Assembly (NCBI GenBank): GCA_025964675.1
Contig: JAOPYI010000030.1
Coordinates: forward strand, 1 to 64,000
Direction: 5' to 3'
Length of the DNA stretch: 64,000 nt
Source of the DNA: Sphaerisporangium sp.
GTDB lineage: Bacteria; Actinomycetota; Actinomycetes; Streptosporangiales; Streptosporangiaceae
Below the pieces are notes generated by a model. That model was not told the origin of the DNA. It saw only the letters and a list, made by a program, of their open reading frames with translations, and did not search any database. Both the position numbers and the translations under genes were made by a program. Shown in pieces: positions 1-64,000 of this stretch. The stretch's first letter is position 1. Each line of letters starts with the position of its first letter.

Positions 1-320
1 AGGCGATCATGGCGGAGTTGCCGGTGGAGTCGGTGGCGCAGATTTTGCGTGATGACCCTCCGGTGCGGCTGACTCCCAAGACTTTGGTGGACATGGATTC
101 GATCTGGCGGGAGTTGGGGCTGGTCCGCAAGCGGGGTTACGCGGTGGACAACGAGGAGCGGACGCCGGGCGTGTTGTGTGTGGGTGCGGCGATCCGTGAT
201 CACCAGGGTAAGCCGGTCGGCGCGTTGTCGATCTCCGGCCCGGCGACACGGATGCGGGAGAAGGGGGTCGCCGAGCTAGGGCGGTCGGTCGCGACCTCGG
301 CGCAGGCGTTCTCCACCTGA
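1..320 (+). CDS. IclR-family transcriptional regulator, C-terminal part (5' end outside window)
   Basis: The reading frame is open from the left edge (frame starting at base 3) and ends at TGA 318-320. The residues visible, including G-V-L-C-V-G-A-A-I-R-D-H and the end S-V-A-T-S-A-Q-A-F-S-T, match the small-molecule-binding C-terminal domain of IclR regulators (family knowledge). The N-terminal winged helix lies outside the window. It precedes an ABC transporter operon on the same strand, so it probably controls uptake or catabolism of the transported compound; that role is inferred from position. The ligand cannot be told from the sequence. Confidence 0.8.
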   Translation, partial: AIMAELPVESVAQILRDDPPVRLTPKTLVDMDSIWRELGLVRKRGYAVDNEERTPGVLCVGAAIRDHQGKPVGALSISGPATRMREKGVAELGRSVATSAQAFST

Positions 321-664
321 CTCAGCACGCCCACGCCTGCTGAGTTTCACCGATCACGCGTCGCCGAAGCAACCCGCTGGGCCCGCGACGACTTCACCGA
401 CCCCATTACCGTGCTGCGTCTCACATGGCGAGAACTCATTCAGTCCAGGAAATAGGCCTGTATCAATCCTGAAACAACAAATATACATTTATTGCGCTGT
501 GTGAAATGTGGTTCCGTAGAACGCAATGACAAGGTATGGTCCTCGCATGCTGGCAGCGTCGCCGATGAGCCGGCCGCTCGGCAGGCCGGTCGAACCGTTC
601 ACTCCCTTCCTTGCCGATGCCTTCCTGGCATCGCGGATCAGTCATCCCCCGCAGAGGAGGCACG
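321..664 (+). promoter_or_regulatory. Leader region of the ABC transporter operon, with operator-like palindromes
   Basis: This 344-base non-coding stretch is AT-richer than its surroundings around 465-500. It holds a short inverted repeat, GTTC-CGTA-GAAC at 511-522, nested between ATTGCG at 491-496 and CGCAAT at 522-527. IclR-family operators often have a GTTCC...GGAAC-like form, so this is a candidate site for the adjacent regulator (inference). A perfect 7-bp hairpin, CGATGCC/GGCATCG with a 5-base loop, lies at 615-633 just before the leader ORF. I found no convincing promoter hexamers. Confidence 0.4.
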
Positions 665-742
665 ATGTCACGGCGTGCGACGAGTAAGCGCGTGGTCAAG
701 GGCAAGTTGTCGTCGGAGATCACCAAGGCGCCGTCCAACTAG
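665..742 (+). CDS. Small 25-residue ORF, possible leader peptide
   Basis: The ORF is ATG 665 to TAG 740-742, 25 codons. A near-perfect Shine-Dalgarno (AGAGGAGG) sits four to five bases before the ATG, which is stronger than that of most genes in this window. The product is Ser/Arg/Lys-rich (begins M-S-R-R-A-T-S-K-R, ends A-P-S-N), has no membrane segment or cysteine, and matches no family I recognise. Its stop is four bases before a 13-bp perfect hairpin, and the ABC ATPase starts 78 bases after its stop. That arrangement suggests a regulatory leader ORF rather than an independent gene, but a free-standing small protein is possible. Confidence 0.5.
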   Translation: MSRRATSKRVVKGKLSSEITKAPSN

Positions 743-746
743 AGGG

Positions 747-788
747 GGGCGGCTGCCGGAGCGCCACAGCTTCGGCCGGCAGCCGCCC
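747..788 (+). terminator. Strong hairpin (terminator or attenuator) before the ABC operon
   Basis: Arms GGGCGGCTGCCGG (747-759) and CCGGCAGCCGCCC (776-788) are perfectly complementary over 13 bp with a 16-base loop. No T-run follows, which is common for actinomycete terminators. It lies between the small ORF and the ATPase gene, so operon expression would require read-through or a further promoter in 789-820, which is too short to hold an obvious one. Confidence 0.55.
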
Positions 789-820
789 GAATCCCGTCCA
801 CAACCGTCGTAAGGAGCGCG

Positions 821-1975
821 ATGAGCGCTATCAGGATCAACCAGCTCCGCCACACCTATGCCATGAAGAACAAGACCGTGACGGCGGTTGACGACGTGAC
901 CCTCGACATCGGCGATAACGAGTTCTTCACCCTGCTCGGGCCGAGCGGGTGCGGCAAGACGACCACGCTTCGGTGCATCGCCGGTCTGGAGCAGCCGACG
1001 TCCGGATCGATCGAACTGGGCGGCGTGGTGGTGGTATCCGACCGCGTCCTTGTGCCCACGCACCGGCGCGACATCGGGATGGTCTTCCAGGACTACGCGG
1101 TCTGGCCGCACATGTCGGTCTTCGAGAACGTCGCCTTCCCACTGCGGATCGGCCGGAAGCTGCGCCGGGCCGAGATCGCCGAGCGGGTGGAGCAGGCGCT
1201 CGACCTAGTGAACATGAGCCAGTACATCGACCGCCGCGCGACTCAGCTGTCCGGTGGGCAGCAGCAGCGCCTGTCTCTCGCGCGCGCTTTGGTGCGTCAG
1301 CCGAAGGTCCTGCTGCTCGACGAGCCGCTGTCGAACCTCGACGCGAAGCTGCGCGAGCAGATGCGCAGCGAGTTGCGGCTGATCCAGCAGCGGATCGGGA
1401 TCACCACCGTCTTCGTGACACACGACCAGGTCGAGGCGCTGTCACTGTCGACCCGGATCGCGGTGATGAGCGGCGGCCGCGTCGTGCAGGAGGGCAGCCC
1501 GCGCGAGATCTACCTGGAGCCCAACAGCGAGTTCGTGGCCAACTTCGTCGGCGCGACGTCTTTCGTCGCTGGGCGGGTGCTCAGCTCGAGCCCGGTCGCG
1601 CTCACTGTCGGGACCGAGCTCGGCACCCTCAGCTGCCGTCCCCAGCCCGACGTCCGCACGGGCGCGTCCGCCATCGTCGCGCTCCGCCCGGAGTCCTTGG
1701 TCGTCACCGACAAGCCGACGCAGGGAGACAACTGCTTCGCCGGCGAGGTCGAACTGAGCCTGTTCGTCGGTGACGGCGTCGACTACCGGATCAAGGTCGG
1801 TGACCAGTCCCTGCGCGCGCGAGGAAGCGCGCGTGTCCAGTTCGTCGCCGGAGACACCGTGTACGTCACCGCGGCCGCCGACGACTGCGTGGTGCTGCTC
1901 GCCGACCCCGACGGGGCCGAGGCGGCCAGGGACGCGACTGACGTGGCCGCCGGTGACGTGGAGAGCGACCGATGA
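821..1975 (+). CDS. ABC transporter ATP-binding protein (FbpC/PotA type)
   Basis: This is a 384-residue importer ATPase. The Walker A motif G-P-S-G-C-G-K-T-T lies near residue 45, the signature L-S-G-G-Q-Q-Q-R near 145, and Walker B L-L-L-D-E-P-L-S-N-L-D just after, with an H-loop T-H-D-Q. The region after residue about 240 is a TOBE-type regulatory domain, as in FbpC, PotA and thiamine or 2-aminoethylphosphonate ATPases. The start has AAGGAGCG upstream. It overlaps the permease gene by ATGA, so the two are translationally coupled. No binding protein is in this operon; a lipoprotein of the matching class is encoded on the other strand at 8562-9626. The substrate is unknown: ferric iron, thiamine, polyamine and phosphonate importers all share this build. 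Confidence 0.92.
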   Translation: MSAIRINQLRHTYAMKNKTVTAVDDVTLDIGDNEFFTLLGPSGCGKTTTLRCIAGLEQPTSGSIELGGVVVVSDRVLVPTHRRDIGMVFQDYAVWPHMSVFENVAFPLRIGRKLRRAEIAERVEQALDLVNMSQYIDRRATQLSGGQQQRLSLARALVRQPKVLLLDEPLSNLDAKLREQMRSELRLIQQRIGITTVFVTHDQVEALSLSTRIAVMSGGRVVQEGSPREIYLEPNSEFVANFVGATSFVAGRVLSSSPVALTVGTELGTLSCRPQPDVRTGASAIVALRPESLVVTDKPTQGDNCFAGEVELSLFVGDGVDYRIKVGDQSLRARGSARVQFVAGDTVYVTAAADDCVVLLADPDGAEAARDATDVAAGDVESDR

Positions 1976-3744
1976 CCGACCTGAGCATCCGCCCGCCGCA
2001 GGCACCGCCGGCGCGACCCGCGCCCGTCCGGCGTCGTAGGCGGGGGCGCCCCAGCGTGCAGGGCGTAGTCAACGCGATCACGGTGCTGGTGCTGGTGTAC
2101 CTGGTCATCGGTCCCATCCTGATGCTGCTGCTGGCCAGCTTCGAGGACACCACCGCAGGCGTGACGATCCGCCCGCCCTTCCCGTGGAGCCTCACGAACT
2201 TCACCGGCGTGCTCGGCGATGCCCAGACCTACCAGGTGCTCGGCACCACGCTGCTCTTCGCCGCCGCCTGCCTGCTCTTCTCGTTCGTGGTGAGCCTCGT
2301 TTTCGCGTGGCTGGTGGAGCGCACCGACCTGCCGGCGCGCGGGCTCATCTACGTGCTGGTGGTCGCTCCGACGGGCATGCCCGGGGTCATCTCCGCGATC
2401 GCCTGGGGGTTGCTGCTCAACCCGACCAACGGCTACCTGAACGTCGCCCTGAGCAGCGTGTTCGGCCTGCACGGACACGGCCCGCTGAACGCGTACTCGC
2501 TGCCAGCGATGATCTTCGTCCAGGGGCTTGCGCTCGTGCCGCTCACCTTCCTGTTGATCACCGCGTCGCTGCGGAACATGAGCTCCACCCTCGAGGATGC
2601 CGGGCGCACATCCGGAGCCGGGCCGTGGACCATCCTTCGCAAGGTCAGTCTGCCCCTGCTCCGGCCGGTCCTGATCGGCGCGGGGATCTACCAGTTCGTC
2701 ACGGTGATCGAGGCGGTCGACATCCCGCTGGTGCTGGGCCTGCCCGGCCACGTCACGGTGTTCAGCACGGAGGTCTACCGGGTCACGCATCCGGCCTTCG
2801 GCCTTCCCGACTACGGCGCGTCCAGCACGTACGGCATTCTGCTGCTCGCGCTGGCGGTGGCGCCGCTGCTCATCTACAACCGGACCGTCCGCCGCGCCCA
2901 GGACTATGCGACCGTGACGGGCAAGGCCTTCCGGCCCAGGCGGCAACGCCTCGGACGGTGGCGGTGGGTCGCGTTCGGCGGGAGCCTGCTGTACGCCGTC
3001 GTCTCATTCATCCTTCCTCTGTTCGTCCTGCTCTATGCCAGCCTCCAGCCGTACCTCGGTCCGATCAGCTGGGCCACCCTTCGGAACGTGACCCTGGCCG
3101 GCTACCGCAAGACGCTGTCGTCAGGTCTGTTCGGGTCCAGCCTCGAGCACACCCTCGTCATCGGGCTAGCGGCCTCGCTCGCGGCGATGGTGCTCTCGGT
3201 GTCGCTCTCATGGCTCATCGTCCGGTCGAAGTCGCGGTTCACCTGGATGGCGGACACGCTGGCCTTCATCCCGCACGCCATCCCCGGTGTCGTGATCGCC
3301 CTCGCCGTCATGCTCATCTATCTCATGCTCCCGGTGCCGATCTACGGCACCGTCTGGATCATCGTGGTGGCGATGGCGACGCAGTACATCAGCTTGGCCA
3401 CGCGGCTCACGACGGGCGGCATCACCCAGATCCAGCAGGGTCTCGAAGAGGCAGCCCGGGCAAGCGGTGCACGGCCGTCACAGGTCTGGCGGCACGTCCT
3501 GCTGCCACTGCTGCGCCCGGTCCTGCTCAACGGATTCCTGCTCGTCTTCCTGGCATCGATCAAGAACCTCACCCTTCCGCTGATGCTGCAGTCCTCCGAC
3601 AACGTGGTCATCTCCACGTTGATCTGGAATCGCTGGGACTACGGGGACGTGACAGGCGCCGCCGTCCTCAGCGTCCTGCTGACCGCGGTGACCGTCACCG
3701 CCGCGCTTGTCCTGCGCCGGCTGAGCGGCAGCGAGGAGATCTGA
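1972..3744 (+). CDS. ABC transporter permease with two fused membrane domains (FbpB-like)
   Basis: This is a 590-residue protein with two tandem BPD_transp_1 halves (residues about 25-310 and 330-585), roughly 12 membrane helices in total. Each half carries the EAA-type loop that contacts the ATPase (L-E-D-A-G-R-T-S-G-A in the first half, L-E-E-A-A-R-A-S-G-A in the second). The fused form and its length are typical of FbpB-like inner-membrane subunits. The ATG overlaps the stop of the ATPase gene by four bases. It probably works with the ATPase at 821 and the lipoprotein at 8562. Confidence 0.9.
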   Translation: MTDLSIRPPQAPPARPAPVRRRRRGRPSVQGVVNAITVLVLVYLVIGPILMLLLASFEDTTAGVTIRPPFPWSLTNFTGVLGDAQTYQVLGTTLLFAAACLLFSFVVSLVFAWLVERTDLPARGLIYVLVVAPTGMPGVISAIAWGLLLNPTNGYLNVALSSVFGLHGHGPLNAYSLPAMIFVQGLALVPLTFLLITASLRNMSSTLEDAGRTSGAGPWTILRKVSLPLLRPVLIGAGIYQFVTVIEAVDIPLVLGLPGHVTVFSTEVYRVTHPAFGLPDYGASSTYGILLLALAVAPLLIYNRTVRRAQDYATVTGKAFRPRRQRLGRWRWVAFGGSLLYAVVSFILPLFVLLYASLQPYLGPISWATLRNVTLAGYRKTLSSGLFGSSLEHTLVIGLAASLAAMVLSVSLSWLIVRSKSRFTWMADTLAFIPHAIPGVVIALAVMLIYLMLPVPIYGTVWIIVVAMATQYISLATRLTTGGITQIQQGLEEAARASGARPSQVWRHVLLPLLRPVLLNGFLLVFLASIKNLTLPLMLQSSDNVVISTLIWNRWDYGDVTGAAVLSVLLTAVTVTAALVLRRLSGSEEI

Positions 3745-3747
3745 ACA

Positions 3748-3764
3748 CCCGCACACAATGCGGG
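3748..3764 (+). terminator. Short hairpin after the permease gene
   Basis: CCCGCA (3748-3753) pairs with TGCGGG (3759-3764) across a 5-base loop, directly after the permease stop. There is no T-run. It is a weak terminator candidate between the plus-strand ABC genes and the convergent minus-strand gene. Confidence 0.35.
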
Positions 3765-3908
3765 CCCCTCGTCTTCCAGCTGATCAGCAAGAGGTACTGC
3801 TTGGCGGTTGCTGGACGGCGACCGGGCCGTCGAGCAACTGGCGCCTGACTACGCCGCGGCGATGCAGCGGTGGGACAATCGCTCTGCTGGAGCTGGAGTG
3901 CGGCTTCG

Positions 3909-4343
3909 CTAGGCCGGAATGGCGCCGAGTTGTCGCATCTGTGAGAGGACGTCGACGACCCCCCAGATCTCAGCGATTCGGCCGCCGGCGAAGCGGACGA
4001 TGAAGATCTCGTGGTACGTGACGGATTTGCCGGTTGGTGGGAGGCCCCTGTACTCGCCCTGGTGGGTCCCGGTAACCGTGTTCCTGTAGACGACCTTGTC
4101 CCCCTCCGCGATCACATCCTCGACCGCGACGTGAATGTCGGGGAACGCGCGAAGGAGCACCGCCCAAACTTGCTTGAGTGCCTGCGCCCCCGTCGCATCA
4201 ATCGGCGCTGGCGCGTGGAACAGCACGTCCGGCTCGACGACCTCGTCGATCGTCTTCGAGATGAGCTCCGCATCGCCACTGTTGACGGCCTCATGGAAGC
4301 GGCTGAACGTCGCTTTGTTGCTTGTTGCCTGGGCTGCTGACAT
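3909..4343 (-). CDS. SnoaL-like / ester cyclase family protein
   Basis: The 144-residue product has the SnoaL-like alpha+beta barrel pattern: an N-terminal helix region F-S-R-F-H-E-A-V-N-S-G-D, then D-V-L-F-H-A-P, then F-P-D-I-H-V-A-V-E-D-V-I-A-E-G-D-K-V, and a closing G-R-I-A-E-I-W-G-V-V-D. The ATG at 4343 was chosen over an ATG 51 bases upstream because a GAGGAG ribosome site precedes it. SnoaL-fold proteins include polyketide cyclases, ester cyclases and many of unknown role; nothing nearby indicates a polyketide, so a catabolic or detoxifying role is as likely. The gene is convergent with the ABC permease. Confidence 0.75.
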   Translation of the reverse strand: MSAAQATSNKATFSRFHEAVNSGDAELISKTIDEVVEPDVLFHAPAPIDATGAQALKQVWAVLLRAFPDIHVAVEDVIAEGDKVVYRNTVTGTHQGEYRGLPPTGKSVTYHEIFIVRFAGGRIAEIWGVVDVLSQMRQLGAIPA

Positions 4344-4668
4344 GTGGCCTCTCCTCGGGTCGATATGAACATTCGGGTGGTTATCGCTGCTCACAGCGTG
4401 GGCCGCCGAAGTCGCGCCGGGCTCTCACCTGCACGACCAACGAGCAACTGCGCAAGGGACACCACCGGGATTTTCAGAATCTCAGGACAGCCGAGACGCT
4501 AGTCGTGCCAGAGACCCGACACCAGTGCGGCCCCGTCAAGCCTGAGCAACCACGCGCGTCCTCGCCCCGCCGACGAGACAGACCCGCGTTCCCGCGCTGA
4601 CCCGGTCGTGCTCACTTGTCGGCCGTGATCTGTCGGGACTGGGCTTGGACACCTGGGCTGGTCCAGGG
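4344..4668. other. Non-coding stretch upstream of the SnoaL-like gene
   Basis: I see no supported gene, hairpin or palindrome here. It probably carries the promoter of the SnoaL-like gene at its left end and decayed sequence next to the methyltransferase remnant at its right end. Confidence 0.4.
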
Positions 4669-4926
4669 TCAGTCGGACGTCTGACGCAGGACCAGGGAGA
4701 CGAAGCCCCAGGTGTCCCGGTAGACGCGCAGCCATTCGGAGCGGCGGGTGGTGGCTGTCGCGAGCACCTGCGAGCTGTCCGGATCGGCAGGGTGGTCCAG
4801 GGCCCATGAGGCCAGTGATCCCCAGCAGCCCCATTCGTAGTTGTCCAGCTCACGGCGCGTGCTGACGTGCCCCTCGACAGGAGTCCACCCATCATGGGCG
4901 ATCCTGGAGATCTGTTCACGGTTCAC
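4669..4926 (-). pseudogene. Remnant of a class I SAM methyltransferase with an internal deletion
   Basis: This 85-codon frame begins M-N-R-E-Q-I-S-R-I-A-H, the usual N-terminus of a common actinomycete SAM-dependent methyltransferase. It then passes directly into what I recognise as the C-terminal section of the same family (G-W-T-P-V-E-G-H-V-S-T, A-L-D-H-P, E-W-L-R-V-Y-R-D, F-V-S-L-V-L-R). The whole Rossmann core with the D-L-G-C-G-type SAM-binding loop is absent. The frame stays open, so the deletion of roughly 160-170 residues was in frame. The remnant cannot be an active methyltransferase. Recognition is from memory of the family, so confidence is moderate. Confidence 0.55.
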
Positions 4927-5159
4927 CGGCGCAGCTTGTCAGCGCCAGAGGTCGCGCGCACCTCGTTTTCGTCCGCGGACTGGAGCCCCCCGAGGCAACC
5001 GCCGATCCACAGGTCGTGACGATTACTCCCGATCGCCCATATGGCTTCGCGAAGCTCGCGAGCCACATGGGCGATGCAGGGAAAGCCAAGGTCAGCGGAG
5101 GTTGGCGCCAGGTTGCTGGTCCACCGGATCACATCTGACCGGTCTCCGGCGAGCGGAGA
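4927..5159. other. Short unassigned stretch beside the methyltransferase remnant
   Basis: A minus-strand frame of 69 codons (4923-5132) is open here and its composition is protein-like (R-E-L-R-E-A-I-W-A-I-G), but I recognise no family and see no ribosome site. It may be another decayed fragment. Confidence 0.25.
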
Positions 5160-6923
5160 CTATCTGTATTGACATACGACGTCGACGAGGGCGGGACGAC
5201 CTGTGCTGAGCACGTGCTCAGCGGCCTTGCGCACCTCGGCCGCGACCTGCGACGGGTCGACGATGGGACCAGCGGCATACCACCCGAAACCCCGCGCGAT
5301 GGCTGCGAAGTCTGGCGCGGGCTCGTCGATCGCCATGCCGATGTGCGCACGGTCGACCGGGGTGCCCCGCTGGGCCGCCACCTTTTCCTGGTGCTCCAGG
5401 TCGTTGTAGTAAGCGCGGTTGTTGAACATCACGACGAGCATGGGCAGCTCGTAGCGGCTGGCGACCCACAGCGCTCCCACGTCGAACATCAGGTCGCCGT
5501 CGGGCTGAATGTCAACGACCAGCCGGCCGGTGCCCTTATGCGCGAGCGCCACACCGAGGGAGATACCGATCTGTGTTGCCGTGCCGAGCTGGCGACCAGG
5601 GTGGCGGTGTGGCTGGTCGAAGTCCCACAGGCGATACGCCCACTCGGACGCGGAGCCCGCGGTCAGCACCCAGTCGTGCTCCTGCGCGACCTCCCAGACC
5701 GCCGCGGCCAATTTCGCCGTGGAGACGGGTTCCTCGTCGGCCTTGGCATGAGCGCGTTCAGCCCACTTCGTGAACAACGCGTCGTGGCGCGCACGCAAGT
5801 CGTCACGCCAGGCCTGGCGGGCGTCGGCGCGAGCCGGCGACTCGTCCGCGAGCAGGCGCCGGCACTCCTCGATGAGCAGGGGCAGCGCCACCGAGCTGTC
5901 CGCGACAACCTGGCAGTCCGCCGGGATCAGCTGCGAGTAGTCCTCGCTCCAGGAAGAGATGCCGACGTCGCCGAAACCTAGGTCCAGCACCCGGCAGTCC
6001 GGACGCAACCGCGAGACCGACTGTCGAGCCGTACCATCGGTGGACTGCGTCGCCTTGGCCATGTCCTTGACGTCGACGAACAGAACGCAGTCGCTGTCTC
6101 CGATGGCATCGGTGTCCGTCGCCGCGAGCGGGTGACGGTTCGGGAAGTTCAGGCGATACCTCGTGTCGATGGCACCAACACCGACGAGCTCCGCCAACGT
6201 CACCAGGTGGCCGAAGGAGTCGTGGTCGCGGCCGGGATAGCCGAGCACCATGACCGGACGCTCGGCTGTGCAGAGGATCTCGGCGAGCCGGCGGAGTTCG
6301 GCTGGGTCGGGGCCCATGGGCGCCGGCGCCAGACCCCTGGCTGCCACCTCGTGGACCGGCACGGGCGTCTCGACGCGATCCTCCTGCAGGCCGGCGTCCA
6401 GAGCGATGTACACAGGGCCCTGCGGCGCCGCCGTCGCGATGCGGTGAGCCCGGGAGATGATATCGGGCAGACTGATCAGGGAGCGCGGCTCGTGATCCCA
6501 TTTAGTGTAGTTCCGTACTGCTTCGCCCTGCACGTTCGCCGAGTGGATCCAGTCGAACCACGGCCGACGCCGCTCGTGCGCCGCCGGGCCGGAGCCGCCG
6601 AACACCATCACCGGGACCCGGTCGATGTAGGCGTAGTAGATGGCCATTGTCCCCTGCAGTAGACCGACGAGGTCATGCAGGATCACGGCCATCGGCTTGC
6701 CGGTCGCCTTCGCGTAGCCGTGTGCGAGACCGACCGCGATCTTCTCGTGGGGGACCTCGATCATCGGCATCTCGTCGCCACCGTAATTGACGAGCGAGTC
6801 ATGCAGCCCGCGGAAGGTGGCACCTGGGTTGAGAGCTATGAACGGCAGCTTCAGCTGCCGAAGGACGTCGACCATGACGTCCGAGCCCCACACGGGTTCC
6901 TCGTAGGGCGCGTGATTAGGCAC
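5160..6923 (-). CDS. Thiamine-diphosphate-dependent enzyme (acetolactate synthase / 2-oxoacid decarboxylase family)
   Basis: The 587-residue product has the three-domain layout of ThDP enzymes: N-terminal pyrimidine-binding domain with catalytic Glu60 in H-E-K-I-A-V-G-L-A-H-G-Y-A, a central domain (about 200-350), and a C-terminal diphosphate-binding domain with D-G-D-L-M-F-D and N-N-R-A-Y-Y-N, the GDG...NN signature. Length fits acetolactate synthase, benzoylformate decarboxylase and related catabolic enzymes. An aldehyde dehydrogenase gene lies immediately upstream in the same direction, which favours a decarboxylase making an aldehyde (inference). The biosynthetic ilvB role is less likely because no small subunit or ilvC is nearby. 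Confidence 0.85.
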   Translation of the reverse strand: MPNHAPYEEPVWGSDVMVDVLRQLKLPFIALNPGATFRGLHDSLVNYGGDEMPMIEVPHEKIAVGLAHGYAKATGKPMAVILHDLVGLLQGTMAIYYAYIDRVPVMVFGGSGPAAHERRRPWFDWIHSANVQGEAVRNYTKWDHEPRSLISLPDIISRAHRIATAAPQGPVYIALDAGLQEDRVETPVPVHEVAARGLAPAPMGPDPAELRRLAEILCTAERPVMVLGYPGRDHDSFGHLVTLAELVGVGAIDTRYRLNFPNRHPLAATDTDAIGDSDCVLFVDVKDMAKATQSTDGTARQSVSRLRPDCRVLDLGFGDVGISSWSEDYSQLIPADCQVVADSSVALPLLIEECRRLLADESPARADARQAWRDDLRARHDALFTKWAERAHAKADEEPVSTAKLAAAVWEVAQEHDWVLTAGSASEWAYRLWDFDQPHRHPGRQLGTATQIGISLGVALAHKGTGRLVVDIQPDGDLMFDVGALWVASRYELPMLVVMFNNRAYYNDLEHQEKVAAQRGTPVDRAHIGMAIDEPAPDFAAIARGFGWYAAGPIVDPSQVAAEVRKAAEHVLSTGRPALVDVVCQYR

Positions 6924-6983
6924 CGGAGCACCCCGTTCTGATATCCGGCAGTAGTCGTGGACTCAATCTGGTCAGCCGGAGCA

Positions 6984-8495
6984 TCACAGACGACTTCCCT
7001 GACGGGGGCTTGCTGTCGGTGCCGGAGCCATGGCCAGGAGCACGCTCTTCTCGTGCGTGTAGGTCTGGAGCTCGTCCATCGCTCGTTCCTTGCCGATGCC
7101 GCTCTGCTTGTAGCCTCCGAAGGGTGTGAGCGCAGGCCGCCGGTTGTGGTCGTTGATCCAGACCAGCCCCGCCTGCAGCCGCCGGGCGGTCCTGTGGGCG
7201 GTATCGAGATCCTTGGTCCAGACGCTCGCTGTGAGCCCGTAGACAACGTCGTTGGCGAGCCTGATGACCTCTTCCTCGTCTTCCCACCGGAAGAGACATG
7301 TCACAGGTCCAAAGATCTCCTCCTGCACAAGGGCAGAGTCGTGGCCGGCCTGCTCGAAGACGGTTGGCTGGATGTAGAAGCCGTCCCGAAGGTCCTCACG
7401 GTCCACGACCGATCCGCCCGTCAGCAGCTTGGCGCCGTCGTTGACGGCCTCCCCGATGAGGCGCAACACGCGCTCGTACTGCGGCCGCGACACGATCGAT
7501 CCCATATCCGCCTTCTCGTCCCACGGCAGACTCGGGTAGAGGGCCTCGACCCGCGCGACGAGCCGGTCACGGAACTCGTCGTAGAGGTCCGCGTGGACGA
7601 AGATGCGCGTCGATGAGCCGCAGGACTGGCCTTGGTGAACGAAATTCATCCCGATCACCGCACCTTCCACGGCACGCTCCAGGTCGGCGTCCGGGTAGAC
7701 GATGAAGGGGTTCTTGCCACCCATCTCCAGTGTCACCGGCTTGACCGTGTCCGCGCCTGCGGCGAGGACGAGACGCCCGGTCGGCAGGCTGCCCTTGAAA
7801 TGGATCTTGTCGACCTTCGGGTGGCGGACGAGAGGTGCGCCGGCTCCGGTGCCAGAGCCCGTCACGATGTTGAGCACGCCCGGCGGCAAGAGGTCTTCCG
7901 CGGCCTTGCCGACTTCGAGCGTGCTGAGGGAGGTGAACTCGGACGGCTTGAACACCAGGGTGTTGCCGGCCGCGAGAACAGACCCGACCACCTGCGCCGC
8001 GAACATGAAGGGATGGTTGAACGGCATCAAGACGCCGACCACTCCCCAGGGCTCGCGCACGGTGTAGTTGAACGTGTTGGAGTCCAGAGGAATCGTCCGG
8101 CCGCCAATTGTGGGGATCAGCCCCGCATAGGTGCGCATGAGGTTGACCCCCGCCGCGATATCAGCGCGCATCTTGCGAAGCGTGCTGCCGTTGTCGACGA
8201 CATCGATCATGGCAAGACGATCAGTGTCACGTTCCAGCCTGTCGGCGAGCTCGAACAGCACGTCGGCGCGCTGCCTGGGCGACGTGTCATTCCAGGTGGA
8301 GGTAAAGGCTGTGGATGCCGCGCGAACGGCGGAATCCACATCGGCGGGGCCTGCTGACGGAATTGTGGCGATCAACTCGCCGGTCGCCGGACACCAGCTC
8401 TCCAGGGTCTCACCTTCGGTCGCCTGCACCCATTTGCCGCCGATGAGCATGGCGTCAGGCGCGCGACGGTCCAGTTCGGGGTGTCGGGTCGTCAT
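6984..8495 (-). CDS. NAD(P)-dependent aldehyde dehydrogenase
   Basis: This is a 503-residue ALDH-superfamily enzyme. Glu257 in T-L-E-M-G-G-K-N-P-F and Cys292 in G-Q-S-C-G-S-S-T are the general base and nucleophile. The N-terminal nucleotide-binding part has M-P-F-N-H-P and V-F-K-P-S-E. It would oxidise an aldehyde to an acid in the cytoplasm. It sits between the binding-lipoprotein gene and the ThDP enzyme gene, all on the minus strand, and probably takes the aldehyde made by that decarboxylase. The substrate is not readable from the sequence. Confidence 0.92.
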   Translation of the reverse strand: MTTRHPELDRRAPDAMLIGGKWVQATEGETLESWCPATGELIATIPSAGPADVDSAVRAASTAFTSTWNDTSPRQRADVLFELADRLERDTDRLAMIDVVDNGSTLRKMRADIAAGVNLMRTYAGLIPTIGGRTIPLDSNTFNYTVREPWGVVGVLMPFNHPFMFAAQVVGSVLAAGNTLVFKPSEFTSLSTLEVGKAAEDLLPPGVLNIVTGSGTGAGAPLVRHPKVDKIHFKGSLPTGRLVLAAGADTVKPVTLEMGGKNPFIVYPDADLERAVEGAVIGMNFVHQGQSCGSSTRIFVHADLYDEFRDRLVARVEALYPSLPWDEKADMGSIVSRPQYERVLRLIGEAVNDGAKLLTGGSVVDREDLRDGFYIQPTVFEQAGHDSALVQEEIFGPVTCLFRWEDEEEVIRLANDVVYGLTASVWTKDLDTAHRTARRLQAGLVWINDHNRRPALTPFGGYKQSGIGKERAMDELQTYTHEKSVLLAMAPAPTASPRQGSRL

Positions 8496-8561
8496 GGTTC
8501 ACCTCTCCTCCTTCCGGAGGCTCTTTCTTGGATTGGTCATCGCACATCAGGCGGGAACGGG

Positions 8562-9626
8562 TCACGGGGCGAGGATCTTACTGATCTCCTCAGTTGTCTT
8601 CGTGACTACGGCCTGATCGGCGGGCTTGACAACAAACGCAAACTTCGCGGTCGACGGCACGCCGCCCGGGACGTCCGTGTTCGCTTTGTACTCGTACTTC
8701 AGTTGCTGCGCCTGCCCCTCGGCACTGCCCCACCATGAAAGGAAGCAAGCGGCGGCATTAGGATGCTGCGCTCCCTTCAGGAGTACGCCATATTTGTCCT
8801 GCGAGGAGACCACGTCCAAATAATGGATGGCAACCGGAGCGCCGGCCTTCTGCTGCTCGACGACAGCCGAAGCGGTCGCGCTCGTCGTGAGAAGCGCCTC
8901 CCCGCTCACGACCTTCGCGATGCTGTCCGTCGTCCCGTTGATCACTAGAGGCTTGTCGCTCTGCATGAACTTGTTGAACCACGTCATGGTCTTGGGCTCG
9001 CCCCAGGCGGCCGCGAGTACGCCCAGATAAATTCCCCGTGGATCGACAACGACCTTGTTCGTCCATTTCGGGTCTACGAGCTCGTCCCATGTGCGCGGTA
9101 GCGAGGACTCTTGCGAAAGTTTCGGGTTGTAGGCCAGACCCAGCGCATCCCGGAAGACTCGGAAAGTTGTCACGCCATTGTGGTTCAGTATCAGGTTCTG
9201 GGATATTCCGAGTGTCTGATAGTCGACATCACGCACCAGCTTCTGATCGAACAGCGGGGCAGCCGACGCCAGGTCAGTCGTTGTCGCGTCGACACTCAGC
9301 GGATGACGTGCCTGAACCTCGATCACGACGCGTTGAGTCACATCCGTGGGCTTTGTCGAGGTGTACTTGATCTTGATTTGCGGGTGCGCCTTCTCGAATG
9401 GCGCGACTTCCTTTGCGAAAACCTCGGGATCTGTCCTCGAGACGTAATTGACAGATCCTTCCTTGTTTCCTGCCTCGCAGGCGGCCTGTGCGGTCAAGGA
9501 CAGGCGATCAGTTGATGACGTCGCCTTCGCTCCTGAGGCGCTTCCGCATCCCGTGATAAGCAACGCAGTGCTCGCGGCGCATGAAAATGCCCCGACCCAT
9601 CGAATGCGTGCTTTCAACGCGGACAT
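8562..9626 (-). CDS. Extracellular solute-binding lipoprotein (family 1, FbpA-like)
   Basis: The 354-residue product starts at ATG 9626 behind a TGGAGG ribosome site; an in-frame upstream start at 9758 lacks one. The signal peptide ends in the lipobox L-I-T-G-C (Cys27), so the mature protein is membrane-anchored on the outside. The rest matches iron/thiamine/phosphonate type binding proteins (D-A-L-G-L-A-Y-N-P, T-W-D-E-L-V-D-P-K-W). It is the only binding protein of the class expected by the FbpB/FbpC-like ATPase and permease at 821-3744, so the three probably form one importer encoded in two divergent parts. It leads the operon with the aldehyde dehydrogenase and ThDP enzyme. Confidence 0.87.
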   Translation of the reverse strand: MSALKARIRWVGAFSCAASTALLITGCGSASGAKATSSTDRLSLTAQAACEAGNKEGSVNYVSRTDPEVFAKEVAPFEKAHPQIKIKYTSTKPTDVTQRVVIEVQARHPLSVDATTTDLASAAPLFDQKLVRDVDYQTLGISQNLILNHNGVTTFRVFRDALGLAYNPKLSQESSLPRTWDELVDPKWTNKVVVDPRGIYLGVLAAAWGEPKTMTWFNKFMQSDKPLVINGTTDSIAKVVSGEALLTTSATASAVVEQQKAGAPVAIHYLDVVSSQDKYGVLLKGAQHPNAAACFLSWWGSAEGQAQQLKYEYKANTDVPGGVPSTAKFAFVVKPADQAVVTKTTEEISKILAP

Positions 9627-10018
9627 CGATCCTCCATTGCGTGGGACGAAGCGGGTTCGGGAACCGGCGTGCCATCGGGAGTGGAGAGCCTCTTCTGACT
9701 CTCGCGAGGGGACGTCATTGTCGAAAATGAAGCTACCTGTCCACTGCGCTGTGCGCAACTGCCTTTCGTCTGGCGCAATGATCGAGGAGACCGCGCAAGT
9801 TGGGCGCCGGCAGGCCGGCGGCGTTCTGGCGTGTTACGCCGTAGAAATAGTCGTGTCGCGAGCACGAAACAATTGCGGGTCCGTTGCACCAGGCGCAACG
9901 GCCTTTCGCAGAATGCAAGCAGGTTATATCGTTCGTCGTGTCGGCGGTGTTGCGGTCTGGCGACACTCATCGGGCGCCGACGATCCGAACAGCCCGCACA
10001 ACCAGGGATGGGGAAGTC
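9627..10018. promoter_or_regulatory. Divergent intergenic region with operator-like palindromes
   Basis: This 392-base region separates the minus-strand lipoprotein operon from the plus-strand M24 operon. It is AT-richer than its neighbours. It contains TGCGC-TGT-GCGCA at 9745-9757 and a perfect 7-bp inverted repeat CCGTTGC/GCAACGG with a 7-base spacer at 9881-9901. TTGCG/CGCAA elements also occur upstream of the ABC operon (491-527), which hints that one regulator acts on both (inference). No gene is supported inside it. Confidence 0.45.
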
Positions 10019-11149
10019 ATGGCAGTGAGCCCGGCAGAGATCGCCGCTCGGCACGAGCGGCTGCGGCGCGGTATGGAGGCAGCGCGCCTGGACGCCGTGC
10101 TGGTCGGCGAGAAGTACAACTACTGGTACCTGAGCGGACATCAGACCCGCGAGATAGAGAAGGTCATGCGACCGATGCTCTTCCTGGTGCCGCTAGAGGG
10201 TGATCCGGTGGCGGTGGTGTACCGGCAGCAGGGCTCAAGCGTGCGGGCCAAGGTGCCGACGGCCCGTATCCACGGCTATGAGGATGTGCCGTTCGACGTG
10301 GCGCTGCTCGAACAGGCGCTGCGTGAGAGCGGGCTCGAGCGGGGACGCGTCGGCATGGAGCTTGGCGAGAACCACCGGCTGGGCCTGCCCTACACCGACC
10401 TGGTGTCACTGCTGGAAGCGCTGCCCGCGATGACGATCGTGGACGCCGGCCCGCTCCTCGACGACCTGCGTCTACACAAGAGCGAGTACGAGATCGCGAC
10501 ATTGCGCGCCGCGGCCGACATGAGCCTGCGGGCCTGGTCCGAGGCGACCAAGCAGTTCCGGTTGGGTGAGAGCGAGGCGGACTTCGCGACCTTGATGGCC
10601 GTCGAGCTTTCGCGGGTGGGCAGCAACTTCGACGTCGCCGGCCACGTCAGCACCGCGACCAGCCTCGGTGACCGCACCGTGCCGCTACGGCCCGGCGACA
10701 CCATCTGGTGCGACTTCGGCGCGACGCTGGACGGCTACCAGGCCGATGTGGCACGGCGCGCGGTGCTCGGCGAGCCCACGGCCGAACACCTGGCCGTCCA
10801 GGAGTGCATCGCCACCCTGCATGCCCGGACGCTGCAGGCGGTGCGGCCCGGAGCGCTCGCCAGCGACGTCGCACGCGCCTGCAGCGAGGCAATGGTCGAC
10901 GCCGGCCTGCCGCCGCTGAGCGGTCGCAAGCGCATCGGGCACGGCCTCGGCCTCAACGCGGGCGAGTCGCCGTCACTCAGCCTGCAGGACGCCACGGTGC
11001 TCGAACCCGGTGTGGTGATCTGCGTGGAGCCGCGCTACCTGCTCCCGACCGGCGAGAAGATCCACATCGAGGACGTCGTGGTCGTGACCGAGGACGGATA
11101 CGAACCCATCTCCCAGGGCTGCGGAGTCCTGACCGTCATCGACGTCTGA
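10019..11149 (+). CDS. M24-family metallopeptidase (Xaa-Pro dipeptidase-like)
   Basis: The 376-residue product has an N-terminal creatinase-like domain (1-150) and a C-terminal pita-bread domain. The five metal ligands are present: Asp232, Asp243, His308 (in R-I-G-H-G-L-G), Glu337 and Glu351. The start ATG 10019 follows GGGGAAG; longer in-frame extensions lack a ribosome site. M24 proteins include Xaa-Pro dipeptidases, creatinases, ectoine hydrolase and DMSP lyase DddP, so peptide cleavage is not assured. It heads a plus-strand set with an ornithine cyclodeaminase-like protein and a MmgE/PrpD protein, which points to catabolism of an amide or imino compound (inference). Confidence 0.88.
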   Translation: MAVSPAEIAARHERLRRGMEAARLDAVLVGEKYNYWYLSGHQTREIEKVMRPMLFLVPLEGDPVAVVYRQQGSSVRAKVPTARIHGYEDVPFDVALLEQALRESGLERGRVGMELGENHRLGLPYTDLVSLLEALPAMTIVDAGPLLDDLRLHKSEYEIATLRAAADMSLRAWSEATKQFRLGESEADFATLMAVELSRVGSNFDVAGHVSTATSLGDRTVPLRPGDTIWCDFGATLDGYQADVARRAVLGEPTAEHLAVQECIATLHARTLQAVRPGALASDVARACSEAMVDAGLPPLSGRKRIGHGLGLNAGESPSLSLQDATVLEPGVVICVEPRYLLPTGEKIHIEDVVVVTEDGYEPISQGCGVLTVIDV

Positions 11150-11172
11150 TCCACACTTGATTGGAAATCCCC

Positions 11173-12132
11173 ATGCAACAGCCGCATTACGTCTCCAGCT
11201 CGGTCTGCGAACAGGTGCTGACCCCGGCCCGCGCGGTCGAGCTCGCCGAGCTGGCCCTCTCCTGGGAGGCGCGCGACCGGGTGCATTACCCGATGCCGCG
11301 GGCGCTGCGGATGAGGCCGCCGGGTCACGCGCTCCGCTTTCACTCCAAGGCCGCCGCACTGCCGGAGCTGGGTGTGGCGGGATGCCGGATCGTCGGCTAT
11401 CGCGCCGAGCCTGACGGCACGCGTCCGGGGGCTGAGCTCGCGACCCGGCTCGTCGTGCTCATCGATCTCGAGACCGGGGTGCCGCTGGCCATCGTGGACG
11501 AGCACTACAACTACTCACTGCGAACAGCCGCGAGCGTCGGCGTCGCGGCGCGGCGGCTGGCGAACACGCCCGCACGGCTGGGCGTGATCGGCGCGGGTGT
11601 GGTGGCCCGGGCCAGCGTCGCGGTGTTGCTGGCAGCCGTACCGGTGGCCGAGGTGGCGCTGTCTTCCCGGACTCCGCAGCGCTGCGCCGAACTCGCCGAA
11701 CTGGCCCGCTCGCTGACCGACGCCGAGGTGCGGGTGTACGACTCGGCGGAGCCGGTGCTGGACGGCTCCGACCTGATCGTCACGGCGACGACCGCACGCG
11801 CGCCCATCGTCCGGGGACCGCTGCGCCCCGGTGTGCTGCTCTGCGCCATAGGGTCCAACGAACTCGACGCCGCGGCGTACGAGTCGTGCGACCGGTTGAT
11901 CGTTGACGACTGGGCCCAGACAGAGGAGTCGGCCGATGTCGCCGGGCTGGTCGCGGCCGGTCATCCGATAAAGGAGCGGCTGGCGGGGGAGCTGTCCGGG
12001 CTGGTCAGCGGAAGCGTGCCCGGTCGCAGGCGCCCCGACGAGACGATCATCGTGCGCACCGAAGGACTTGCCTCGCAGGACCTCCTGTTCGCCCACTGGG
12101 CGTGGCAGGAAGCCGAAAGGCTGGGGTTGTGA
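11173..12132 (+). CDS. Ornithine cyclodeaminase / mu-crystallin family protein
   Basis: The 319-residue product contains a Rossmann motif G-V-I-G-A-G-V-V-A-R near residue 140 and, before it, the family stretch D-E-H-Y-N-Y-S-L-R-T-A-A-S-V-G-V-A-A-R. Members act as NAD(P)-dependent imine reductases, amino-acid dehydrogenases or cyclodeaminases. ATG 11173 is preceded by TTGGAAA; a TTG 12 bases upstream is less likely. Its stop overlaps the GTG of the next gene (GTGA), so the two are translationally coupled. The substrate is unknown. Confidence 0.85.
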   Translation: MQQPHYVSSSVCEQVLTPARAVELAELALSWEARDRVHYPMPRALRMRPPGHALRFHSKAAALPELGVAGCRIVGYRAEPDGTRPGAELATRLVVLIDLETGVPLAIVDEHYNYSLRTAASVGVAARRLANTPARLGVIGAGVVARASVAVLLAAVPVAEVALSSRTPQRCAELAELARSLTDAEVRVYDSAEPVLDGSDLIVTATTARAPIVRGPLRPGVLLCAIGSNELDAAAYESCDRLIVDDWAQTEESADVAGLVAAGHPIKERLAGELSGLVSGSVPGRRRPDETIIVRTEGLASQDLLFAHWAWQEAERLGL

Positions 12133-13484
12133 CCTCCGCAGCCGACGGACTGGCGCACCGGGCGGCGCGTGCCGCGGCCGGCCTCGACGTCGCGGCCCTG
12201 AGCTCAGGTGTGCTGGTCTCCGTCAAGACTCACCTGCTGGACTGCCTGGGGATGATCCTCGCAGGCGCCGCCGACGAGCGGGTGAAGCGTGCACTGGCGG
12301 CTACCGGACGGGCGGACGTCCCGTTCTTGCTGAGCCTGGCCTGTGGGGCGCTCGGGCTGGACGACTTCGACGAGGCGACGCGAGCACATCCCGGCGCGGT
12401 GCTCGTCCCGGCATTGGCCGGGGCGGCGATGGCCGCACGGCAGGAGGTCGGCGGCGCCGACCTGGCCGCCGCTCTCGTCGCCGGCTACCAGCTCTTCGGC
12501 GGTCTCGGGGAGGTCGTGGACGCGGGCCGCATGCACCTGCGCGGCCATCACCCGTCCACCTTCTTGGGCGTGCCGAGTGCGGCGCTGGCGGTCTGCCGCA
12601 TGCTGGGCTCCGACATCGCGACAACCACCGACGCCATCGGCATCGGCGCGTCGCTGTCCTGCGGCATCACCGAGTTCGACGAGCGCGAGACGATGCGCGC
12701 CGTCCAGACCGCATGGGCGGCCAGTGCCGGGCTGCGGGCCGCCGAGCTCGCCGAGGCGGGATTCCACGCCTCGCCGGTAGCCCTCGAAGCACCCGGCGGG
12801 CTGATCGGCCGGACCGGCACGTCGGCCGATGCGCTCGCCGCCGCCGAGCTGCTGGCTGGTCCGCCGTGGCACATCGAGCAGGTGAGCTTCAAGCCCTACC
12901 CGCACTTCAGCGACCTGCATCCGGTCTCGGCCGTTCTGATCGGCATGCTGGGCGATCAGCGGTTGCCCCCTGAACACGTCGAGGCCATCCAAGTGCGGTT
13001 GACGCAGGTCGCGGCGTCTCGGCTGTTCCACGACTTCCCCCCGCGGAACGCCAAGCAGGCCAAGCGGTCAGGCCGCTTCGCGCTGGCGAGCTGCGTGCTG
13101 GCGGCCCATCGGGTCGGCCAGGGCTCGGCGCTGCTGGGTGCCTTCTCCGCGGAGCGGCTCGCCGATGTGGATGTGCTGGACCTCGCGGGGCGGATCACGG
13201 TCATCGCCGATCTCCCGCCGCAGGGGGTGACCGGCTCGGTGACCGTCACCCTTACGGACGGCCGCATCTGGTCCGGTGACGCCGGCGGGTATCCCGGCGA
13301 CGGACGAGACCCGGCCCTGCGGTGGGGCTGGTCCGACGCCGTCGCCCGCTACGGCGACCTCTGCACCGCGGGGAGCTGCGATCCTGAGCTCGGCTCGGCG
13401 CTGCTCGACATGGTCGACGGCCTTGAGCGGGTCGACGACGTGCGTCCCCCGTTAGAGCGGCTGTGCCGGCTGGTACTGCGCTGA
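12129..13484 (+). CDS. MmgE/PrpD family protein
   Basis: The 451-residue product matches the MmgE/PrpD family, which includes 2-methylcitrate dehydratase, cis-aconitate decarboxylase and iminodisuccinate epimerase. An all-helical N-terminal half (A-H-P-G-A-V-L-V-P-A, G-Y-Q-L-F-G-G-L) is followed by a smaller lid domain (F-K-P-Y-P-H-F-S). GTG 12129 was chosen because it overlaps the preceding stop. No prpB, prpC or other propionate genes are near, so the methylcitrate cycle is unlikely. An isomerase or lyase step in the same pathway as the OCD-like and M24 proteins is more probable (inference). Confidence 0.83.
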   Translation: MTSAADGLAHRAARAAAGLDVAALSSGVLVSVKTHLLDCLGMILAGAADERVKRALAATGRADVPFLLSLACGALGLDDFDEATRAHPGAVLVPALAGAAMAARQEVGGADLAAALVAGYQLFGGLGEVVDAGRMHLRGHHPSTFLGVPSAALAVCRMLGSDIATTTDAIGIGASLSCGITEFDERETMRAVQTAWAASAGLRAAELAEAGFHASPVALEAPGGLIGRTGTSADALAAAELLAGPPWHIEQVSFKPYPHFSDLHPVSAVLIGMLGDQRLPPEHVEAIQVRLTQVAASRLFHDFPPRNAKQAKRSGRFALASCVLAAHRVGQGSALLGAFSAERLADVDVLDLAGRITVIADLPPQGVTGSVTVTLTDGRIWSGDAGGYPGDGRDPALRWGWSDAVARYGDLCTAGSCDPELGSALLDMVDGLERVDDVRPPLERLCRLVLR

Positions 13485-13536
13485 CCCATCGCCCCGGACG
13501 AAACCCCGCCGGGCGGACCTCATGACTGGAGTTTGA

Positions 13537-14283
13537 ATGGATCTCGGACTGCGCGGACGCGCATACATCGTGACCGGCGCGAGCCGCGGGCTCGGCAGGG
13601 CCACAGCGCAGGCGCTGGTCGACGACGGGGCGAACGTCATCGTTTCGGGCAGGACGGCGGAGCAGGTGGAGCGGGCCGCGACCGAGCTCGGCCCGGGAGC
13701 AGTGGGAGTCGTCGCGGACAACGCCGATCCGCAGACGCCGGAGCTACTGGTGGATCGCGCCCGGCAGGAGTTCGGCCGGCTGGACGGCCTGCTGGTCAGC
13801 GTCGGCGGGCCGCCCAGCGGAGCGTTCAGCCAGATCGACGACCGGCAGTGGCGGGAGTCGTTCGAGACGGTCTTCCTCGGTGCGGTGCGGCTGGTACGCG
13901 CCGCGACGCCGGTGCTCGAGCCGGGAGCGGCGATCGCGCTCGTGCTGTCCAGCTCGGTGCGCTCGCCCATCCCGAACCTCACCCTCTCCAACGCCTTCCG
14001 GCCGGGGCTGGCGATGCTGGTCAAGCAGCTGGCCGACGAGCTCGGCCCCTCTGGGGTGCGGGCGATGGCCCTGCTGCCCGGCCGCATCTTGACCGAGCGC
14101 ACTGCCCAGCTGGAGGCCGGTGACCCTGATGCCCGGCGGCGGAGCGAGGCGGCGATCCCGCTGCGTCGCCTCGGTGAGCCCGCCGAGTTCGGACGGGTAG
14201 CCGCCTTCGTGCTCTCACCCGCGGCGTCGTACCTCACGGGGTCGGTGGTCACCGTGGACGGGGGTATGATCCGTGCCCTTTGA
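13537..14283 (+). CDS. Short-chain dehydrogenase/reductase, atypical active site
   Basis: The 248-residue SDR has the N-terminal cofactor motif T-G-A-S-R-G-L-G (13-20) and the closing S-Y-L-T-G-S-V-V-T-V-D-G-G-M. Where classical SDRs carry Y-x-x-x-K, this protein has S-N-A-F-R followed by P-G, a variant known from a subgroup of FabG-like SDRs. Cofactor binding is likely, but the catalytic mechanism would differ or be lost. It follows the MmgE/PrpD gene by 52 bases and overlaps the DUF1275 gene by 11. Confidence 0.85.
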   Translation: MDLGLRGRAYIVTGASRGLGRATAQALVDDGANVIVSGRTAEQVERAATELGPGAVGVVADNADPQTPELLVDRARQEFGRLDGLLVSVGGPPSGAFSQIDDRQWRESFETVFLGAVRLVRAATPVLEPGAAIALVLSSSVRSPIPNLTLSNAFRPGLAMLVKQLADELGPSGVRAMALLPGRILTERTAQLEAGDPDARRRSEAAIPLRRLGEPAEFGRVAAFVLSPAASYLTGSVVTVDGGMIRAL

Positions 14284-14968
14284 GCGGCAGACGACTGTTC
14301 GAGATCGCAACGCGATGGTGGTCCTGCTCGCACTGAACAGCGGACTCACCGACGCCGCGGGCTACCTGGCACTCGGCGGGGCGTTCTCCAGCGTGATGAC
14401 AGGCAACATGGTGCTGCTGGGTCTGTCCGTGGGATCGGCCGCGGGCACGCTCGTCCTCCACGCCGGGGCCGCTGTGCTGGCCTTCGTGTGCGGATGCGCG
14501 ATCGGCACCAGGGTCGCCGGCACCGCCCGTGCGGGTGACCCGATCTGGCCGCGTGCCGTCACCCGGGCGCTCGTGCTGCAGGCCGCGGCGGTGGGGATCT
14601 ACGCGGTGGCGTGGTGGGGTACAGCGGGCCAGCCCGGCCCCGCGTTACAGCTCGCGCTGCTGGCGCTGAACGCGCTGGCACTAGGCGTGCAAAGCAGTGC
14701 CGTGCAGCGCTTCGGTGTGCCGGGCCTGTCGACGACATATCTGACCGGCACGCTCACGACCGTGGTGATCCGCCTGATCTCGGGCCGGCCGCCGCGCGAG
14801 ATCCGGCACAGCCTCGTCATCCTCATGGGTCTCATCACAGGGGCGGTGATAGGCACGCTGCTTGTGGTGCACGCCCGCATCTTCCTGCCGGCGGCACAGC
14901 TGGGGCTGCTTGGCCTGGTCGTCTTCCGGGTCGCCACCCGTGACAGCGAGCTCAGCCCCGTCAAGTAG
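14273..14968 (+). CDS. DUF1275 (YoaK-like) membrane protein
   Basis: The 231-residue product has about six hydrophobic segments and the DUF1275 hallmarks near the N-terminus: L-N-S-G-L-T-D-A-A-G-Y-L followed by M-T-G-N-M-V-L-L-G. GTG 14273 overlaps the SDR stop by 11 bases, suggesting coupling. The function of DUF1275 proteins is not established. The position suggests a transport accessory for the preceding genes, but this is only inference. Confidence 0.85.
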   Translation: MPFERQTTVRDRNAMVVLLALNSGLTDAAGYLALGGAFSSVMTGNMVLLGLSVGSAAGTLVLHAGAAVLAFVCGCAIGTRVAGTARAGDPIWPRAVTRALVLQAAAVGIYAVAWWGTAGQPGPALQLALLALNALALGVQSSAVQRFGVPGLSTTYLTGTLTTVVIRLISGRPPREIRHSLVILMGLITGAVIGTLLVVHARIFLPAAQLGLLGLVVFRVATRDSELSPVK

Positions 14969-15337
14969 GGACCCGGGTCCATTGTCATCGCCCGGAGCGT
15001 GCGGGTGGCTGACGAGGGGATTTCGCGGACACGAGGGCTGCCGTGCCCAGGCCGATCTCGACCCCCAGGTATGCCCAGAATGTCCAGTTGGTCCGAGGGC
15101 GGTCGAGCGTGGAGGTTTTGATGTCCACCGGGCGGAGGAAAGGATTTGCGGACCGCCGTATGACGCCGCGATGCTGGGCTCCATGCCGATGGAAGACGCC
15201 ACCCCCGACGCCTGTCGGGCGACGGAGCCCGCTCGGGGTGGGCCCGCCATGAGCGGGCAGGCCGCGGGCAGGCACGTCCTGGGCAGGGCCGCCCACGGGT
15301 GCGCGTGCGCCGAGAGATACACCTACGGGCGAGGCTG
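14969..15337. other. Intergenic stretch between DUF1275 and TauE/SafE genes
   Basis: No gene is supported. On the minus strand a frame between about 15127 and 14985 encodes one plausible membrane-like segment (W-T-F-W-A-Y-L-G-V-E-I-G-L-G-T), but there is no ribosome site, so I do not call it. An SD-like GGAGGAAAGG at 15133-15142 on the plus strand is followed by no convincing ORF. Confidence 0.35.
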
Positions 15338-16075
15338 ATGCCGTCCCTCGACGTCGCGCAGTGGGCGGTGCTGCTGCTCTCCTTGTTGCTCGTAGGCTTC
15401 TCGAAGACCGGCGTCTCGGGTGCCGGGACGGTCGCGATCGCCTTGTTCGCGCTCGTGCTGCCCACGAAGAGTTCGACAGGCATGCTGTTGCCGTTGCTGC
15501 TGGTCGGCGACGTGGTGGCCGTGGCCTCCTACCGCCGCCACGCGGACTGGCCGAGGCTGCTCAGGCTCTTTCCATGGGTGGCCGCCGGAGTGGTGGCCGG
15601 TGCCGTCGTCGTCCGCTGGGTCGACGACGCGCAGATGAGACGGCTCATCGGGGCGATCCTGCTGGCGATCATCGCCGTCCACTTCTGGAACCGGCGCCGC
15701 GGGCACGGCGCGTCGCTCGCCCACCACCGCACGGTCGCCGCCCTCGCGGGCGTCTTCTCCGGCTTCGCCACCATGACGGCCAACGCCGCGGGGCCGATCA
15801 TGGCGCTCTACCTGCTGGCGGCGGGCCTGCCGATGCTGGGGTTCCTCGGCACCAGCGCGTGGTTCTTCCTGACGATCAACGCCTTCAAGGTTCCGTTCAG
15901 CGTGGGGCTCGGCCTCATCACCCCGGCCACGCTGGTTTTCGCGGCGGTCACCGCCCCGGCCGTCCTGGTCGGCGCCGCGGCCGGCCGCGTGATCGTCGGC
16001 CGTATGAACAGAACGTGGTTCGAATGGGTGACGCTGGCGCTCACCTTCGTCGCCGCAGTCCGCCTGCTCCTCTGA
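15338..16075 (+). CDS. TauE/SafE family membrane permease
   Basis: The 245-residue hydrophobic protein has about seven to eight membrane helices and the TauE/SafE pattern of two repeated halves (first L-V-G-F-S-K-T-G-V-S-G-A-G near residue 20, second G-F-A-T-M-T-A-N-A-A-G-P near 150). ATG 15338 was chosen because the family begins just before the first helix. Members export sulfite, sulfoacetate or other organic anions. It lies 2.2 kb before the organosulfur operon, so a role in sulfite or sulfonate export is possible but unproven. Confidence 0.85.
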   Translation: MPSLDVAQWAVLLLSLLLVGFSKTGVSGAGTVAIALFALVLPTKSSTGMLLPLLLVGDVVAVASYRRHADWPRLLRLFPWVAAGVVAGAVVVRWVDDAQMRRLIGAILLAIIAVHFWNRRRGHGASLAHHRTVAALAGVFSGFATMTANAAGPIMALYLLAAGLPMLGFLGTSAWFFLTINAFKVPFSVGLGLITPATLVFAAVTAPAVLVGAAAGRVIVGRMNRTWFEWVTLALTFVAAVRLLL

Positions 16076-16094
16076 CGCCCGCGAGCCTCGATCT

Positions 16095-17177
16095 CTACGG
16101 ACTCGGCCGGCGTGCCCCGGGGATCGACGGGCCTGAGCCAGGGCCCTCGGCCCACTCCCGGCGGTAGGCGTTCCAGTCGGCGTCGGTCGCGGCGAAGTCG
16201 ACGTAGAGCGCGACGCCGAAGCCGGCTCGGGTATCCCCGCCGAGGCCGAGTCGTATGCCTTGGATGGCCGCGCTCACGGTCTCGGCGGAGGCGTGGTGGG
16301 TCCAGTTGTCGTCGTGGTAGGCGGGGACTCCCATGAGCAGGTGAGTGCTCGGCGGAACCGCCGCGAGGGCGAGCTGGGTCTGCCGACGGACATAACCGCT
16401 GTACAGGGCCTCGGTCGGCTGCGCGGTGTCGTAGCTCATCAACGCCACCTGGTCGAGACGGCGGGCGACCTGGGTGAGGTAGCCGGGAGTCCACCACTTG
16501 GTGTGTCCGAGCAGGAGACCGCCGACCAGGCTCATGCCGGGCAGCGGCTCGATGTGATGGACGGACATCGACAGCACGCCCCGGCCGGGTGGCATGACCG
16601 CGCGGGTGCGGTCGAGCAGGTCGAGCAGCCCGGGGTCGCCGTCGGGTACGGGCTCGAAGTTGTAGTGCACGCCCTGGAACCCCACGGCCAGCGCCTGGCC
16701 GGCCGCCCGCACGATGTTGCCGCGTACGACCGGTGACGACAGGTCGAGCCTGCCCTGGCCGACACGCTGCCCGAGCCAGGCGTGCACGCGCACGCCGGGC
16801 ATGACGCGGTGCAGCGAGGTGATCGCCCAGGCGGCGCGCGGATAGAGGGACGCGGGCAGGGTGCCGTCGTAGTTGAGCGGCCCGGTGTGGACGTAGAGGT
16901 CGCGGACGCCGGTGTCCCGCAGGCGGGCGGCGAGTGCGGCCAGCTGGCGGTCGCCGTTCCGCCCGTCGACCCACGCGTGCCCGAGCCACACCGCGTCCCC
17001 GCCACGTGTGTACGAGTCCGGCGCCGATGCGCCGACACTCAGCAGGTAGAGCGAGGCGCCGCCCGCCGCAAGGATCAGCACGGGGATGGAAATCAAGATC
17101 ACGATAGTGAGCCACAGGCGGGACGGCCGTCTCGGCGGGCGCGGCTCAGCGCGTCCGGAGTCCGGGGGCGTGGTCAT
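16095..17177 (-). CDS. Membrane-anchored glycoside-hydrolase-like TIM-barrel protein
   Basis: The 360-residue product starts at ATG 17177 with a short Pro/Arg-rich cytoplasmic tail, then one membrane helix (W-L-T-I-V-I-L-I-S-I-P-V-L-I-L-A) at about residues 20-45. The extracellular part contains barrel-like segments: H-A-W-V-D-G-R, Y-V-H-T-G-P-L-N-Y-D-G, V-H-Y-N-F-E-P-V-P-D-G-D-P, Q-V-A-L-M-S-Y-D-T-A. This resembles distant GH18-like hydrolases, with Glu of N-F-E-P and Asp of S-Y-D as possible active-site residues. Activity is not assured. It is convergent with the TauE/SafE gene, 19 bases apart. Confidence 0.6.
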   Translation of the reverse strand: MTTPPDSGRAEPRPPRRPSRLWLTIVILISIPVLILAAGGASLYLLSVGASAPDSYTRGGDAVWLGHAWVDGRNGDRQLAALAARLRDTGVRDLYVHTGPLNYDGTLPASLYPRAAWAITSLHRVMPGVRVHAWLGQRVGQGRLDLSSPVVRGNIVRAAGQALAVGFQGVHYNFEPVPDGDPGLLDLLDRTRAVMPPGRGVLSMSVHHIEPLPGMSLVGGLLLGHTKWWTPGYLTQVARRLDQVALMSYDTAQPTEALYSGYVRRQTQLALAAVPPSTHLLMGVPAYHDDNWTHHASAETVSAAIQGIRLGLGGDTRAGFGVALYVDFAATDADWNAYRREWAEGPGSGPSIPGARRPSP

Positions 17178-17578
17178 CGGTGCCCGGTCGTCACAGCCAT
17201 CGTGGTGGTCAGCGTCCGATCCCCCTGTGTGACGGCCTTCGCGCGGGCCAGGCTCGCGTCTCGGCTTGTGCGCGAAGGGCACCCCGCCGAGTCAGCGCGA
17301 CCTACTCGTGGTCGGCGGCCCGGAATCTAGCCGGTCCGCCGAGAAGGATATCGCTCCACCTGGCCGCGACGAGCAGCTCGGGAAGGGGCTGTGGAGAGTC
17401 GGCGTCGTACTGGCGTCGACGGGCTTCCGCGCCAGACGACACGGTCGCGTCTCAAACACGACAAGGGCGTGCTGAAAGCCCTCGGACGCGCGCAGCCGGA
17501 CTTGCCATTTCATCCCATCATGTGAGACATGGCTTGACTTCCATATTACCTACCTGAAATATAGGAAATGTGCCGAAT
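17178..17578 (+). promoter_or_regulatory. Intergenic region with the promoter of the organosulfur operon
   Basis: The left 340 bases show no gene. A -35-like TTGACT occurs at 17534-17539 and an AT-rich -10 region (AAATAT, 17557-17562) follows 17 bases later. The same segment holds an imperfect inverted repeat ATATT (17543-17547)/AATAT (17558-17562) inside a CCATATT...AATATAGG context. It could be an operator for a cysteine- or sulfate-responsive repressor (inference). The leader ORF starts 16 bases after it. Confidence 0.5.
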
Positions 17579-17641
17579 GTGACCTTGACCGCCCGGCGCG
17601 TGATCGACTTCATGCACGTGGACAGCAGCCTCTGTCAGTGA
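17579..17641 (+). CDS. Cysteine-type leader peptide (20 codons) upstream of the sulfur operon
   Basis: The frame runs GTG 17579 to TGA 17639-17641 and encodes 20 residues with the pattern L-T-A-R-R-V-I-D-F-M-H-V-D-S-S-L-C-Q. It matches the actinomycete putative-leader-peptide family (consensus L-T-x-R-R-H-V-D-L-x-R-V-x-S-x-L-C) found ahead of cysteine and sulfonate genes. AGGAAA at 17563-17568 gives a correctly spaced ribosome site. The terminal Cys codon TGT would let ribosome stalling report low Cys-tRNA. The 154 bases after its stop contain complementary GC-rich segments (about 17657-17682 and 17700-17760) that could form alternative hairpins before the SsuA-like gene. Confidence 0.75.
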   Translation: MTLTARRVIDFMHVDSSLCQ

Positions 17642-17795
17642 ACGTGGTCCGTCTCGCGCGGTGACCGCGCCGGAGACGTCTCTCTCCTCACCTGTTCTGA
17701 TCGCCCCTGACCCAGGGGTGTCACCGTGCCCGGCGGCCGTACGCCGCGGGTCTCACGCCGCTCCATCCCACTTCCGTTAGGGGCTCGTCATCATC

Positions 17796-18872
17796 ATGTG
17801 GAAATCTCGCCGGCACCGCCCGGATCGCCGTCGTGTGCGCGTCGCGGTCGCGATCCTGGCCATCTCGCTCGCCGGCCTGACCGCGGCGTGCGGCACATCC
17901 TCCGCGGCCGGCGGCGGTTCCTCGTCCTCAGGCGGGACGGGAGCGGTGCTCAAGCTCCAGGACCCGGGAAACGCCGGTCCCCTCGCCTACGCCAAGCGGG
18001 AGGGCATCCTGGAGAAGCGCCTCAAGGCCGTAGGCGCCTCGGTCGAGTGGGGCGGCTCCTACGCCTCCTTCACCGCCGCCATCGACGCCGTGCACTCGGG
18101 GTCGGTGAACGTCCTGGCCGGTGCCATCTCGCCCGCCGTCGGCTACCTGGCGAACAGCCCCGATATCAAGATCTTCTCGGTCACCGATCCGATCACCGAC
18201 CCGGCCGCGCCGCAGACCGACGGGCTGGTGGTCTGGCCCGACAGCCCGATCAAGTCGGTGAAAGACCTGGCCGGCAAGCAGGTCGCGGTCAACAAGGGCG
18301 GCAAGGGCGAGTACCTGCTCCTCCTCGCCCTGGAGAAGGCCGGAGTCCCCGTCGACCAGGTCAAGCGCGTCTACCTCAACCCCGACCAGGGGGCGTCGGC
18401 GTTCGCGACCCGGAAGGTGGACGCCTGGTGGGCGATCGTCCGGGCCTATCCCGAGGTGGTGGCCAAGGGCGCCCGCGTGATCGTGCACGGCCGGGACCTG
18501 AACGACCAGGATCTGACCATCGCCGCCGCGCGCGACGAGCTGCTCGACAAGCACCCCGAGGCCGTCCGCGTCTATCTCGACGTCCTGCGGGAGCTGACCG
18601 AGGAGGCCAAGAAGACACCCGAGAAGTTCGAGAACGTCTTCCTCGACCAGGGACCGACGGCCGTGACCGGCGCGCGGCTGGCACAGGACATCGCCACGGC
18701 CAGGTACGCGAACATCCCCCGCTACGTCACGAAGGACGACGGCGTCAACATCGAGCAAGTGGCCGGCCTGTTCCGCAAATACGGCGTGCTGTCAGGGGCC
18801 ATCGACCCGGCGGACGTGCTGTTCGACCTCAAGGCGGTGGCCGGGTCACCCTCGGCGGCCGCGTCCAGGTGA
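17796..18872 (+). CDS. Sulfonate-type ABC transporter substrate-binding lipoprotein
   Basis: The 358-residue product has an Arg-rich start, a hydrophobic stretch and the lipobox L-T-A-A-C (Cys32), followed by a Gly/Ser linker. The body is SsuA/NMT1-like, with D-A-V-H-S-G-S-V-N, L-V-V-W-P-D-S-P-I-K-S-V-K-D-L-A-G-K-Q-V-A-V-N-K-G and R-K-V-D-A-W-W. It would capture an aliphatic or aryl sulfonate or sulfinate outside the cell. It is first in a seven-gene operon; its stop overlaps the GTG of the permease gene. The exact ligand is unknown. Confidence 0.88.
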   Translation: MWKSRRHRPDRRRVRVAVAILAISLAGLTAACGTSSAAGGGSSSSGGTGAVLKLQDPGNAGPLAYAKREGILEKRLKAVGASVEWGGSYASFTAAIDAVHSGSVNVLAGAISPAVGYLANSPDIKIFSVTDPITDPAAPQTDGLVVWPDSPIKSVKDLAGKQVAVNKGGKGEYLLLLALEKAGVPVDQVKRVYLNPDQGASAFATRKVDAWWAIVRAYPEVVAKGARVIVHGRDLNDQDLTIAAARDELLDKHPEAVRVYLDVLRELTEEAKKTPEKFENVFLDQGPTAVTGARLAQDIATARYANIPRYVTKDDGVNIEQVAGLFRKYGVLSGAIDPADVLFDLKAVAGSPSAAASR

Positions 18873-19840
18873 TCGCCGTGACCCTGGAGAGAGTCCACGC
18901 GCCAGATGAGACGGCGAACCGTCCGGGCACGGAAGCCCTTCCGGGCTCCGAGGTCTCCGAGACGGCGACACAGCCTGGCTCGGGAGCGTTTCCCGGCGCG
19001 GGGGTCTCCGAGCGCACAGGCCCGGGCGCTCTCTCCGGGCTGGAGGTACCGAGGTATCTCGGCTCCAGGCGCCGCCCTCCGCTGCTTTCCGCCGGCGTGC
19101 GGATCGGCGTGCCGCTGCTGCTGCTCATCGCCTGGTGGTACGGGTCGAGCAGCGGGCGCATCCCGCCGGACGTGCTCGCCGCGCCGTCCTCCGTCCTCGA
19201 CGCCCTGCGGGAGCTGGCCGCCACCGGCCAGCTCGCCGAGTACCTGCTCGCCTCGGCACAGCGGGCGGGGCTGGGTGTCCTGGTCGGCGGCGGGATCGGG
19301 CTGCTGCTCGGGGTCGCCGCGGGCATCTCGGCGCTCGGGGAGGAGCTGGTGGACCCGACCATGCAGATGATGCGTGCCGTGCCGTTCCTCGCGCTGGTAC
19401 CGCTGTTCATCTCGTGGTTCGGGGTCGGCGAGACGTTCAAGATCGTACTGATCGCGGTGTCGGCCGCCATCCCGATGTACGCCTACACCTACCTCGGGGT
19501 CAGGAACGTCGACCGCAAGGTCGTCGAGGCGGCTCGCGGCTTCGGCCTGCGCGGTCACAGGCTGGCGCTCGGCGTCGTCATCCCGAGCGCCCTGCCGAGC
19601 ATCTTGATGGCGCTGCGCATCTCCTTGTCGGTCTCGCTCACCGGCCTGATCGCCGCCGAGCAGATCGGCGCCACCGAGGGGATCGGCTACCTGGTCACGC
19701 TCGCACAGCAGTACTTCCGCATCGACTACATGGTGCTCTGCATCCTCATCTACGCGGTCCTCGGACTGGTCTTCGACGCCGCGATCCGCTTGGTGGAGCG
19801 GCTGGCCATGCCGTGGCGCGGGCACGTGGTCGCCCGATGA
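18869..19840 (+). CDS. Sulfonate-type ABC transporter permease (SsuC-like)
   Basis: The 323-residue permease has an unusual N-terminal extension of about 65 residues rich in Gly, Pro, Glu and Ser with repeated P-G-(S/A)-x-V-S-E elements, then about six membrane helices. The EAA loop reads V-E-A-A-R-G-F-G-L-R-G-H. The end matches SsuC/TauC permeases. GTG 18869 overlaps the preceding stop (GTGA), and its own stop overlaps the ATPase start (ATGA). A second GTG at 18878 is an alternative start. Confidence 0.88.
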   Translation: MIAVTLERVHAPDETANRPGTEALPGSEVSETATQPGSGAFPGAGVSERTGPGALSGLEVPRYLGSRRRPPLLSAGVRIGVPLLLLIAWWYGSSSGRIPPDVLAAPSSVLDALRELAATGQLAEYLLASAQRAGLGVLVGGGIGLLLGVAAGISALGEELVDPTMQMMRAVPFLALVPLFISWFGVGETFKIVLIAVSAAIPMYAYTYLGVRNVDRKVVEAARGFGLRGHRLALGVVIPSALPSILMALRISLSVSLTGLIAAEQIGATEGIGYLVTLAQQYFRIDYMVLCILIYAVLGLVFDAAIRLVERLAMPWRGHVVAR

Positions 19841-20592
19841 GCGGGGGAGTCCGGGTCGGCGAGCCGTCGACCGGTGAGGAGCCCGGTGCGGGTGACCTCG
19901 CCGTACGCGTCACCGGGCTGCGCAAGGCCTTCGGCGCGAAGACCGTGCTGGACGGGATCGACCTGGAGATCCGCAGGGGGGAGTTCTTCGCCCTGCTCGG
20001 CCCGAGCGGCACAGGCAAAACCACGTTGCTGCGCATCCTGGCGGGCCTGGAGCTCCCCGACGCCGGCACCGTGCTGGCGGCCCGCCGCCGCACGACCGTC
20101 TACCAGGAACCCCGGCTGATCCCGGCCAGGCGGGTGCTCGCCAACGTCATCCTCGGTCTTCCGTCCACCGCCCGGGAGGCGGGGCGCCGGGCCCTCGCCG
20201 AGGTCGGGCTGGACGGGTACGGCGGAACGTGGCCGGCGACGCTCTCCGGAGGTGAGGCGCAGCGTGTGGCCCTGGCCAGGGCGCTGGTCCGCGATCCGGA
20301 GGTGCTCTTGCTCGACGAGCCCTTCGCCGCGCTGGACGCGCTGACCCGGCTCCAGATGCAGGAGCTGGTCGCCGAGCTGTGCGCCCGGCACCGACCGGCG
20401 GTCGTCCTCGTCACCCACGACGTCGACGAGGCCGTACGGCTCGCCGACCGGGTCGCGGTGTTGCGGGAGGGCGCGCTGGCCGTCGACAAGACGATCGACC
20501 TTCCCCATCCCCGGCACCGCGACGGCCCTTCGTTCGCCGACCACCGCCGCCTGTTCCTCAGCCACTTGGGCGTCGTCACCGCCTCGCACTAG
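19837..20592 (+). CDS. Sulfonate-type ABC transporter ATPase (SsuB-like)
   Basis: This 251-residue importer ATPase carries Walker A G-P-S-G-T-G-K-T-T near 55, Q-loop Y-Q-E-P-R near 90, signature L-S-G-G-E-A-Q-R near 130 and Walker B V-L-L-L-D-E-P-F-A-A-L-D, then T-H-D-V-D-E-A. The short Q-loop spacing and length fit SsuB. It completes the importer with the two preceding genes and is translationally coupled to the permease. Confidence 0.9.
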   Translation: MSGGVRVGEPSTGEEPGAGDLAVRVTGLRKAFGAKTVLDGIDLEIRRGEFFALLGPSGTGKTTLLRILAGLELPDAGTVLAARRRTTVYQEPRLIPARRVLANVILGLPSTAREAGRRALAEVGLDGYGGTWPATLSGGEAQRVALARALVRDPEVLLLDEPFAALDALTRLQMQELVAELCARHRPAVVLVTHDVDEAVRLADRVAVLREGALAVDKTIDLPHPRHRDGPSFADHRRLFLSHLGVVTASH

Positions 20593-20698
20593 CCCGTCGG
20601 AGGCCACATGCCGGTGCCGGCACAGGCCACCCATGCCGGTCGGAATCCCGATCCGTATCGCCAATGAGCCAATGACCAATGAGCCGATGAGGAGTCAA

Positions 20699-21742
20699 AT
20701 GTCATCCGTAGACAAGATCTGGTACACCCGCTGCCCGGTGCCCACCGCCAGCGGCCTGGCCCACAACCAGGGCTGGCTGGCCGAGGAGTTCCAGGCGGCA
20801 GGCCTGGACGTCGGCATCCTGCAGGACGCGGGACCGGAGCTGGCCAAGCACCATTTCGACCACCAGCTCCTCGGGCTTTTCCGGGAGGGCGGCAACGTCC
20901 CAGCGCTTGCCGCGCGGTCGGTGGGGGCCCCGACCCGGCTGATCGGTTTGACCTGGATCGAGGAGTGGCAGTCCATCCTGGTACGGGCGGGCTCGGGCAT
21001 CACAGGCGCGACGGACCTGGCGGGCGCTCGCGTGGCGCTGCCCGCCTGGGCCGAGACCCGGGCCAAGAGCTTCCCCCGCGCCATGGCCCTGCATGGGATC
21101 AAGGGCGCGCTGTCGCAGGGTGGCCTGACCCTCGACGACGTCACATTCGTCGAGGTCGCCGCCCAGGCCAGCCCCTCGGTCGGCCGGGACGCGGGCGGCC
21201 GGGCGTTCTCGTGGCCGGGCATCGCCGAGCTGGCCCGGGGCGAGGTGGATGCGGTGTACGCCAAGGGGGCGCGAGCCGCCGAGCAGGCCGGGGAGATCGG
21301 CGCCGTGGTCGCCGTAGACCTGGACGCGCACCCCGACCGCCGTACCCGGGTGAACAACGGCACCCCGAGGCCGATCACCGTGCACGAGCGGCTGCTCTCC
21401 GAACGTCCCGAGCTGGTCGTCGGGTTCCTGGCCCAGACGCTGCGCGCCGCCGACTGGGCGCAGGGCAACCTCGACCGGGTACGCGAGATCCTGGCCGGAG
21501 AGACCCGGTCCGGGGCGGAGGCCGTGGTCACCGCCTACCGGGGCGACTTCCACCGCTCGCTCCACCCTGACCTCTCGCGGGAACGGCTGGACCTGCTCCG
21601 CCTCCAGAAGGACTTCCTGCTGGTGCACGGCTTCCTCGACGCCGACGTGGATCTGGACGCGTGGGTGGCCCACGAGCCTCTCGAACTGGCCCGCAAGCGG
21701 CTGGACGCGGAGCTGGGCGAGGCCGCGGGGGTGGTGGCGTGA
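20699..21742 (+). CDS. DszB-like sulfinate desulfinase / NMT1-fold protein
   Basis: The 347-residue product has no signal peptide, so it is cytoplasmic, yet has a periplasmic-binding-protein fold. The N-terminus reads T-R-C-P-V-P-T-A (Cys12), matching N-C-P-V-P-N-A of DszB, the 2'-hydroxybiphenyl-2-sulfinate desulfinase. His52, Arg62 and Gly64-Gly65 have the same mutual spacing as DszB His60, Arg70 and Gly72-Gly73. This suggests C-S bond cleavage of a sulfinate, releasing sulfite. ATG 20699 is preceded by GAGGAG; upstream ATGs lie in a repeated CAATGAGC-like tract. The true substrate may be an alkyl or aryl sulfinate other than that of DszB. Confidence 0.75.
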   Translation: MSSVDKIWYTRCPVPTASGLAHNQGWLAEEFQAAGLDVGILQDAGPELAKHHFDHQLLGLFREGGNVPALAARSVGAPTRLIGLTWIEEWQSILVRAGSGITGATDLAGARVALPAWAETRAKSFPRAMALHGIKGALSQGGLTLDDVTFVEVAAQASPSVGRDAGGRAFSWPGIAELARGEVDAVYAKGARAAEQAGEIGAVVAVDLDAHPDRRTRVNNGTPRPITVHERLLSERPELVVGFLAQTLRAADWAQGNLDRVREILAGETRSGAEAVVTAYRGDFHRSLHPDLSRERLDLLRLQKDFLLVHGFLDADVDLDAWVAHEPLELARKRLDAELGEAAGVVA

Positions 21743-22965
21743 TCGCGCAGTCACCGGACCACGGCGGAAGCGGCGGCCGATCCGCCCTCCCGGCCGGGCG
21801 GCCGGACCGGCTTCGCGGACAGCAGGGCTCCCTGGAAAGGCTGCCGGACGGGCTGAGCGGGCAGCGGGACTTCCCCGGTGGGCCGGACTTCCTGGTCACG
21901 GTGCCGACCCGCGGCGACGGGCGCGACCCGCTGCGGCGGGATCGAGGGGACTGGCAGCCCGGCACCCGGCGCCCGCTGCCTTCGCTCGTCACCGATCTCC
22001 GGCCCGGTGCGTTCGGCCCGTACGACCACCTCGCCCACATCGGTCGAGCCGCGGAGACGGCGACCGTCGGCGGGGCGCTGGTGCCGTTCGACCCCGGCGG
22101 TGAGGAGTCGCTGGTGGTCGCCGCCGGGCTGCTCCGGCACAGTCGCCACCTGCGGGTCGTGGCCGGGTTCCACCCCGGCATCGCCACGCCCGTCTACGCG
22201 GCCAAGTTCTCTGCGTCCCTCCAGCGGTTCACCGGCAACCGGCTCGGCTGGCAGCTCGAGGTCGACCTCGACCCTGCCGTGGCACGGTCGCAGGGCGACT
22301 TCCTGCAAGGGGCCGACCGCTACGCGCGGGCCGAGGAGTTCCTCACCGTCGCCAAGGGCGTGTGGCACGAGGAGAGCTACACCTACGAGGGCCGCTTCTA
22401 CCAGGTGCTCGCCGGCGGCTTCCAGTCACCGAACTCGGGCCTGCCGTTCCCGCGCGTCCACCTGACCGGCACCTCGCCGGAGGCGCTGGCGCTCTCGGCC
22501 CGCCACGCGGACGTTCACCTGTTCACCGCTGACGAGGACGTCGCGGCCGGCGTCGCCGAGCTGGAGGGGCGGGCGGCGCAGGAGGGGCGCCGTGTCGCGT
22601 ACGGCCTGCGGTTTCCCGTCCTGGCGCGGGATGACGACGACGAGGCGTGGGAGGAGGCCCGCCGGCTCTGGGTCCTCGCCGGGGGCGAGGCGGACGGCCT
22701 GCCTGATCCGGACCCGCGTACCGGCCTGTGGCGCGGTTTCGGCCGGATCACCGATTCCATCCCGCTCGGCAGGGCCGGCTCGTACGCCACCGCCTCGCCC
22801 GGTCTGGTCGGTTCGTACGAGACCGTCGCAGCCGGGATCCGTGCCTACCTCGACCAGGGCGTCACCACGTTCGTCCTCGAGGCGCGGCCTGCCATCGAGG
22901 AGACCTACCGGCTGGGCGAGCGGCTGCTGCCGCTGTTCGGGAAGGAGATCGAGCATGCCCATTGA
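21739..22965 (+). CDS. FMN-dependent monooxygenase, luciferase-like (SsuD/DszA relative)
   Basis: The 408-residue product has a luciferase-like core from about residue 45: A-G-F-H-P-G-I-A-T-P-V-Y-A-A-K-F-S-A-S-L, A-D-R-Y-A-R-A-E-E-F and Y-E-G-R-F-Y. This pattern occurs in SsuD-type alkanesulfonate monooxygenases. The first 45 residues are a Gly/Pro/Arg-rich leader not usual in the family. GTG 21739 overlaps the previous stop; a later GTG near 21898 is possible. It needs reduced FMN, but no flavin reductase is encoded nearby. It lies between the desulfinase and the second monooxygenase and overlaps the latter by 11 bases. Confidence 0.82.
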   Translation: MIAQSPDHGGSGGRSALPAGRPDRLRGQQGSLERLPDGLSGQRDFPGGPDFLVTVPTRGDGRDPLRRDRGDWQPGTRRPLPSLVTDLRPGAFGPYDHLAHIGRAAETATVGGALVPFDPGGEESLVVAAGLLRHSRHLRVVAGFHPGIATPVYAAKFSASLQRFTGNRLGWQLEVDLDPAVARSQGDFLQGADRYARAEEFLTVAKGVWHEESYTYEGRFYQVLAGGFQSPNSGLPFPRVHLTGTSPEALALSARHADVHLFTADEDVAAGVAELEGRAAQEGRRVAYGLRFPVLARDDDDEAWEEARRLWVLAGGEADGLPDPDPRTGLWRGFGRITDSIPLGRAGSYATASPGLVGSYETVAAGIRAYLDQGVTTFVLEARPAIEETYRLGERLLPLFGKEIEHAH

Positions 22966-24118
22966 CATCTACTGGCGGATCGCCACCCACGGTGACCAGC
23001 AGTCGCTGCGGCGCCGGGCGTCCAGCCGGGGGGAGTGGGCCCCGGTCGTGCCGGGCAGCCTGACCCCCGGGGTGCGGGACGGGCGCCGCGACGGGTACTC
23101 CTATGTCGACCACATGGCCGACGTCGCCAGGGCCTCGGAGTCCTCCGGGTTCGTCGGCGGGCTGCTGCCGTCGTTCCCGTTCACCGACGACCCGTGGGCG
23201 ACCTCGGCGGCACTGGCCCGCGAGACCACCACCTACCGGTTCATGATCGCTTATCAGCCCGGCTTCCTGCATCCGGTACAGGCGGCGCGGATGTCGGCGA
23301 GCCTCCAGCGGGCGACCGGCGGGCGCGTCGTCTACAACATCATCTCGGGCGGCGGCGGCCCGGGCCAGCTCTGGTGGGGGGACCGGGTCGACCACGACGA
23401 CCGGTACGCCCGTACCTCGGAGTTCCTCGACGTGCTCAAGGGCGTGTGGAACGGTGGCCCGTTCGACTACGAGGGCCGGTTCTACCGCGTCGAGGGCGCG
23501 GGGCTGCCGGAACCGCTCGCGCGGCAGCCCTTCCCGGAGATCTACTTCTCCGGATCCTCCAAGGCCGCGATCGAGGCGGCCGGTCGGCACGCCGACTACT
23601 ACCTGTCCTGGCTGGAGCCCTTCCCCGAGCTGGCGGCCAAGTTCGCCCAGGTACGGGAGCACAGTACGGCGATCGGACGGGCCCCGAAGTTCGCCGTGCG
23701 CATCGACGTGCTCGCCCGCGAGACCGAGGAGGCGGCCTGGGACGAGATCCGGCGCGGCTGGGCGCACGTCGACCCTGCCGCGCTGCGCGGCGCCGACGGC
23801 GACTCCGTGGGCTGGCTGCGCAGCCAGTCGTTCGTCTCCTGGCCGGTGCGCGACTTCCGGGAGCTGGAGGTGTCGCCGAACGTCTGGGGCGGCTTCCATC
23901 TGCTCCGGGGCGGCCCTGCGTTCGGGCTGGTGGGCAGCTACCAGCAGGTCGCCGAGCGGCTCGACGAGCTGATCGGGATCGGCGTCGACGCCTTCATTCT
24001 CGCCGGCGTGCCCCATCTGGAGGAGGCGTACCGCGTCGGCGAGGAGGTGCTGCCGCTGCTCCGCGGCCACGACATCCGCCAGAACTCCCCGCTGTCCGTA
24101 TCGAAAGGATCCATCTGA
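22955..24118 (+). CDS. Alkanesulfonate monooxygenase-like enzyme (SsuD family)
   Basis: The 387-residue enzyme starts at ATG 22955 behind AAGGAGATC. It shows SsuD features: I-Y-W-R-I near the start, P-G-F-L-H-P-V-Q-A-A-R-M-S-A-S-L-Q-R, N-I-I-S-G-G-G-G, R-Y-A-R-T-S-E-F-L-D-V-L-K-G-V-W and Y-F-S-G-S-S-K-A-A. SsuD enzymes use FMNH2 and O2 to cleave sulfonates to aldehyde and sulfite. Together with the preceding relative it gives the operon two monooxygenases, perhaps acting in sequence or on different sulfonates. Confidence 0.87.
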   Translation: MPIDIYWRIATHGDQQSLRRRASSRGEWAPVVPGSLTPGVRDGRRDGYSYVDHMADVARASESSGFVGGLLPSFPFTDDPWATSAALARETTTYRFMIAYQPGFLHPVQAARMSASLQRATGGRVVYNIISGGGGPGQLWWGDRVDHDDRYARTSEFLDVLKGVWNGGPFDYEGRFYRVEGAGLPEPLARQPFPEIYFSGSSKAAIEAAGRHADYYLSWLEPFPELAAKFAQVREHSTAIGRAPKFAVRIDVLARETEEAAWDEIRRGWAHVDPAALRGADGDSVGWLRSQSFVSWPVRDFRELEVSPNVWGGFHLLRGGPAFGLVGSYQQVAERLDELIGIGVDAFILAGVPHLEEAYRVGEEVLPLLRGHDIRQNSPLSVSKGSI

Positions 24119-25038
24119 TGAGCGTTCGCGTCGGTTACTTCCCCAACAACAACTCGCTGTGGGTGCTGCGTCACCGGGGCATACTCGAGCGGACGATCCC
24201 CGGCGTCGAGTGGGTGGACCTGCGCAGCCTGCCGCAGGGGGAGCGCCCCGCCACGTCTGAGGGGTTGCCCTCCGTGCACAGCGACCACCTGTTCGACGGG
24301 GGGTACGACTTCATCGGCACCGGTTCCACGCCGCCGGTCACCGCCCAGGGCAAGGGGCACGACATCGTGTACGTCGCGGTCTCCGGCTCGCGGCACGAGA
24401 ACGGCCGGCTGGTCGTTCACGAGGACTCCCCGATCCACTCGCTGGAGGACCTCAAGGGCAGGCGCGTCGCGCTCGGCCACGGCTCCTGGCAGACCACTTT
24501 GCTGCTGTTCGCCCTCGACCGGGCCGGGCTGACGTGGAAGGACATCGAGCCCGTCGACGCGTACGGGGACGCCGCCCAGCTGTTCCTGGACCGGAAGGTC
24601 GACGCCTGGGTCGGCTCGTACCCCTCCCTCACCCGGGTCGAGCGGGAGGCGCCCATCAGGGAACTGGTCGCGACGGACGGGCTTTTCAGCCACCGCTCGC
24701 TCTGGTTCACCCGGCGTGACTTCGCCGAGCGGTACCCGGAGGAGCTCGCCGCCATCGTCGCCGCCCTACAGGAGTCCGACGCCTGGATCCGGCAGAACCA
24801 CCGCGCCGCGGCCGAGCTGTTCGCCGCGGATGACGGGGGAGACGTCGATGCGTGGGAGCACGCCCTGCGCACGCGCCCGTTCGGGCTGCACCCCGTCAGC
24901 GAGGACTTCGTCGCCGAGCAGCAGCGCGCGGCCGACCTTTTCCACGCCAGCGGCCTGATCGACCGGAAGATCTCCGTGGCCGAGGCCGTCCTGCCGGAGA
25001 TCGCCCGGCTGGTCGAGTCCACCCAGGCCCGGTTGTGA
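24118..25038 (+). CDS. NMT1/SsuA-fold protein without signal peptide or cysteine
   Basis: The 306-residue product begins M-S-V-R-V-G-Y-F-P-N-N-N and continues with typical binding-protein elements (S-P-I-H-S-L-E-D-L-K-G-R-R-V-A-L-G-H-G, D-A-Y-G-D-A-A-Q-L-F, R-K-V-D-A-W-V-G-S-Y). It has no signal peptide, lipobox or cysteine. It therefore cannot be a lipoprotein, nor a DszB-type desulfinase with a catalytic Cys. It starts with TGATG overlap and AAAGGA upstream and ends the operon. It may be a cytoplasmic sulfonate-binding or catalytic protein that evolved from a binding protein. Confidence 0.75.
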   Translation: MSVRVGYFPNNNSLWVLRHRGILERTIPGVEWVDLRSLPQGERPATSEGLPSVHSDHLFDGGYDFIGTGSTPPVTAQGKGHDIVYVAVSGSRHENGRLVVHEDSPIHSLEDLKGRRVALGHGSWQTTLLLFALDRAGLTWKDIEPVDAYGDAAQLFLDRKVDAWVGSYPSLTRVEREAPIRELVATDGLFSHRSLWFTRRDFAERYPEELAAIVAALQESDAWIRQNHRAAAELFAADDGGDVDAWEHALRTRPFGLHPVSEDFVAEQQRAADLFHASGLIDRKISVAEAVLPEIARLVESTQARL

Positions 25039-25041
25039 GGG

Positions 25042-25470
25042 TCAGCGAAGCAGTCGGAGGACGTGGAGCAGGGCGTCCGCGCGCTGCTCGAACGTCTCGA
25101 CGCGCGGTGCGTCGTCGTACCAGGTGACGAGCATGCCGCCGGCGTCGATCTCCCACAGGGGGATGACACCGGCGAGCATCTCGCCCCGGATCTCCTGGCT
25201 GAGCAGGTGGATCGGAGCGCCTTCCTTAGGGTGCACGAGGAAGGCGTGGTCGAACGCGGGGTCCCCGCAGCCCTCGCCGCGTACCGGCACGATCAGGCCG
25301 CCGAGCTGGGTACGTCTCTCGAATGAGATGGGCGGGTGGCCGGCGCTCGGCCGGACGAAATAGCGGGTGAGGTTGTGGGTGGTGGTGTCGGTGTCGGTCT
25401 CCCACCGTTCCGTCGCCGAGTCGGACCGCCGGGCTTGTCGTGAATTCGGCGGACCTGCTGCCGGTGGCAT
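25042..25470 (-). CDS. Conserved hypothetical protein
   Basis: I recognise no named family. The C-terminal 110 residues look well constrained: L-T-R-Y-F-V-R-P, G-L-I-V-P-V-R-G-E-G-C-G-D-P, H-L-L-S-Q-E-I-R-G-E-M-L-A-G-V-I-P-L-W-E-I-D-A-G-G. It has no signal peptide or membrane helix. The start is uncertain: ATG 25470 is the first ATG but has no ribosome site, and the homologous part begins near residue 30. It is convergent with the sulfur operon, three bases away, and divergent from the PHP gene. Confidence 0.6.
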   Translation of the reverse strand: MPPAAGPPNSRQARRSDSATERWETDTDTTTHNLTRYFVRPSAGHPPISFERRTQLGGLIVPVRGEGCGDPAFDHAFLVHPKEGAPIHLLSQEIRGEMLAGVIPLWEIDAGGMLVTWYDDAPRVETFEQRADALLHVLRLLR

Positions 25471-25531
25471 CGATCTTGTCGTGAGGTGGCGTCGGTTCCC
25501 ATGCCGGTCCGATAGCTGAGAGGCTCGTGGT

Positions 25532-26383
25532 ATGCGGATCGACCTGCACACCCACTCCACCGCCAGCGACGGTACGGACCCTCCGGACGCCCTGATGCGG
25601 GACGCGGCCGCCGCCGGGCTGGACGTGGTGGCCCTCACCGACCACGACACCACCGCCGGATGGCAGGCCGCCGTGGCCGCGCTGCCTCCGGGGCTGACAC
25701 TCGTACGCGGCGCGGAGCTGTCGGGCCGGTGGTACGGAAGCGAGCCGTCGATCGGGCTTCACCTGCTGGCCTACCTGTTCGACCCCGGGTACGACCCGCT
25801 GGTGGCGGAGCTGGCGAACGTGCGCAGGTCCCGCGACATCCGCGCCGAGAACATCGTCGCGCTGCTGAACGCCGACGACATCGACATCACGCTTCCCGAG
25901 GTGCGCGCCTACGCGGCGGGCGGCACGATGGGGCGCCCGCACATCGCGCGGGCACTCATCGGGCGTGGCCTGGTCGGGTCGGTGGACGAGGCTTTCGCCC
26001 CCGAATGGCTGGGCCGCCGTTACCGCCTGCCGAAGGCCGACATCGACGTGCTGACGGCGGTCCGCCTGGTGGAGGAGGCCGGTGGCGTCTCGGTGCTGGC
26101 CCACCCGAGGGCGGGCAGCCGGGGGCACATCGTGCCCGACTCGCTGATCGTCGATCTCGCGGTGGCGGGCCTGTGGGGCCTGGAGGCCGACCACGTCGAC
26201 CATGTCCCAGAAGACCGCGAGCACGTACGCCTGCTTGCCCGCGACCTGGGGCTTCGCGCGACCGGCTCCAGCGACTACCACGGGGACAACAAGACCGTCC
26301 GGCTCGGCGCCTGCACCACCGACCCACTGGTCTACGAGGACATGATCGCCACCGCGACGGGGATCGCGCCCGTGCGCGGATAG
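25532..26383 (+). CDS. PHP-domain phosphoesterase (YciV/RNase AM-like)
   Basis: The 283-residue PHP protein has metal-binding motifs D-L-H-T-H-S-T-A-S-D-G (4-14), A-L-T-D-H-D-T near 35, A-H-P-R-A-G near 190 and G-S-S-D-Y-H-G near 245. Relatives hydrolyse 3',5'-nucleotide bisphosphates or act as 5'-3' exonucleases. The start ATG 25532 is the conserved first residue of the domain (M-R-I-D-L-H-T-H). It is convergent with the aminotransferase gene, five bases apart. Confidence 0.88.
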   Translation: MRIDLHTHSTASDGTDPPDALMRDAAAAGLDVVALTDHDTTAGWQAAVAALPPGLTLVRGAELSGRWYGSEPSIGLHLLAYLFDPGYDPLVAELANVRRSRDIRAENIVALLNADDIDITLPEVRAYAAGGTMGRPHIARALIGRGLVGSVDEAFAPEWLGRRYRLPKADIDVLTAVRLVEEAGGVSVLAHPRAGSRGHIVPDSLIVDLAVAGLWGLEADHVDHVPEDREHVRLLARDLGLRATGSSDYHGDNKTVRLGACTTDPLVYEDMIATATGIAPVRG

Positions 26384-26388
26384 CGGGC

Positions 26389-27186
26389 CTAGAGCGGCTC
26401 GCCGGGGATGGCGGCGTACTCTCTTCGCAGGGTCGCCAGCAGTGGCTCGTCCACCGACAGCTCCACGCCGTCGATCGAGCGTACGGGGCGCGGCCCGGTC
26501 GTGGCGTTGATGACGAAGGCGGCGCTCATCGCCGCGATGTCGTCGGTGTCGATGTCGGCGCTGTCGAACGGAATGCCGGCGCGGCTCATGGCGTCGTTCA
26601 GCAGGCGCATGGTCACGCCGTTGAGGCGGTTGGACTCGGGCCACACGACGCGCCCGGCGCGTACGAACCCGATGTTCCAGGTCGGGCCCTCGGTCACGCG
26701 TGACAGGCCGTCGACGAACAGCACGTCGTCGTGGCCGCCGAGCCGCGCCATGCGCCGGTGGAACACGGTGCCGAACAGCCCGGAGTGCTTGACCTCCGGA
26801 AGGTCGCGCTCGTAGTGCACCGCCCCCAGCGCCAGTGGCGACAGGTCGGCCGGGGCCGGTCGCGTGGTGACCAGGATCTCCGGCTGTGCCTTCGCCGCCG
26901 GGTGGGCCATGTCCAGCTCGGGGTCGAACACGGTGACCCTGACGACAACCGGCGATGACGCCGAGGCGGCGGCGCGCCGGGCCAGGTGGCGGACCCTGTC
27001 GAGGTCGAGGTCGACGCCGTGGAGGACCCGGCAGTCGCCGAGCAGCCGGTCGAGATGGAGGGACAGGCCGCGGACCCGCATGTCCTCCACCCGCATGGAG
27101 GTGAAGTGGCCGTAGTCGTAGAGGGCCAGCGTGGCCAGCTCGCCGGGGGTGACGGGACGTCCGTTCAGCTCCATCATGCGAGCCAT
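26389..27186 (-). CDS. PLP-dependent class IV aminotransferase
   Basis: The 265-residue fold-type IV PLP enzyme has Lys133 in L-P-E-V-K-H-S-G as the Schiff-base lysine and T-E-G-P-T-W-N-I about 30 residues later with the PLP-binding Glu. Relatives are branched-chain aminotransferase, D-amino-acid aminotransferase and aminodeoxychorismate lyase (PabC). The length and sequence suit the PabC/D-AAT branch, but no pabA/pabB is nearby. The start may be M1, or M4/M5 nine to twelve bases later. Confidence 0.85.
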   Translation of the reverse strand: MARMMELNGRPVTPGELATLALYDYGHFTSMRVEDMRVRGLSLHLDRLLGDCRVLHGVDLDLDRVRHLARRAAASASSPVVVRVTVFDPELDMAHPAAKAQPEILVTTRPAPADLSPLALGAVHYERDLPEVKHSGLFGTVFHRRMARLGGHDDVLFVDGLSRVTEGPTWNIGFVRAGRVVWPESNRLNGVTMRLLNDAMSRAGIPFDSADIDTDDIAAMSAAFVINATTGPRPVRSIDGVELSVDEPLLATLRREYAAIPGEPL

Positions 27187-27282
27187 CCTGGCAGCTCCCC
27201 GGCCGCCCGCCGGACCGTCAGCCCGCGTGTTCGCCCGAGGCGTGAACGAAACGTCCGGCCGGGTCCCGCGACACGGCCGCCG

Positions 27283-28245
27283 TCAGTATCCGGCGGCGGG
27301 ATCGATCACCCCGTCCAGCGGCAGGCCCGCGCGCAGCCGGAGGACGTTGTGCTCCACCCGCTCGCACAGCATGCGCATGACGTACTCCGGCGAGTCCGCG
27401 CAGTGTGACGTGATGAGGACCCTCGGGTCGCTCCACAGCGGGTGGCCTTCCGGCAGCGGCTCGGGGTCCGTCACGTCCAGGCCGGCGGCGGAGATCCTCC
27501 CCGCCTCGAGCGCTTGGACGAGCGCGCCTGTGTCGATGTGCGCGCCCCGCGCGACGTTGACGACGACGGCGTGGGCGGGAAGACGAGCCAACTCGGCCGC
27601 GCCCACGATGTGCGCCGTCTCGGCCGTCAGGGCGAGGGCCAGCACCAGGACGTCGGTGCCGGGAAGCGCGGCGGCCAGCGCCGAGCGCGGCAAGGTCTCG
27701 TTCGCCCCCTCCACCTTGTCCGGCCGGCGGCGGATGACCTTGATGTGGCAGTCGAAGGGCCGCAGAAGCCGGACCAGCTCCTCGGCGATGCCTCCTGCGC
27801 CCAGGATCGTCACGCTTCGCCCGTGCAGGGAGCGGGGAGGCATCGGCGTCCAGCGCGGCGTGCGGGCCTGGCGCGCGACATTGCGCAGGCAGGCCAGGGT
27901 GAGCAGGAGGGCGTGCTCGCCGACCTGCCCGGCGAAGGACCCCTTCGCGCAGGTGAAGACGGCAGGGTGGTGGAAGACCCCGCTCGCGGCGAACTTCTCG
28001 ACGCCCGCCCAGGGGAACTGCACCCACCGCACGCGCGGGTGGTCGTCCAGGGTCTGCTGAAGCCGTTCCGGGTGGCCGGGTACGAGCCACAGGAGCCCGT
28101 CGGCCTCGGCCAGGGGGACGACCGAGCCGCCGCCGCTTCGCACGGCCTCCTCGAGGGCGGCGCGCACGCGGCCGGCACGGGGGTCGTTCCCTCCGGGGGG
28201 TTCGGCGGCAGGGACCATCGCGATACGGGCTTCCACGGCACCCAT
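27283..28245 (-). CDS. D-isomer-specific 2-hydroxyacid dehydrogenase
   Basis: The product, about 320 residues, has the NAD-binding motif L-G-A-G-G-I-A-E-E-L near 140, V-N-V-A-R-G-A-H-I-D with catalytic Arg, D-P-E-P-L-P with the Glu, and I-T-S-H-C with the catalytic His. It reduces 2-oxoacids or oxidises D-2-hydroxyacids in the cytoplasm. The first hydrophobic strand (I-A-M-V-P) places the start near ATG 28245; no clear ribosome site is visible, so the start is uncertain. Confidence 0.85.
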   Translation of the reverse strand: MGAVEARIAMVPAAEPPGGNDPRAGRVRAALEEAVRSGGGSVVPLAEADGLLWLVPGHPERLQQTLDDHPRVRWVQFPWAGVEKFAASGVFHHPAVFTCAKGSFAGQVGEHALLLTLACLRNVARQARTPRWTPMPPRSLHGRSVTILGAGGIAEELVRLLRPFDCHIKVIRRRPDKVEGANETLPRSALAAALPGTDVLVLALALTAETAHIVGAAELARLPAHAVVVNVARGAHIDTGALVQALEAGRISAAGLDVTDPEPLPEGHPLWSDPRVLITSHCADSPEYVMRMLCERVEHNVLRLRAGLPLDGVIDPAAGY

Positions 28246-28672
28246 TCTGGCGTGGCGTCCCGCCCATGGCATACCCGCCCGGCTCGTCCGAAAGAGCACG
28301 TGCCGATCAGGCTAGGGGAGATCGGCCCCGTAGAGCACGGCGGCCGCCCATGGCCGCCACCTGACGCATCGCCCGTACGGCGGCTTCGCGGATGACCGCG
28401 TTTCTATGCGGACTTGGCCGAAGAATGGTCTACACCAGTGAATCCCCGGTTAATCTTCTTGAACGTGCCAAGAATTGGTATATACCACGGACGCCGGTGC
28501 CCGAGTTTCGCCGCAGTTCACCTCCAGGTCGAATGGAGTAGACCGCTATATTGGGTCCTACCTGGGGAAACGCCCTTGTATGGGGTGGGTGACGTTTCCT
28601 CGTGTAAATCGTAGGTAGAGTCCCGGGAACGAGGCGGAATCGTACGCCATTGAAGTCGTTGAAGGAGCTCGC
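28246..28672 (+). promoter_or_regulatory. ppdK: ppdK upstream region with two DasR/GntR-like operators
   Basis: Two 12-bp palindromes of the same type occur: TGGTCTACACCA (28426-28437, one mismatch from perfect) and TGGTATATACCA (28476-28487, perfect). The DasR-responsive element consensus in Streptomyces is ACTGGTCTAGACCAGT, so both fit a GntR/HutC-type regulator responding to phosphosugars such as GlcN-6-P (family knowledge, inference here). A weaker TGG...ACC element lies near 28534. The sites lie 185 to 247 bases before the GTG start. No gene is supported in the region. Confidence 0.55.
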
Positions 28673-31333
28673 GTGCCCAAGTACGTGTACGACTTCACCG
28701 AGGGCAACAAGGATCTCAGGGATCTCCTCGGTGGTAAGGGTGCCAATCTCGCGGAGATGACGAACCTGGGCCTTCCCGTGCCTCCAGGGTTCACGATCAC
28801 GGCTGAAGCCTGCCGCCGCTACCTCTCCGACGGCGGCTTCCCCGAAGGGCTCGCCGAGGAGGTCGAGACCCATCTCGCGGCGATGGAGAAGGGGATGGGC
28901 AAGCGACTCGGCGACGCCGGCGACCCCCTTCTGGTCAGCGTGCGCTCCGGCGCGAAGTACTCCATGCCCGGCATGATGGAGACCGTCCTCAACATCGGGC
29001 TCAACGACGAGTCCGTCCAGGGCCTGGCCAAGCAGGCGGGCGACGAGCGCTTCGCGTGGGACTCCTACCGCAGGCTCATCCAGATGTTCGGCAAGACCGT
29101 GCTCGGCATCGACGGCGACCTGTTCGAGAACGGCATCGACGAGGCCAAGCGGCACAAGGGCGTCGACAGCGATCTGGATCTCGAAGCGGCCGACTTCCAG
29201 GGCCTCGTGGAGACGTACAAGGGGATCGTCAGGGACCAGACGGGGAACGACTTCCCGTCCGAGCCGCGCGAGCAGATGCGGCTGGCGGTAGAGGCGGTCT
29301 TCGAGTCGTGGAACGCTCCGCGCGCGATCATCTACCGCCGCCAGGAGCGCATTCCGGCCGGCCTCGGCACGGCGGTCAACATCGTCGCGATGGTCTTCGG
29401 CAACCTGGGCATGGAGTCGGGCACCGGCGTCGCGTTCACCCGGGACCCCGGTTCGGGCCAGCAGGGCCTGTACGGCGACTACCTGCAGAACGCCCAGGGT
29501 GAGGACGTCGTGGCGGGCATACGCAACACGGTGCCTCTGCAGGACCTGGCGAAGATCGACCCGCAGTCCTACCACCGGCTTCTCGACATCATGAAGACTC
29601 TGGAGAACCACTACCGCGACCTGTGCGACATCGAGTTCACGATCGAGCGCGGCAAGCTGTGGATGCTCCAGACCCGGGTCGGCAAGCGCACGGCCGCCGC
29701 GGCTTTCCGCATCGCCACCCAGCTCGTCGACCAGGGCCTCATCGACCTCGACGAGGCCGTCACGCGGGTCACCGGCGACCAGCTCGCGCAGCTGATGTTC
29801 CCCCGGTTCGACTCGCGCGCCGACCGGAAGACGATCACGAAGGGCATGAACGCCTCGCCGGGCGCGGCCGTGGGCAAGGTGGTGTTCTCCTCCGAGAAGG
29901 CCAAGGAGATGTCGGAGGGCGGCGAGGACGTCATCCTGGTCCGCCGCGAGACGACTGCGGACGACCTCGTCGGCATGATCGCCGCGCGGGGGGTGCTGAC
30001 CAGCAGGGGCGGCAAGACGTCGCACGCCGCCGTGGTCGCGCGCGGCATGGGCAAGACCTGCGTGTGCGGCGCCGAGGAGCTGGAGGTCGACGCGCAGGGG
30101 AGGCGTTTCACCGGCCCAGGCGGCTTGGTGGTCGAGGAGGGCGACGTCATCTCGATCGACGGCACCACCGGTGAGGTCTACCTCGGCGAGGTGCCGGTCG
30201 TGGCCTCGCCCGTAGTCGAGTACTTCGAGGGCACGGGCGGGAGCGGTGACGAGCTGGTCCAAGCCGTGCACCGGGTGATGAGCCACGCGGACCAGAGCCG
30301 CCGCATGGCCGTGCGGGCCAACGCCGACAACCCCGAGGACGCCGCCCGTGCCCGGAGGTTCGGCGCGCAGGGCATCGGGCTCTGCCGCACGGAGCACATG
30401 TTCCTGGGCGACCGCCGGCAGCTCGTCGAGGATTTGATCCTGGCGGGGTCGAAGGAGGAACGGCGGGCCGCGCTCGACGCGCTCGAACCCCTCCAGAAGT
30501 CCGACTTTGTCGGCATTTTGGAGGCGATGGACGGGCTGCCGGTGACGATCCGGCTCATCGACCCTCCGCTACACGAGTTCCTGCCCGACCTCACCGCGCT
30601 GTCGGTGAAGCTGGCACTGGCGGGCGACGACTCGACCCCCCGCGACCGCAAGCTCCTGGACGCCGTCAAGCGGCTGCACGAGCAGAACCCGATGCTGGGC
30701 CTGCGAGGCGTACGCCTCGGACTGGTGATCCCGGGCCTGTTCGGCATGCAGGTGCGGGCCATAGCCGAGGCGGTCGCGGAGCGCCGGGCCGCCGGGGGAG
30801 ACCCCCGGGCCGAGATCATGATCCCGCTTGTCAGCGCGGTGCAGGAGCTCGAGGGCGTGCGGGACGAGGCCGAGCGCATCCTTTCCGAGGTCGGCGTCGA
30901 GGCGCTGATCGGCACGATGATCGAGGTGCCCCGCGCGGCCCTCACCGCCGGCCAGATCGCCGAGGCGGCGCAGTTCTTCTCCTTCGGCACCAACGATCTC
31001 ACTCAGATGACCTGGGGTTTCTCCCGCGACGACGTCGAGGCGGCGTTCTTCTCCCGGTATCTCGACCTGGGGATCTTCGGGGTGTCCCCGTTCGAGACCA
31101 TCGACCGCAGCGGTGTGGGCCGGTTGATGAGCATCGCGGTCGAGGAGGGCCGGGCCACCCGTCCGGACATCAAGCTCGGCATCTGCGGGGAGCACGGCGG
31201 TGACCCGGACTCGGTGCGCTTCTGCCACGAGATCGGGCTCGACTACGTTTCTTGCTCGCCGTTCCGCGTCCCCGTCGCCCGCCTGGAGGCGGGCCGCGCG
31301 GCCCTGGCCTGCGCGGACTCCGAGACCCGCTGA
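28673..31333 (+). CDS. ppdK: Pyruvate, phosphate dikinase
   Basis: The 886-residue enzyme interconverts pyruvate, ATP and Pi with PEP, AMP and PPi. The N-terminal ATP-grasp part starts G-G-K-G-A-N-L-A-E-M. The swivelling domain has R-G-G-K-T-S-H-A-A-V-V with phosphohistidine His451. The C-terminal PEP/pyruvate barrel has the catalytic Cys838 in G-I-C-G-E-H-G-G. Length equals the usual 870-890 residues. GTG 28673 is preceded by AAGGAG. Two upstream palindromes suggest control by a DasR-like regulator, linking it to aminosugar or glycolytic flux. Confidence 0.97.
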   Translation: MPKYVYDFTEGNKDLRDLLGGKGANLAEMTNLGLPVPPGFTITAEACRRYLSDGGFPEGLAEEVETHLAAMEKGMGKRLGDAGDPLLVSVRSGAKYSMPGMMETVLNIGLNDESVQGLAKQAGDERFAWDSYRRLIQMFGKTVLGIDGDLFENGIDEAKRHKGVDSDLDLEAADFQGLVETYKGIVRDQTGNDFPSEPREQMRLAVEAVFESWNAPRAIIYRRQERIPAGLGTAVNIVAMVFGNLGMESGTGVAFTRDPGSGQQGLYGDYLQNAQGEDVVAGIRNTVPLQDLAKIDPQSYHRLLDIMKTLENHYRDLCDIEFTIERGKLWMLQTRVGKRTAAAAFRIATQLVDQGLIDLDEAVTRVTGDQLAQLMFPRFDSRADRKTITKGMNASPGAAVGKVVFSSEKAKEMSEGGEDVILVRRETTADDLVGMIAARGVLTSRGGKTSHAAVVARGMGKTCVCGAEELEVDAQGRRFTGPGGLVVEEGDVISIDGTTGEVYLGEVPVVASPVVEYFEGTGGSGDELVQAVHRVMSHADQSRRMAVRANADNPEDAARARRFGAQGIGLCRTEHMFLGDRRQLVEDLILAGSKEERRAALDALEPLQKSDFVGILEAMDGLPVTIRLIDPPLHEFLPDLTALSVKLALAGDDSTPRDRKLLDAVKRLHEQNPMLGLRGVRLGLVIPGLFGMQVRAIAEAVAERRAAGGDPRAEIMIPLVSAVQELEGVRDEAERILSEVGVEALIGTMIEVPRAALTAGQIAEAAQFFSFGTNDLTQMTWGFSRDDVEAAFFSRYLDLGIFGVSPFETIDRSGVGRLMSIAVEEGRATRPDIKLGICGEHGGDPDSVRFCHEIGLDYVSCSPFRVPVARLEAGRAALACADSETR

Positions 31334-31530
31334 CCTTCCTGTCGCGGCCGGCGAGGCCGTGGGAGGGCGCGCGCCGTACCAGGCCGCCGACGACGTCGGC
31401 CCGGTGCGGGGCTCGGGGTGCGGAGGCCTCGCGTCGGGGCTCGTACGGGATGCCTGACCTGCAAAGACACAGGAGATGGGCCGGACATCGTGAGTTTCCT
31501 GCATGTTTGTCATTTGTAAGCCGTCACGGG

Positions 31531-31549
31531 GGTAGCATCCCCGCTACCG
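31531..31549 (+). promoter_or_regulatory. dgt: Possible leaderless promoter of dgt with overlapping palindrome
   Basis: TAGCAT at 31533-31538 fits an actinomycete -10 box and lies 11 bases before the ATG at 31550, with no ribosome site between, as in leaderless transcripts. The same bases form a palindrome GGTAGC/GCTACC (31531-31536 and 31543-31548). A TTGTCA at 31507-31512 is 20 bases upstream of the -10, longer than ideal. Confidence 0.4.
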
Positions 31550-32785
31550 ATGAGAGGCTACGAGGAGTTCGAACAGGCCAGATGGGTGCCGGAACCTCCC
31601 GGCAACCCCGAGCGCAGCGCGTTCGAGCGCGACCGGGCGAGGGTCCTGCACAGCGCGGCGCTGCGGCGTCTGGCGGCCAAGACTCAGGTGGTCGGCCCGG
31701 GGGACATCCCGGACCACGGCCGCCACATCCCCCGCACCCGCCTGACCCACTCCCTCGAATGCGCCCAGATCGGCAGGGAGATGGGCAAGGCACTCGGCTG
31801 CGATCCCGATCTGGTGGAGACGGCGTGCCTCGCCCACGACCTGGGTCACCCTCCGTTCGGCCACAACGGAGAGACGGCGCTCAACGAGCTCGCGGCCCGC
31901 TGCGGAGGCTTCGAGGGCAACGCGCAGAGCCTCCGGCTGCTGACCCGCCTGGAGGCCAAGGTGCTCACCGCCGACGGGCACAGCGCCGGGCTGAACCTCA
32001 CCCGCGCGACGCTCGATTCGGCGCTGAAGTACCCCTGGACCTCGGCCCACGGGGCCAAGTTCGGCGTCTACCCCGACGATCTGCCGGTGTTCCAATGGGT
32101 CAGGGAGGGCGTGCCCGCGGCAAGGGTCAGGTTCGAGGCCCAGGTCATGGACTGGTCCGATGACGTGGCGTACTCCGTGCACGACCTGGAGGACGCCCTG
32201 CACTCGGGGCACGTCACGCTCGCGCTGCTGCGCGACCCCGGGGAGCGTCGCGACGTGTGCGAGCGCGCCCTGAAGTGGTACGCGGGCGACGCCTGCCTCA
32301 CCGAGCTGGAGGAGGTCCTCGCCTGCCTGACCGCGGAGCCGTTCTGGCCGTGGCGCTTCGAGGGCACCATGGCCGATCTCGTGGGCCTCAAGTCGTTCAC
32401 CAGCGCGCTGATCGGCCGGTTCTGCCTGTCGGCGCAGACGGCGACCCTCGCGGCGTACGGCCCGGAGTGCGGCCGGCACGGTGCCGACCTCATCGTGCCG
32501 AGGATCACCCGCCTGGAGTGCGCGCTGCTGAAGGGCATCACGGCCCACTACGTCATGTCCAGGGAGGACCACCACGCCAACCAGGCACGCCAGCGGGAGC
32601 TGATCGCCGAGCTGGCCTCGATGATCATGCTCGGCGCCCCGGGGACGCTGGAGCCGGCCCTCCGCGCCGCCTTCGCCGAGGCGGGCGACGACGCGGCCAG
32701 GTTGCGCGTGGTCGTCGACCAGATCGCCTCGCTGACCGACGTCTCCGCCGTGGCACTCCACCGGGGCCTCGGCTCCCGCATCTGA
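31550..32785 (+). CDS. dgt: Deoxyguanosinetriphosphate triphosphohydrolase-like protein
   Basis: The 411-residue HD-domain protein hydrolyses dNTPs to deoxynucleoside and triphosphate, controlling dNTP pools. It shows R-T-R-L-T-H-S-L-E (first metal His), then C-L-A-H-D-L-G-H-P-P-F-G-H-N-G-E with His96-Asp97, then later Asp in D-W-S-D-D-V-A-Y-S-V-H-D-L-E-D. In actinomycetes it is usually found upstream of dnaG, as here. No Shine-Dalgarno is visible before the ATG. Confidence 0.93.
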   Translation: MRGYEEFEQARWVPEPPGNPERSAFERDRARVLHSAALRRLAAKTQVVGPGDIPDHGRHIPRTRLTHSLECAQIGREMGKALGCDPDLVETACLAHDLGHPPFGHNGETALNELAARCGGFEGNAQSLRLLTRLEAKVLTADGHSAGLNLTRATLDSALKYPWTSAHGAKFGVYPDDLPVFQWVREGVPAARVRFEAQVMDWSDDVAYSVHDLEDALHSGHVTLALLRDPGERRDVCERALKWYAGDACLTELEEVLACLTAEPFWPWRFEGTMADLVGLKSFTSALIGRFCLSAQTATLAAYGPECGRHGADLIVPRITRLECALLKGITAHYVMSREDHHANQARQRELIAELASMIMLGAPGTLEPALRAAFAEAGDDAARLRVVVDQIASLTDVSAVALHRGLGSRI

Positions 32786-32849
32786 CGGGCCCCCCGCGCC
32801 CCTCGCAGGCTCCCGAGCCTTGCCGGCGGTCGTACGTGCTTGAAGGGCT

Positions 32850-33728
32850 CTAGCCGGTCGTGACCACGTGCGGGTCGGAGGTCTGGGTCGGGGTGGGGCG
32901 CTTGGGCTTCTTCCCCGGCTTGGACGCGCAGAGCGTCTGGCAGGGGGGTGTCGCGCCGAGTCTGGAACGCACGGCGCCCACCTGCTGGGCGGGCGAGAGC
33001 GTGGGGTTGCCGTTCAGCCACGCGTCGAGGTAGCCCCATGGGTTGACCATGCCGCGCCGTACCCACCAGAACTTGGATGGCGTGGCCCAGGACACCGCGA
33101 AGTACAGGTTGCCGCCGCCGCCCCTGGCGTTCCCCGAGTCGCCGATCTGCCCGAGCGCCTGCCCTGCGGCCACCCGGAGGCCCGGCCGGATGCCCTTGGC
33201 CACCGAGTCGAGATGGCCGCCGAAGTACAGCACGCCGTCCGCGCCGACGATGGACACGAACCGGCCCTCGCGGTCGGCGCCTCGGTCGGTGGACGACAGC
33301 CAGCGGTTCCTGGCGTTCACCTCTTTCACCACCCCGCTGACGGGAGCGACGAACGCGCAGCCCTTCCCGGCCCAGATCGTGGTCTTCGGCAGGACGAGCT
33401 GCTTGCGGGCGTAGCTGACCCGGCACCCGCGCACGGGGAAGACGTATCGGAACCTCGACAGCGTCGGCGGAGGCACTCTCACCGGGTCGTCGCCGGGCGG
33501 CGGCTTCAGGGAGGGCGCGGCGGGGGAGGGAGTGGGATTCAGCGTGGCCGCGTCGATCTCGGCCCGCCGCCCGCTGGAGGATGCGCTGGGAGTCCCTTCC
33601 GCCGGGATGGACGCGTCCGGCGTGGACCTGGGTGGTGACGTGCTGATGCCGGCCACCCCGCCGGGGGCGGTGCAGGCGGCGGTGATGAGCACCGTCGCTG
33701 CAATGGCGGCGAGTCGCCCCGATCGCAT
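32850..33728 (-). CDS. Lipoprotein with degenerate M23 (LytM) domain
   Basis: The 292-residue product has a signal peptide ending A-T-V-L-I-T-A-A-C (Cys19), a Pro/Ser-rich linker (20-90) and a LytM-like domain (about 100-245). The G-G-H-L-D-S and G-Q-A-L-G-Q-I-G-D-S-G segments match M23, but the H-L-H-F-E motif is replaced by N-L-Y-F-A and the first His ligand is not evident. Zinc peptidase activity is therefore unlikely; inactive LytM proteins often regulate amidases. ATG 33728 follows GTGGAG; a GTG nine bases upstream is an alternative. It lies between dgt and dnaG but on the other strand. Confidence 0.72.
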   Translation of the reverse strand: MRSGRLAAIAATVLITAACTAPGGVAGISTSPPRSTPDASIPAEGTPSASSSGRRAEIDAATLNPTPSPAAPSLKPPPGDDPVRVPPPTLSRFRYVFPVRGCRVSYARKQLVLPKTTIWAGKGCAFVAPVSGVVKEVNARNRWLSSTDRGADREGRFVSIVGADGVLYFGGHLDSVAKGIRPGLRVAAGQALGQIGDSGNARGGGGNLYFAVSWATPSKFWWVRRGMVNPWGYLDAWLNGNPTLSPAQQVGAVRSRLGATPPCQTLCASKPGKKPKRPTPTQTSDPHVVTTG

Positions 33729-33871
33729 GATCTCCACCCGCCTGACGTTACCGAAAATAAGCGTTTCCTTTGTAACCGACCTCCAAGGCCGCCACGACCC
33801 ATTTGCGAAAAATCACCCATCATGCAGCGCTCGCGCCCCAGGCTGTCGGCGGTGAGCCGTAGACTCACGGC

Positions 33872-35746
33872 GTGGCAGGGCGGATCAGTGACGAGGACAT
33901 CGCGCTCGTGCGGGAGCGCTCATCGATCGCCGAGGTCGTAGGGGAGCATATCCAGCTTCGCAACGCGGGTGGCGGCAATCTCAAAGGCCTGTGCCCCTTC
34001 CATGAAGAGAAGTCCCCGTCGTTCAACGTGACCCCCTCTCGTGGCTACTGGTACTGCTTCGGGTGTGCCGAGGGCGGCGACGTCATCACGTTCGTCCGCA
34101 AGCTGGAGCACCTGACCTTCACCGAGGCGATCGAGCGGCTGGCGCAGCGCGCGGGCATCCAGCTCCGCTACGAGCAGGGCGGATACGTCCCGGGGCGCGA
34201 GCACGGCGAGCGCAGCCGCCTGATCGAGGCGCACAAGGCCGCCGCCGAGTTCTACGCCTCCCTTCTGGCGGAGGCCGAGGCGGCGCCGGGGCGCAGGTTC
34301 CTGTCTGAGAGGGGCTTCGAGCGGGTCGACGCCGAGCACTTCGGCGTGGGATACGCCCCGGCCGAGTGGGACCGCCTCGCCCGCCACCTGCTGGGCCGGG
34401 GGTTCACGGCCAACGAGCTGATCAAGGGCGGCCTTGCCAGAGACGGCCGCCGCGGGCCGGTCGACCGGTTCCGAGCCCGGCTGGTCTGGCCGATCCGCGA
34501 CATCACCAACGAGGTGATCGGCTTCGGCGCGCGCAAGCTGCTCGACAGCGACGACGGTCCCAAATACCTCAACACCCCCGACAGCCCCATCTACAAGAAG
34601 AGCACGGTTCTCTACGGCATCGACCTCGCCAAGCGCGAGATCGCCAAGCGTTCCCAGGCCGTCGTCGTCGAGGGCTACACCGACGTGATGGCCTGCCACC
34701 TCGCCGGAGTGCCGACGGCCGTGGCCACCTGCGGCACGTCCTTCGGTGAGGAGCACATCAAGGTCCTGCGGCGGCTGCTGCTCGACCAGGCGGAGTTCCG
34801 GGGCGAGGTCGTCTTCACCTTCGACGGCGACTCGGCGGGTCAGAAGGCCGCCCTGCGCGCCTTCGCCGACGAGCAGAAGTTCGTGACCCAGACCTTCGTG
34901 GCCGTGCAACCCGACGGGCTCGACCCCTGCGACCTGCGGGTCAAGCAGGGTGACGGCGCGGTGCGCGACCTGATCGCCAGCCGCGAGCCGCTCTTCGCGT
35001 TCGCCATCCGCAGCGTCCTCTCGCGCTACGAGCTCGACACCAACGAGGGCCGCCTGGCCGCCCTCGACGCCGCCGCGCCGCTGGTGGCCGGCATCAAGGA
35101 CACCGCGCTGCGCGGCAGGTACGCCGTGGACCTCGACCGCTGGCTCGGGTTCATGGACGAGCGCATGGTGCTGCGGCGCATCCAGGAGGTCGGCGGGCGC
35201 GCCCCGGCCGGCCGGCCCGGCGCGCCCGAGCGGGCCCCGAGGCGCGTCAGGGCGGCGCGCCCGGCAGATCCCGCCGACCCGGGCGTGCGCATCGAGTCAG
35301 AGGCGCTGAAGCTCGCGGTGCAGCGGCCCGCGCTGATGGGCCCGGAGTTCGACGCCCTCGGCGCCCAGGCGTTCACCCTGCCCGAGCACGTCGCGCTGTA
35401 TGAGCTGGTCATGGCCGCCGGCGGCACCGTGGAGGGCGGCCCCGGGGGGCGCGAGTGGGTCGACCTCCTGCTCCGCGCCACCGAGGACGAGCCCCTGCGG
35501 GCGCTGGCGACCAGGTTCGCCGTCGAGCCCCTGCGGTCCGACCTGGCGAGCGAGGAGAGGTACGGCGCGGCCGTGCTGGCCAGGCTGGCTGAGGTCGCGG
35601 TGACGCGCGCGCTCGTCCAGATCAAGGCCAAGATGGAGAGGCTCAACCCCGTTGAGCAGCAGCAGGACTACAACCGGCTGTTCGGGGAACTGGTGGCGCT
35701 CGAACAACAACGGCGCGTGTTAAGAGAACGCGCCGTAGGAGCGTAA
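33872..35746 (+). CDS. dnaG: DNA primase
   Basis: The 624-residue primase has a CHC2 zinc finger (Cys41, His44, Cys62, Cys65), the DnaG catalytic core with G-F-G-A-R-K, and a TOPRIM domain with [10 protein letters not shown] and F-T-F-D-G-D-S-A-G. The C-terminal third (from about 470) is the DnaB-interacting helical part after a Pro/Ala/Arg linker. It synthesises RNA primers at the replication fork. GTG 33872 lies seven bases after TAGACT, suggesting a leaderless promoter. A sigma factor follows 132 bases later, the classic macromolecular-synthesis arrangement. Confidence 0.97.
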
Positions 35747-35878
35747 TTAGCTTTACTTTCCGCTCTTCACAGCGGCCAAACTTTTGTTTGATATCGATTC
35801 GGTAATGGCCTAGGCCTTACCTTCGGTGACAAAAATAGGCCTGCCCTTTTCCGGTCCCTATACCGCAGACTATGTCCC

Positions 35879-37027
35879 GTGGGTGCATCGGTGCTGCCAA
35901 GTGGACCGCCGTCGGTAGACCAGGTGGCGGATCTAGTCGCGAGAGGAAGGGAGCGCGGGAGCGTCACCGTCGACGACGTGGCCGCCGCGCTTGACCGCTC
36001 CGAGTTGCCGGCCGACGCGCTGGAACGCGTCGTGCGGATGCTCGCCGAAAAGGGTGTGGAGGTGCGCGAGCCCCCGGGCGACGACGACACCCCCCGCCCC
36101 GATGAGGAGGACGTCGGGAAGCGGGCGCCGACCAGCGACCTGGTCCGCATCTACCTCCGGGAGATCGGCCGGGTGCCGCTCCTGACTGCCGAGGAGGAGG
36201 TGGAGCTCGCCAAGGCGATCGAGGCGGGGCTGTTCGCCGAGGACAAGCTATGCGACATCGGCATGAGGCTGGCCAAGCCGGAGTTCGAGGAGCTCGTCTG
36301 GGAGGGGGTCCGGGCGAAGCAGCGGCTCATCGAGGCCAACCTGCGGCTCGTGGTGTCGATCGCGAAACGCTATGTCGGGCGCGGAATGCTCTTCCTGGAT
36401 CTCATCCAGGAGGGCAACCTGGGTCTCATCCGGGCGGTCGAGAAATTCGACTACACCAAGGGATATAAGTTCTCGACGTACGCGACGTGGTGGATTCGCC
36501 AGGCGATCACCCGGGCTATCGCGGACCAGGCGCGGACGATTCGAATTCCCGTGCACATGGTGGAGACGATCAACAAGCTGGTCCGGGTGCAGCGCCAGCT
36601 CCATCAGGATCTCGGACGGGAGCCCGCTCCCGAGGAGATCGCCCTGGAGATGGACCTGCCCGTGGACCGCGTGGTCGAGATCCAGCGCATCGCCCAGGAG
36701 CCGGTGTCGCTCCAGTCGCCGATCGGCGAGGAGGACTCCGACCTCGGCGACTTCATCGAGGACGCCGACGCGGTCGTGCCGGTCGAGGCGGCCGCCTTCA
36801 TCATGCTGCAGGACCAGCTCGACGACATCCTCGCGACCCTCTCAGACAGGGAGCAGCGGATCATTCAGCTCCGCTTCGGCCTGTCCGACGGCCATCCGAG
36901 GACGCTGGAGGAGGTCGGCAGGGAGTTCGGCGTGACGCGGGAGCGGATCCGGCAGATCGAGTCCAAGACTCTCGCAAAGCTGCGTCACCCGACGCGCGCG
37001 CAGATGCTCCGCGACTACCTCGACTGA
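35879..37027 (+). CDS. RNA polymerase primary-type (RpoD) sigma factor
   Basis: The 382-residue sigma70 factor has region 1.2 ([12 protein letters not shown]), a non-conserved region of about 30 residues, region 2 ([25 protein letters not shown]), region 3, and region 4 ([17 protein letters not shown]). The N-terminal tail is short compared with HrdB (over 500 residues) and has a small helical domain in residues 10-65. It could be the housekeeping factor or a group 2 paralogue; the dnaG neighbour argues for the former but does not settle it. The start GTG has no good ribosome site. Confidence 0.93.
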
Positions 37028-37032
37028 GCCGG

Positions 37033-37083
37033 CCCGCGTCCGGTGCGGGGCCCGTCACCCGTGGGCCCCGCGCCGGACGCGGG
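37033..37083 (+). terminator. Strong terminator after the sigma factor gene
   Basis: A long stem forms between CCCGCGTCCGG (from 37033) plus GCGGGGCCC, and GGGCCCCGC plus CCGGACGCGGG (to 37083). It starts six bases after the sigma stop codon. No T-run follows. Confidence 0.75.
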
Positions 37084-37192
37084 CTTCAGTCACCCGGCGC
37101 CACGGCCGGGCGCGGGACACAGGAGGGGATGCCGGGATTTCTCCTGGTCGGCCGCCCTCACCCTCGATCTGCTCGCCAGGTAGCTTTCACCC

Positions 37193-37672
37193 ATGCGATT
37201 TCCCTGGAGCTCCCGGAGCCTCCCCGAGGAGGCCGGCGTCACGCTGGAGGCGGGCGAACGGGTGCTCGTCCACGCCCGCACGCCGGATGGGGCGTACGTC
37301 GTGGCCACCGACCGCGCGCTGCACCTGCCGGGCGACGAGGCCCTGCCGTGGTACCGGATCGACCGGGCCCTGTGGGACGAGGAGGGGCTGCTGGTCGTGG
37401 CCACCGACGGCGCCAAGCGGCGGCTGCCGCTGCCCGAGCCCGGCCGCCTGCCTGAGGCCGTACGGGAGCGGGTCACGTCTTCGATCCTGGTGAACCGCCA
37501 CGTGCGCCTCGGCGATCGTGGGGGAGTGCGCCTGGTCGCGCGGCGGGTGCCGGGGCAGGACGCCGCGCAGTGGGAGTTCGTCTTCGACCCGGGGCTCGAC
37601 CCCGCCGATCCGGGGCTGCGGGCCGCCGCCGAGCAGGTCCTGGAGGAGATGCGGCGGAACCTCGGCGTCTGA
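37193..37672 (+). CDS. Conserved hypothetical actinomycete protein
   Basis: The 159-residue product is acidic with many Arg residues and has no signal peptide or membrane helix. It reads M-R-F-P-W near the start and contains V-L-V-H-A-R-T-P-D-G-A-Y-V-V-A-T-D-R-A-L-H-L and an I-D-R-A-L-W-D beta-rich section that resembles a PH-like fold. I recognise no function. It stands alone between two terminators. Confidence 0.75.
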   Translation: MRFPWSSRSLPEEAGVTLEAGERVLVHARTPDGAYVVATDRALHLPGDEALPWYRIDRALWDEEGLLVVATDGAKRRLPLPEPGRLPEAVRERVTSSILVNRHVRLGDRGGVRLVARRVPGQDAAQWEFVFDPGLDPADPGLRAAAEQVLEEMRRNLGV

Positions 37673-37698
37673 GGGGTCTTCGGGGCCGCAGGGAAAGC

Positions 37699-37736
37699 AG
37701 GCAGCCCGCGTGCGGACGGATCCACGCGGGCTGCCT
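37699..37736. terminator. Bidirectional terminator between convergent genes
   Basis: AGGCAGCCCGCGTG (37699-37712) and CACGCGGGCTGCCT (37723-37736) are perfect 14-bp arms with a 10-base loop. It lies 26 bases after the plus-strand hypothetical gene and 15 bases before the end of the convergent YtxH-like gene. Confidence 0.85.
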
Positions 37737-37751
37737 CTGCCTGGCGCCTGA

Positions 37752-38054
37752 TCAGGTGACGCGGTTCATCTCGCTGTCCGGCCAGCCGGTCCCCGTGTCG
37801 TCCTTGACGAAGGCCCTGCCGTTCCTGTGCAGGAACGGCACCCTGTCGCCGAGCACGTCGCCGAGCTTGTGCTTGGTCACCTCGGCGGCCTTGGATGCCT
37901 GGGCTCCGGCCACGCCGGCGGCCTGCTGGACCATGGGGTTGTCGGACACCCGCTGTGCCACTCGCTTGATCTGCTCGTACCGCTCCCGGCCGGCCCGGCT
38001 GCCCAAGACGTAGCCGACGGCCAGGCCCACGGCGAACGTGAATCGATATCGCAT
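37752..38054 (-). CDS. YtxH-like small membrane-associated protein
   Basis: The 100-residue product begins with a hydrophobic segment (F-T-F-A-V-G-L-A-V-G-Y-V-L-G-S-R-A-G) followed by R-E-R-Y-E-Q-I, the usual start of actinomycete YtxH-like proteins, then an amphipathic helical region and a short charged tail. The function of these proteins is unknown. Confidence 0.75.
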   Translation of the reverse strand: MRYRFTFAVGLAVGYVLGSRAGRERYEQIKRVAQRVSDNPMVQQAAGVAGAQASKAAEVTKHKLGDVLGDRVPFLHRNGRAFVKDDTGTGWPDSEMNRVT

Positions 38055-38279
38055 CTTCTACCTCCGCGTGCCGCTGGCATCCCCGCTCTCCGGCTCCCCT
38101 ACCCCGGCTGCGAAGGGTTATGGTCCCGACGGGCCGCGCGTTCTGCCGGGAAGGCGTCGGCCGGCGGTCTGGCGGGACGCCTGAGGGATATGGATGCGAC
38201 ACGCACCCCCCGGAATGCGCTAATCTAGTTCCGCGCCGCAAGGAAGGGCCGACACCCTCCCCGAGCGACGCGCAGACGA

Positions 38280-38355
38280 TCCCGTGTAGCTCAATCGGCA
38301 GAGCAGCCGGCTGTTAACCGGCAGGTTATAGGTTCGAGTCCTATCGCGGGAGCCA
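38280..38355 (+). tRNA. tRNA-Asn (anticodon GTT)
   Basis: The cloverleaf folds fully: acceptor TCCCGTG (38280-38286) with CGCGGGA (38345-38351), D arm AGCTC...GAGC, anticodon stem GCCGG/CCGGC with loop C-T-GTT-A-A and anticodon at 38313-38315, and T arm with GGTTCGAGTCC. The discriminator base is G38352 and CCA is genomically encoded at 38353-38355. Confidence 0.97.
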
Positions 38356-38360
38356 CGCCC

Positions 38361-38390
38361 ACAGCCCCAGGAGATCCTCCTTGGGGCTGT
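38361..38390 (+). terminator. Terminator after tRNA-Asn
   Basis: ACAGCCCCA (38361-38369) pairs with TGGGGCTGT (38382-38390), with GGAG/CTCC extending the stem inside the loop. It begins five bases after the tRNA CCA end. Confidence 0.75.
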
Positions 38391-38640
38391 CGTCGTTTCA
38401 GGCTTCTGGAGATCCGTCTGAAATATGGCGGGACAAATCACGGTGAATGACCGAAGATGTGGGTCTGCCGTGCTTCGTACCACTGTGCTCATGCTCCGCG
38501 ACTCGCTGTGCGTGCGCACGTGAAAACCCCAGCTCGGCTGCCGCGGATCATGCAACCGCAGTGGGGAAGGCCGCTGCGTACAAGGTTTCCACGCCGCCGG
38601 AACGGCTGGATACCTGTGAGAACTATGTGGCGGTTGTCCT

Positions 38641-39939
38641 ATGGTGTTCTGGATGAGGTCTCGACGCCTGTTTTCATTTTCCGAGCCGTCTCCGGCATTT
38701 CGACCATCGCCCGGGGAGGACCCCTCCGACGATTTACCGGCGTACGCCGCGCGGCGGACGGAGGGGGGCAAGCGCCGGTTGGACGACAACCGGGCGGCGA
38801 ACGGAGTGAGCCCCGCCATCCCTCCGATGGATCAGCGGACCGGGACGGCCGACCCCGCGGAGGCCGAGAAGTTCCTGCGGCTGTTCCACGAGGAAGACCC
38901 GGACGCGGGGCCGCTGGAGCCGCGTCTGCGCCAGGTTCTGGCGCAGATCTCCCGGTACGGGACCTACACCCACACCCCCGAAGAGCTGACCTATGGCGCC
39001 CGGGTGGCCTGGCGGAACAGCAACCGATGTATCGGCCGTTTGTACTGGCAGTCGCTCCGTGTGCGGGACCTGCGTTCGGTGGACAGTGCCGAGGGCGTCG
39101 CGGTGGAGTGCGTCAACCATCTGCGCGAGGCGACCGGTTCGGGACGGATCAGGCCGACGATCACGGTCTTCGCTCCCGATCTGCCGGGCCGGCCCGGACC
39201 AAAGATCTGGAATGAGCAACTCATCCGCTACGCGGGGTACCGCACGCGGGACGGGGCGGTGGTCGGGGACGCGCGCAACGCCGACTTGACCGCGTCGGCA
39301 ATGCGCCTTGGGTGGGCCGGCGGTCGTGGTTCGCGCTTCGACGTGCTTCCCCTGGTGGTCGAGGACGTGCACAGGACGTCGCCGCTGCTGGCGACCATCC
39401 CGGGGGACGCGATCCTGGAGGTGCCGCTGGTCCATCCCGCCTACCCGTGGTTCGCGCGGCTCGGCCTGCGCTGGCACGCCGTGCCCGTGATCTCCAACAT
39501 GTGCCTGGAGATCGGCGGCATCTGCTACCCGTGCGCGCCCTTCAACGGGTGGTACATGGGGACCGAGATCGGCGCGCGGAACCTTGCCGACGAGGACCGC
39601 TACAACCAGCTCCCCGTGGTCGCGGAGAGGCTCGGGCTCGACACCTCGAACGAACGTACGCTGTGGAAGGACCACGCGCTCGTGGAGCTCAACGTCGCCG
39701 TTCTGCACTCCTTCGAGCAGGCGGGCGTCACGATCACCGACCACCACACCGAGTCCCGCCGGTTCATCTCCCATGTGGAGCGCGAGGAGCGTGCCGGGCG
39801 GGTCTGTCCCGCGGACTGGTCGTGGATCGTCCCGCCGCTCTCCGGCTCGCTCACGCCCGTCTTCCACCGTTACTACGACGACGTACAGATGACCCCCGCG
39901 TTCGTCCACCATTCGCGCAAGAGCGAGTACGACTGGTAA
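38641..39939 (+). CDS. nos: Bacterial nitric oxide synthase (oxygenase domain)
   Basis: The 432-residue product is the heme oxygenase part of NOS, making NO and citrulline from arginine. The proximal heme Cys130 is in W-R-N-S-N-R-C-I-G-R, and substrate Glu309 is in W-Y-M-G-T-E-I-G-A-R-N. The core begins at about residue 72; the first 65-70 residues are a Pro/Arg-rich extension absent from short Bacillus enzymes, so a later start at ATG 38827 is possible. No reductase domain is fused or nearby, as is usual for bacterial NOS. It stands alone between tRNA-Asn and an enoyl-CoA hydratase gene, 8 kb from the NRPS locus. Confidence 0.92.
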   Translation: MVFWMRSRRLFSFSEPSPAFRPSPGEDPSDDLPAYAARRTEGGKRRLDDNRAANGVSPAIPPMDQRTGTADPAEAEKFLRLFHEEDPDAGPLEPRLRQVLAQISRYGTYTHTPEELTYGARVAWRNSNRCIGRLYWQSLRVRDLRSVDSAEGVAVECVNHLREATGSGRIRPTITVFAPDLPGRPGPKIWNEQLIRYAGYRTRDGAVVGDARNADLTASAMRLGWAGGRGSRFDVLPLVVEDVHRTSPLLATIPGDAILEVPLVHPAYPWFARLGLRWHAVPVISNMCLEIGGICYPCAPFNGWYMGTEIGARNLADEDRYNQLPVVAERLGLDTSNERTLWKDHALVELNVAVLHSFEQAGVTITDHHTESRRFISHVEREERAGRVCPADWSWIVPPLSGSLTPVFHRYYDDVQMTPAFVHHSRKSEYDW

Positions 39940-40009
39940 CCCCCGTTCCTCTCTTCGGAGGAGAATTGGTGTAGAACGTTATTCGGTAGCGGTCTCTCCG
40001 GGAGGTTCC

Positions 40010-40786
40010 ATGTCCGATCTCGTGCTGTCGTCATTGGACGAGAGCGTGCTGACCCTGACCTTCAACCGGCCCGACCGGCTGAACGCATGGACGGACGCCA
40101 TGGGGCGGCGCTACTTCGACCTGCTGGAGGAGGCCGAGCGCGACCCGGACGTCCGCGTGATCGTGGTCACCGGCGCGGGCAAGGGATTCTGCGCGGGGGC
40201 GGACTTCCAGACGCTCGCGGCCCTCCAGGACGGCTCCTACGACGAGGAGCCCGACAAGCGCCCGAACACCCATCCCACGACGATCCGCAAGCCGATCATC
40301 GCGGCCGTCAACGGCGCCTGCGCGGGGCTCGGCATGGTGCACGCGCTGGTCTGCGATCTGGTGTTCACGGCGGCGGAGGCCAAGTGGACCACGGCCTTCG
40401 CCCGGCGCGGCCTCGTCGCCGAGTACGGCCTCGCGTGGATCCTGCCAAAGCTCGTCGGGCAGGCGAAGTCCATGGACCTCCTGCTCTCGGGACGCACGTT
40501 CAGCGGCGCCGAGGCGGGCGAGATCGGGCTGGTGAACCGCGTGGTGCCGGGGGAGCGGCTGCTGGAGGAGGCCACCGCCTACGCGCGGGAGCTGGCGGTG
40601 CACAGCTCGCCGGCCTCGATGGCGGTGATCAAGAGGCAGGTGTGGGGCGACTGGCAGGCGTCCCTCGACGACTCCGCCTCCGAGGCCGTCCGGCTGATGC
40701 TGGAGTCGTTCGGGCGGCCCGACTTCGCCGAGGGCGTAGCGAGCTTCCTGGAGCGCCGTATCCCGGCCTTTCCCCCGTTGGGCTAG
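40010..40786 (+). CDS. Enoyl-CoA hydratase/isomerase (crotonase) family protein
   Basis: The 258-residue crotonase has oxyanion-hole segments A-G-K-G-F-C-A-G-A-D and N-G-A-C-A-G-L-G-M. One catalytic acid is visible in L-V-A-E-Y-G-L-A-W; the first Glu position of hydratases is replaced (G-L-G-M-V-H), so an isomerase or hydrolase-type role is also possible. GGGAGG precedes ATG 40010. It is not in an operon with other fatty-acid genes. Confidence 0.88.
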   Translation: MSDLVLSSLDESVLTLTFNRPDRLNAWTDAMGRRYFDLLEEAERDPDVRVIVVTGAGKGFCAGADFQTLAALQDGSYDEEPDKRPNTHPTTIRKPIIAAVNGACAGLGMVHALVCDLVFTAAEAKWTTAFARRGLVAEYGLAWILPKLVGQAKSMDLLLSGRTFSGAEAGEIGLVNRVVPGERLLEEATAYARELAVHSSPASMAVIKRQVWGDWQASLDDSASEAVRLMLESFGRPDFAEGVASFLERRIPAFPPLG

Positions 40787-41078
40787 GCGTTTTCCGGCAT
40801 GCACCCGCATATCTCCCGAGGTCGGGAGGGGGTCCCCCCGGAGGCCGCCACGTGTTCGCCGGACTGGCGCCCCAGCGTTGCCCATGCGGGCCGTCATGGT
40901 GTTGAATAGGAGCGGTTGTAGTGGAGGTTCGTTAACGTGTAGCAGCGCCTGCGGAGTTCTTACAGCGGGCGTTCCACCGTGCGAAGCCAGAGTGCTTTCA
41001 AGGGGCGGTCGGTCGCTAAACAACCCGGGGCTCCACGCCCGTGGACCTCGTAGATCGTCTCATTAGGAGATCAGTTTT
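40787..41078 (+). promoter_or_regulatory. Region upstream of the cold-shock gene, probable long 5' leader
   Basis: This 292-base stretch has no ORF that I support. The last 150 bases are likely the transcribed leader of the cold-shock gene, as long structured leaders are typical of csp genes. It ends with TTAGGAGATCAGTTTT before the ATG, a strong ribosome site within an A/T-rich pocket. Confidence 0.4.
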
Positions 41079-41282
41079 ATGGCTCAGGGAACCGTCAAGT
41101 GGTTCAACGCCGAAAAGGGCTTCGGTTTCATTGCTCCCGATGACGGCAGTGCGGACGTCTTCGTCCACTACTCCGCCATCGACTCAAGCGGCTACCGCAG
41201 CCTCGAGGAGAACCAGCGCGTCGACTACCAGACGACGCGTGGGCCGAAGGGCCCCCAGGCGGAGCAGGTTCGCCCGCTCTAA
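41079..41282 (+). CDS. Cold-shock protein (CspA family)
   Basis: The 67-residue product is a single OB-fold cold-shock domain. RNP1 is K-G-F-G-F-I and RNP2 is V-F-V-H-Y. It binds single-stranded RNA or DNA as a chaperone. AGGAG lies nine bases before the ATG. Two short hairpins and a terminator follow directly. Confidence 0.97.
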
Positions 41283-41289
41283 GTATTAC

Positions 41290-41325
41290 GAGCCGCAAGG
41301 CTCGTGAAATCGAGCCGCAAGGCTC
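41290..41325 (+). repeat. Two copies of a 14-base palindromic hairpin
   Basis: The sequence GAGCCGCAAGGCTC occurs twice, at 41290-41303 and 41312-41325. Each copy is a 5-bp stem with a GCAA tetraloop, a GNRA-type loop. They lie between the cold-shock stop codon and its terminator and may stabilise the mRNA 3' end. Confidence 0.8.
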
Positions 41326-41326
41326 C

Positions 41327-41354
41327 GTGAAGGCGGCATCTCTGCCGCCTTCAC
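41327..41354 (+). terminator. Terminator of the cold-shock gene
   Basis: GTGAAGGCGG (41327-41336) pairs perfectly with CCGCCTTCAC (41345-41354) across an 8-base loop, right after the two tetraloop hairpins. Confidence 0.8.
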
Positions 41355-41425
41355 CCCAAGGACGTGAGTCGGGGCGGTTTGCATCACCGCGAACCGCCCT
41401 CGCGTCCATCGATTGGAGGTCCTTG

Positions 41426-41794
41426 ATGGACCTATCCGTAACCGTTGACGCCGACTCGATCTTGTGCCGTGTCAGCGGTGACGTTGACATCTCGTGCTCT
41501 CCCGCGCTGCGGGAGCAACTCCTCGCCGTTCTGGAACCACCCCGACCCCGCCTCGTCCTCGACCTGTCAGAGGTCACCTTCATGGACGCCAGTGGGCTGG
41601 GAGCGCTCATGGCCGCCCGGCGCCGTTCACTCCTTCTCGGCGGCGGTCTGCGTCTCGTGGCCCCCTCATCTTCCGTACGCCGAGTGCTCGAGGCGAGCGG
41701 GCTCCGTTCCCGGTTTCCCGTGACGGTGGACACCTCGCCCGCGTGCCCGGACACCATGGAACTCGCCCCCGCACTGAGGTCCGTACGCCTCTAG
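41426..41794 (+). CDS. STAS-domain anti-sigma factor antagonist
   Basis: The 122-residue protein is a single STAS domain: V-S-G-D-V-D-I-S, L-V-L-D-L-S-E-V-T-F-M-D-A-S-G-L-G-A-L with the phosphorylatable Ser in D-A-S-G, and a closing L-E-A-S-G-L. It would bind an anti-sigma kinase of the RsbW type when unphosphorylated. ATG 41426 follows TGGAGG; a longer frame from 41327 lacks one and overlaps the terminator. No cognate kinase is nearby. Confidence 0.88.
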   Translation: MDLSVTVDADSILCRVSGDVDISCSPALREQLLAVLEPPRPRLVLDLSEVTFMDASGLGALMAARRRSLLLGGGLRLVAPSSSVRRVLEASGLRSRFPVTVDTSPACPDTMELAPALRSVRL

Positions 41795-41886
41795 AGAACC
41801 CTGATCGATGCGACGCCTTCTCCAGACGGAAGGCGTCGTTTCGGCGGAGGAGTGCTTGCCGCGCTGAGGACCCTCGCCAGGGCCGC

Positions 41887-43038
41887 CTAGCCGAGGCGGC
41901 GGGCGCCGGGGGCGGGAGTGGCGGGGAGGAAGCGCGGGTGACTCCAGCCTTGCCGGTCGTAGGCCTTCTCGATTTCCTGGCGGACGGAGCCCACGCGGTC
42001 GTCGGCCACCAGGGCGATGGCGGAGCCGCCGAAGCCGCCTCCTGTCATGCGGGCGCCGCGCGCGCCACCACGGACGGCCGCCTCGACCGCCACATCGAGC
42101 TCGGGGCAGGACACCTCGTACTGATCGCGCAGCGAGATGTGTGAGGCGTTGAGCAGGGCGCCGATCTCTCGCACGGCCCCGGCGCGCAGCAGCCCGATGA
42201 GCGCCTCCACCCGGTGGTTCTCGGTCACGACATGCTGAACGCGCCTGCGCTCGTCGCCGTCGAGCTTGGACAGGGCCGCGGCCAGGTCGGTGACGTCGCG
42301 CAGCGACTCCACCCCGAGGCGCTTGGCCGCGCTCTCGCAGTCGTGGCGGCGGCGGGCGTACTGCCCGTCGGCGAGCTCGTGATGAACGCCCGTGTCGATG
42401 ATCAGGATCTGGAGCCCTTGGGCGGCCAGGTCGAGCGGGACGGCCCGGGTCGCCAGGCTGCGGCAGTCCATGAACAGGGCATGGCCCTCGCGGCTGAGAG
42501 CGGAGGCTGCCTGATCCATGATGCCGCAGGGCATGCCGACGAAGTCGTTCTCCGCCTTCTGGGCGAGCACGGCGAGGTCGAGCCCGCTCAGACCGAGGTC
42601 GTACAGGTCGTTGAGCGCGAGGGCCACGGCCACCTCCAGCGCGGCGCTGGAGGACAGCCCGGCGCCCTGCGGCACGTCACCGTCGATGACGAGATCGGCG
42701 CCGCGCACGGCGTGGCCGGCCTGCCGCAGGGCCCAGAACACCCCCACGACGTAACGGGCCCACCCCTCGGCCTGCTCGTGCTCACTGATCACCAAGGGTC
42801 GCCCGAAAGCCCCCTCGCCGGAGGGCCGGCCGCCGGTGGCCTGGAGGGACAGCAGGGTGATGGTGTCGTCGTCGCGGCGGCTCATCGCCGCCGTGACGCC
42901 CCACGGAACCGCGAAGGGCAGCACGAAACCATCGTTGTAGTCGGTGTGCTCCCCGATCAGGTTGACCCGCCCGGGCGCGTGCCACACACCGTCGGGCTCG
43001 CGGCCGGATGTCGCGCGGAAGGCTTCGACAACACGCAT
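41887..43038 (-). CDS. galK: Galactokinase
   Basis: The 383-residue GHMP kinase has the galactokinase signature A-P-G-R-V-N-L-I-G-E-H-T-D-Y-N-D-G-F-V-L-P near residue 22-42, the ATP motif G-A-G-L-S-S-S-A-A-L-E near 125, and the C-terminal M-T-G-G-G-F-G-G-S. It phosphorylates galactose to Gal-1-P. Normal length. No galT or galE is adjacent. Confidence 0.95.
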   Translation of the reverse strand: MRVVEAFRATSGREPDGVWHAPGRVNLIGEHTDYNDGFVLPFAVPWGVTAAMSRRDDDTITLLSLQATGGRPSGEGAFGRPLVISEHEQAEGWARYVVGVFWALRQAGHAVRGADLVIDGDVPQGAGLSSSAALEVAVALALNDLYDLGLSGLDLAVLAQKAENDFVGMPCGIMDQAASALSREGHALFMDCRSLATRAVPLDLAAQGLQILIIDTGVHHELADGQYARRRHDCESAAKRLGVESLRDVTDLAAALSKLDGDERRRVQHVVTENHRVEALIGLLRAGAVREIGALLNASHISLRDQYEVSCPELDVAVEAAVRGGARGARMTGGGFGGSAIALVADDRVGSVRQEIEKAYDRQGWSHPRFLPATPAPGARRLG

Positions 43039-43118
43039 GACGGGGGGTCTCCTCGCTGTTCGGGGTCGGTCGTAGCCTACCGATCCGCTCCGCCTCCACC
43101 GCGTGCCAAGCTGGGCCT

Positions 43119-44075
43119 GTGGACAACGGCGAGACGGGCCTCACGCGCCCCCCTCCACGGCTGCCGGGCCTCCCGCGACGGGTGAGCCCGCCGGTACGGC
43201 TGCGGTTGCCCAGCCCCCTGGAGGAGCTGCGCGACGACCGGCTGGGTGGCATCCGCCTGTTCCTGAAGCGCGACGACCTGATCCATCCGGAGCTGCCGGG
43301 AAACAAGTGGCGCAAGCTGAAGTACAACCTCGACGAGGCCGCGCGGCAGGGAAGGCGCACGTTGCTCACCTTCGGCGGCGCCTACTCCAACCACATCCGG
43401 GCGACCGCCGCCGCCGGACGTCACTTCGGGTTCGCGACGATCGGCGTGATCCGTGGCGAGCGGCATCTGCCCCTCAACCCGTCGCTGGCGTACGCCGAGT
43501 CACGCGGGATGCGGCTGACCTACCTCGACCGCGCCACCTACCGTGCCAAGAGGACCTCAGAGGTCATCTCCCGGTTGCGCGCCGAGTGGGGTGACTTCTA
43601 CCTGCTCCCCGAGGGAGGCAGCAACGCGTACGCGGTCCGGGGCTGCGCCGAGCTGCCCGCGGAGATCGCCACGCGGTTCGACGTGATCTGCTGTTCCTGC
43701 GGTACGGGGGGCACGCTCGCGGGCATCGCGTCCGGCCTCCCCGCAGGGCGCCGGGCCGTGGGTTTTCCGGCGCTGAAGGGGGGCGAGTTCCTGACAGGGG
43801 AGGTGAAGCGGTTACAAAGGGAGGCCTTCGGGATGTCCACGTCGAACTGGAGCCTCGAATGCGGCTTCCACTTCGGCGGCTACGCCAGGAGGACCGAGGA
43901 GCTCGACGCCTTCATGGAGGACTTCGCGATTCGGCACGGCCACCCCCTTGACCGGATATATGTGGCCAAAATGATGTACGGGATTTTCACCCTGGTCGCC
44001 AGGGGAGTCTTCGAGCCGGGCACGCGGATCGTCGCGGTCGTCACCGACGGACCCGGTCCTGGCGAAGGCATATGA
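43119..44075 (+). CDS. PLP-dependent D-cysteine desulfhydrase / ACC deaminase-like protein
   Basis: The 318-residue fold-type II PLP enzyme has K-R-D-D-L and G-N-K-W-R-K-L with PLP Lys63, G-G-A-Y-S-N-H near 90, and C-G-T-G-G-T near 195 for phosphate binding. Relatives act as D-cysteine desulfhydrase or ACC deaminase; the sequence does not decide between them. The start is GTG 43119, divergent from galK. A desulfhydrase role would fit the strain's investment in sulfur metabolism. Confidence 0.85.
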   Translation: MDNGETGLTRPPPRLPGLPRRVSPPVRLRLPSPLEELRDDRLGGIRLFLKRDDLIHPELPGNKWRKLKYNLDEAARQGRRTLLTFGGAYSNHIRATAAAGRHFGFATIGVIRGERHLPLNPSLAYAESRGMRLTYLDRATYRAKRTSEVISRLRAEWGDFYLLPEGGSNAYAVRGCAELPAEIATRFDVICCSCGTGGTLAGIASGLPAGRRAVGFPALKGGEFLTGEVKRLQREAFGMSTSNWSLECGFHFGGYARRTEELDAFMEDFAIRHGHPLDRIYVAKMMYGIFTLVARGVFEPGTRIVAVVTDGPGPGEGI

Positions 44076-44103
44076 GGGTTAGCATGATCCTCCGGAACGA
44101 GCC

Positions 44104-44943
44104 ATGGGATCTTTCATGACAAAGCGTGCTTTAGTGCTTGGTGGCGGCGGTGTCGCCGGCATCGCCTGGGAGACGGGAGTCCTCGCCGGGCTGGCGGACG
44201 GCGGCGTCGACTGCCGCACCGCCGACAAGATCGTCGGTACGTCCGCAGGTGCGACGGTCGCCGCGCAGGTGACCAGCGACGTGCCGCTCGACGAGCTGTA
44301 CCGGCGCCAGGCCGACCCCGCCCTGCAGAACAAGGAGCTGCCGAGCGGAGTGTCGATCGAGGAGCTGGTGTCCTCCTTCGAGGCCCTCTACCAGCGGACC
44401 CAGGATCTCGCCCAGGTGCGGCGGGAGGTCGGCATGCTGGCACTCGCGGCCGGCACCGTGCCCGAGCCCGTACGGCGAGAGGTGATCGCCAACCGGCTTC
44501 CCCGCCACGAATGGCCAGAAACCGACATCGCGCTCGTCGCCGTCGACGCCGCCACCGGCGAGCACCGGGTGTTCGACCGGGCCTCCGGCGTGGACCTCGT
44601 CGACGCGGTCGCGGCCAGTTGTGCCGTACCCGGCGTGTGGCCTCCGGTGACGATCGGCGCCGAGCGCTACATGGACGGCGGGGTCCGATCGGGCGTCAAC
44701 GCCGATCTGGCGGCCGGGTTCGAGCGCGTGCTCGTCCTGGCACCGCTCGAGGATCCGCAGCTCGCGGGGCAGGTGGATTCGCTCGGCGCCGGCGGGGAGG
44801 TGGAAGTGATCATCCCCGACAAGGCGTCGGTCGCCGCCATGGGGGCCGATCCGCTCGACCCCGCCGTGCGCACGCCTTGCGCCGAGGCCGGATACGCCCA
44901 GGGCAGGTCGACAGCCGACCGTCTCGCCGCCTTCTGGAGCTGA
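44104..44943 (+). CDS. Patatin-like phospholipase
   Basis: The 279-residue product has the patatin catalytic pattern: oxyanion loop G-G-G-G-V-A-G-I-A-W near residue 13, nucleophile Ser47 in G-T-S-A-G-A, and the dyad Asp191 in Y-M-D-G-G-V. It has no signal peptide. It would hydrolyse acyl esters of lipids. An in-frame ATG 12 bases downstream is an alternative start. Confidence 0.9.
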   Translation: MGSFMTKRALVLGGGGVAGIAWETGVLAGLADGGVDCRTADKIVGTSAGATVAAQVTSDVPLDELYRRQADPALQNKELPSGVSIEELVSSFEALYQRTQDLAQVRREVGMLALAAGTVPEPVRREVIANRLPRHEWPETDIALVAVDAATGEHRVFDRASGVDLVDAVAASCAVPGVWPPVTIGAERYMDGGVRSGVNADLAAGFERVLVLAPLEDPQLAGQVDSLGAGGEVEVIIPDKASVAAMGADPLDPAVRTPCAEAGYAQGRSTADRLAAFWS

Positions 44944-45490
44944 CCCCCGCCAGGTCGACTGTCCGGGGCGCCGATGCGGTTGTGCCGGTACGGCATCGGC
45001 AGCCTCGGACCGTGGCCATATCCGCAAATGCCATTCATCGGGATGCAAATGAATTGCTGGGGTTAGGCGTCCTGCTTCAGGATCGGTTGTCCAAATTGCG
45101 GGCAAGCGGCTGGAGCATGGAAAACTCGGGCGGTTCACGATCCGTGTAATCCGTTGCACCTCATTGCATGGGGCAAAGCGATGCCTCGCAAGCTCCCGGA
45201 CCGGTTCGTTGACAACGCTGCCGAGAAGGAGTCGCAAGCGGCTGTAAGGCGCCGCAACCGCCGCCGTACCTCATGTATCCATGTCACTGGACGATCGGTG
45301 ATCCCGTACACCCAGGTCAGGCCGTACGGCGGCGGCGCTGGGCGCCGTCAGCGGCCCGTATTCAGGCGCGTCTCCCGGACGCCGGCGGTTGCCTGTCCAT
45401 ACGGACGGGACCAGGTCCCGATGCAGTCTGTGTCCAGATCGAGCCGCCGGAATGTAAGCAGTTTGCGAGTAACGGACCTATGATTGCGCC
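44944..45490. other. Long intergenic region before the LacI-type regulator
   Basis: No gene is supported in these 547 bases. There are AT-richer patches with ATTCAT (45033-45038)/ATGAAT (45049-45054) as an inverted repeat, two GCAAATG copies around it, and TTGCA/TGCAT/GCAAAG elements at 45151-45180. These may be operators for the divergently acting or autoregulated LacI protein (inference). Confidence 0.35.
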
Positions 45491-46519
45491 GTGACACGGC
45501 GACTTGCGGAAGTGGCGAGAAAGGTCGGCGTCAGCGAGGCGACGGTCAGCCGGGTGCTCAACGGCAAGCCCGGCGTGGCGGACGCCACCCGCGCGGCCGT
45601 GCTGACAGCGCTCGACGTGCTCGGTTACGAGCGCCCCACCCAGCTCCGTGGCGAGCGCGCCCGTCTCGTGGGCCTGGTGCTCCCCGAGCTGGGGAACCCC
45701 ATTTTCCCCGCGCTGGCCGAGGTCGTGGGCGGCGCGCTGGCCCAGCAGGGGTTCACCCCCGTGCTCTGCACCCGCACGGCGGGCGGCCTGTCCGAGGCCG
45801 ACTACGTCGAGATGCTCCTGGAGCAGCAGGTCTCGGGGGTGGTCTTCGCGGGCGGCCACTACGCCGAGGCGGACGCCCCCCACGAGCACTACTTCCGGCT
45901 GCTCGAGCTGCGGCTGCCGGTCGTGCTGGTCAACGCCGCGACCGACAGACTCGACTTCCCTCGCGTGTCCACCGACGACGCCGTCGCGGTGGAGCAGGCG
46001 TTCGGCCACCTGACCTCGCTCGGCCACGAGCGCATCGGGCTGGTGCTCGGGCCGGAGGACCACATTCCCTCACGACGCAAATTGGCCGCGTTCACCGCGT
46101 CCGCGCGTAAGGCGGGCATCGAAGCGGGCCCAGAGTCGGTCGAGCGCACCCTGTTCTCCCCCGAGGGCGGACAGGCCGTGGTCACCAGACTGCTGAAGAG
46201 GGGCATCACGGGCATCATCTGCGCGAGCGACCCGCTGGCCCTCGGGGCGATCCGCGCCGTGCGCCGGTTCGGGATCTCGGTCCCCGGAGACGTGTCGGTC
46301 GTCGGATTCGACGACTCCGCCTTCATGAACTGCACCAATCCACCCCTCACCACGGTGCGCCAGCCCATCGAGGCCATGGGCAGGACCGCGGTGACCCTGC
46401 TGGTCAGCCAGATAGAGGGGGCGTCGGTCACCGCCGACGAGCTGCTCTTCGAGCCCGAGCTGGTCGTCCGAGGCTCCACCGCGCCCGCCAGGGCTCGTTC
46501 CATCACGCTCGTTGAGTAG
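45491..46519 (+). CDS. LacI-family transcriptional regulator
   Basis: The 342-residue repressor has an N-terminal helix-turn-helix ([21 protein letters not shown]) and hinge (G-Y-E-R-P), then a periplasmic-binding-like sensor domain ([21 protein letters not shown]). The start is GTG 45491. It likely responds to a sugar. A GH13 alpha-glucosidase lies at the right end of the window, but 16 kb away, so no target can be assigned. Confidence 0.93.
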
Positions 46520-46679
46520 AAGTAGGGTCCCGGTTCGGGCTCGTGAAGCCACTCGGGAAGATGGACCCCTGCGAAGACGCGGCACCCCTCGTGGAGGATC
46601 CGGCCGGCAGCCGGTGGATCGCCCCCGGAAACCACGCCCGAGGTCCGCAGGCCCCTCACAGCAAGAAAGGCAGGTCGGC

Positions 46680-47531
46680 ATGTCGCCCGATCGTCGAATT
46701 CTTTTCGTCCACGCTCACCCCGACGACGAGTCGATCGGCACCGGGGCCACGATGGCCGAGTACGCCGCCCAGGGGGCGCATGTCTGCCTGGTCACGTGCA
46801 CCCTCGGTGAGGAGGGCGACGTGATCCCCGCCGAGCTGCGGCACCTCGGCGCCGACCGGGAGGACCGGCTGGGGGAGTACCGCGTGGGAGAGCTGGCACG
46901 CGCCTGCGCGGCCCTAGGTGTGGACGATCACCGGTTCCTCGGCGGGGCGGGACGCTGGCGTGACTCCGGCATGATGGGCGGGCCCACCAACGACGATCCC
47001 GCGTGCTTCTGGCAGGCCGACCTCGATCTGGCGGCCGCGGAGCTGGTCGGCATCGTCCGGGAGGTAAGGCCCCAGGTGATCGTGACGTACGACGACAACG
47101 GTTACTACGGCCACCCCGATCACATCCAGGCACATCGTGTGGCGTGGCGGGCGTTCGAGAAGGCCGCCGATCCGGCCTTCGGCGAGGGGGAGCCGTGGTC
47201 GCCGTCACGGTTCTACGCCACAGCGATGCCGCTGTCGGTGCTGGAGCAGGCCGTCGACTCTGGGCCCTTCCAGCGTCTGAAGTCGGTGGAGGACTTCGGG
47301 TTCGGCGTTCCCGACGCCCAGGTCACCACGCGCGTCGACGCCACCGGACACCTGGACGCCAAGGTTCGCGCCCTGCGCGCCCACCGCACGCAGATCAGCG
47401 TGGACGGTCACCACTTCGCCCTGTCCAACGACGTGGGTCAGCCGGTGCTCCCCGTGGAGTACTTCACGCGGCTGGCGGGAGAGCCGGGGCCCCTCGGCGA
47501 GGACGGCCGCGAGACCGGCCTCTTCGGCTGA
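46680..47531 (+). CDS. mshB: N-acetyl-GlcN-inositol deacetylase (mycothiol biosynthesis)
   Basis: The 283-residue LmbE-fold zinc deacetylase has A-H-P-D-D-E (His13, Asp16) and H-P-D-H (145-148), the metal and catalytic motifs. It removes the acetyl group from GlcNAc-inositol, step three of mycothiol synthesis. The N-terminal start [13 protein letters not shown] and [10 protein letters not shown] fit MshB rather than the conjugate amidase Mca, which is close in sequence. ATG 46680 follows AAAGGCAGG. Confidence 0.9.
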
Positions 47532-47602
47532 CGAGCGCCCGCCGCACAGGGCGCCGACCACGGGCCGCGCTCTCACCGGACCAGGCAGGAGCGCGAGCCC
47601 CC

Positions 47603-47932
47603 TCACAACGGCGGGCCGGCCGGAGCAGCTGTGGTGAGGTGGCTGACCAGGCTGTCCATGTCCTCCAGGAAGCCGGCGTCGCCGTCGAACTCGATCTCGA
47701 CGTCCAGCCCCGTCTCGATGGCGTCGATCAGGCGCACCATGGAAAGCGAGCCGACGCCCAGGGCGACGAACGAGCAGTCGGCGCCGAGGATCTCCGTGGC
47801 CGAGATCTCCCCGTCACACGCCTCGGCCAGAGCTCCGGCGAGCCACCGCCTCAGCGACGACTCGTCGGGGAACTCCACGGGCCCAGCGGCATCGCCCACG
47901 CCGTCCTCTTTCCTCACGCTCCGCATGTCCAT
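47603..47932 (-). CDS. Discrete acyl/peptidyl carrier protein
   Basis: The 109-residue protein has a carrier-domain pattern with Ser62 in L-G-V-G-S-L-S as the phosphopantetheine site; the usual Asp before the Ser is Gly. It starts at ATG 47932 behind GAGGAG; an in-frame GTG at 47977 overlaps the NRPS stop (GTGA) and could add 15 residues. It is the last gene of the minus-strand NRPS operon. It may hold the starter acyl group supplied by the AMP ligase at 57745-59217, or a tailoring intermediate. Confidence 0.8.
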   Translation of the reverse strand: MDMRSVRKEDGVGDAAGPVEFPDESSLRRWLAGALAEACDGEISATEILGADCSFVALGVGSLSMVRLIDAIETGLDVEIEFDGDAGFLEDMDSLVSHLTTAAPAGPPL

Positions 47933-47973
47933 TCTGTTCTCCTCGTTGCCTTCAGGGATGGTCCAGCCGATGG

Positions 47974-50900
47974 TCACGGCGACTCCATGTCGAGGAGCCG
48001 GGCGGCCTCCTCGTCGGTCAGCTCCGACAGCTCGTCCATGAGAAGCCGTTCCACCGCCGTCGCCAGGCCGGCCACGGTGCGGTGGGTGAAAAGCGTGCGC
48101 ACGGGGACCTCGATGCCGATGGAGGCGCGGAGCCGCGAGCCCACCTGGACCGCCAGCAGCGAATGGCCGCCCAGCGCGAAGAAGTCGTCGAAGGCGCCGA
48201 TGTCACCGGCTCCCAGCACTTCCTTCCAGATCTCCGCCACCAGGGCCTCGGCGTCGGTACGAGGCGCCACGAAGGGGCGGTCGTCGTCGAGGTCGGGGGG
48301 CGGGAGGGCCTTGCGTGCGATCTTCCCACCCTGCGTGACCGGCAGCGCGTCGAGCACCACCCACACCTCTGGGACCATGTACGGCGGCAGGGCTCCGGCC
48401 AGCTCCCGCCGCAGCACGGCCGGGTCGGGCCGTCCCGAGGACCAGGGCTCGTCGGAGCCGGCCACGTAGGCCACCAGAGCGTTGTCGCGGGCGACCACGG
48501 CGGCCTGCCGTACGCCGGGATGGGCGAGCAGGTGTCCCTCGATCTCGGCGGGCTCGATGCGGAACCCGCGTACCTTGATCTGGTCGTCCAGGCGGCCGAG
48601 GAACTCCAGCCGACCGTCCGGGCGCCAGCGGACCAGGTCACCCGTGCGGTACAGCCGGCCTTCGAGGTGCGTGACGAAACGCTCGGCGGTGAGCTCGGGC
48701 CGTCCGAGGTAGCCTCGGGCGAGCCCGGCGCCGCCGAGGTGAAGCTCCCCAGGAGCGCCCGGGGGAACGCGCAGGCCATGCCCGTCAAGCACGATCGTGC
48801 GGGTCACGCCGATCGGCCGCCCGATGGGTGGGCGTCCCGTCGTGTCGGCGGCACCGAGGTCGGTGGCGGTCGCGATGATCGTGGCCTCGGTCGGCCCGTA
48901 CGTGTTCACCAGGCGCACCCGGTCGCCGAACCGCTCCCGCCAGCGGGCCACGGCGGCGGCATGGGCCTGTTCACCGCCGAGGATCACCAGGCGCAGCCGT
49001 TCCGGCCAGGCCACGCGGTCGATCTGGTCGACGAGCTGGTGCCAGTAGGCGGTCGGCAGGTCCAGCACCGTGATCTCGCGGCCCCGGGACCCGGCGAGCA
49101 GCTCGGGCAGGGTGAGCGCGCCGCCGGGCAGCAGCTCCACCGTGGCTCCGGCGGCGAGGGCCGGATAGATCTCCTCCGCGTGCGTGTCGAAGCTGAGCGA
49201 GGAGAACTGCACCACCCGGTCCCCGGGCCGCAGGTCGTAGGCCGCCTTCATCCATTCCACCCGGGCGGCCAGGGCCTCGTGCTCCACCACCACACCTTTG
49301 GGGGCACCGGTGGAGCCGGAGGTGTAGATGACGTACGCGGCGTCGGCGCCTTCGGTGGAGTGCGCCTCAGGCACGGCGGTGGAGGCGCGGTCCTCGATGA
49401 CCAGGTGAGGCACGTTCGCGGGCAGCAGGTGGGCCAGGTGCTCGCGCGTCACGACCACGGCCGCCCCGCTGCCGGCGACGAGCAGGCCGATCCGCTCGGC
49501 GGGAAGCTCCGGGTCGAGGGGCAGGTACGCGGCCCCGGCACGCCATACCGCCAGCAGCGCCACCACGGCGTCGGGCGAGCGGTCGGCGTGGACCCCGACG
49601 ACGGTCTCCCTGCCCACCCCGCGCTCGCGGAGCCTGCCCGCGAGCGCGGCCACGCGGCGGTCCAGGTCCGCGTACGTCAGCGTCTCGCCCCCGCAGCTCA
49701 CCGCGACGGCGCCCGGCCGCGAGGCCGTCACAGTGCCGATGAGCCCCGGCACGAGGGCACCGGGGGCCTGGCGTGACCGGGGCCGGCCGGGTTCCAGGGA
49801 GGTGGCCAGGAAGGGGCTGAGCTCCTCGAGGGTGCGCAGCCGCATCTCGTCGGCGGGTGTGAGGAGGGGCAGCGCCGAGACGGCACGGTCAGGGCCGTTC
49901 ACCATCGCCTGGCATAGGATGGCGAACCGCTCGGCGAGGGCGGCCACGGTCGCCTCGTCGAACAGTTCGGCGTCGTACCCGAGGACGAGGGACAACTCCC
50001 CGGGCCGCCGCCATGCCTCCAGCATGAGGTCGAACTTGACCTGCCGGTAGCCGGCGTCGAACCACTCCAGCCCCAGGTCACCGAAGGCGCTCCTCCCGGC
50101 GCCCTCGTCCTGGCTGTGGAGGATGGCCATGGTCTGGAAGAGGGGAGTGCGGCCGAGGTCCCGTGGCACGTCGAGGTCCGCCAGCACCTTCTCGAACGGC
50201 ACGTCCTGGTGCGCCATCGCGTCCAGCACCGTCGAGCGCGTGCGGTCCAGCAGACCGGTGAAGGACAGGTCGCCGGAAAGGTCTCCTCGCAGGACCAGCG
50301 TGTCGGCGAAGTAGCCGACCATCTGCTCGAACTCGACGTGGTCCCGCCCGGCCGAAGGCGAGCCGACCAGGATGTCGGTCTGCCCGGAGTGGCGTGCCAG
50401 CAGCACCTGGTAGGCGGCGAGCAGGACCATGAAGAGCGTCGCACCCCGTTCCTGCCCGGTGCGCTCCAGCCGTTCCGTGAGGGCGGAGGGCAGCTCGAAG
50501 GAGTGGAACCCGCCCCGGTGCGCCGGCACCTGAGGCCGGGGGCGGTCGGTCGGCAGCTCGAGCACGGGAGGGTCGGCGAGCTGTTCCCTCCAGTAGTCCA
50601 GTGCCGCCCCGTCCTCGCGGCCGCGTCGCAGGCGTGCGACGTCGCCGTACCGCAGCGGCAGCCCGGGTAGCGCGGCGGTCGTCCCGGCGCACCGGGCCTC
50701 GTAGAACCGGGTCAGGTCGTCGCCGAGGATGTTGAGCGACCAGCCGTCTCCCGCGATGTGGTGCAGAACGACGCACAGCACGTGGTCGTCCTGCGCGAGG
50801 CGAAGGAGGGTGACGCGGAGCGGAGGGGCGGTGGTGAGATCGAAGGGGGCGTTCGTCCGCTCCGCGACCAGCCGCCGGGCCTCGTCCTCTGCAGCGCGGG

Positions 50901-53900
50901 GTGCGCCGTCGCCGTCGACGCCCGTCGACGCCCCGTCGAGGAGGAGGTGTTCGATGGCCGGGCCGTCGGGGCCGACGACGGCGACCGGCTTGCCGTCCCT
51001 TTCGGGGTAGTGGGTCCGAAGGGTGTCGTGCCGTGCGACCAGATCGCGGAACGCGCCGGCCAGCGCCTCTCCGTCGAGCGGGCCGCGCAGCCGCCACACG
51101 ACATACATGTTGTAGGCGGCGTCGTCCGGATCGAGGCGGTGCAGGAACCACAGCCGCTCCTGCGCCGGGGACAGCGGCGGCGGCCCGTCATCGGGCGCGC
51201 CGTCCATGACCAGCCCAGCGTCCCCCGCGCCGTCCCGAATGAGCCCGGCCTCCCCTTCCTGTGCGGCGGCGGAGGATCTGTCATGTACGGCTGTGGCGTA
51301 TCCGGCCACGGTCGGATGGGCGAAGACGTCCCGCAACGGGACCTCCACGCCGAGCGCGGCCGTCATCCGCGCGGTCGCCTTGACGGCGAGCAGCGAGTGG
51401 CCGCCGAGCCGGAAGAAGTCGTCGTCCGCGCCCAGCGTCTCAAGGCCCAGGACCTCGGAGAACACCTCGGCCACCCGGCGTTCCAGAGGGGTCTCCGGCG
51501 GCCTGCCGAGGCCCCCCGGCTGCCTGCTGGGCGCGGGCAGGGCCTTCCTGTCGATCTTGCCGTTGGGGGTCATGGGCAGCGCGGGCAGGGAGATCACCTC
51601 GGCTGGCACCATGATGGCGGGCAGCGAGCGGGCCACGTGCGCCCGTACGCCGGACGCGTCCCCGACGACGTACGCGACCAGGACGTCCGCGTGGACCGCC
51701 GCGACCGCGCGCGTGACCCCGGGGCAGGACGACAGCACCGCCTCGACCTCGCCCAGCTCGACACGGTGCCCGCGCAGCTTCACCTGTCCGTCGGCACGCC
51801 CGAGAAAGGAGAGCCGCCCGTCGGCCAGCCATCTCACCCGGTCGCCAGTGCGGTAGAGCCGCGAGCCCGGGGGCCCGAACGGGTCGGGAAGGAAGCGCTC
51901 GGCGGTCAGCTCGGGACGGTTCAGGTAGCCACGCGCGACCCCGGCGCCCCCGATGAACAGCTCCCCTGGCACGCCCACGGGCACGGGGTCGAACCGGTCG
52001 TCGAGCACGTACACCTGGGTGTTGGCGAGCGGCCCCCCGATCGTCACCGTGTCCGGGTCCACGGGCACCCGCTCGCGGGTCGACCAGATGGTGGTCTCGG
52101 TAGGGCCGTAGACGTTCCACATGTCCCGTACCCGGCCACGCAGCGAGCGGGCGAGCGTAGGAGGAAGCGCCTCTCCGCCGACGAGCGCGGTGACCGAAGG
52201 GTGGTCGAAGCCCGCGTCGAGCATCGCCTGCCACCCCGAAGGCGTCGCCTGCACGTGCGTCACGGGATGTGCGGACGCGAGCCTCACCAGCGCGAGCGCG
52301 TCGGCGGCCTCCGGCGTCCCCGCCATGAGCACGTGACCCCCGCTGACCAGCGGCAGGAAGAGCTCGAGCCCGGAGATGTCGAACGACAGCGACGTGAGGG
52401 CCAGCCACAGGTCGCCCGGACCCGAGCCGAGCAGCTCCTTCATCGACAGGAGCAGATTGACCAGTGCCCGGTGCTCGATCGCGACGCCCTTGGGACGCCC
52501 GGTCGAGCCCGACGTGTAGATCACGTAGGCCAGGTCGCCGGACGCCGCGAGGGGCGCGGGCGCGGAGTCTGGCTCCCCTGCGAAGGCTCCGAGGTCGCCG
52601 ATCATGAGGGCCGGGACCCCGCACTCGGGGAGCCGGTCGCGCACCCGTTCCTCGGTCAGCAGCAGCCTGGCCCCCGAGTCGGCGAGGACGAACGACAGCC
52701 GGTCCTTCGGGTACTCCGGGTCCAGGGGCAGGTAGGCGCCTCCGGCCTTCATCACGGCGAGCAGCGCGACGAGCGTCTCCACCGAGCGGGTCGCGCACAG
52801 GGCGACGAGCACGCCGGGCCGTACTCCCTCACGCCGCAGCCGGTGGGCGAGCCGGTTGGCCTGGGCCTCCAGCTGGGCGTAGGTCAGGCAGTGTCCCTCA
52901 CAGGTCACCGCCGTCGCCCCCGGAAGGCCCGCGACCAGCTCCGGCAGCGTGGCGTCCGGGCGCGGCGCGGCGGTGTCGTTCCACTGCAGCAGGACGCGCT
53001 CGCGCTCCACCACGTCGAGAAGGTCCAGCTCGGACAGATGGCGGTCCGGGTCTTCGACGGCCTGGCACAGCAGGGCCTCGAAGTGCCCGGCCATGCGTTC
53101 CACGGTCTCGCGGTCGAACAGGCCGGAGTTGTAGATGAGGGAGAGCCGGAGCCCGTCGTCGTCCTCGCGGAACTCCGCCGACAGGTCGAAGGTCGCGAGG
53201 CGCACACCGGGGTCGAAAGGCTCGGTGGTGAGGCCGGCCAGCGGCGGAAGGCTCTCGGCGTAGTTGTAGAGGATGAGCTGCGCCTGGAAGAGCGGTGTCC
53301 GGCTGAGGTCCCTCGGGACGTTGAGCTCGCTCACCAGCCGGTCGAAGGGAAGGGCGTCATTGGAGTACGCCCCGAGGGCCGTGGTGCGGACCCGGGTGAG
53401 CAGCTCGCGGAAGGTCGGGTCGCCCGAGAGGTCCACGCGGAAGACCAGGGTGTTGATGAAGAGCCCGATCAGCGGCTCCAGCTCGGGCAGGCCCCTGCCC
53501 GCGACCGGGGTGCCGACGCAGACCTCGTCCTGTCCGGCGTAGCGGGCGAGCAGCGCCTGGTAGGCGGCCATCAGCGTCATGAACCGGGTGGCGCGCGCAC
53601 GCCTGCCCAGCGCGTCCATCTTCCCGCTCAGCGACGCGGGCAGCAGGCGGGTGACGCTGCCGCCGTCCGAGGTGGTGACCGGTGGACGCGGCCGGTCCGT
53701 GGGCAGGTCCAGCGTGGGAGCGCCTGCGAGCCGGTGCCGCCAGTATCCGAGCTGCTCGTCCATCACCTCGCCCAGCCGCGCCCGCTGCCACAGCGCGAAG
53801 TCGGCGTACTGGATCGGCGGCGGGGGCAGATCGGGCGTGCCGCCGTCCGTGAGCGTCGCGTACAGGGCCGCCAGCTCCCGGAAGAAGACCTCACTGGACC

Positions 53901-54453
53901 ACCCGTCCACGGCGATGTGGTGGAACACCACGCACAGGACGTGCTCGCGCTCGTCCAGGCGGAGCAGGCTCGCCCGGAACGGATGGCCGTGCTCGAGGTC
54001 GAACCTGCGGGCGACACGCTCAGCCGCCAGCCCCTTGGCCCGGACCTCCCGCTCGCCTGGCGGCAGCCCACTCACATCCACGAACTCGAGCCAGCCCACT
54101 TCAGAACCGGAACTGGTCGCAGGTCCGGGTTCCAAAGCGGAGGAGGCGCCGGAAGACCAGGTGGCGGCGGTGCTGGAGGGGGGCGGGTCGATGACCTGGA
54201 GGGGAGCCCCGTCCCGGCTCGGATAGCGGGTGCGCAGCACCTCGTGCCTGGCCACGATCTCGGCGATCGCCCGCTCCAGCGCGGCCGTGTCCAGCGGGCC
54301 TCGCAGCCGGTGGGCGATGAACACGTTGTAGGCCGCACCGCCGCTTCCCTCCAGCCGGCTGAGGAACCACATGCGCTCCTGGCCGTACGAGAGAGGCAGG
54401 TCGCCGAGGCCGTCGGGCCGGGCGACGATGTTCCCGCGCGCGAGAGTCCCCAT
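47974..54453 (-). CDS. Dimodular nonribosomal peptide synthetase (C-A-T-C-A-T)
   Basis: 2159 residues. C1 about 19-470 with H-H-I-A-V-D-G at 178-184; A1 about 500-975 with Y-T-S-G-S-T-G near 646; T1 Ser1020 (L-G-G-H-S-L). C2 about 1092-1530 with H-H-I-A-G-D-G at 1231-1237; A2 about 1575-2050; T2 Ser2098. There is no epimerase, methyltransferase or thioesterase; the protein ends 60 residues after T2. Reading the eight core pocket positions plus Lys gives D-I-L-Q-L-G-V-I-W-K for A1, a glycine code, and D-T-E-D-I-G-T-I-I-K for A2. A2's Glu and Asp lining suggests a basic amino acid such as Lys, Orn or beta-Lys. It starts three bases after the C-A-T NRPS gene. Confidence 0.95.
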
Positions 54454-54456
54454 TGA

Positions 54457-57400
54457 TCAGCGCTCCTGCCCGTGGGTGACGCGGGTGGCCGGGAGGTCCG
54501 AGATGCCGCCGATCAGGTCGCCGAACGTCGGGGCGTCGAAGAAGAGCCGGAGAGGCACCTCCAGTGCGAGACGCTGCCGGATGCGCGAGGCGATCTGCGT
54601 GATCGTCAGGGAGTGGGCCCCGAGGTCGAACAGGTCGTCGTCGAGCGCGATGTCGTCGACCCGCAGCACCTCCCGGCAGATGTCCCGCACGTCCGAGGCC
54701 AGGCCCGAGAGGGCCGTCCCGGGTGCGTCATCGCCTGCCGGGACGGGATCGGGCAGCGCGGCCCGGTCGAGCTTGCCGTTCGGCGTCAGCGGCAGCGTGC
54801 CCAGCAGCGTGAAATGGTCGGGAATCATGTACCTCGGCAGGCTGAGGGCCAGAAACGCCCGCAGAGCACCCGCGTCCACATCCGCTTCCCGCGCCGGCAC
54901 GCGGGTTCCGGTGCCCGTAGTGAGGACGAGGTAGGCGGCCAGCCGGGCGTCTCCTTCCTCAGGCTCGCGGACGACCACGGCCGCTTGGCCGACCAGCGGG
55001 TGTTCCAGGAGCTTGGCCTCGATCTCGCCGAGCTCGATCCGGTGACCGCGCAGCTTCACCTGGTTGTCGGTACGGCCGAGGAACTCGAGGGTGCCGTCCG
55101 CCCGCCACCGCGCCCGGTCGCCCGTACGGTACACACGGCCACCGCCGAACGGATCAGGGACGAACCTCTCCCTCGTCAGGCCCGGACGGCCGAGGTAACC
55201 GCGGGCCACCCCCGCGCCGCCGATGACCAGCTCGCCGGGCACGCCGACGGGGGCCAGACCGTCCTGGCCGTCCAGCACGTAGACGGCCGTGTTGGCGATC
55301 GGCCGCCCGATGGAGACCGCCGCCGGTTCGGCGGGTACGTCCCAGGCGGTGGACCAGATGGTCGTCTCGGTGGGGCCGTACATGTTGAGCAGGCGCTTCA
55401 CCCGGCCGCGCAGTTCGCGCGCGAGCGGCGGGGGCAGCGCCTCACCTCCGGCGAGCGCGACCACCTCGGGCCCGTCGAATCCGGCGGCCAGCAGCATCCG
55501 CCACCCGGAGGGCGTCGCCTGGACGTGGGACACGCGTTCGCTCTTGATCAGCTCCACGGCGCGGTCATCTCGTACGGCGTCCTCGCCCGCGACGATCACC
55601 CGTCCGCCCGTCACGAGCGGGAGCAGCAGCTCCAGCGCCGAGATGTCGAAGGAGAGGGACGTCAGGGCGAGCCAGGTGTCCCCGCGGGCCGCGCCGAGCA
55701 GGTCACGCATGCCGAGTAGCAGGTTGACCAGCGCCGAGTGCGGGACCACGACGCCCTTGGGCCGTCCGGTGGAGCCTGAGGTGTAGATGACGTACGCGGG
55801 CTCGAGCGCGTCCAAGGTGTCCGATTCATCTCCAGCCGGAGACCGCCCATCGACACGCGGGCCGGCGTTCGGTTCGGCCGGGTCGTCGGGATGGTCGACG
55901 CGGATCTGCTGGAGAGGGGTGGCGAGGTCTGTTTCGCCGTCTGTGAGGACGGTCTTCACGCCCGCGTCCGCCAGGATGAAGGCCAGGCGCTCGGCCGGGT
56001 AGCCGGGGTCGAGCGGCAGGTAGGCGGCTCCCGTTCTCATCACCGCGAGCATCCCGGCGATCATCGTCCACGAGCGTTCCAGGTGGAGCGCCACGAGCGT
56101 GCGCGCCCCCACGCCCTCACGCCGCAGCCGGTGGGCCAGCCTGCCGGAGATCGCGTCCAGCTCGGCGTAGGTGAGCCGCCGGCCATCGTGCACAACGGCC
56201 TCCGCGTCCGGGGTCTCGCGCACCCGCTCGGCGAACAGCGAGATCACCGTCGCGTCGGGCGGGTACGGCACCCGCGTGGCGTTCCATGCGGAGGACACCA
56301 GCTCGCGCTCCTCCGGCGGCATGACCGGCAGGTCCCGCACGCGCGTGTCCGGCTCCTCGGCCGCAGCCGTGAGCAGCGTCAGGAAATGGGCGGCGACGCG
56401 CCGGGCGTCGTCGGCGCCGATGCTCCCCGCGTCGTACCGCAGGCTGACGGACAGGTCACCGGGATTCTCGACGAACTGGGCGTTCAGCGTGTTCCTGACG
56501 GCGTGCGGGAACATCGTCCATTCCACGGTGGTGTCCACCCCTAGGAACGCCGGGTCCTCCGCCCGCCTGCGGTAGCTCACGGAGACCGGCGTCAGGGCCG
56601 TCCGCGACGTCAGCCCTCCCACAGCCTGGGTGAGCGGAACGTGCCGGAAGCGGTACAGCTCGCGCAGCTCGGTGCGTAACCCGGTGGCGAACGAGCGGAA
56701 CGTCATGTCCGGCGCCGGCCGTGCGGGGAGCGGCAGCTCGTTGACGAACAGCCCGATGTGGTCACGGGTCTCCTCGGTCCGGGTGCCGAGGTCGACCGAG
56801 AGCATGAGGTCGTCGTTGCCGTACCGGTGCATGAGCGCCCTGAGGGCCGCCACGACGAACTCGAAGCGGGTGACGCCCACCGCCTCTGCCGTCTTGACGA
56901 GCCCCGTCCACACCGCGCCGTCCAGCGTGAGGTCGACGCTCCCGCCCTGCGCCGCCCGCAGGCTCGTCCCTCGGTGGCCGGGGAGCACCACCTCGCCCTC
57001 GTCCCGCCACCTCGGCTTCCAGAAGTCCCTGGCCTGCTCCCGGTCCGCCTCGACCGTTGCCCTCTCGGCGGCGGCATGCGCGCGGTACGAGCCGCGCGCC
57101 TCGGCAAGAGGCGGGGCGCCATGCGGGGCGGCCGGGAGGACCGAGCCGTACAGGGCGGCGAGGTCGCGGACGAGCACGTCCTTGGACCCGCCGTCGAACA
57201 CCAGGTGGTGTGCCACGAACAGCAGCAGGTGGCGATCGGGGGCGATGGTGAAGAGCGTGAACCTGGCCAGCGGACCCCGTGTCAGGTCGAACTCCCGGGA
57301 GATCTCCTCCCGGACGAGGTGGTCGACCGACGCCTCCAGCCCGTCTCTCGGCTTTCCCGTGAGGTCGTGGTGCGTGATCGGTGGCGCGGTCGGCGAGGGC

Positions 57401-57603
57401 AGTACGAAAAGCACGCCGTCCTCCTCCTCGACGCGGCTCCGGAGCATCTCGTGGCGGGCCACCAGCGCGGCGCACGCCGAAAGCAGCGCCCCGGTGTCGA
57501 GCCCACCCCCGAAGTGGACGGCGAGGGGCAGGTGGTACGCGGAACCGGGGACGCCCGTCCGCTCGGCGACCCAGACACCGTGCTGGGCGAAGGAAGCCTG
57601 CAT
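54457..57603 (-). CDS. Monomodular nonribosomal peptide synthetase (C-A-T)
   Basis: 1048 residues from ATG 57603. C about 5-440 with H-H-L-V-F-D-G at 132-138; A about 445-950 with Y-T-S-G-S-T-G; T with Ser998 in L-G-A-H-S-L. The A-domain code read from the core motifs is D-I-L-Q-L-G-M-I-W-K, matching glycine-activating domains. Since the protein starts with a C domain and an AMP ligase gene lies just upstream, the C domain may accept an acyl starter. The start is uncertain: an in-frame start at 57711 would add 36 residues, and only a weak AGAAAGAGAA ribosome site precedes ATG 57603. Confidence 0.93.
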   Translation of the reverse strand: MQASFAQHGVWVAERTGVPGSAYHLPLAVHFGGGLDTGALLSACAALVARHEMLRSRVEEEDGVLFVLPSPTAPPITHHDLTGKPRDGLEASVDHLVREEISREFDLTRGPLARFTLFTIAPDRHLLLFVAHHLVFDGGSKDVLVRDLAALYGSVLPAAPHGAPPLAEARGSYRAHAAAERATVEADREQARDFWKPRWRDEGEVVLPGHRGTSLRAAQGGSVDLTLDGAVWTGLVKTAEAVGVTRFEFVVAALRALMHRYGNDDLMLSVDLGTRTEETRDHIGLFVNELPLPARPAPDMTFRSFATGLRTELRELYRFRHVPLTQAVGGLTSRTALTPVSVSYRRRAEDPAFLGVDTTVEWTMFPHAVRNTLNAQFVENPGDLSVSLRYDAGSIGADDARRVAAHFLTLLTAAAEEPDTRVRDLPVMPPEERELVSSAWNATRVPYPPDATVISLFAERVRETPDAEAVVHDGRRLTYAELDAISGRLAHRLRREGVGARTLVALHLERSWTMIAGMLAVMRTGAAYLPLDPGYPAERLAFILADAGVKTVLTDGETDLATPLQQIRVDHPDDPAEPNAGPRVDGRSPAGDESDTLDALEPAYVIYTSGSTGRPKGVVVPHSALVNLLLGMRDLLGAARGDTWLALTSLSFDISALELLLPLVTGGRVIVAGEDAVRDDRAVELIKSERVSHVQATPSGWRMLLAAGFDGPEVVALAGGEALPPPLARELRGRVKRLLNMYGPTETTIWSTAWDVPAEPAAVSIGRPIANTAVYVLDGQDGLAPVGVPGELVIGGAGVARGYLGRPGLTRERFVPDPFGGGRVYRTGDRARWRADGTLEFLGRTDNQVKLRGHRIELGEIEAKLLEHPLVGQAAVVVREPEEGDARLAAYLVLTTGTGTRVPAREADVDAGALRAFLALSLPRYMIPDHFTLLGTLPLTPNGKLDRAALPDPVPAGDDAPGTALSGLASDVRDICREVLRVDDIALDDDLFDLGAHSLTITQIASRIRQRLALEVPLRLFFDAPTFGDLIGGISDLPATRVTHGQER

Positions 57604-57744
57604 CAGTTCTCTTTCTGAGCGGGAAAACTCGTGTCGGGAAGCGGTCTCCACAGCCGTTGCGCGGCCATGAGGAGGCGGCGCGCGACCGGCTCCCGCGGGT
57701 ACGGGTGTCACCTGTGGTGATCGGCCGGCTCGGCGATAGGGCCG

Positions 57745-59217
57745 CTAGGAGTCCGCGGAGGACAGGACCAGCTCGCGCAGCTCGCGTTTGATCACCTTGC
57801 CGCCCGCGTTCTTGGGCAGTGAGTCGAGGATCAGGACCTGCCGGGGCAGTTCGTGCTCGGCGAGCCGGGGCGCGAGGAAGGTGCGCACGTCCCGCAGGGA
57901 GAGCGCGGCGGATGAGACGATCGCCGCCACCACCTGCGTGCCGAGGTCGGCGTGGGGGACTCCGAACACCGCCGTGTCGCTCACGGCGGGGTGCTCGTGG
58001 AGCGCCGCCTCGATCTTCATGGTCGAGATCTTGAACGCGCCGGACTTGATGATGTCGTGGTCGCGGTCGACCAGGTGGAGGTAGCCTTCGCCGTCCAGGT
58101 AGCCGATGTCGCCCATACGGACCCAGCTGCCCCGGAACACCGGGGATCCCGCCTGGCCGTCGCCGTAGTAGGCGCGAGGCACGGTCGGGGACCGCAGCCA
58201 CACCTCGCCGGGCTCTCCGGCGGGGACAACCCCGCCCGCCTCACCCGCGATGCGTATGTCCCCAGGCGAGGCGGGTCGTCCCACGGACGTGGGGCGCGCG
58301 GGGTCGAAGATCATTATCATCTGGGCGGGTGCCGCCTCGGTGGAGGTGTAGTAGTTGACGATCGTGGCGTTCGGGAAGACCTCGCCCAGCGCGACGGCGA
58401 CCGGTGGCGGGAGCGCGGCCGCCGTGGACCCGAACAGCCGCACGCTCGACAGGTCGTACCTCTCGTTGATCCTCCCCTTCAGCAGCTCGCTCGCCATGGT
58501 GGGGACGACGAAGACGGTGCCGACCGCCTGCGACTCGATGAGCCTGCCGAACCGCGCGGGGGTGAACAGTGGCAGGGTGAGCGCGGACGCCTTCGCGTCG
58601 AGGGCGTTGAGTAGCATGGTCTGGCCCGCGTTGGTGCCGACGGGGAAGGCGTGGAGGAAGTGCCGCGAGTGCGCGAGCGGGCGGCGCCGCCCGCTGTAGG
58701 TGCAGCCGTAGGTCAGGTTGGCGTGGCTCGCCGCCACGCCCTTGGGCTTGCCCGTGGTCCCCGAGGTGTAGAGGATCTGAGCGAGGCTCGCCTCCGTGAT
58801 CCGCACGTCCACAGGGCCCCCCGGCCCGGCTTCCAGGTCCTCGATCGTCGCCGTCCAGCCCCCCGGCGGCGTGACCCCCTGGACGCCGTCGTGTACGAGG
58901 CCGGAAACGGCGCAGTCGGACAGCATGAAGGCCAGCTCCGCCGGTGGGAACCGGTCGGACAGCGGCACCGCCACGCCGCCCGCCTTGTGGACCGCGCAGT
59001 AGGCGACGGCGAAGTCCATCCAGCCCCGGCCGCCGAATAGCAGCCCGACGCGGTCCCCGGCGCCGAGGCCGCGTTCGAGCAGGCCTCGAGCCACCGCGTC
59101 CGACCGTGTCTCCCATTCGCGGAACGTCAGCGAGCCGACGCCGTCCACGACCACGGCGGTACGTTCTGGATCTTCCTCGGCCCGTGTCGCCAGCAGCCGC
59201 GTCGTTGTCCTCATCAT
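57745..59217 (-). CDS. Acyl/aryl-AMP ligase (class I adenylate-forming enzyme)
   Basis: The 490-residue enzyme has P-loop I-L-Y-T-S-G-T-T-G-K-P-K-G near 150, Y-T-S-T-E-A near 275, G-D-I-G-Y-L near 370 and catalytic Lys in N-A-G-G-K-V-I-K-R near the end. It has no carrier domain. It would adenylate a carboxylic acid and load it onto CoA or a carrier, probably the discrete carrier at 47603-47932 or the C-A-T NRPS. It is first in the minus-strand operon and 141 bases from the NRPS start. The acid cannot be predicted reliably. Confidence 0.88.
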   Translation of the reverse strand: MMRTTTRLLATRAEEDPERTAVVVDGVGSLTFREWETRSDAVARGLLERGLGAGDRVGLLFGGRGWMDFAVAYCAVHKAGGVAVPLSDRFPPAELAFMLSDCAVSGLVHDGVQGVTPPGGWTATIEDLEAGPGGPVDVRITEASLAQILYTSGTTGKPKGVAASHANLTYGCTYSGRRRPLAHSRHFLHAFPVGTNAGQTMLLNALDAKASALTLPLFTPARFGRLIESQAVGTVFVVPTMASELLKGRINERYDLSSVRLFGSTAAALPPPVAVALGEVFPNATIVNYYTSTEAAPAQMIMIFDPARPTSVGRPASPGDIRIAGEAGGVVPAGEPGEVWLRSPTVPRAYYGDGQAGSPVFRGSWVRMGDIGYLDGEGYLHLVDRDHDIIKSGAFKISTMKIEAALHEHPAVSDTAVFGVPHADLGTQVVAAIVSSAALSLRDVRTFLAPRLAEHELPRQVLILDSLPKNAGGKVIKRELRELVLSSADS

Positions 59218-59351
59218 GGGGAACCCTCGATCGCCACGAGCATCCCCGTCGGGCGAGCTATCGGTATCACGACAAAAGACTGACAGATTATGAGAGAGTG
59301 ACGCAAGAAGTAGACATTGCTGATGAGGCGGCGGCGATACGGAGGTTTCTA
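59218..59351. promoter_or_regulatory. Divergent promoter region of the NRPS locus
   Basis: This 134-base region between the AMP ligase and the freestanding condensation protein is AT-richer than its surroundings (about 59258-59330). It must carry both promoters. A GGAGG ribosome site at 59341-59345 serves ATG 59352. No clear operator palindrome is seen. Confidence 0.45.
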
Positions 59352-60755
59352 ATGGCCGAATCCGGATGGTCGCCGCCGGCGCCGGTGGTTCGCAGCGGCA
59401 GGCTCACCTGGGCCCAGCACGAGTGGGTGCAGTGGATCCCCACCGACTCGCCCACCTCGTTCGAGGACAACATCTGCGCCGCGATCCCCGGGCGCGACGC
59501 GCCCCGTGAGGTGGTCGTCGCGGCCGTACGGGACGTCGTCCTCCGGCACGAGGGGCTGCGGTCGGTGATTGAGCGCGGGGAGGGCGACAGGGCCCGCCAG
59601 CACGTGTGCCAGGTGGACGCGCTGCTGGACGACATCATCGAGGTGACCGACCAGGACCCGGACGGCCCGCGGTTCGACACCCCCTGGCGGCGCACGTGCT
59701 TCCGGATCGGCGCCGAGTGGCCGATCAAAGTCGTGCTCTTCCTGCGCGGGCAGGCCGTGCGCCGGATCGACCTCGTGGTCGACCACGTCGCCATCGATCC
59801 GTGGGCGATGAGCGTCCTGTGCGGGGACCTCACCCAGGCGATCAGGGCGCGTGCCGCCGGGCGCGAGCCCTTCGCCGGCAAAGACCCGGCCGAGCAGCCC
59901 ATCGACGCCGCCGAGTCGGAGGTCACCGCCGCAGGGCCGGCCTACCAGCGGCGGGCCCTGCGCCACTGGGAGCGGCAGCTCAGGCGGCTCAGGGACGGGC
60001 TCGGCGGTTACGTGCCGCGTCCCGCCCCGCCCACTCCGCCCGTGCCGCTCACCGAGTACGGAGGTTTCCGCTCGTGCTGGCTGATCTCCCCCCGTGCGGG
60101 GGAGGCGGCCGAGGTCCTGGCCAGGACGACCGGCATATCGGCCTCTTCGGCCTTCCTGCTGGCCTTCGGCGCGGCCGTCTGCGCGGTGGAGCGGTCGCCG
60201 CTGGCCGGGCTGTTCGCGATCTCGGCCAACAGGCTCTCCGCTGGGGCCAGGGGCTCGGTGCGCAAGGCGACGATGACGCTGCCGGTGCTCGTCCCAGAGG
60301 CCACGCGCGACTCGTACGGCAAGGCGCTGCCGGAGTGCGCGGCCCAGCAGCTGCACGGGCATCGGTTCGCCAACGCCGACCCCTACGCCACCGAGCGGCT
60401 GTGCCAGGAGATCCTCGGGGGCCTCTACAAGACGGCCGTGGCGTACCCGCGGTTCAGCTACATGGACGAGGCGGTCGCCGGGCACTTCAGCACCGCGTGG
60501 TCGGCCGGGACCAGCGCGTTCTATGATGACGGCATCGTCACCTTCGCAGCACCGCGCCTGCTTGGCGCGAAGTACATGCTGACGGTCCTTCACCGCCGTG
60601 AGGGGGCCGTCCTCAGCCTGCAGTGGAGTGACGAGACCCACTGGGGCGAGACGGCGGAGAGCATGCTGAAGCACATCGAGGACCTGATGGTCTGGGCGGC
60701 CTCCGGCTATACCGGCGAGGTGCCCCTGCTGGGCCTCGACCGGGTGCCCGGATGA
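59352..60755 (+). CDS. Freestanding condensation-domain protein
   Basis: The 467-residue protein spans one NRPS condensation domain and nothing else. The start matches C1-type L-T-W-A-Q-H-E-W-V-Q-W. The active-site motif is D-H-V-A-I-D-P (144-150) instead of H-H-x-x-x-D-G: the second His and the Asp are kept, the first His and Gly are not. Later parts (S-A-S-S-A-F-L-L-A-F-G-A-A, L-F-A-I-S-A-N-R) fit the fold. ATG 59352 has a perfectly placed GGAGG. As the locus lacks a thioesterase, it could release the peptide onto an amine or alcohol, or join a side group (inference). It overlaps the phosphatase gene by ATGA. Confidence 0.8.
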   Translation: MAESGWSPPAPVVRSGRLTWAQHEWVQWIPTDSPTSFEDNICAAIPGRDAPREVVVAAVRDVVLRHEGLRSVIERGEGDRARQHVCQVDALLDDIIEVTDQDPDGPRFDTPWRRTCFRIGAEWPIKVVLFLRGQAVRRIDLVVDHVAIDPWAMSVLCGDLTQAIRARAAGREPFAGKDPAEQPIDAAESEVTAAGPAYQRRALRHWERQLRRLRDGLGGYVPRPAPPTPPVPLTEYGGFRSCWLISPRAGEAAEVLARTTGISASSAFLLAFGAAVCAVERSPLAGLFAISANRLSAGARGSVRKATMTLPVLVPEATRDSYGKALPECAAQQLHGHRFANADPYATERLCQEILGGLYKTAVAYPRFSYMDEAVAGHFSTAWSAGTSAFYDDGIVTFAAPRLLGAKYMLTVLHRREGAVLSLQWSDETHWGETAESMLKHIEDLMVWAASGYTGEVPLLGLDRVPG

Positions 60756-61474
60756 TCGACGATCGCCATCTCGACTGGGACGGCTGCCACAACGTCAGGG
60801 ACCTCGGCGGCCTCGGCACCGCCGACGGCAGGGAGACCCGCAGGGGCGCCGTCGTGCGCTCGGACACCCCCGACCGTCTCACGCCCGCCGGCTGGTCGGC
60901 CCTCCACGCGTACGGCGTACGCACGCTCGTCGACCTGCGCAACGACAGCGAGGTCAGGGCCTGGAACGGATACCGCCCGCCCGGGATCACCGTGCTCCAC
61001 ACTCCGCTGGACGACGACGGCGACACCGAGTTCTGGCAGCGGTGGAGGCACGTCTACGGCACGCCGCTCTACTACCGGACCTTCCTCGATCACAAGGCCG
61101 AGCGGTGCGCCGCCGCGGTCGGGGCCATCGCCCAGGCACCGCCCGGTGGGGTCCTGTTCCACTGTGTCGCGGGCCGTGACCGCACGGGCATCGTCGCCCT
61201 GCTGCTGCTCGCGCTCGCGGGTGTCGCGCCGTCCGACATCGCCTCCGACTACGGGCTCACCGCCGTGCGCCTGCGGCCCCTGTACGCCAAGCTGGGCCAG
61301 GAGGACGAGGCGCCGCTCATCGATCGCCGTCTCCAGCGGGAGAACACCTCCGCGCGGCAGATCATCCTCTCGACCCTGGCCGGCATCGACATCGAGGCGT
61401 ACCTCCTCGGCGGAGGGCTCTCCAAGGACGACCTCGACGCCGTCCGCGCCCGCCTCCTCGGCCCGTCAGGCTGA
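60752..61474 (+). CDS. Tyrosine-protein phosphatase family protein
   Basis: The 240-residue product has N-V-R-D-L-G-G near residue 15, R-S-D-T near 36, and the phosphatase loop H-C-V-A-G-R-D-R-T-G with Cys138 and Arg144. This is the SidP/PtpB-like DSP family common in actinomycetes. Its ATG overlaps the stop of the condensation-protein gene, so it is translationally coupled to it. The role may be removal of a phosphate from a pathway intermediate, or regulation; neither is proven. Confidence 0.88.
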   Translation: MIDDRHLDWDGCHNVRDLGGLGTADGRETRRGAVVRSDTPDRLTPAGWSALHAYGVRTLVDLRNDSEVRAWNGYRPPGITVLHTPLDDDGDTEFWQRWRHVYGTPLYYRTFLDHKAERCAAAVGAIAQAPPGGVLFHCVAGRDRTGIVALLLLALAGVAPSDIASDYGLTAVRLRPLYAKLGQEDEAPLIDRRLQRENTSARQIILSTLAGIDIEAYLLGGGLSKDDLDAVRARLLGPSG

Positions 61475-61497
61475 GCCCTCAAAGCCGGGCGTGCCGG

Positions 61498-62799
61498 TCA
61501 CCTGCCGGCGGTGACGTGCCCGCGGCCGCCGGGAACGGTGGTCGGGAAGACGTTCATCGCCTCGGCGTACACGCCGAGCAGCCGGTCCACGGCCTCGTCC
61601 CAGCCGAACCTGGAGGCGTGCGCGACGGCGGCCTGCCCGAGCGCCCGCAGCCGGTGCGGCGCGGCCACGAGGTCGGCCAGCACGCGCGCGTACCTTGCCG
61701 GGTCGTGCCCCTCCACGAGCACGCCTGAGACGCCGTCCCGTACGGCCGTGCGAAGCCCGCCGGCGGCCGACGCCACGACAGGGGTCCCGCATGCCTGCGC
61801 CTCCACGGCGACCAGGCCGAACGTCTCGGCGTGCGAGGGGACGACGACCGCCGTGGCAGCCCGGTACCAGTCGGCCAGCACGGCCTGGTGGCACGGCGGT
61901 TCCAGCCGGACCTGACCCGTGATTCCGAGATCGGCGGCCAGCTCGGCGAGGTGACCGGGGTTCGCGCGACCGGCCCCGCTCGGCCCGCCCACGATCGCCA
62001 CCACGAGTCGTCCCGCCAGCCGGGGATCGTTCTGGATCATGCGGGCGGCGGCCTTCAGCAGCACGTCCGGGCCCTTGAGCGGCTGCACGCGCCCGGCGAA
62101 GAGCAGCAACACGGCGCCCGGGGGAAGGCCCAGCCGTCGGCGGGCGTCGTCGCGGGACCCGGGACGGAAGAGGGACAGGTCCACCCCGGGGTTGATGGTC
62201 CGCACGCGTGCCGGATCGGCTCCGTAGAGCGTGACGAGGTGGTCGGCCTCCTGCACGGTGTTCGCGACCAGCCGGTCGGCGGCGGCCACGACCTCGGTCT
62301 CCGCGGTGATACGGCTCCCGGGTTCACGCTCGTCGCCTTTCGCGAGCGCCGCGTTCTTGGTCTTGCCCAGCGAGTGCATGGACTGGACGAGCGGGACGCC
62401 CCACCGCAGGCGGGCGGCCATGCCGACCTGGCCGGACATCCAGTGATGGGCGTGGACGAGGTCGTACCAGCCGTGGTCGCACGCGGCCTCGGTGCGCAGA
62501 AGCTCGTCGGCGAACCTGCCCAGCGTGCCCGGCAGCTCCGCCTTGTCCAGCCCTGGGGCGCCCGCGACCACGTGCCTGACCAGCACGCCGGGGATCAGCT
62601 CGGCCAGCGGTGGCGCGTCCCGGGAGCTCGCACGGGTGAAGATCTCCACCTCGACGCCCTGCTTGGCCAGCCGTCTCGCGACCTCGACCACATAAACGTT
62701 GAGCCCTCCCGCGTCGCCTCCGCCTGGCTGGTCGAAAGGAGAGGTCAGCACACTTATGGTCGCGATTCGCCTGGGAAGCCGGGGAAAGGTTCGCCGCAC
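61498..62799 (-). CDS. mshA: D-inositol-3-phosphate glycosyltransferase (mycothiol biosynthesis)
   Basis: The 433-residue GT4 glycosyltransferase has the N-terminal S-P-F-D-Q-P-G-G-G-D-A-G-G-L-N-V-Y-V characteristic of MshA, and the donor-site stretch H-A-E-T-F-G-L-V-A-V-E-A-Q near 320 with E-x7-E. It joins GlcNAc from UDP-GlcNAc to inositol-3-phosphate, the first step in mycothiol synthesis. GTG 62799 follows AAGGTGGG. mshB is 14 kb away beyond the NRPS locus. Confidence 0.93.
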   Translation of the reverse strand: MRRTFPRLPRRIATISVLTSPFDQPGGGDAGGLNVYVVEVARRLAKQGVEVEIFTRASSRDAPPLAELIPGVLVRHVVAGAPGLDKAELPGTLGRFADELLRTEAACDHGWYDLVHAHHWMSGQVGMAARLRWGVPLVQSMHSLGKTKNAALAKGDEREPGSRITAETEVVAAADRLVANTVQEADHLVTLYGADPARVRTINPGVDLSLFRPGSRDDARRRLGLPPGAVLLLFAGRVQPLKGPDVLLKAAARMIQNDPRLAGRLVVAIVGGPSGAGRANPGHLAELAADLGITGQVRLEPPCHQAVLADWYRAATAVVVPSHAETFGLVAVEAQACGTPVVASAAGGLRTAVRDGVSGVLVEGHDPARYARVLADLVAAPHRLRALGQAAVAHASRFGWDEAVDRLLGVYAEAMNVFPTTVPGGRGHVTAGR

Positions 62800-62832
62800 G
62801 AGTGCCCACCTTCGCTTCTAGATCACAGAAAT

Positions 62833-62870
62833 GGGGACGGCTCGCGCTCCGCGGAGCGCAAGCCGTCCCC
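62833..62870 (-). terminator. Terminator of the GH13 gene
   Basis: Two 18-base arms, 62833-62850 (GGGGACGGCTCGCGCTCC) and 62853-62870, are complementary apart from one wobble position, with only a 2-base gap, so the tip must open. It follows the minus-strand GH13 stop by 23 bases and precedes mshA. Confidence 0.8.
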
Positions 62871-62893
62871 CTCTGGGGAAGACCTTTGGGTGA

Positions 62894-64000
62894 CTAGCTG
62901 ATACGGAGCCAGACGGCAGTGTCGGAGGGAAGTTCGTTCCCCTCCAGCGCCCCGCTGGCGAGCAGCACGCTGTCGTGAGGCGGGAGCTGCACCGGATGGG
63001 TGTTGAAGTTGACCACGCAGGCCAGGCCGGAGTCCCGGGCGAAGGCCAGTACGCCGTCCTCGGAGTCGAGCCAGCGCAGCGAGCCGTCGCCGAGCTCGGT
63101 CCGCCGGATCCGCAGCGCGGTCCGGTAGAGGCACAGCATGGAGTTCGAGTCCGTGGCCTGCGACTCGGCCGTCAGGCTCTTCCAGAAGGCGGGCTGGGGC
63201 AGCCAGGGTTCCCCGGTGCTGTAGCCGAAGGGGGGCTCCTGGCCCGACCACGGCAGCGGCACCCGGCAGCCGTCCCGGCCGGGAACGGTCTGCTTCGACC
63301 GGGTCCATATCGGGTCCTGGCGCAGCTCGTCCGGGATGTCGTCGACCTCGGGCAGCCCGAGCTCCTCGCCCTGGTAGACGTAGACGGTGCCGGGCAGGGA
63401 CATCGCCAGCAGAGCCGCGGCCCTGGCCCTGCGCTCGCCGAGCACGAGGTCCGACGGCGCGCCGTCCCTGCGCTCGGCATGGTCGAAGGACGTCACCGCC
63501 CTGCCGTACTTCGACACGGGGCGCGGTACGTCGTGGTTGGACAGCACCCAGGTCGGCGGGGCGCTGATCGGCACGTGCGTGGCCAGCGTCATATCGATCG
63601 ACGCGCGCAGCTCGTCGGCCTCCCACGGGCGTGCCATGAAGTCGAAGTTGAACGCGGTGTGCATCTCGTCGGGACGCAGGTAGAGCGCGAAACGCTCCTG
63701 GTCTGGGAGCCAGACCTCGCCGATGAGGATGCGCTCGCCGTACTCGTCGGCGATCTGCCGCCAGCCCCGGTAGATCTCGTGCACGGCGTCGTGGTCGGTG
63801 TAGGACTCCTCGACGCTGTCGAAGTCCTTGATCAGCACGGCCGCGGAGTCGATGCGGATGCCGTCCACACCGCGGTCGAACCAGAACCTCAGCACGTCCT
63901 CGAACTCCGCGATGACCTCCGGATTGCTCCAGTTGAAGTCGGGCTGCTCGGGGGCGAACAGGTGGAGGTACCACTGGCCGTCGGGGACCCGGGTCCAGGC
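62894..64000 (-). CDS. Glycoside hydrolase family 13 alpha-glucosidase, C-terminal part (5' end outside window)
   Basis: The minus-strand frame is open from the right edge and stops at TAG (62894-62896). The visible 368 residues contain GH13 motifs: G-V-D-G-I-R-I-D-S-A with the nucleophile Asp, I-G-E-V-W with the acid/base Glu, and V-L-S-N-H-D-V-P-R with the third Asp. The Q-W-Y-L-H-L-F-A-P-E-Q-P-D-F-N-W stretch fits oligo-1,6-glucosidase/alpha-glucosidase-type enzymes. It lacks a visible secretion signal because the N-terminus is missing. The LacI regulator at 45491 is too far away to assign as its controller. Confidence 0.9.
   Translation of the reverse strand, partial: AWTRVPDGQWYLHLFAPEQPDFNWSNPEVIAEFEDVLRFWFDRGVDGIRIDSAAVLIKDFDSVEESYTDHDAVHEIYRGWRQIADEYGERILIGEVWLPDQERFALYLRPDEMHTAFNFDFMARPWEADELRASIDMTLATHVPISAPPTWVLSNHDVPRPVSKYGRAVTSFDHAERRDGAPSDLVLGERRARAAALLAMSLPGTVYVYQGEELGLPEVDDIPDELRQDPIWTRSKQTVPGRDGCRVPLPWSGQEPPFGYSTGEPWLPQPAFWKSLTAESQATDSNSMLCLYRTALRIRRTELGDGSLRWLDSEDGVLAFARDSGLACVVNFNTHPVQLPPHDSVLLASGALEGNELPSDTAVWLRIS

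Follow-up and report, generated by a model that had tools for sequence, protein, structure and literature searches.

Mycothiol is built by MshA, the first enzyme of the route, followed by the phosphatase MshA2, MshB, MshC, and MshD. To our knowledge, there is no sequence model for MshA2, the GlcNAc-Ins-P phosphatase. Among freestanding condensation (C) proteins, SgcC5 acylates a hydroxyl of an enediyne with a carrier-bound beta-amino acid; we take PDB entry 4znm to be SgcC5, the freestanding C protein of C-1027. VibH and SchH, from the vibriobactin and serratiochelin pathways, offer a precedent for a freestanding C-type protein that uses a free amine (PMC10587159). Lincosamide synthetase (lincomycin, celesticetin) forms an amide between a carrier-bound amino acid and an amino sugar with the help of mycothiol-metabolism-related proteins; its non-NRPS part comprises LmbD/E/F/V, and LmbD was without known homologues at the date of that paper (PMC4351081).

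The locus described here lies in a window of 64,000 nucleotides, the whole stretch of DNA analyzed, from Sphaerisporangium sp., a soil actinomycete. Its features are as follows, with Cprot denoting the freestanding condensation-like protein and MshB-2 the MshB paralogue:
46677 to 47531, plus strand: MshB-2, GlcNAc-Ins deacetylase family (TIGR03445)
47603 to 47977, minus strand: discrete carrier protein (PF00550, 22.2 bits, cut-off 20.8; start possibly 47932)
47974 to 54453, minus strand: NRPS2, C-A-T-C-A-T, 2159 aa (Pfam domains)
54457 to 57711, minus strand: NRPS1, C-A-T, 1084 aa (Pfam domains)
57745 to 59217, minus strand: AMP-forming acyl/aryl ligase, 490 aa (Pfam)
59352 to 60755, plus strand: Cprot, 467 aa (profile comparison with C domains)
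60752 to 61474, plus strand: PTP-type phosphatase, candidate GlcNAc-Ins-P phosphatase (PF13350, 171.8 bits)
61498 to 62799, minus strand: MshA paralogue (second copy), GlcNAc-inositol-phosphate synthase family (TIGR03449)

An earlier note on this DNA had named a carrier, a C-A-T-C-A-T and a C-A-T synthetase, an AMP ligase, a condensation protein, and a phosphatase between 47603 and 61474. All six were found there, five by passing Pfam cut-offs and Cprot, the only one to fall below, by profile comparison; the accompanying count of seven parts did not hold. That reading also ended one gene early on both sides, at the MshA paralogue and at MshB-2. The Cprot and phosphatase genes of the window share 4 bases, and the long form of the carrier gene overlaps NRPS2 by as many. 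Taken together, the two flanking paralogues and the Cprot/phosphatase overlap suggest an amino-sugar acceptor. Sphaerisporangium corydalis has the identical gene set in the identical arrangement, so the cluster is no chance assembly; the MshB-2 loci read in four further Sphaerisporangium genomes (G001, G003, G004, and G007, where such labels denote relatives' genomes) have some of the flanking genes without the cluster. Genes of relatives were called with a GC-position script, which makes their start positions approximate, and genes with neither a Pfam nor an NCBIfam assignment were given names by visual inspection. Overall, we favor, at a little short of even confidence, the reading that the locus encodes most of a split NRPS pathway conjugating an acyl or peptidyl chain to glucosaminyl-inositol (GlcN-Ins). 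The gene content and linkage behind this reading were observed directly; the putative ligation, the presumed phosphatase substrate, and the predicted product are inferred.

The three C-A-T modules, in the gene order NRPS1 to NRPS2, are as the earlier note described. Specificity positions were read by eye from motifs and gave the adenylation codes DILQLGMIW for NRPS1 and DILQLGVIW and DTEDIGTII for NRPS2. The first two we take to be glycine codes, and the third presumably describes an acidic pocket, which makes a basic residue plausible for the third module; a literature search on DTEDIGTII returned nothing useful. The proposed order of Gly, Gly, and a basic residue thus agrees with the codes, on the meanings taken here. 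The C-terminal tail of NRPS2 (14 residues) is similar to the tails of bimodules that precede C-A-T-TE-MFS proteins.

Linkage of the AMP ligase, the discrete carrier, and Cprot to the NRPS genes was borne out in the window. Among homologous loci the claim divided: Cprot adjoins NRPS genes in every one of the 11 genomes, counting that of the window, and for 8 of the 11 the stretches read contain no ligase gene (G161, G212 to G215, G306, G313, and G314, where the contig breaks off within the locus). For all seven of the ligase-less loci that do not end early, the nearest homologue of the ligase lies elsewhere in the genome. The solved structures nearest to the ligase by sequence are 8wev, a feruloyl-CoA synthetase (E 5e-57), and 8weu, a fatty-acyl-CoA synthase (E 6e-57). 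A discrete carrier of the same type occurs in G002, G313, G213, G187, and G212, whereas neither G306 nor G161 yielded one; the failure to find it in G306, which has the MshA paralogue, counts against the GlcN-Ins reading.

Cprot likely starts at 59352 rather than at the open reading frame start, 58944, as judged by a GGAGG site. Against PF00668 it scored 22.1 bits, under the gathering score of 30.6, and 9 of 11 Cprot orthologues matched this model at E ≤ 0.01. A profile of the 11 sequences recovered solved C domains in the PDB at E 5e-18, with 4znm among the matches (E 3e-10); SgcC5 and Cprot are both freestanding C-type proteins. An hhalign comparison with the C domains of the same pathway gave 97.5% over 238 columns. 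These profile matches rule out an unrelated protein and support Cprot as a relative of C domains. AlphaFold2 runs on three sequences yielded no confident Cprot fold (pLDDT 31.6). Cprot is not common across the class, as only 1 of 394 sampled genomes had a match at E ≤ 1e-25, namely its own.

The motif DHxAxDxW is invariant in the orthologues (11/11): at the site corresponding to HHxxxDG, the second His and the Asp are kept in all 11, and the first His is replaced by Asp. The Gly position holds Pro in the five Cprots linked to an MshA paralogue, Ala in G161 and G187, and Gly in G212 to G215, so that DPW marks the MshA-linked five and DGW or DAW the other six. These six relatives, at 45 to 50% identity, belong to clusters whose genomes have no MshA paralogue; a private MshA is therefore not required by Cprot everywhere. 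Counts of five and eleven leave out weaker Cprot-like proteins (26 to 35%) of other Sphaerisporangium. Like VibH and SchH, Cprot is a freestanding relative of C domains and could by analogy couple, in principle, a carrier-bound acyl group to a soluble amine; it differs in its motif (DHxxxD rather than HHxxxD) and in its putative acceptor, an amino-pseudodisaccharide rather than a polyamine.

The MshA paralogue scored 550.7 bits against TIGR03449, above the curated cut-off of 462.5, and the five cluster copies ranged from 543.9 to 567.5 bits; the ordinary MshA of the same genome (G000:C294) scored 628.8 bits. When the 341 genomes of one GTDB family (the set behind all counts out of 341, each at its stated E-value) were searched at E ≤ 1e-185, 5 had the paralogue, and these are exactly the five with a Cprot at at least 63% identity. 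All five also possess an ordinary MshA, and a single MshA was found in each of the 15 further genomes searched. The paralogues form a separate clade (100/100 support) at 57 to 62% identity to ordinary MshA. The order Cprot, phosphatase, MshA paralogue, with the phosphatase between the other two, is kept in 5 of 5.

This distribution bears on the possibility that the locus makes an ordinary acyl-peptide, with Cprot and the carrier engaged in starter loading or tailoring acylation and the msh-type genes as neighbors with no role in the product. Six genomes (G212, G213, G187, G004, G009, and G007) do combine a carrier with a Cprot or Cprot-like protein and only one MshA, and ligase homologues, present in 24 of 33 genomes searched, in some cases adjoin C-T and E1/E2-type genes. 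However, the linkage of MshA paralogue, phosphatase, and close Cprot holds in 5 of 5, in both genera, and MshB-2 sits on a different side in each, which makes passive carriage hard to credit, and the DPW motif separates the MshA-linked Cprots from the DGW/DAW proteins. We regard this alternative as unlikely.

We take K78, Y110, T134, and R154 of 3c4q to be the inositol-phosphate site. In the paralogues, Lys and Arg of this site are kept in 5 of 5, and Tyr is replaced by His and Thr by Ser in 5 of 5; in ten aligned ordinary MshA copies, Y, T, and R are kept, and K is replaced by R in three. The Tyr-to-His change could reflect a different acceptor. Clade-specific changes at two of these four positions would fit an enzyme that glycosylates a different phosphorylated cyclitol or else the peptide, with the phosphatase subsequently taking off that phosphate. 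Nonetheless, the identity to ordinary MshA, a TIGR03449 score over the equivalog threshold, and the retained Lys, Arg, and both glycosyltransferase glutamates, kept throughout the clade, speak against such a change, and we find it improbable.

MshB-2 scored 381.7 bits against TIGR03445 (cut-off 224.35) and 195.2 bits against the Mca model, under its cut-off of 277.15. MshB was above cut-off in 20 of 20 genomes searched, with two copies in the 11 Sphaerisporangium and in 3 Streptosporangium cluster carriers and one copy in the other six. At E ≤ 1e-125, the MshB-2 type was present in 3 of 16 Streptosporangium genomes, which are the cluster carriers, and in 11 of 11 Sphaerisporangium genomes, cluster present or not. 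Strict cluster specificity was accordingly rejected for Sphaerisporangium, where MshB-2 may be a native neighbor, and kept for Streptosporangium. All five carriers have MshB-2 next to the cluster, on one side in Sphaerisporangium and on the other in Streptosporangium.

The phosphatase has the P-loop HC[VM]AGRDRTG in all five cluster copies, and its PDB match was PtpB (1ywf, E 1e-8). In phosphoinositide phosphatases of the HCXXGKDR (MptpB) type, the P-loop Lys is conserved; the cluster enzymes share the HCxxGxDR pattern with its catalytic Asp and differ by Arg for Lys at P-loop position 5 (5/5). Homologues are widespread (55 of 341 genomes, E ≤ 1e-45), and none of the 8 contexts read away from the cluster, of which two spanned only 6.5 to 6.8 kb, had an msh gene nearby, so that a gene confined to msh company was rejected. 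The wide distribution and the Arg in the P-loop weigh against the GlcN-Ins reading. Based on gene linkage, the phosphatase is a candidate for MshA2.

No match to MshC or MshD was listed among nine locus proteins scanned (all with NCBIfam, eight also with Pfam). This matters for the view that the MshA paralogue, the phosphatase, and MshB-2 boost mycothiol or GlcN-Ins for self-protection or redox balance, the NRPS product itself lacking GlcN-Ins. Both paralogues do belong to mycothiol-route families, and mycothiol-related proteins are known in an antibiotic cluster, for example LmbE for lincomycin (PMC4351081). With neither MshC nor MshD matched among the scanned proteins of the locus, however, extra mycothiol by itself fits poorly, and the presence of an ordinary MshA and another MshB elsewhere in the genome, as well as the overlap of the phosphatase gene with that of Cprot, also tell against it. 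We judge this boost unlikely.

The earlier note had seen no thioesterase, reductase, or exporter, which is correct for the window and fails for the genome: an orphan C-A(Ser-like)-T-TE-MFS gene lies on another contig. Its nearest full-length relatives are in related clusters, and in G306 and G213 such C-A-T-TE-MFS relatives come after the same bimodule. Of the 11 Sphaerisporangium genomes, the one other carrier of the cluster has an orthologue at 90% identity. The orphan's N-terminal helix resembles those of C-A-T-TE-MFS proteins downstream of the same bimodule; this point is weak because other C-A-T-TE-MFS proteins also have such ends. The genome's own NRPS genes on contig C236 were set aside as another pathway.

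A pathway without thioesterase and exporter is thus rejected at the genome level, and the claim that Cprot acts as release factor by default was not upheld. A sugar-free acyl-Gly-Gly-(basic residue) released by Cprot alone, in a pathway that lacks a thioesterase, would suit a cluster in which no thioesterase gene was seen, and G313 likewise pairs bimodule and carrier without a C-A-T-TE-MFS gene in the stretch read, one at 58% identity to the orphan of the window's genome lying elsewhere. Set against this are the orphan, its 90% identical counterpart in the other Sphaerisporangium carrier, and, weakly, the N-terminal helix. In G306 the cluster contains a third module with a TE as well as an MshA paralogue, so Cprot is not simply a TE substitute. 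We consider release by Cprot alone very improbable.

The spare copies of mycothiol-sugar genes suggest that the peptide is joined to that sugar. In the GlcN-Ins pathway that we tentatively prefer, the AMP ligase would load an acyl group to prime the line, the modules would add Gly, Gly, and a basic residue, and the orphan C-A-T-TE-MFS protein could append Ser and then off-load and export. Meanwhile, GlcNAc would be joined to inositol phosphate by the MshA paralogue, the PTP-type enzyme would take the phosphate off GlcNAc-Ins-P, and MshB-2 would free the amine to give GlcN-Ins, the amino-pseudodisaccharide of mycothiol. Cprot might then let this amine attack a thioester bound to the discrete carrier or the last T domain, comparable to VibH with norspermidine, and would take the place held in mycothiol by the cysteine ligase MshC.

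The locus thus resembles the mycothiol route in its MshA and MshB paralogues above curated cut-offs, the phosphatase gene beside them, and the predicted GlcN-Ins intermediate, and departs from it in having Cprot and NRPS carriers and no MshC or MshD match among its scanned proteins; with Cprot and carriers instead of MshC, the amine would be acylated by a peptide or acyl chain and not by cysteine. Lincosamide synthetase has LmbD/E/F/V and an Mca-like amidase, as opposed to the C-domain relative, multimodular NRPS, and MshA- and MshB-type enzymes found here (PMC4351081). No NRPS product with glucosaminyl-inositol appeared in the open literature among the matches listed (titles and abstract openings). 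That the locus represents a new nonribosomal product class, in which a VibH-like Cprot joins a peptide to GlcN-Ins from a private front-half mycothiol route, we put forward more tentatively still than the pathway itself.

Absence of a thioesterase from such clusters can reflect place, with the terminal C-A-T-TE-MFS module located elsewhere on the chromosome. If the proposed pathway is correct, the cluster phosphatase would provide a concrete candidate gene for the MshA2 step, an amino-pseudodisaccharide would be a new acceptor for freestanding C proteins, and the chemistry of a primary thiol cofactor would have been copied into a secondary pathway.

All six genes named in the earlier note were found at 47603-61474 with the anatomy that it described. 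Its extent was too narrow, as a flanking MshA gene and a flanking MshB gene had been overlooked. The locus is composed as follows.

46677-47531, MshB-2, an MshB paralogue (381.7 bits against a cut-off of 224.35; the Mca model falls below its own cut-off)
47603-47977, minus strand, discrete carrier
47974-54453, minus strand, NRPS2, a C-A-T-C-A-T bimodule
54457-57711, minus strand, NRPS1, C-A-T
57745-59217, minus strand, AMP ligase
59352-60755, plus strand, Cprot, a freestanding condensation-like protein
60752-61474, plus strand, PTP-type phosphatase
61498-62799, MshA paralogue (NCBIfam, 550.7 bits against a cut-off of 462.5)

The four minus-strand genes from carrier to AMP ligase are closely packed, being separated by 33 and 3 bases or, for the carrier if its start is the long form, overlapping by 4 bases; in the window, the Cprot and phosphatase genes also overlap by 4 bases. 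To the right of the cluster, alpha-glucosidase and sugar ABC transporter genes were recognized by eye (window 62894-64000; L068:12807-19223, in a further stretch examined), and the LacI-like gene farthest to the right shares 86% identity with one left of the cluster at window 45491-46519.

A search for Cprot in 341 genomes of the same GTDB family returned 11 matches at E <= 1e-25. Identity was at least 63% in five genomes, namely this one, Sphaerisporangium corydalis (G002), and Streptosporangium G306, G313, and G314 (S. subroseum), and 45-50% in the other six. An independent search of the same 341 genomes for the MshA paralogue (E <= 1e-185) recovered exactly these five, while a class-wide sample of 394 genomes held no Cprot match besides this genome. 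The ordinary MshA of this genome, on contig C294, scored 628.8 bits and thereby outscores the cluster copy. Among 20 genomes checked, two MshA proteins above the cut-off were present in each of the five and one in each of the remaining 15, making the paralogue a feature peculiar to the five within the genomes checked. The paralogues form one clade with 100/100 support, and the gene order Cprot, phosphatase, MshA is kept in 5/5 genomes. All five retain both GT glutamates, together with Lys and Arg at the positions of K78 and R154 in 3c4q; Tyr110 is replaced by His and Thr134 by Ser (3c4q numbering) in every one, and ten ordinary MshA copies aligned retain the Tyr and Thr. We take these four positions to belong to the inositol-phosphate site.

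A further MshB of this genome lies on contig C153 (365.6 bits). The MshB-2 type occurs in all 11 Sphaerisporangium genomes, and at the four loci examined (G001, G003, G004, and G007) some of its window neighbors are present without the cluster. In G001, a homologue of the window gene at 62894-64000 (alpha-glucosidase by eye) is found some 3.5 kb past MshB-2; therefore, the cluster occupies that interval in the window. MshB-2 may thus be merely a native neighbor in Sphaerisporangium. Among 16 Streptosporangium genomes, its type (E <= 1e-125) was found in three, which are the three cluster carriers, and there it flanks the cluster on the side of MshA rather than on that of the carrier, as in Sphaerisporangium. 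This switch of side between genera argues for a functional association with the cluster. Between the MshA paralogue and MshB-2, G306 carries a helix-turn-helix gene (L062:7855-8826; PF13384, 26.6 bits against a cut-off of 24.6, in a scan of L062 only), with a homologue at the same place in G313 (L063:7559-8569); it is a possible cluster regulator.

To our knowledge, the gene of the mycothiol phosphatase MshA2 is still unidentified. In the available portions of papers, among them PMC9736012 and PMC4360819, mshA2 is used as a name for the phosphatase or its gene, with no locus or sequence attached. The P-loop of the cluster phosphatase reads HC[VM]AGRDRTG in 5/5 copies; compared with a characterized phosphoinositide phosphatase family, in which the Lys and Asp of HCXXGKDR are conserved (PMC3091653), it retains the Asp but has Arg in place of Lys. 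Because homologues at E <= 1e-45 occur in 55/341 genomes, and no msh gene was seen in eight contexts of homologues outside the cluster, the enzyme is probably a recruit from a general family. The Cprot motif reads DHxAxDxW in 11/11 proteins, so that of HHxxxDG the second His and the Asp are preserved; the Asp is followed as DPW in the MshA-linked five, DGW in G212-215, and DAW in G161 and G187.

The earlier note had also reported no thioesterase or exporter. This holds for the window, where the carrier directly follows the bimodule, but not for the genome, which encodes a C-A-T-TE-MFS protein of 1840 aa on contig C127 (28821-34343; L078:8821-14343), all domains exceeding their Pfam cut-offs. 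The gene is an orphan, standing alone among seemingly unrelated genes. In G306, such a protein (Pfam) immediately follows the bimodule; in G213, the order is bimodule, C-A-T-TE-MFS (its end assigned by eye and homology), and carrier, and the orphan is 62% identical to the G213 protein over 1814 residues. The orphan's A-domain code, DVWHISLID, we take to denote serine. The TE-MFS family is widespread (29/34 genomes at E <= 1e-60). A 90% orthologue of the orphan was found in S. corydalis only, there too outside the cluster; the next full-length matches are in the G212-215 clusters (67-68%), G007 (65%), and G306 (63%), and the MFS part by itself reaches 72% in G001. Across 11 Sphaerisporangium genomes, the orthologue was present in 2/2 with the cluster and absent from 9/9 without it; G006 had no match at the 90% threshold, though its MshB-2 is 89% identical to that of the window (G002, 88%). 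Branching order within the orphan's clade was not resolved. The bimodule tail (14 residues) and the orphan N-terminus (KQALLAQRLRRR) resemble pairs in which both genes adjoin, a likeness that lends weak support because similar N-termini also occur in other C-A-T-TE-MFS proteins. Taken together, the orphan probably serves the cluster pathway. Its thioesterase motif has Cys (YGHCGVGS), as in G002, G007, G212, and G213; G306 has Ser (YGQSSVGS).

Related gene sets extend beyond the five genomes. G004 and G009 have a divergent layout, with a bimodule, carrier, and Cprot-like protein (27-33% to the query Cprots) on one side and an AMP ligase (57-58%), C-T, E1-alpha, E1-beta, E2, and C-A-T-TE-MFS on the other; two G004 proteins were identified by Pfam (E1_dh, 2-oxoacid_dh), and other E1/E2 genes were named by eye. 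G187 combines Cprot, AMP ligase, C-T, E1/E2-type genes, carrier, and a C-A-T whose end looks reductase-like, and G007 has C-A-T-TE-MFS, carrier, and a Cprot-like gene. A carrier of the window type accompanies a Cprot or Cprot-like gene in this genome, G002, G313, G212, G213, G187, G004, G009, and G007, and was not found in G306 or G161. A family of NRPS clusters that combine 2-oxoacid dehydrogenase E1/E2-type genes with an AMP ligase and C-T was seen in L091/L092 (G004, G009), L038/L067 (G187), and L093 (G310), the last with C and T as separate genes instead of a didomain; such clusters may charge a carrier with an unusual acyl unit. At another NRPS locus of this genome (C236:74001-100000; L079, L080), a discrete carrier and a freestanding C protein are accompanied by genes resembling P450 and oxidoreductases by eye.

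In mycothiol biosynthesis, as outlined in the available text, MshA yields GlcNAc-Ins-P, the MshA2 phosphatase GlcNAc-Ins, and MshB glucosaminyl-inositol (GlcN-Ins), after which MshC adds cysteine and MshD acetylates (PMC4360819, PMC9736012). The locus has the MshA and MshB activities by family, plus a phosphatase. No cysteine ligase or MshD match was found among its scanned proteins, and the freestanding C protein stands where the cysteine ligase would be. VibH and SchH are described as freestanding amide synthases acting on free amines (PMC10587159); Cprot would similarly link the amine of GlcN-Ins to an acyl or peptide tethered to a carrier. Lincosamide synthetase likewise attaches an amino acid on a carrier to an amino sugar and involves mycothiol-related proteins, but its condensing proteins are different (PMC4351081). 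Among the matches listed from the open-access literature, none was an NRPS product containing glucosaminyl-inositol. Cprot relatives lacking an MshA paralogue, and the thioesterase of G306, count against such coupling. Overall, as the simplest joint reading of the locus, we tentatively favor a role of Cprot in coupling the GlcN-Ins amine, its predicted acceptor, with a carrier-bound acyl or peptide.
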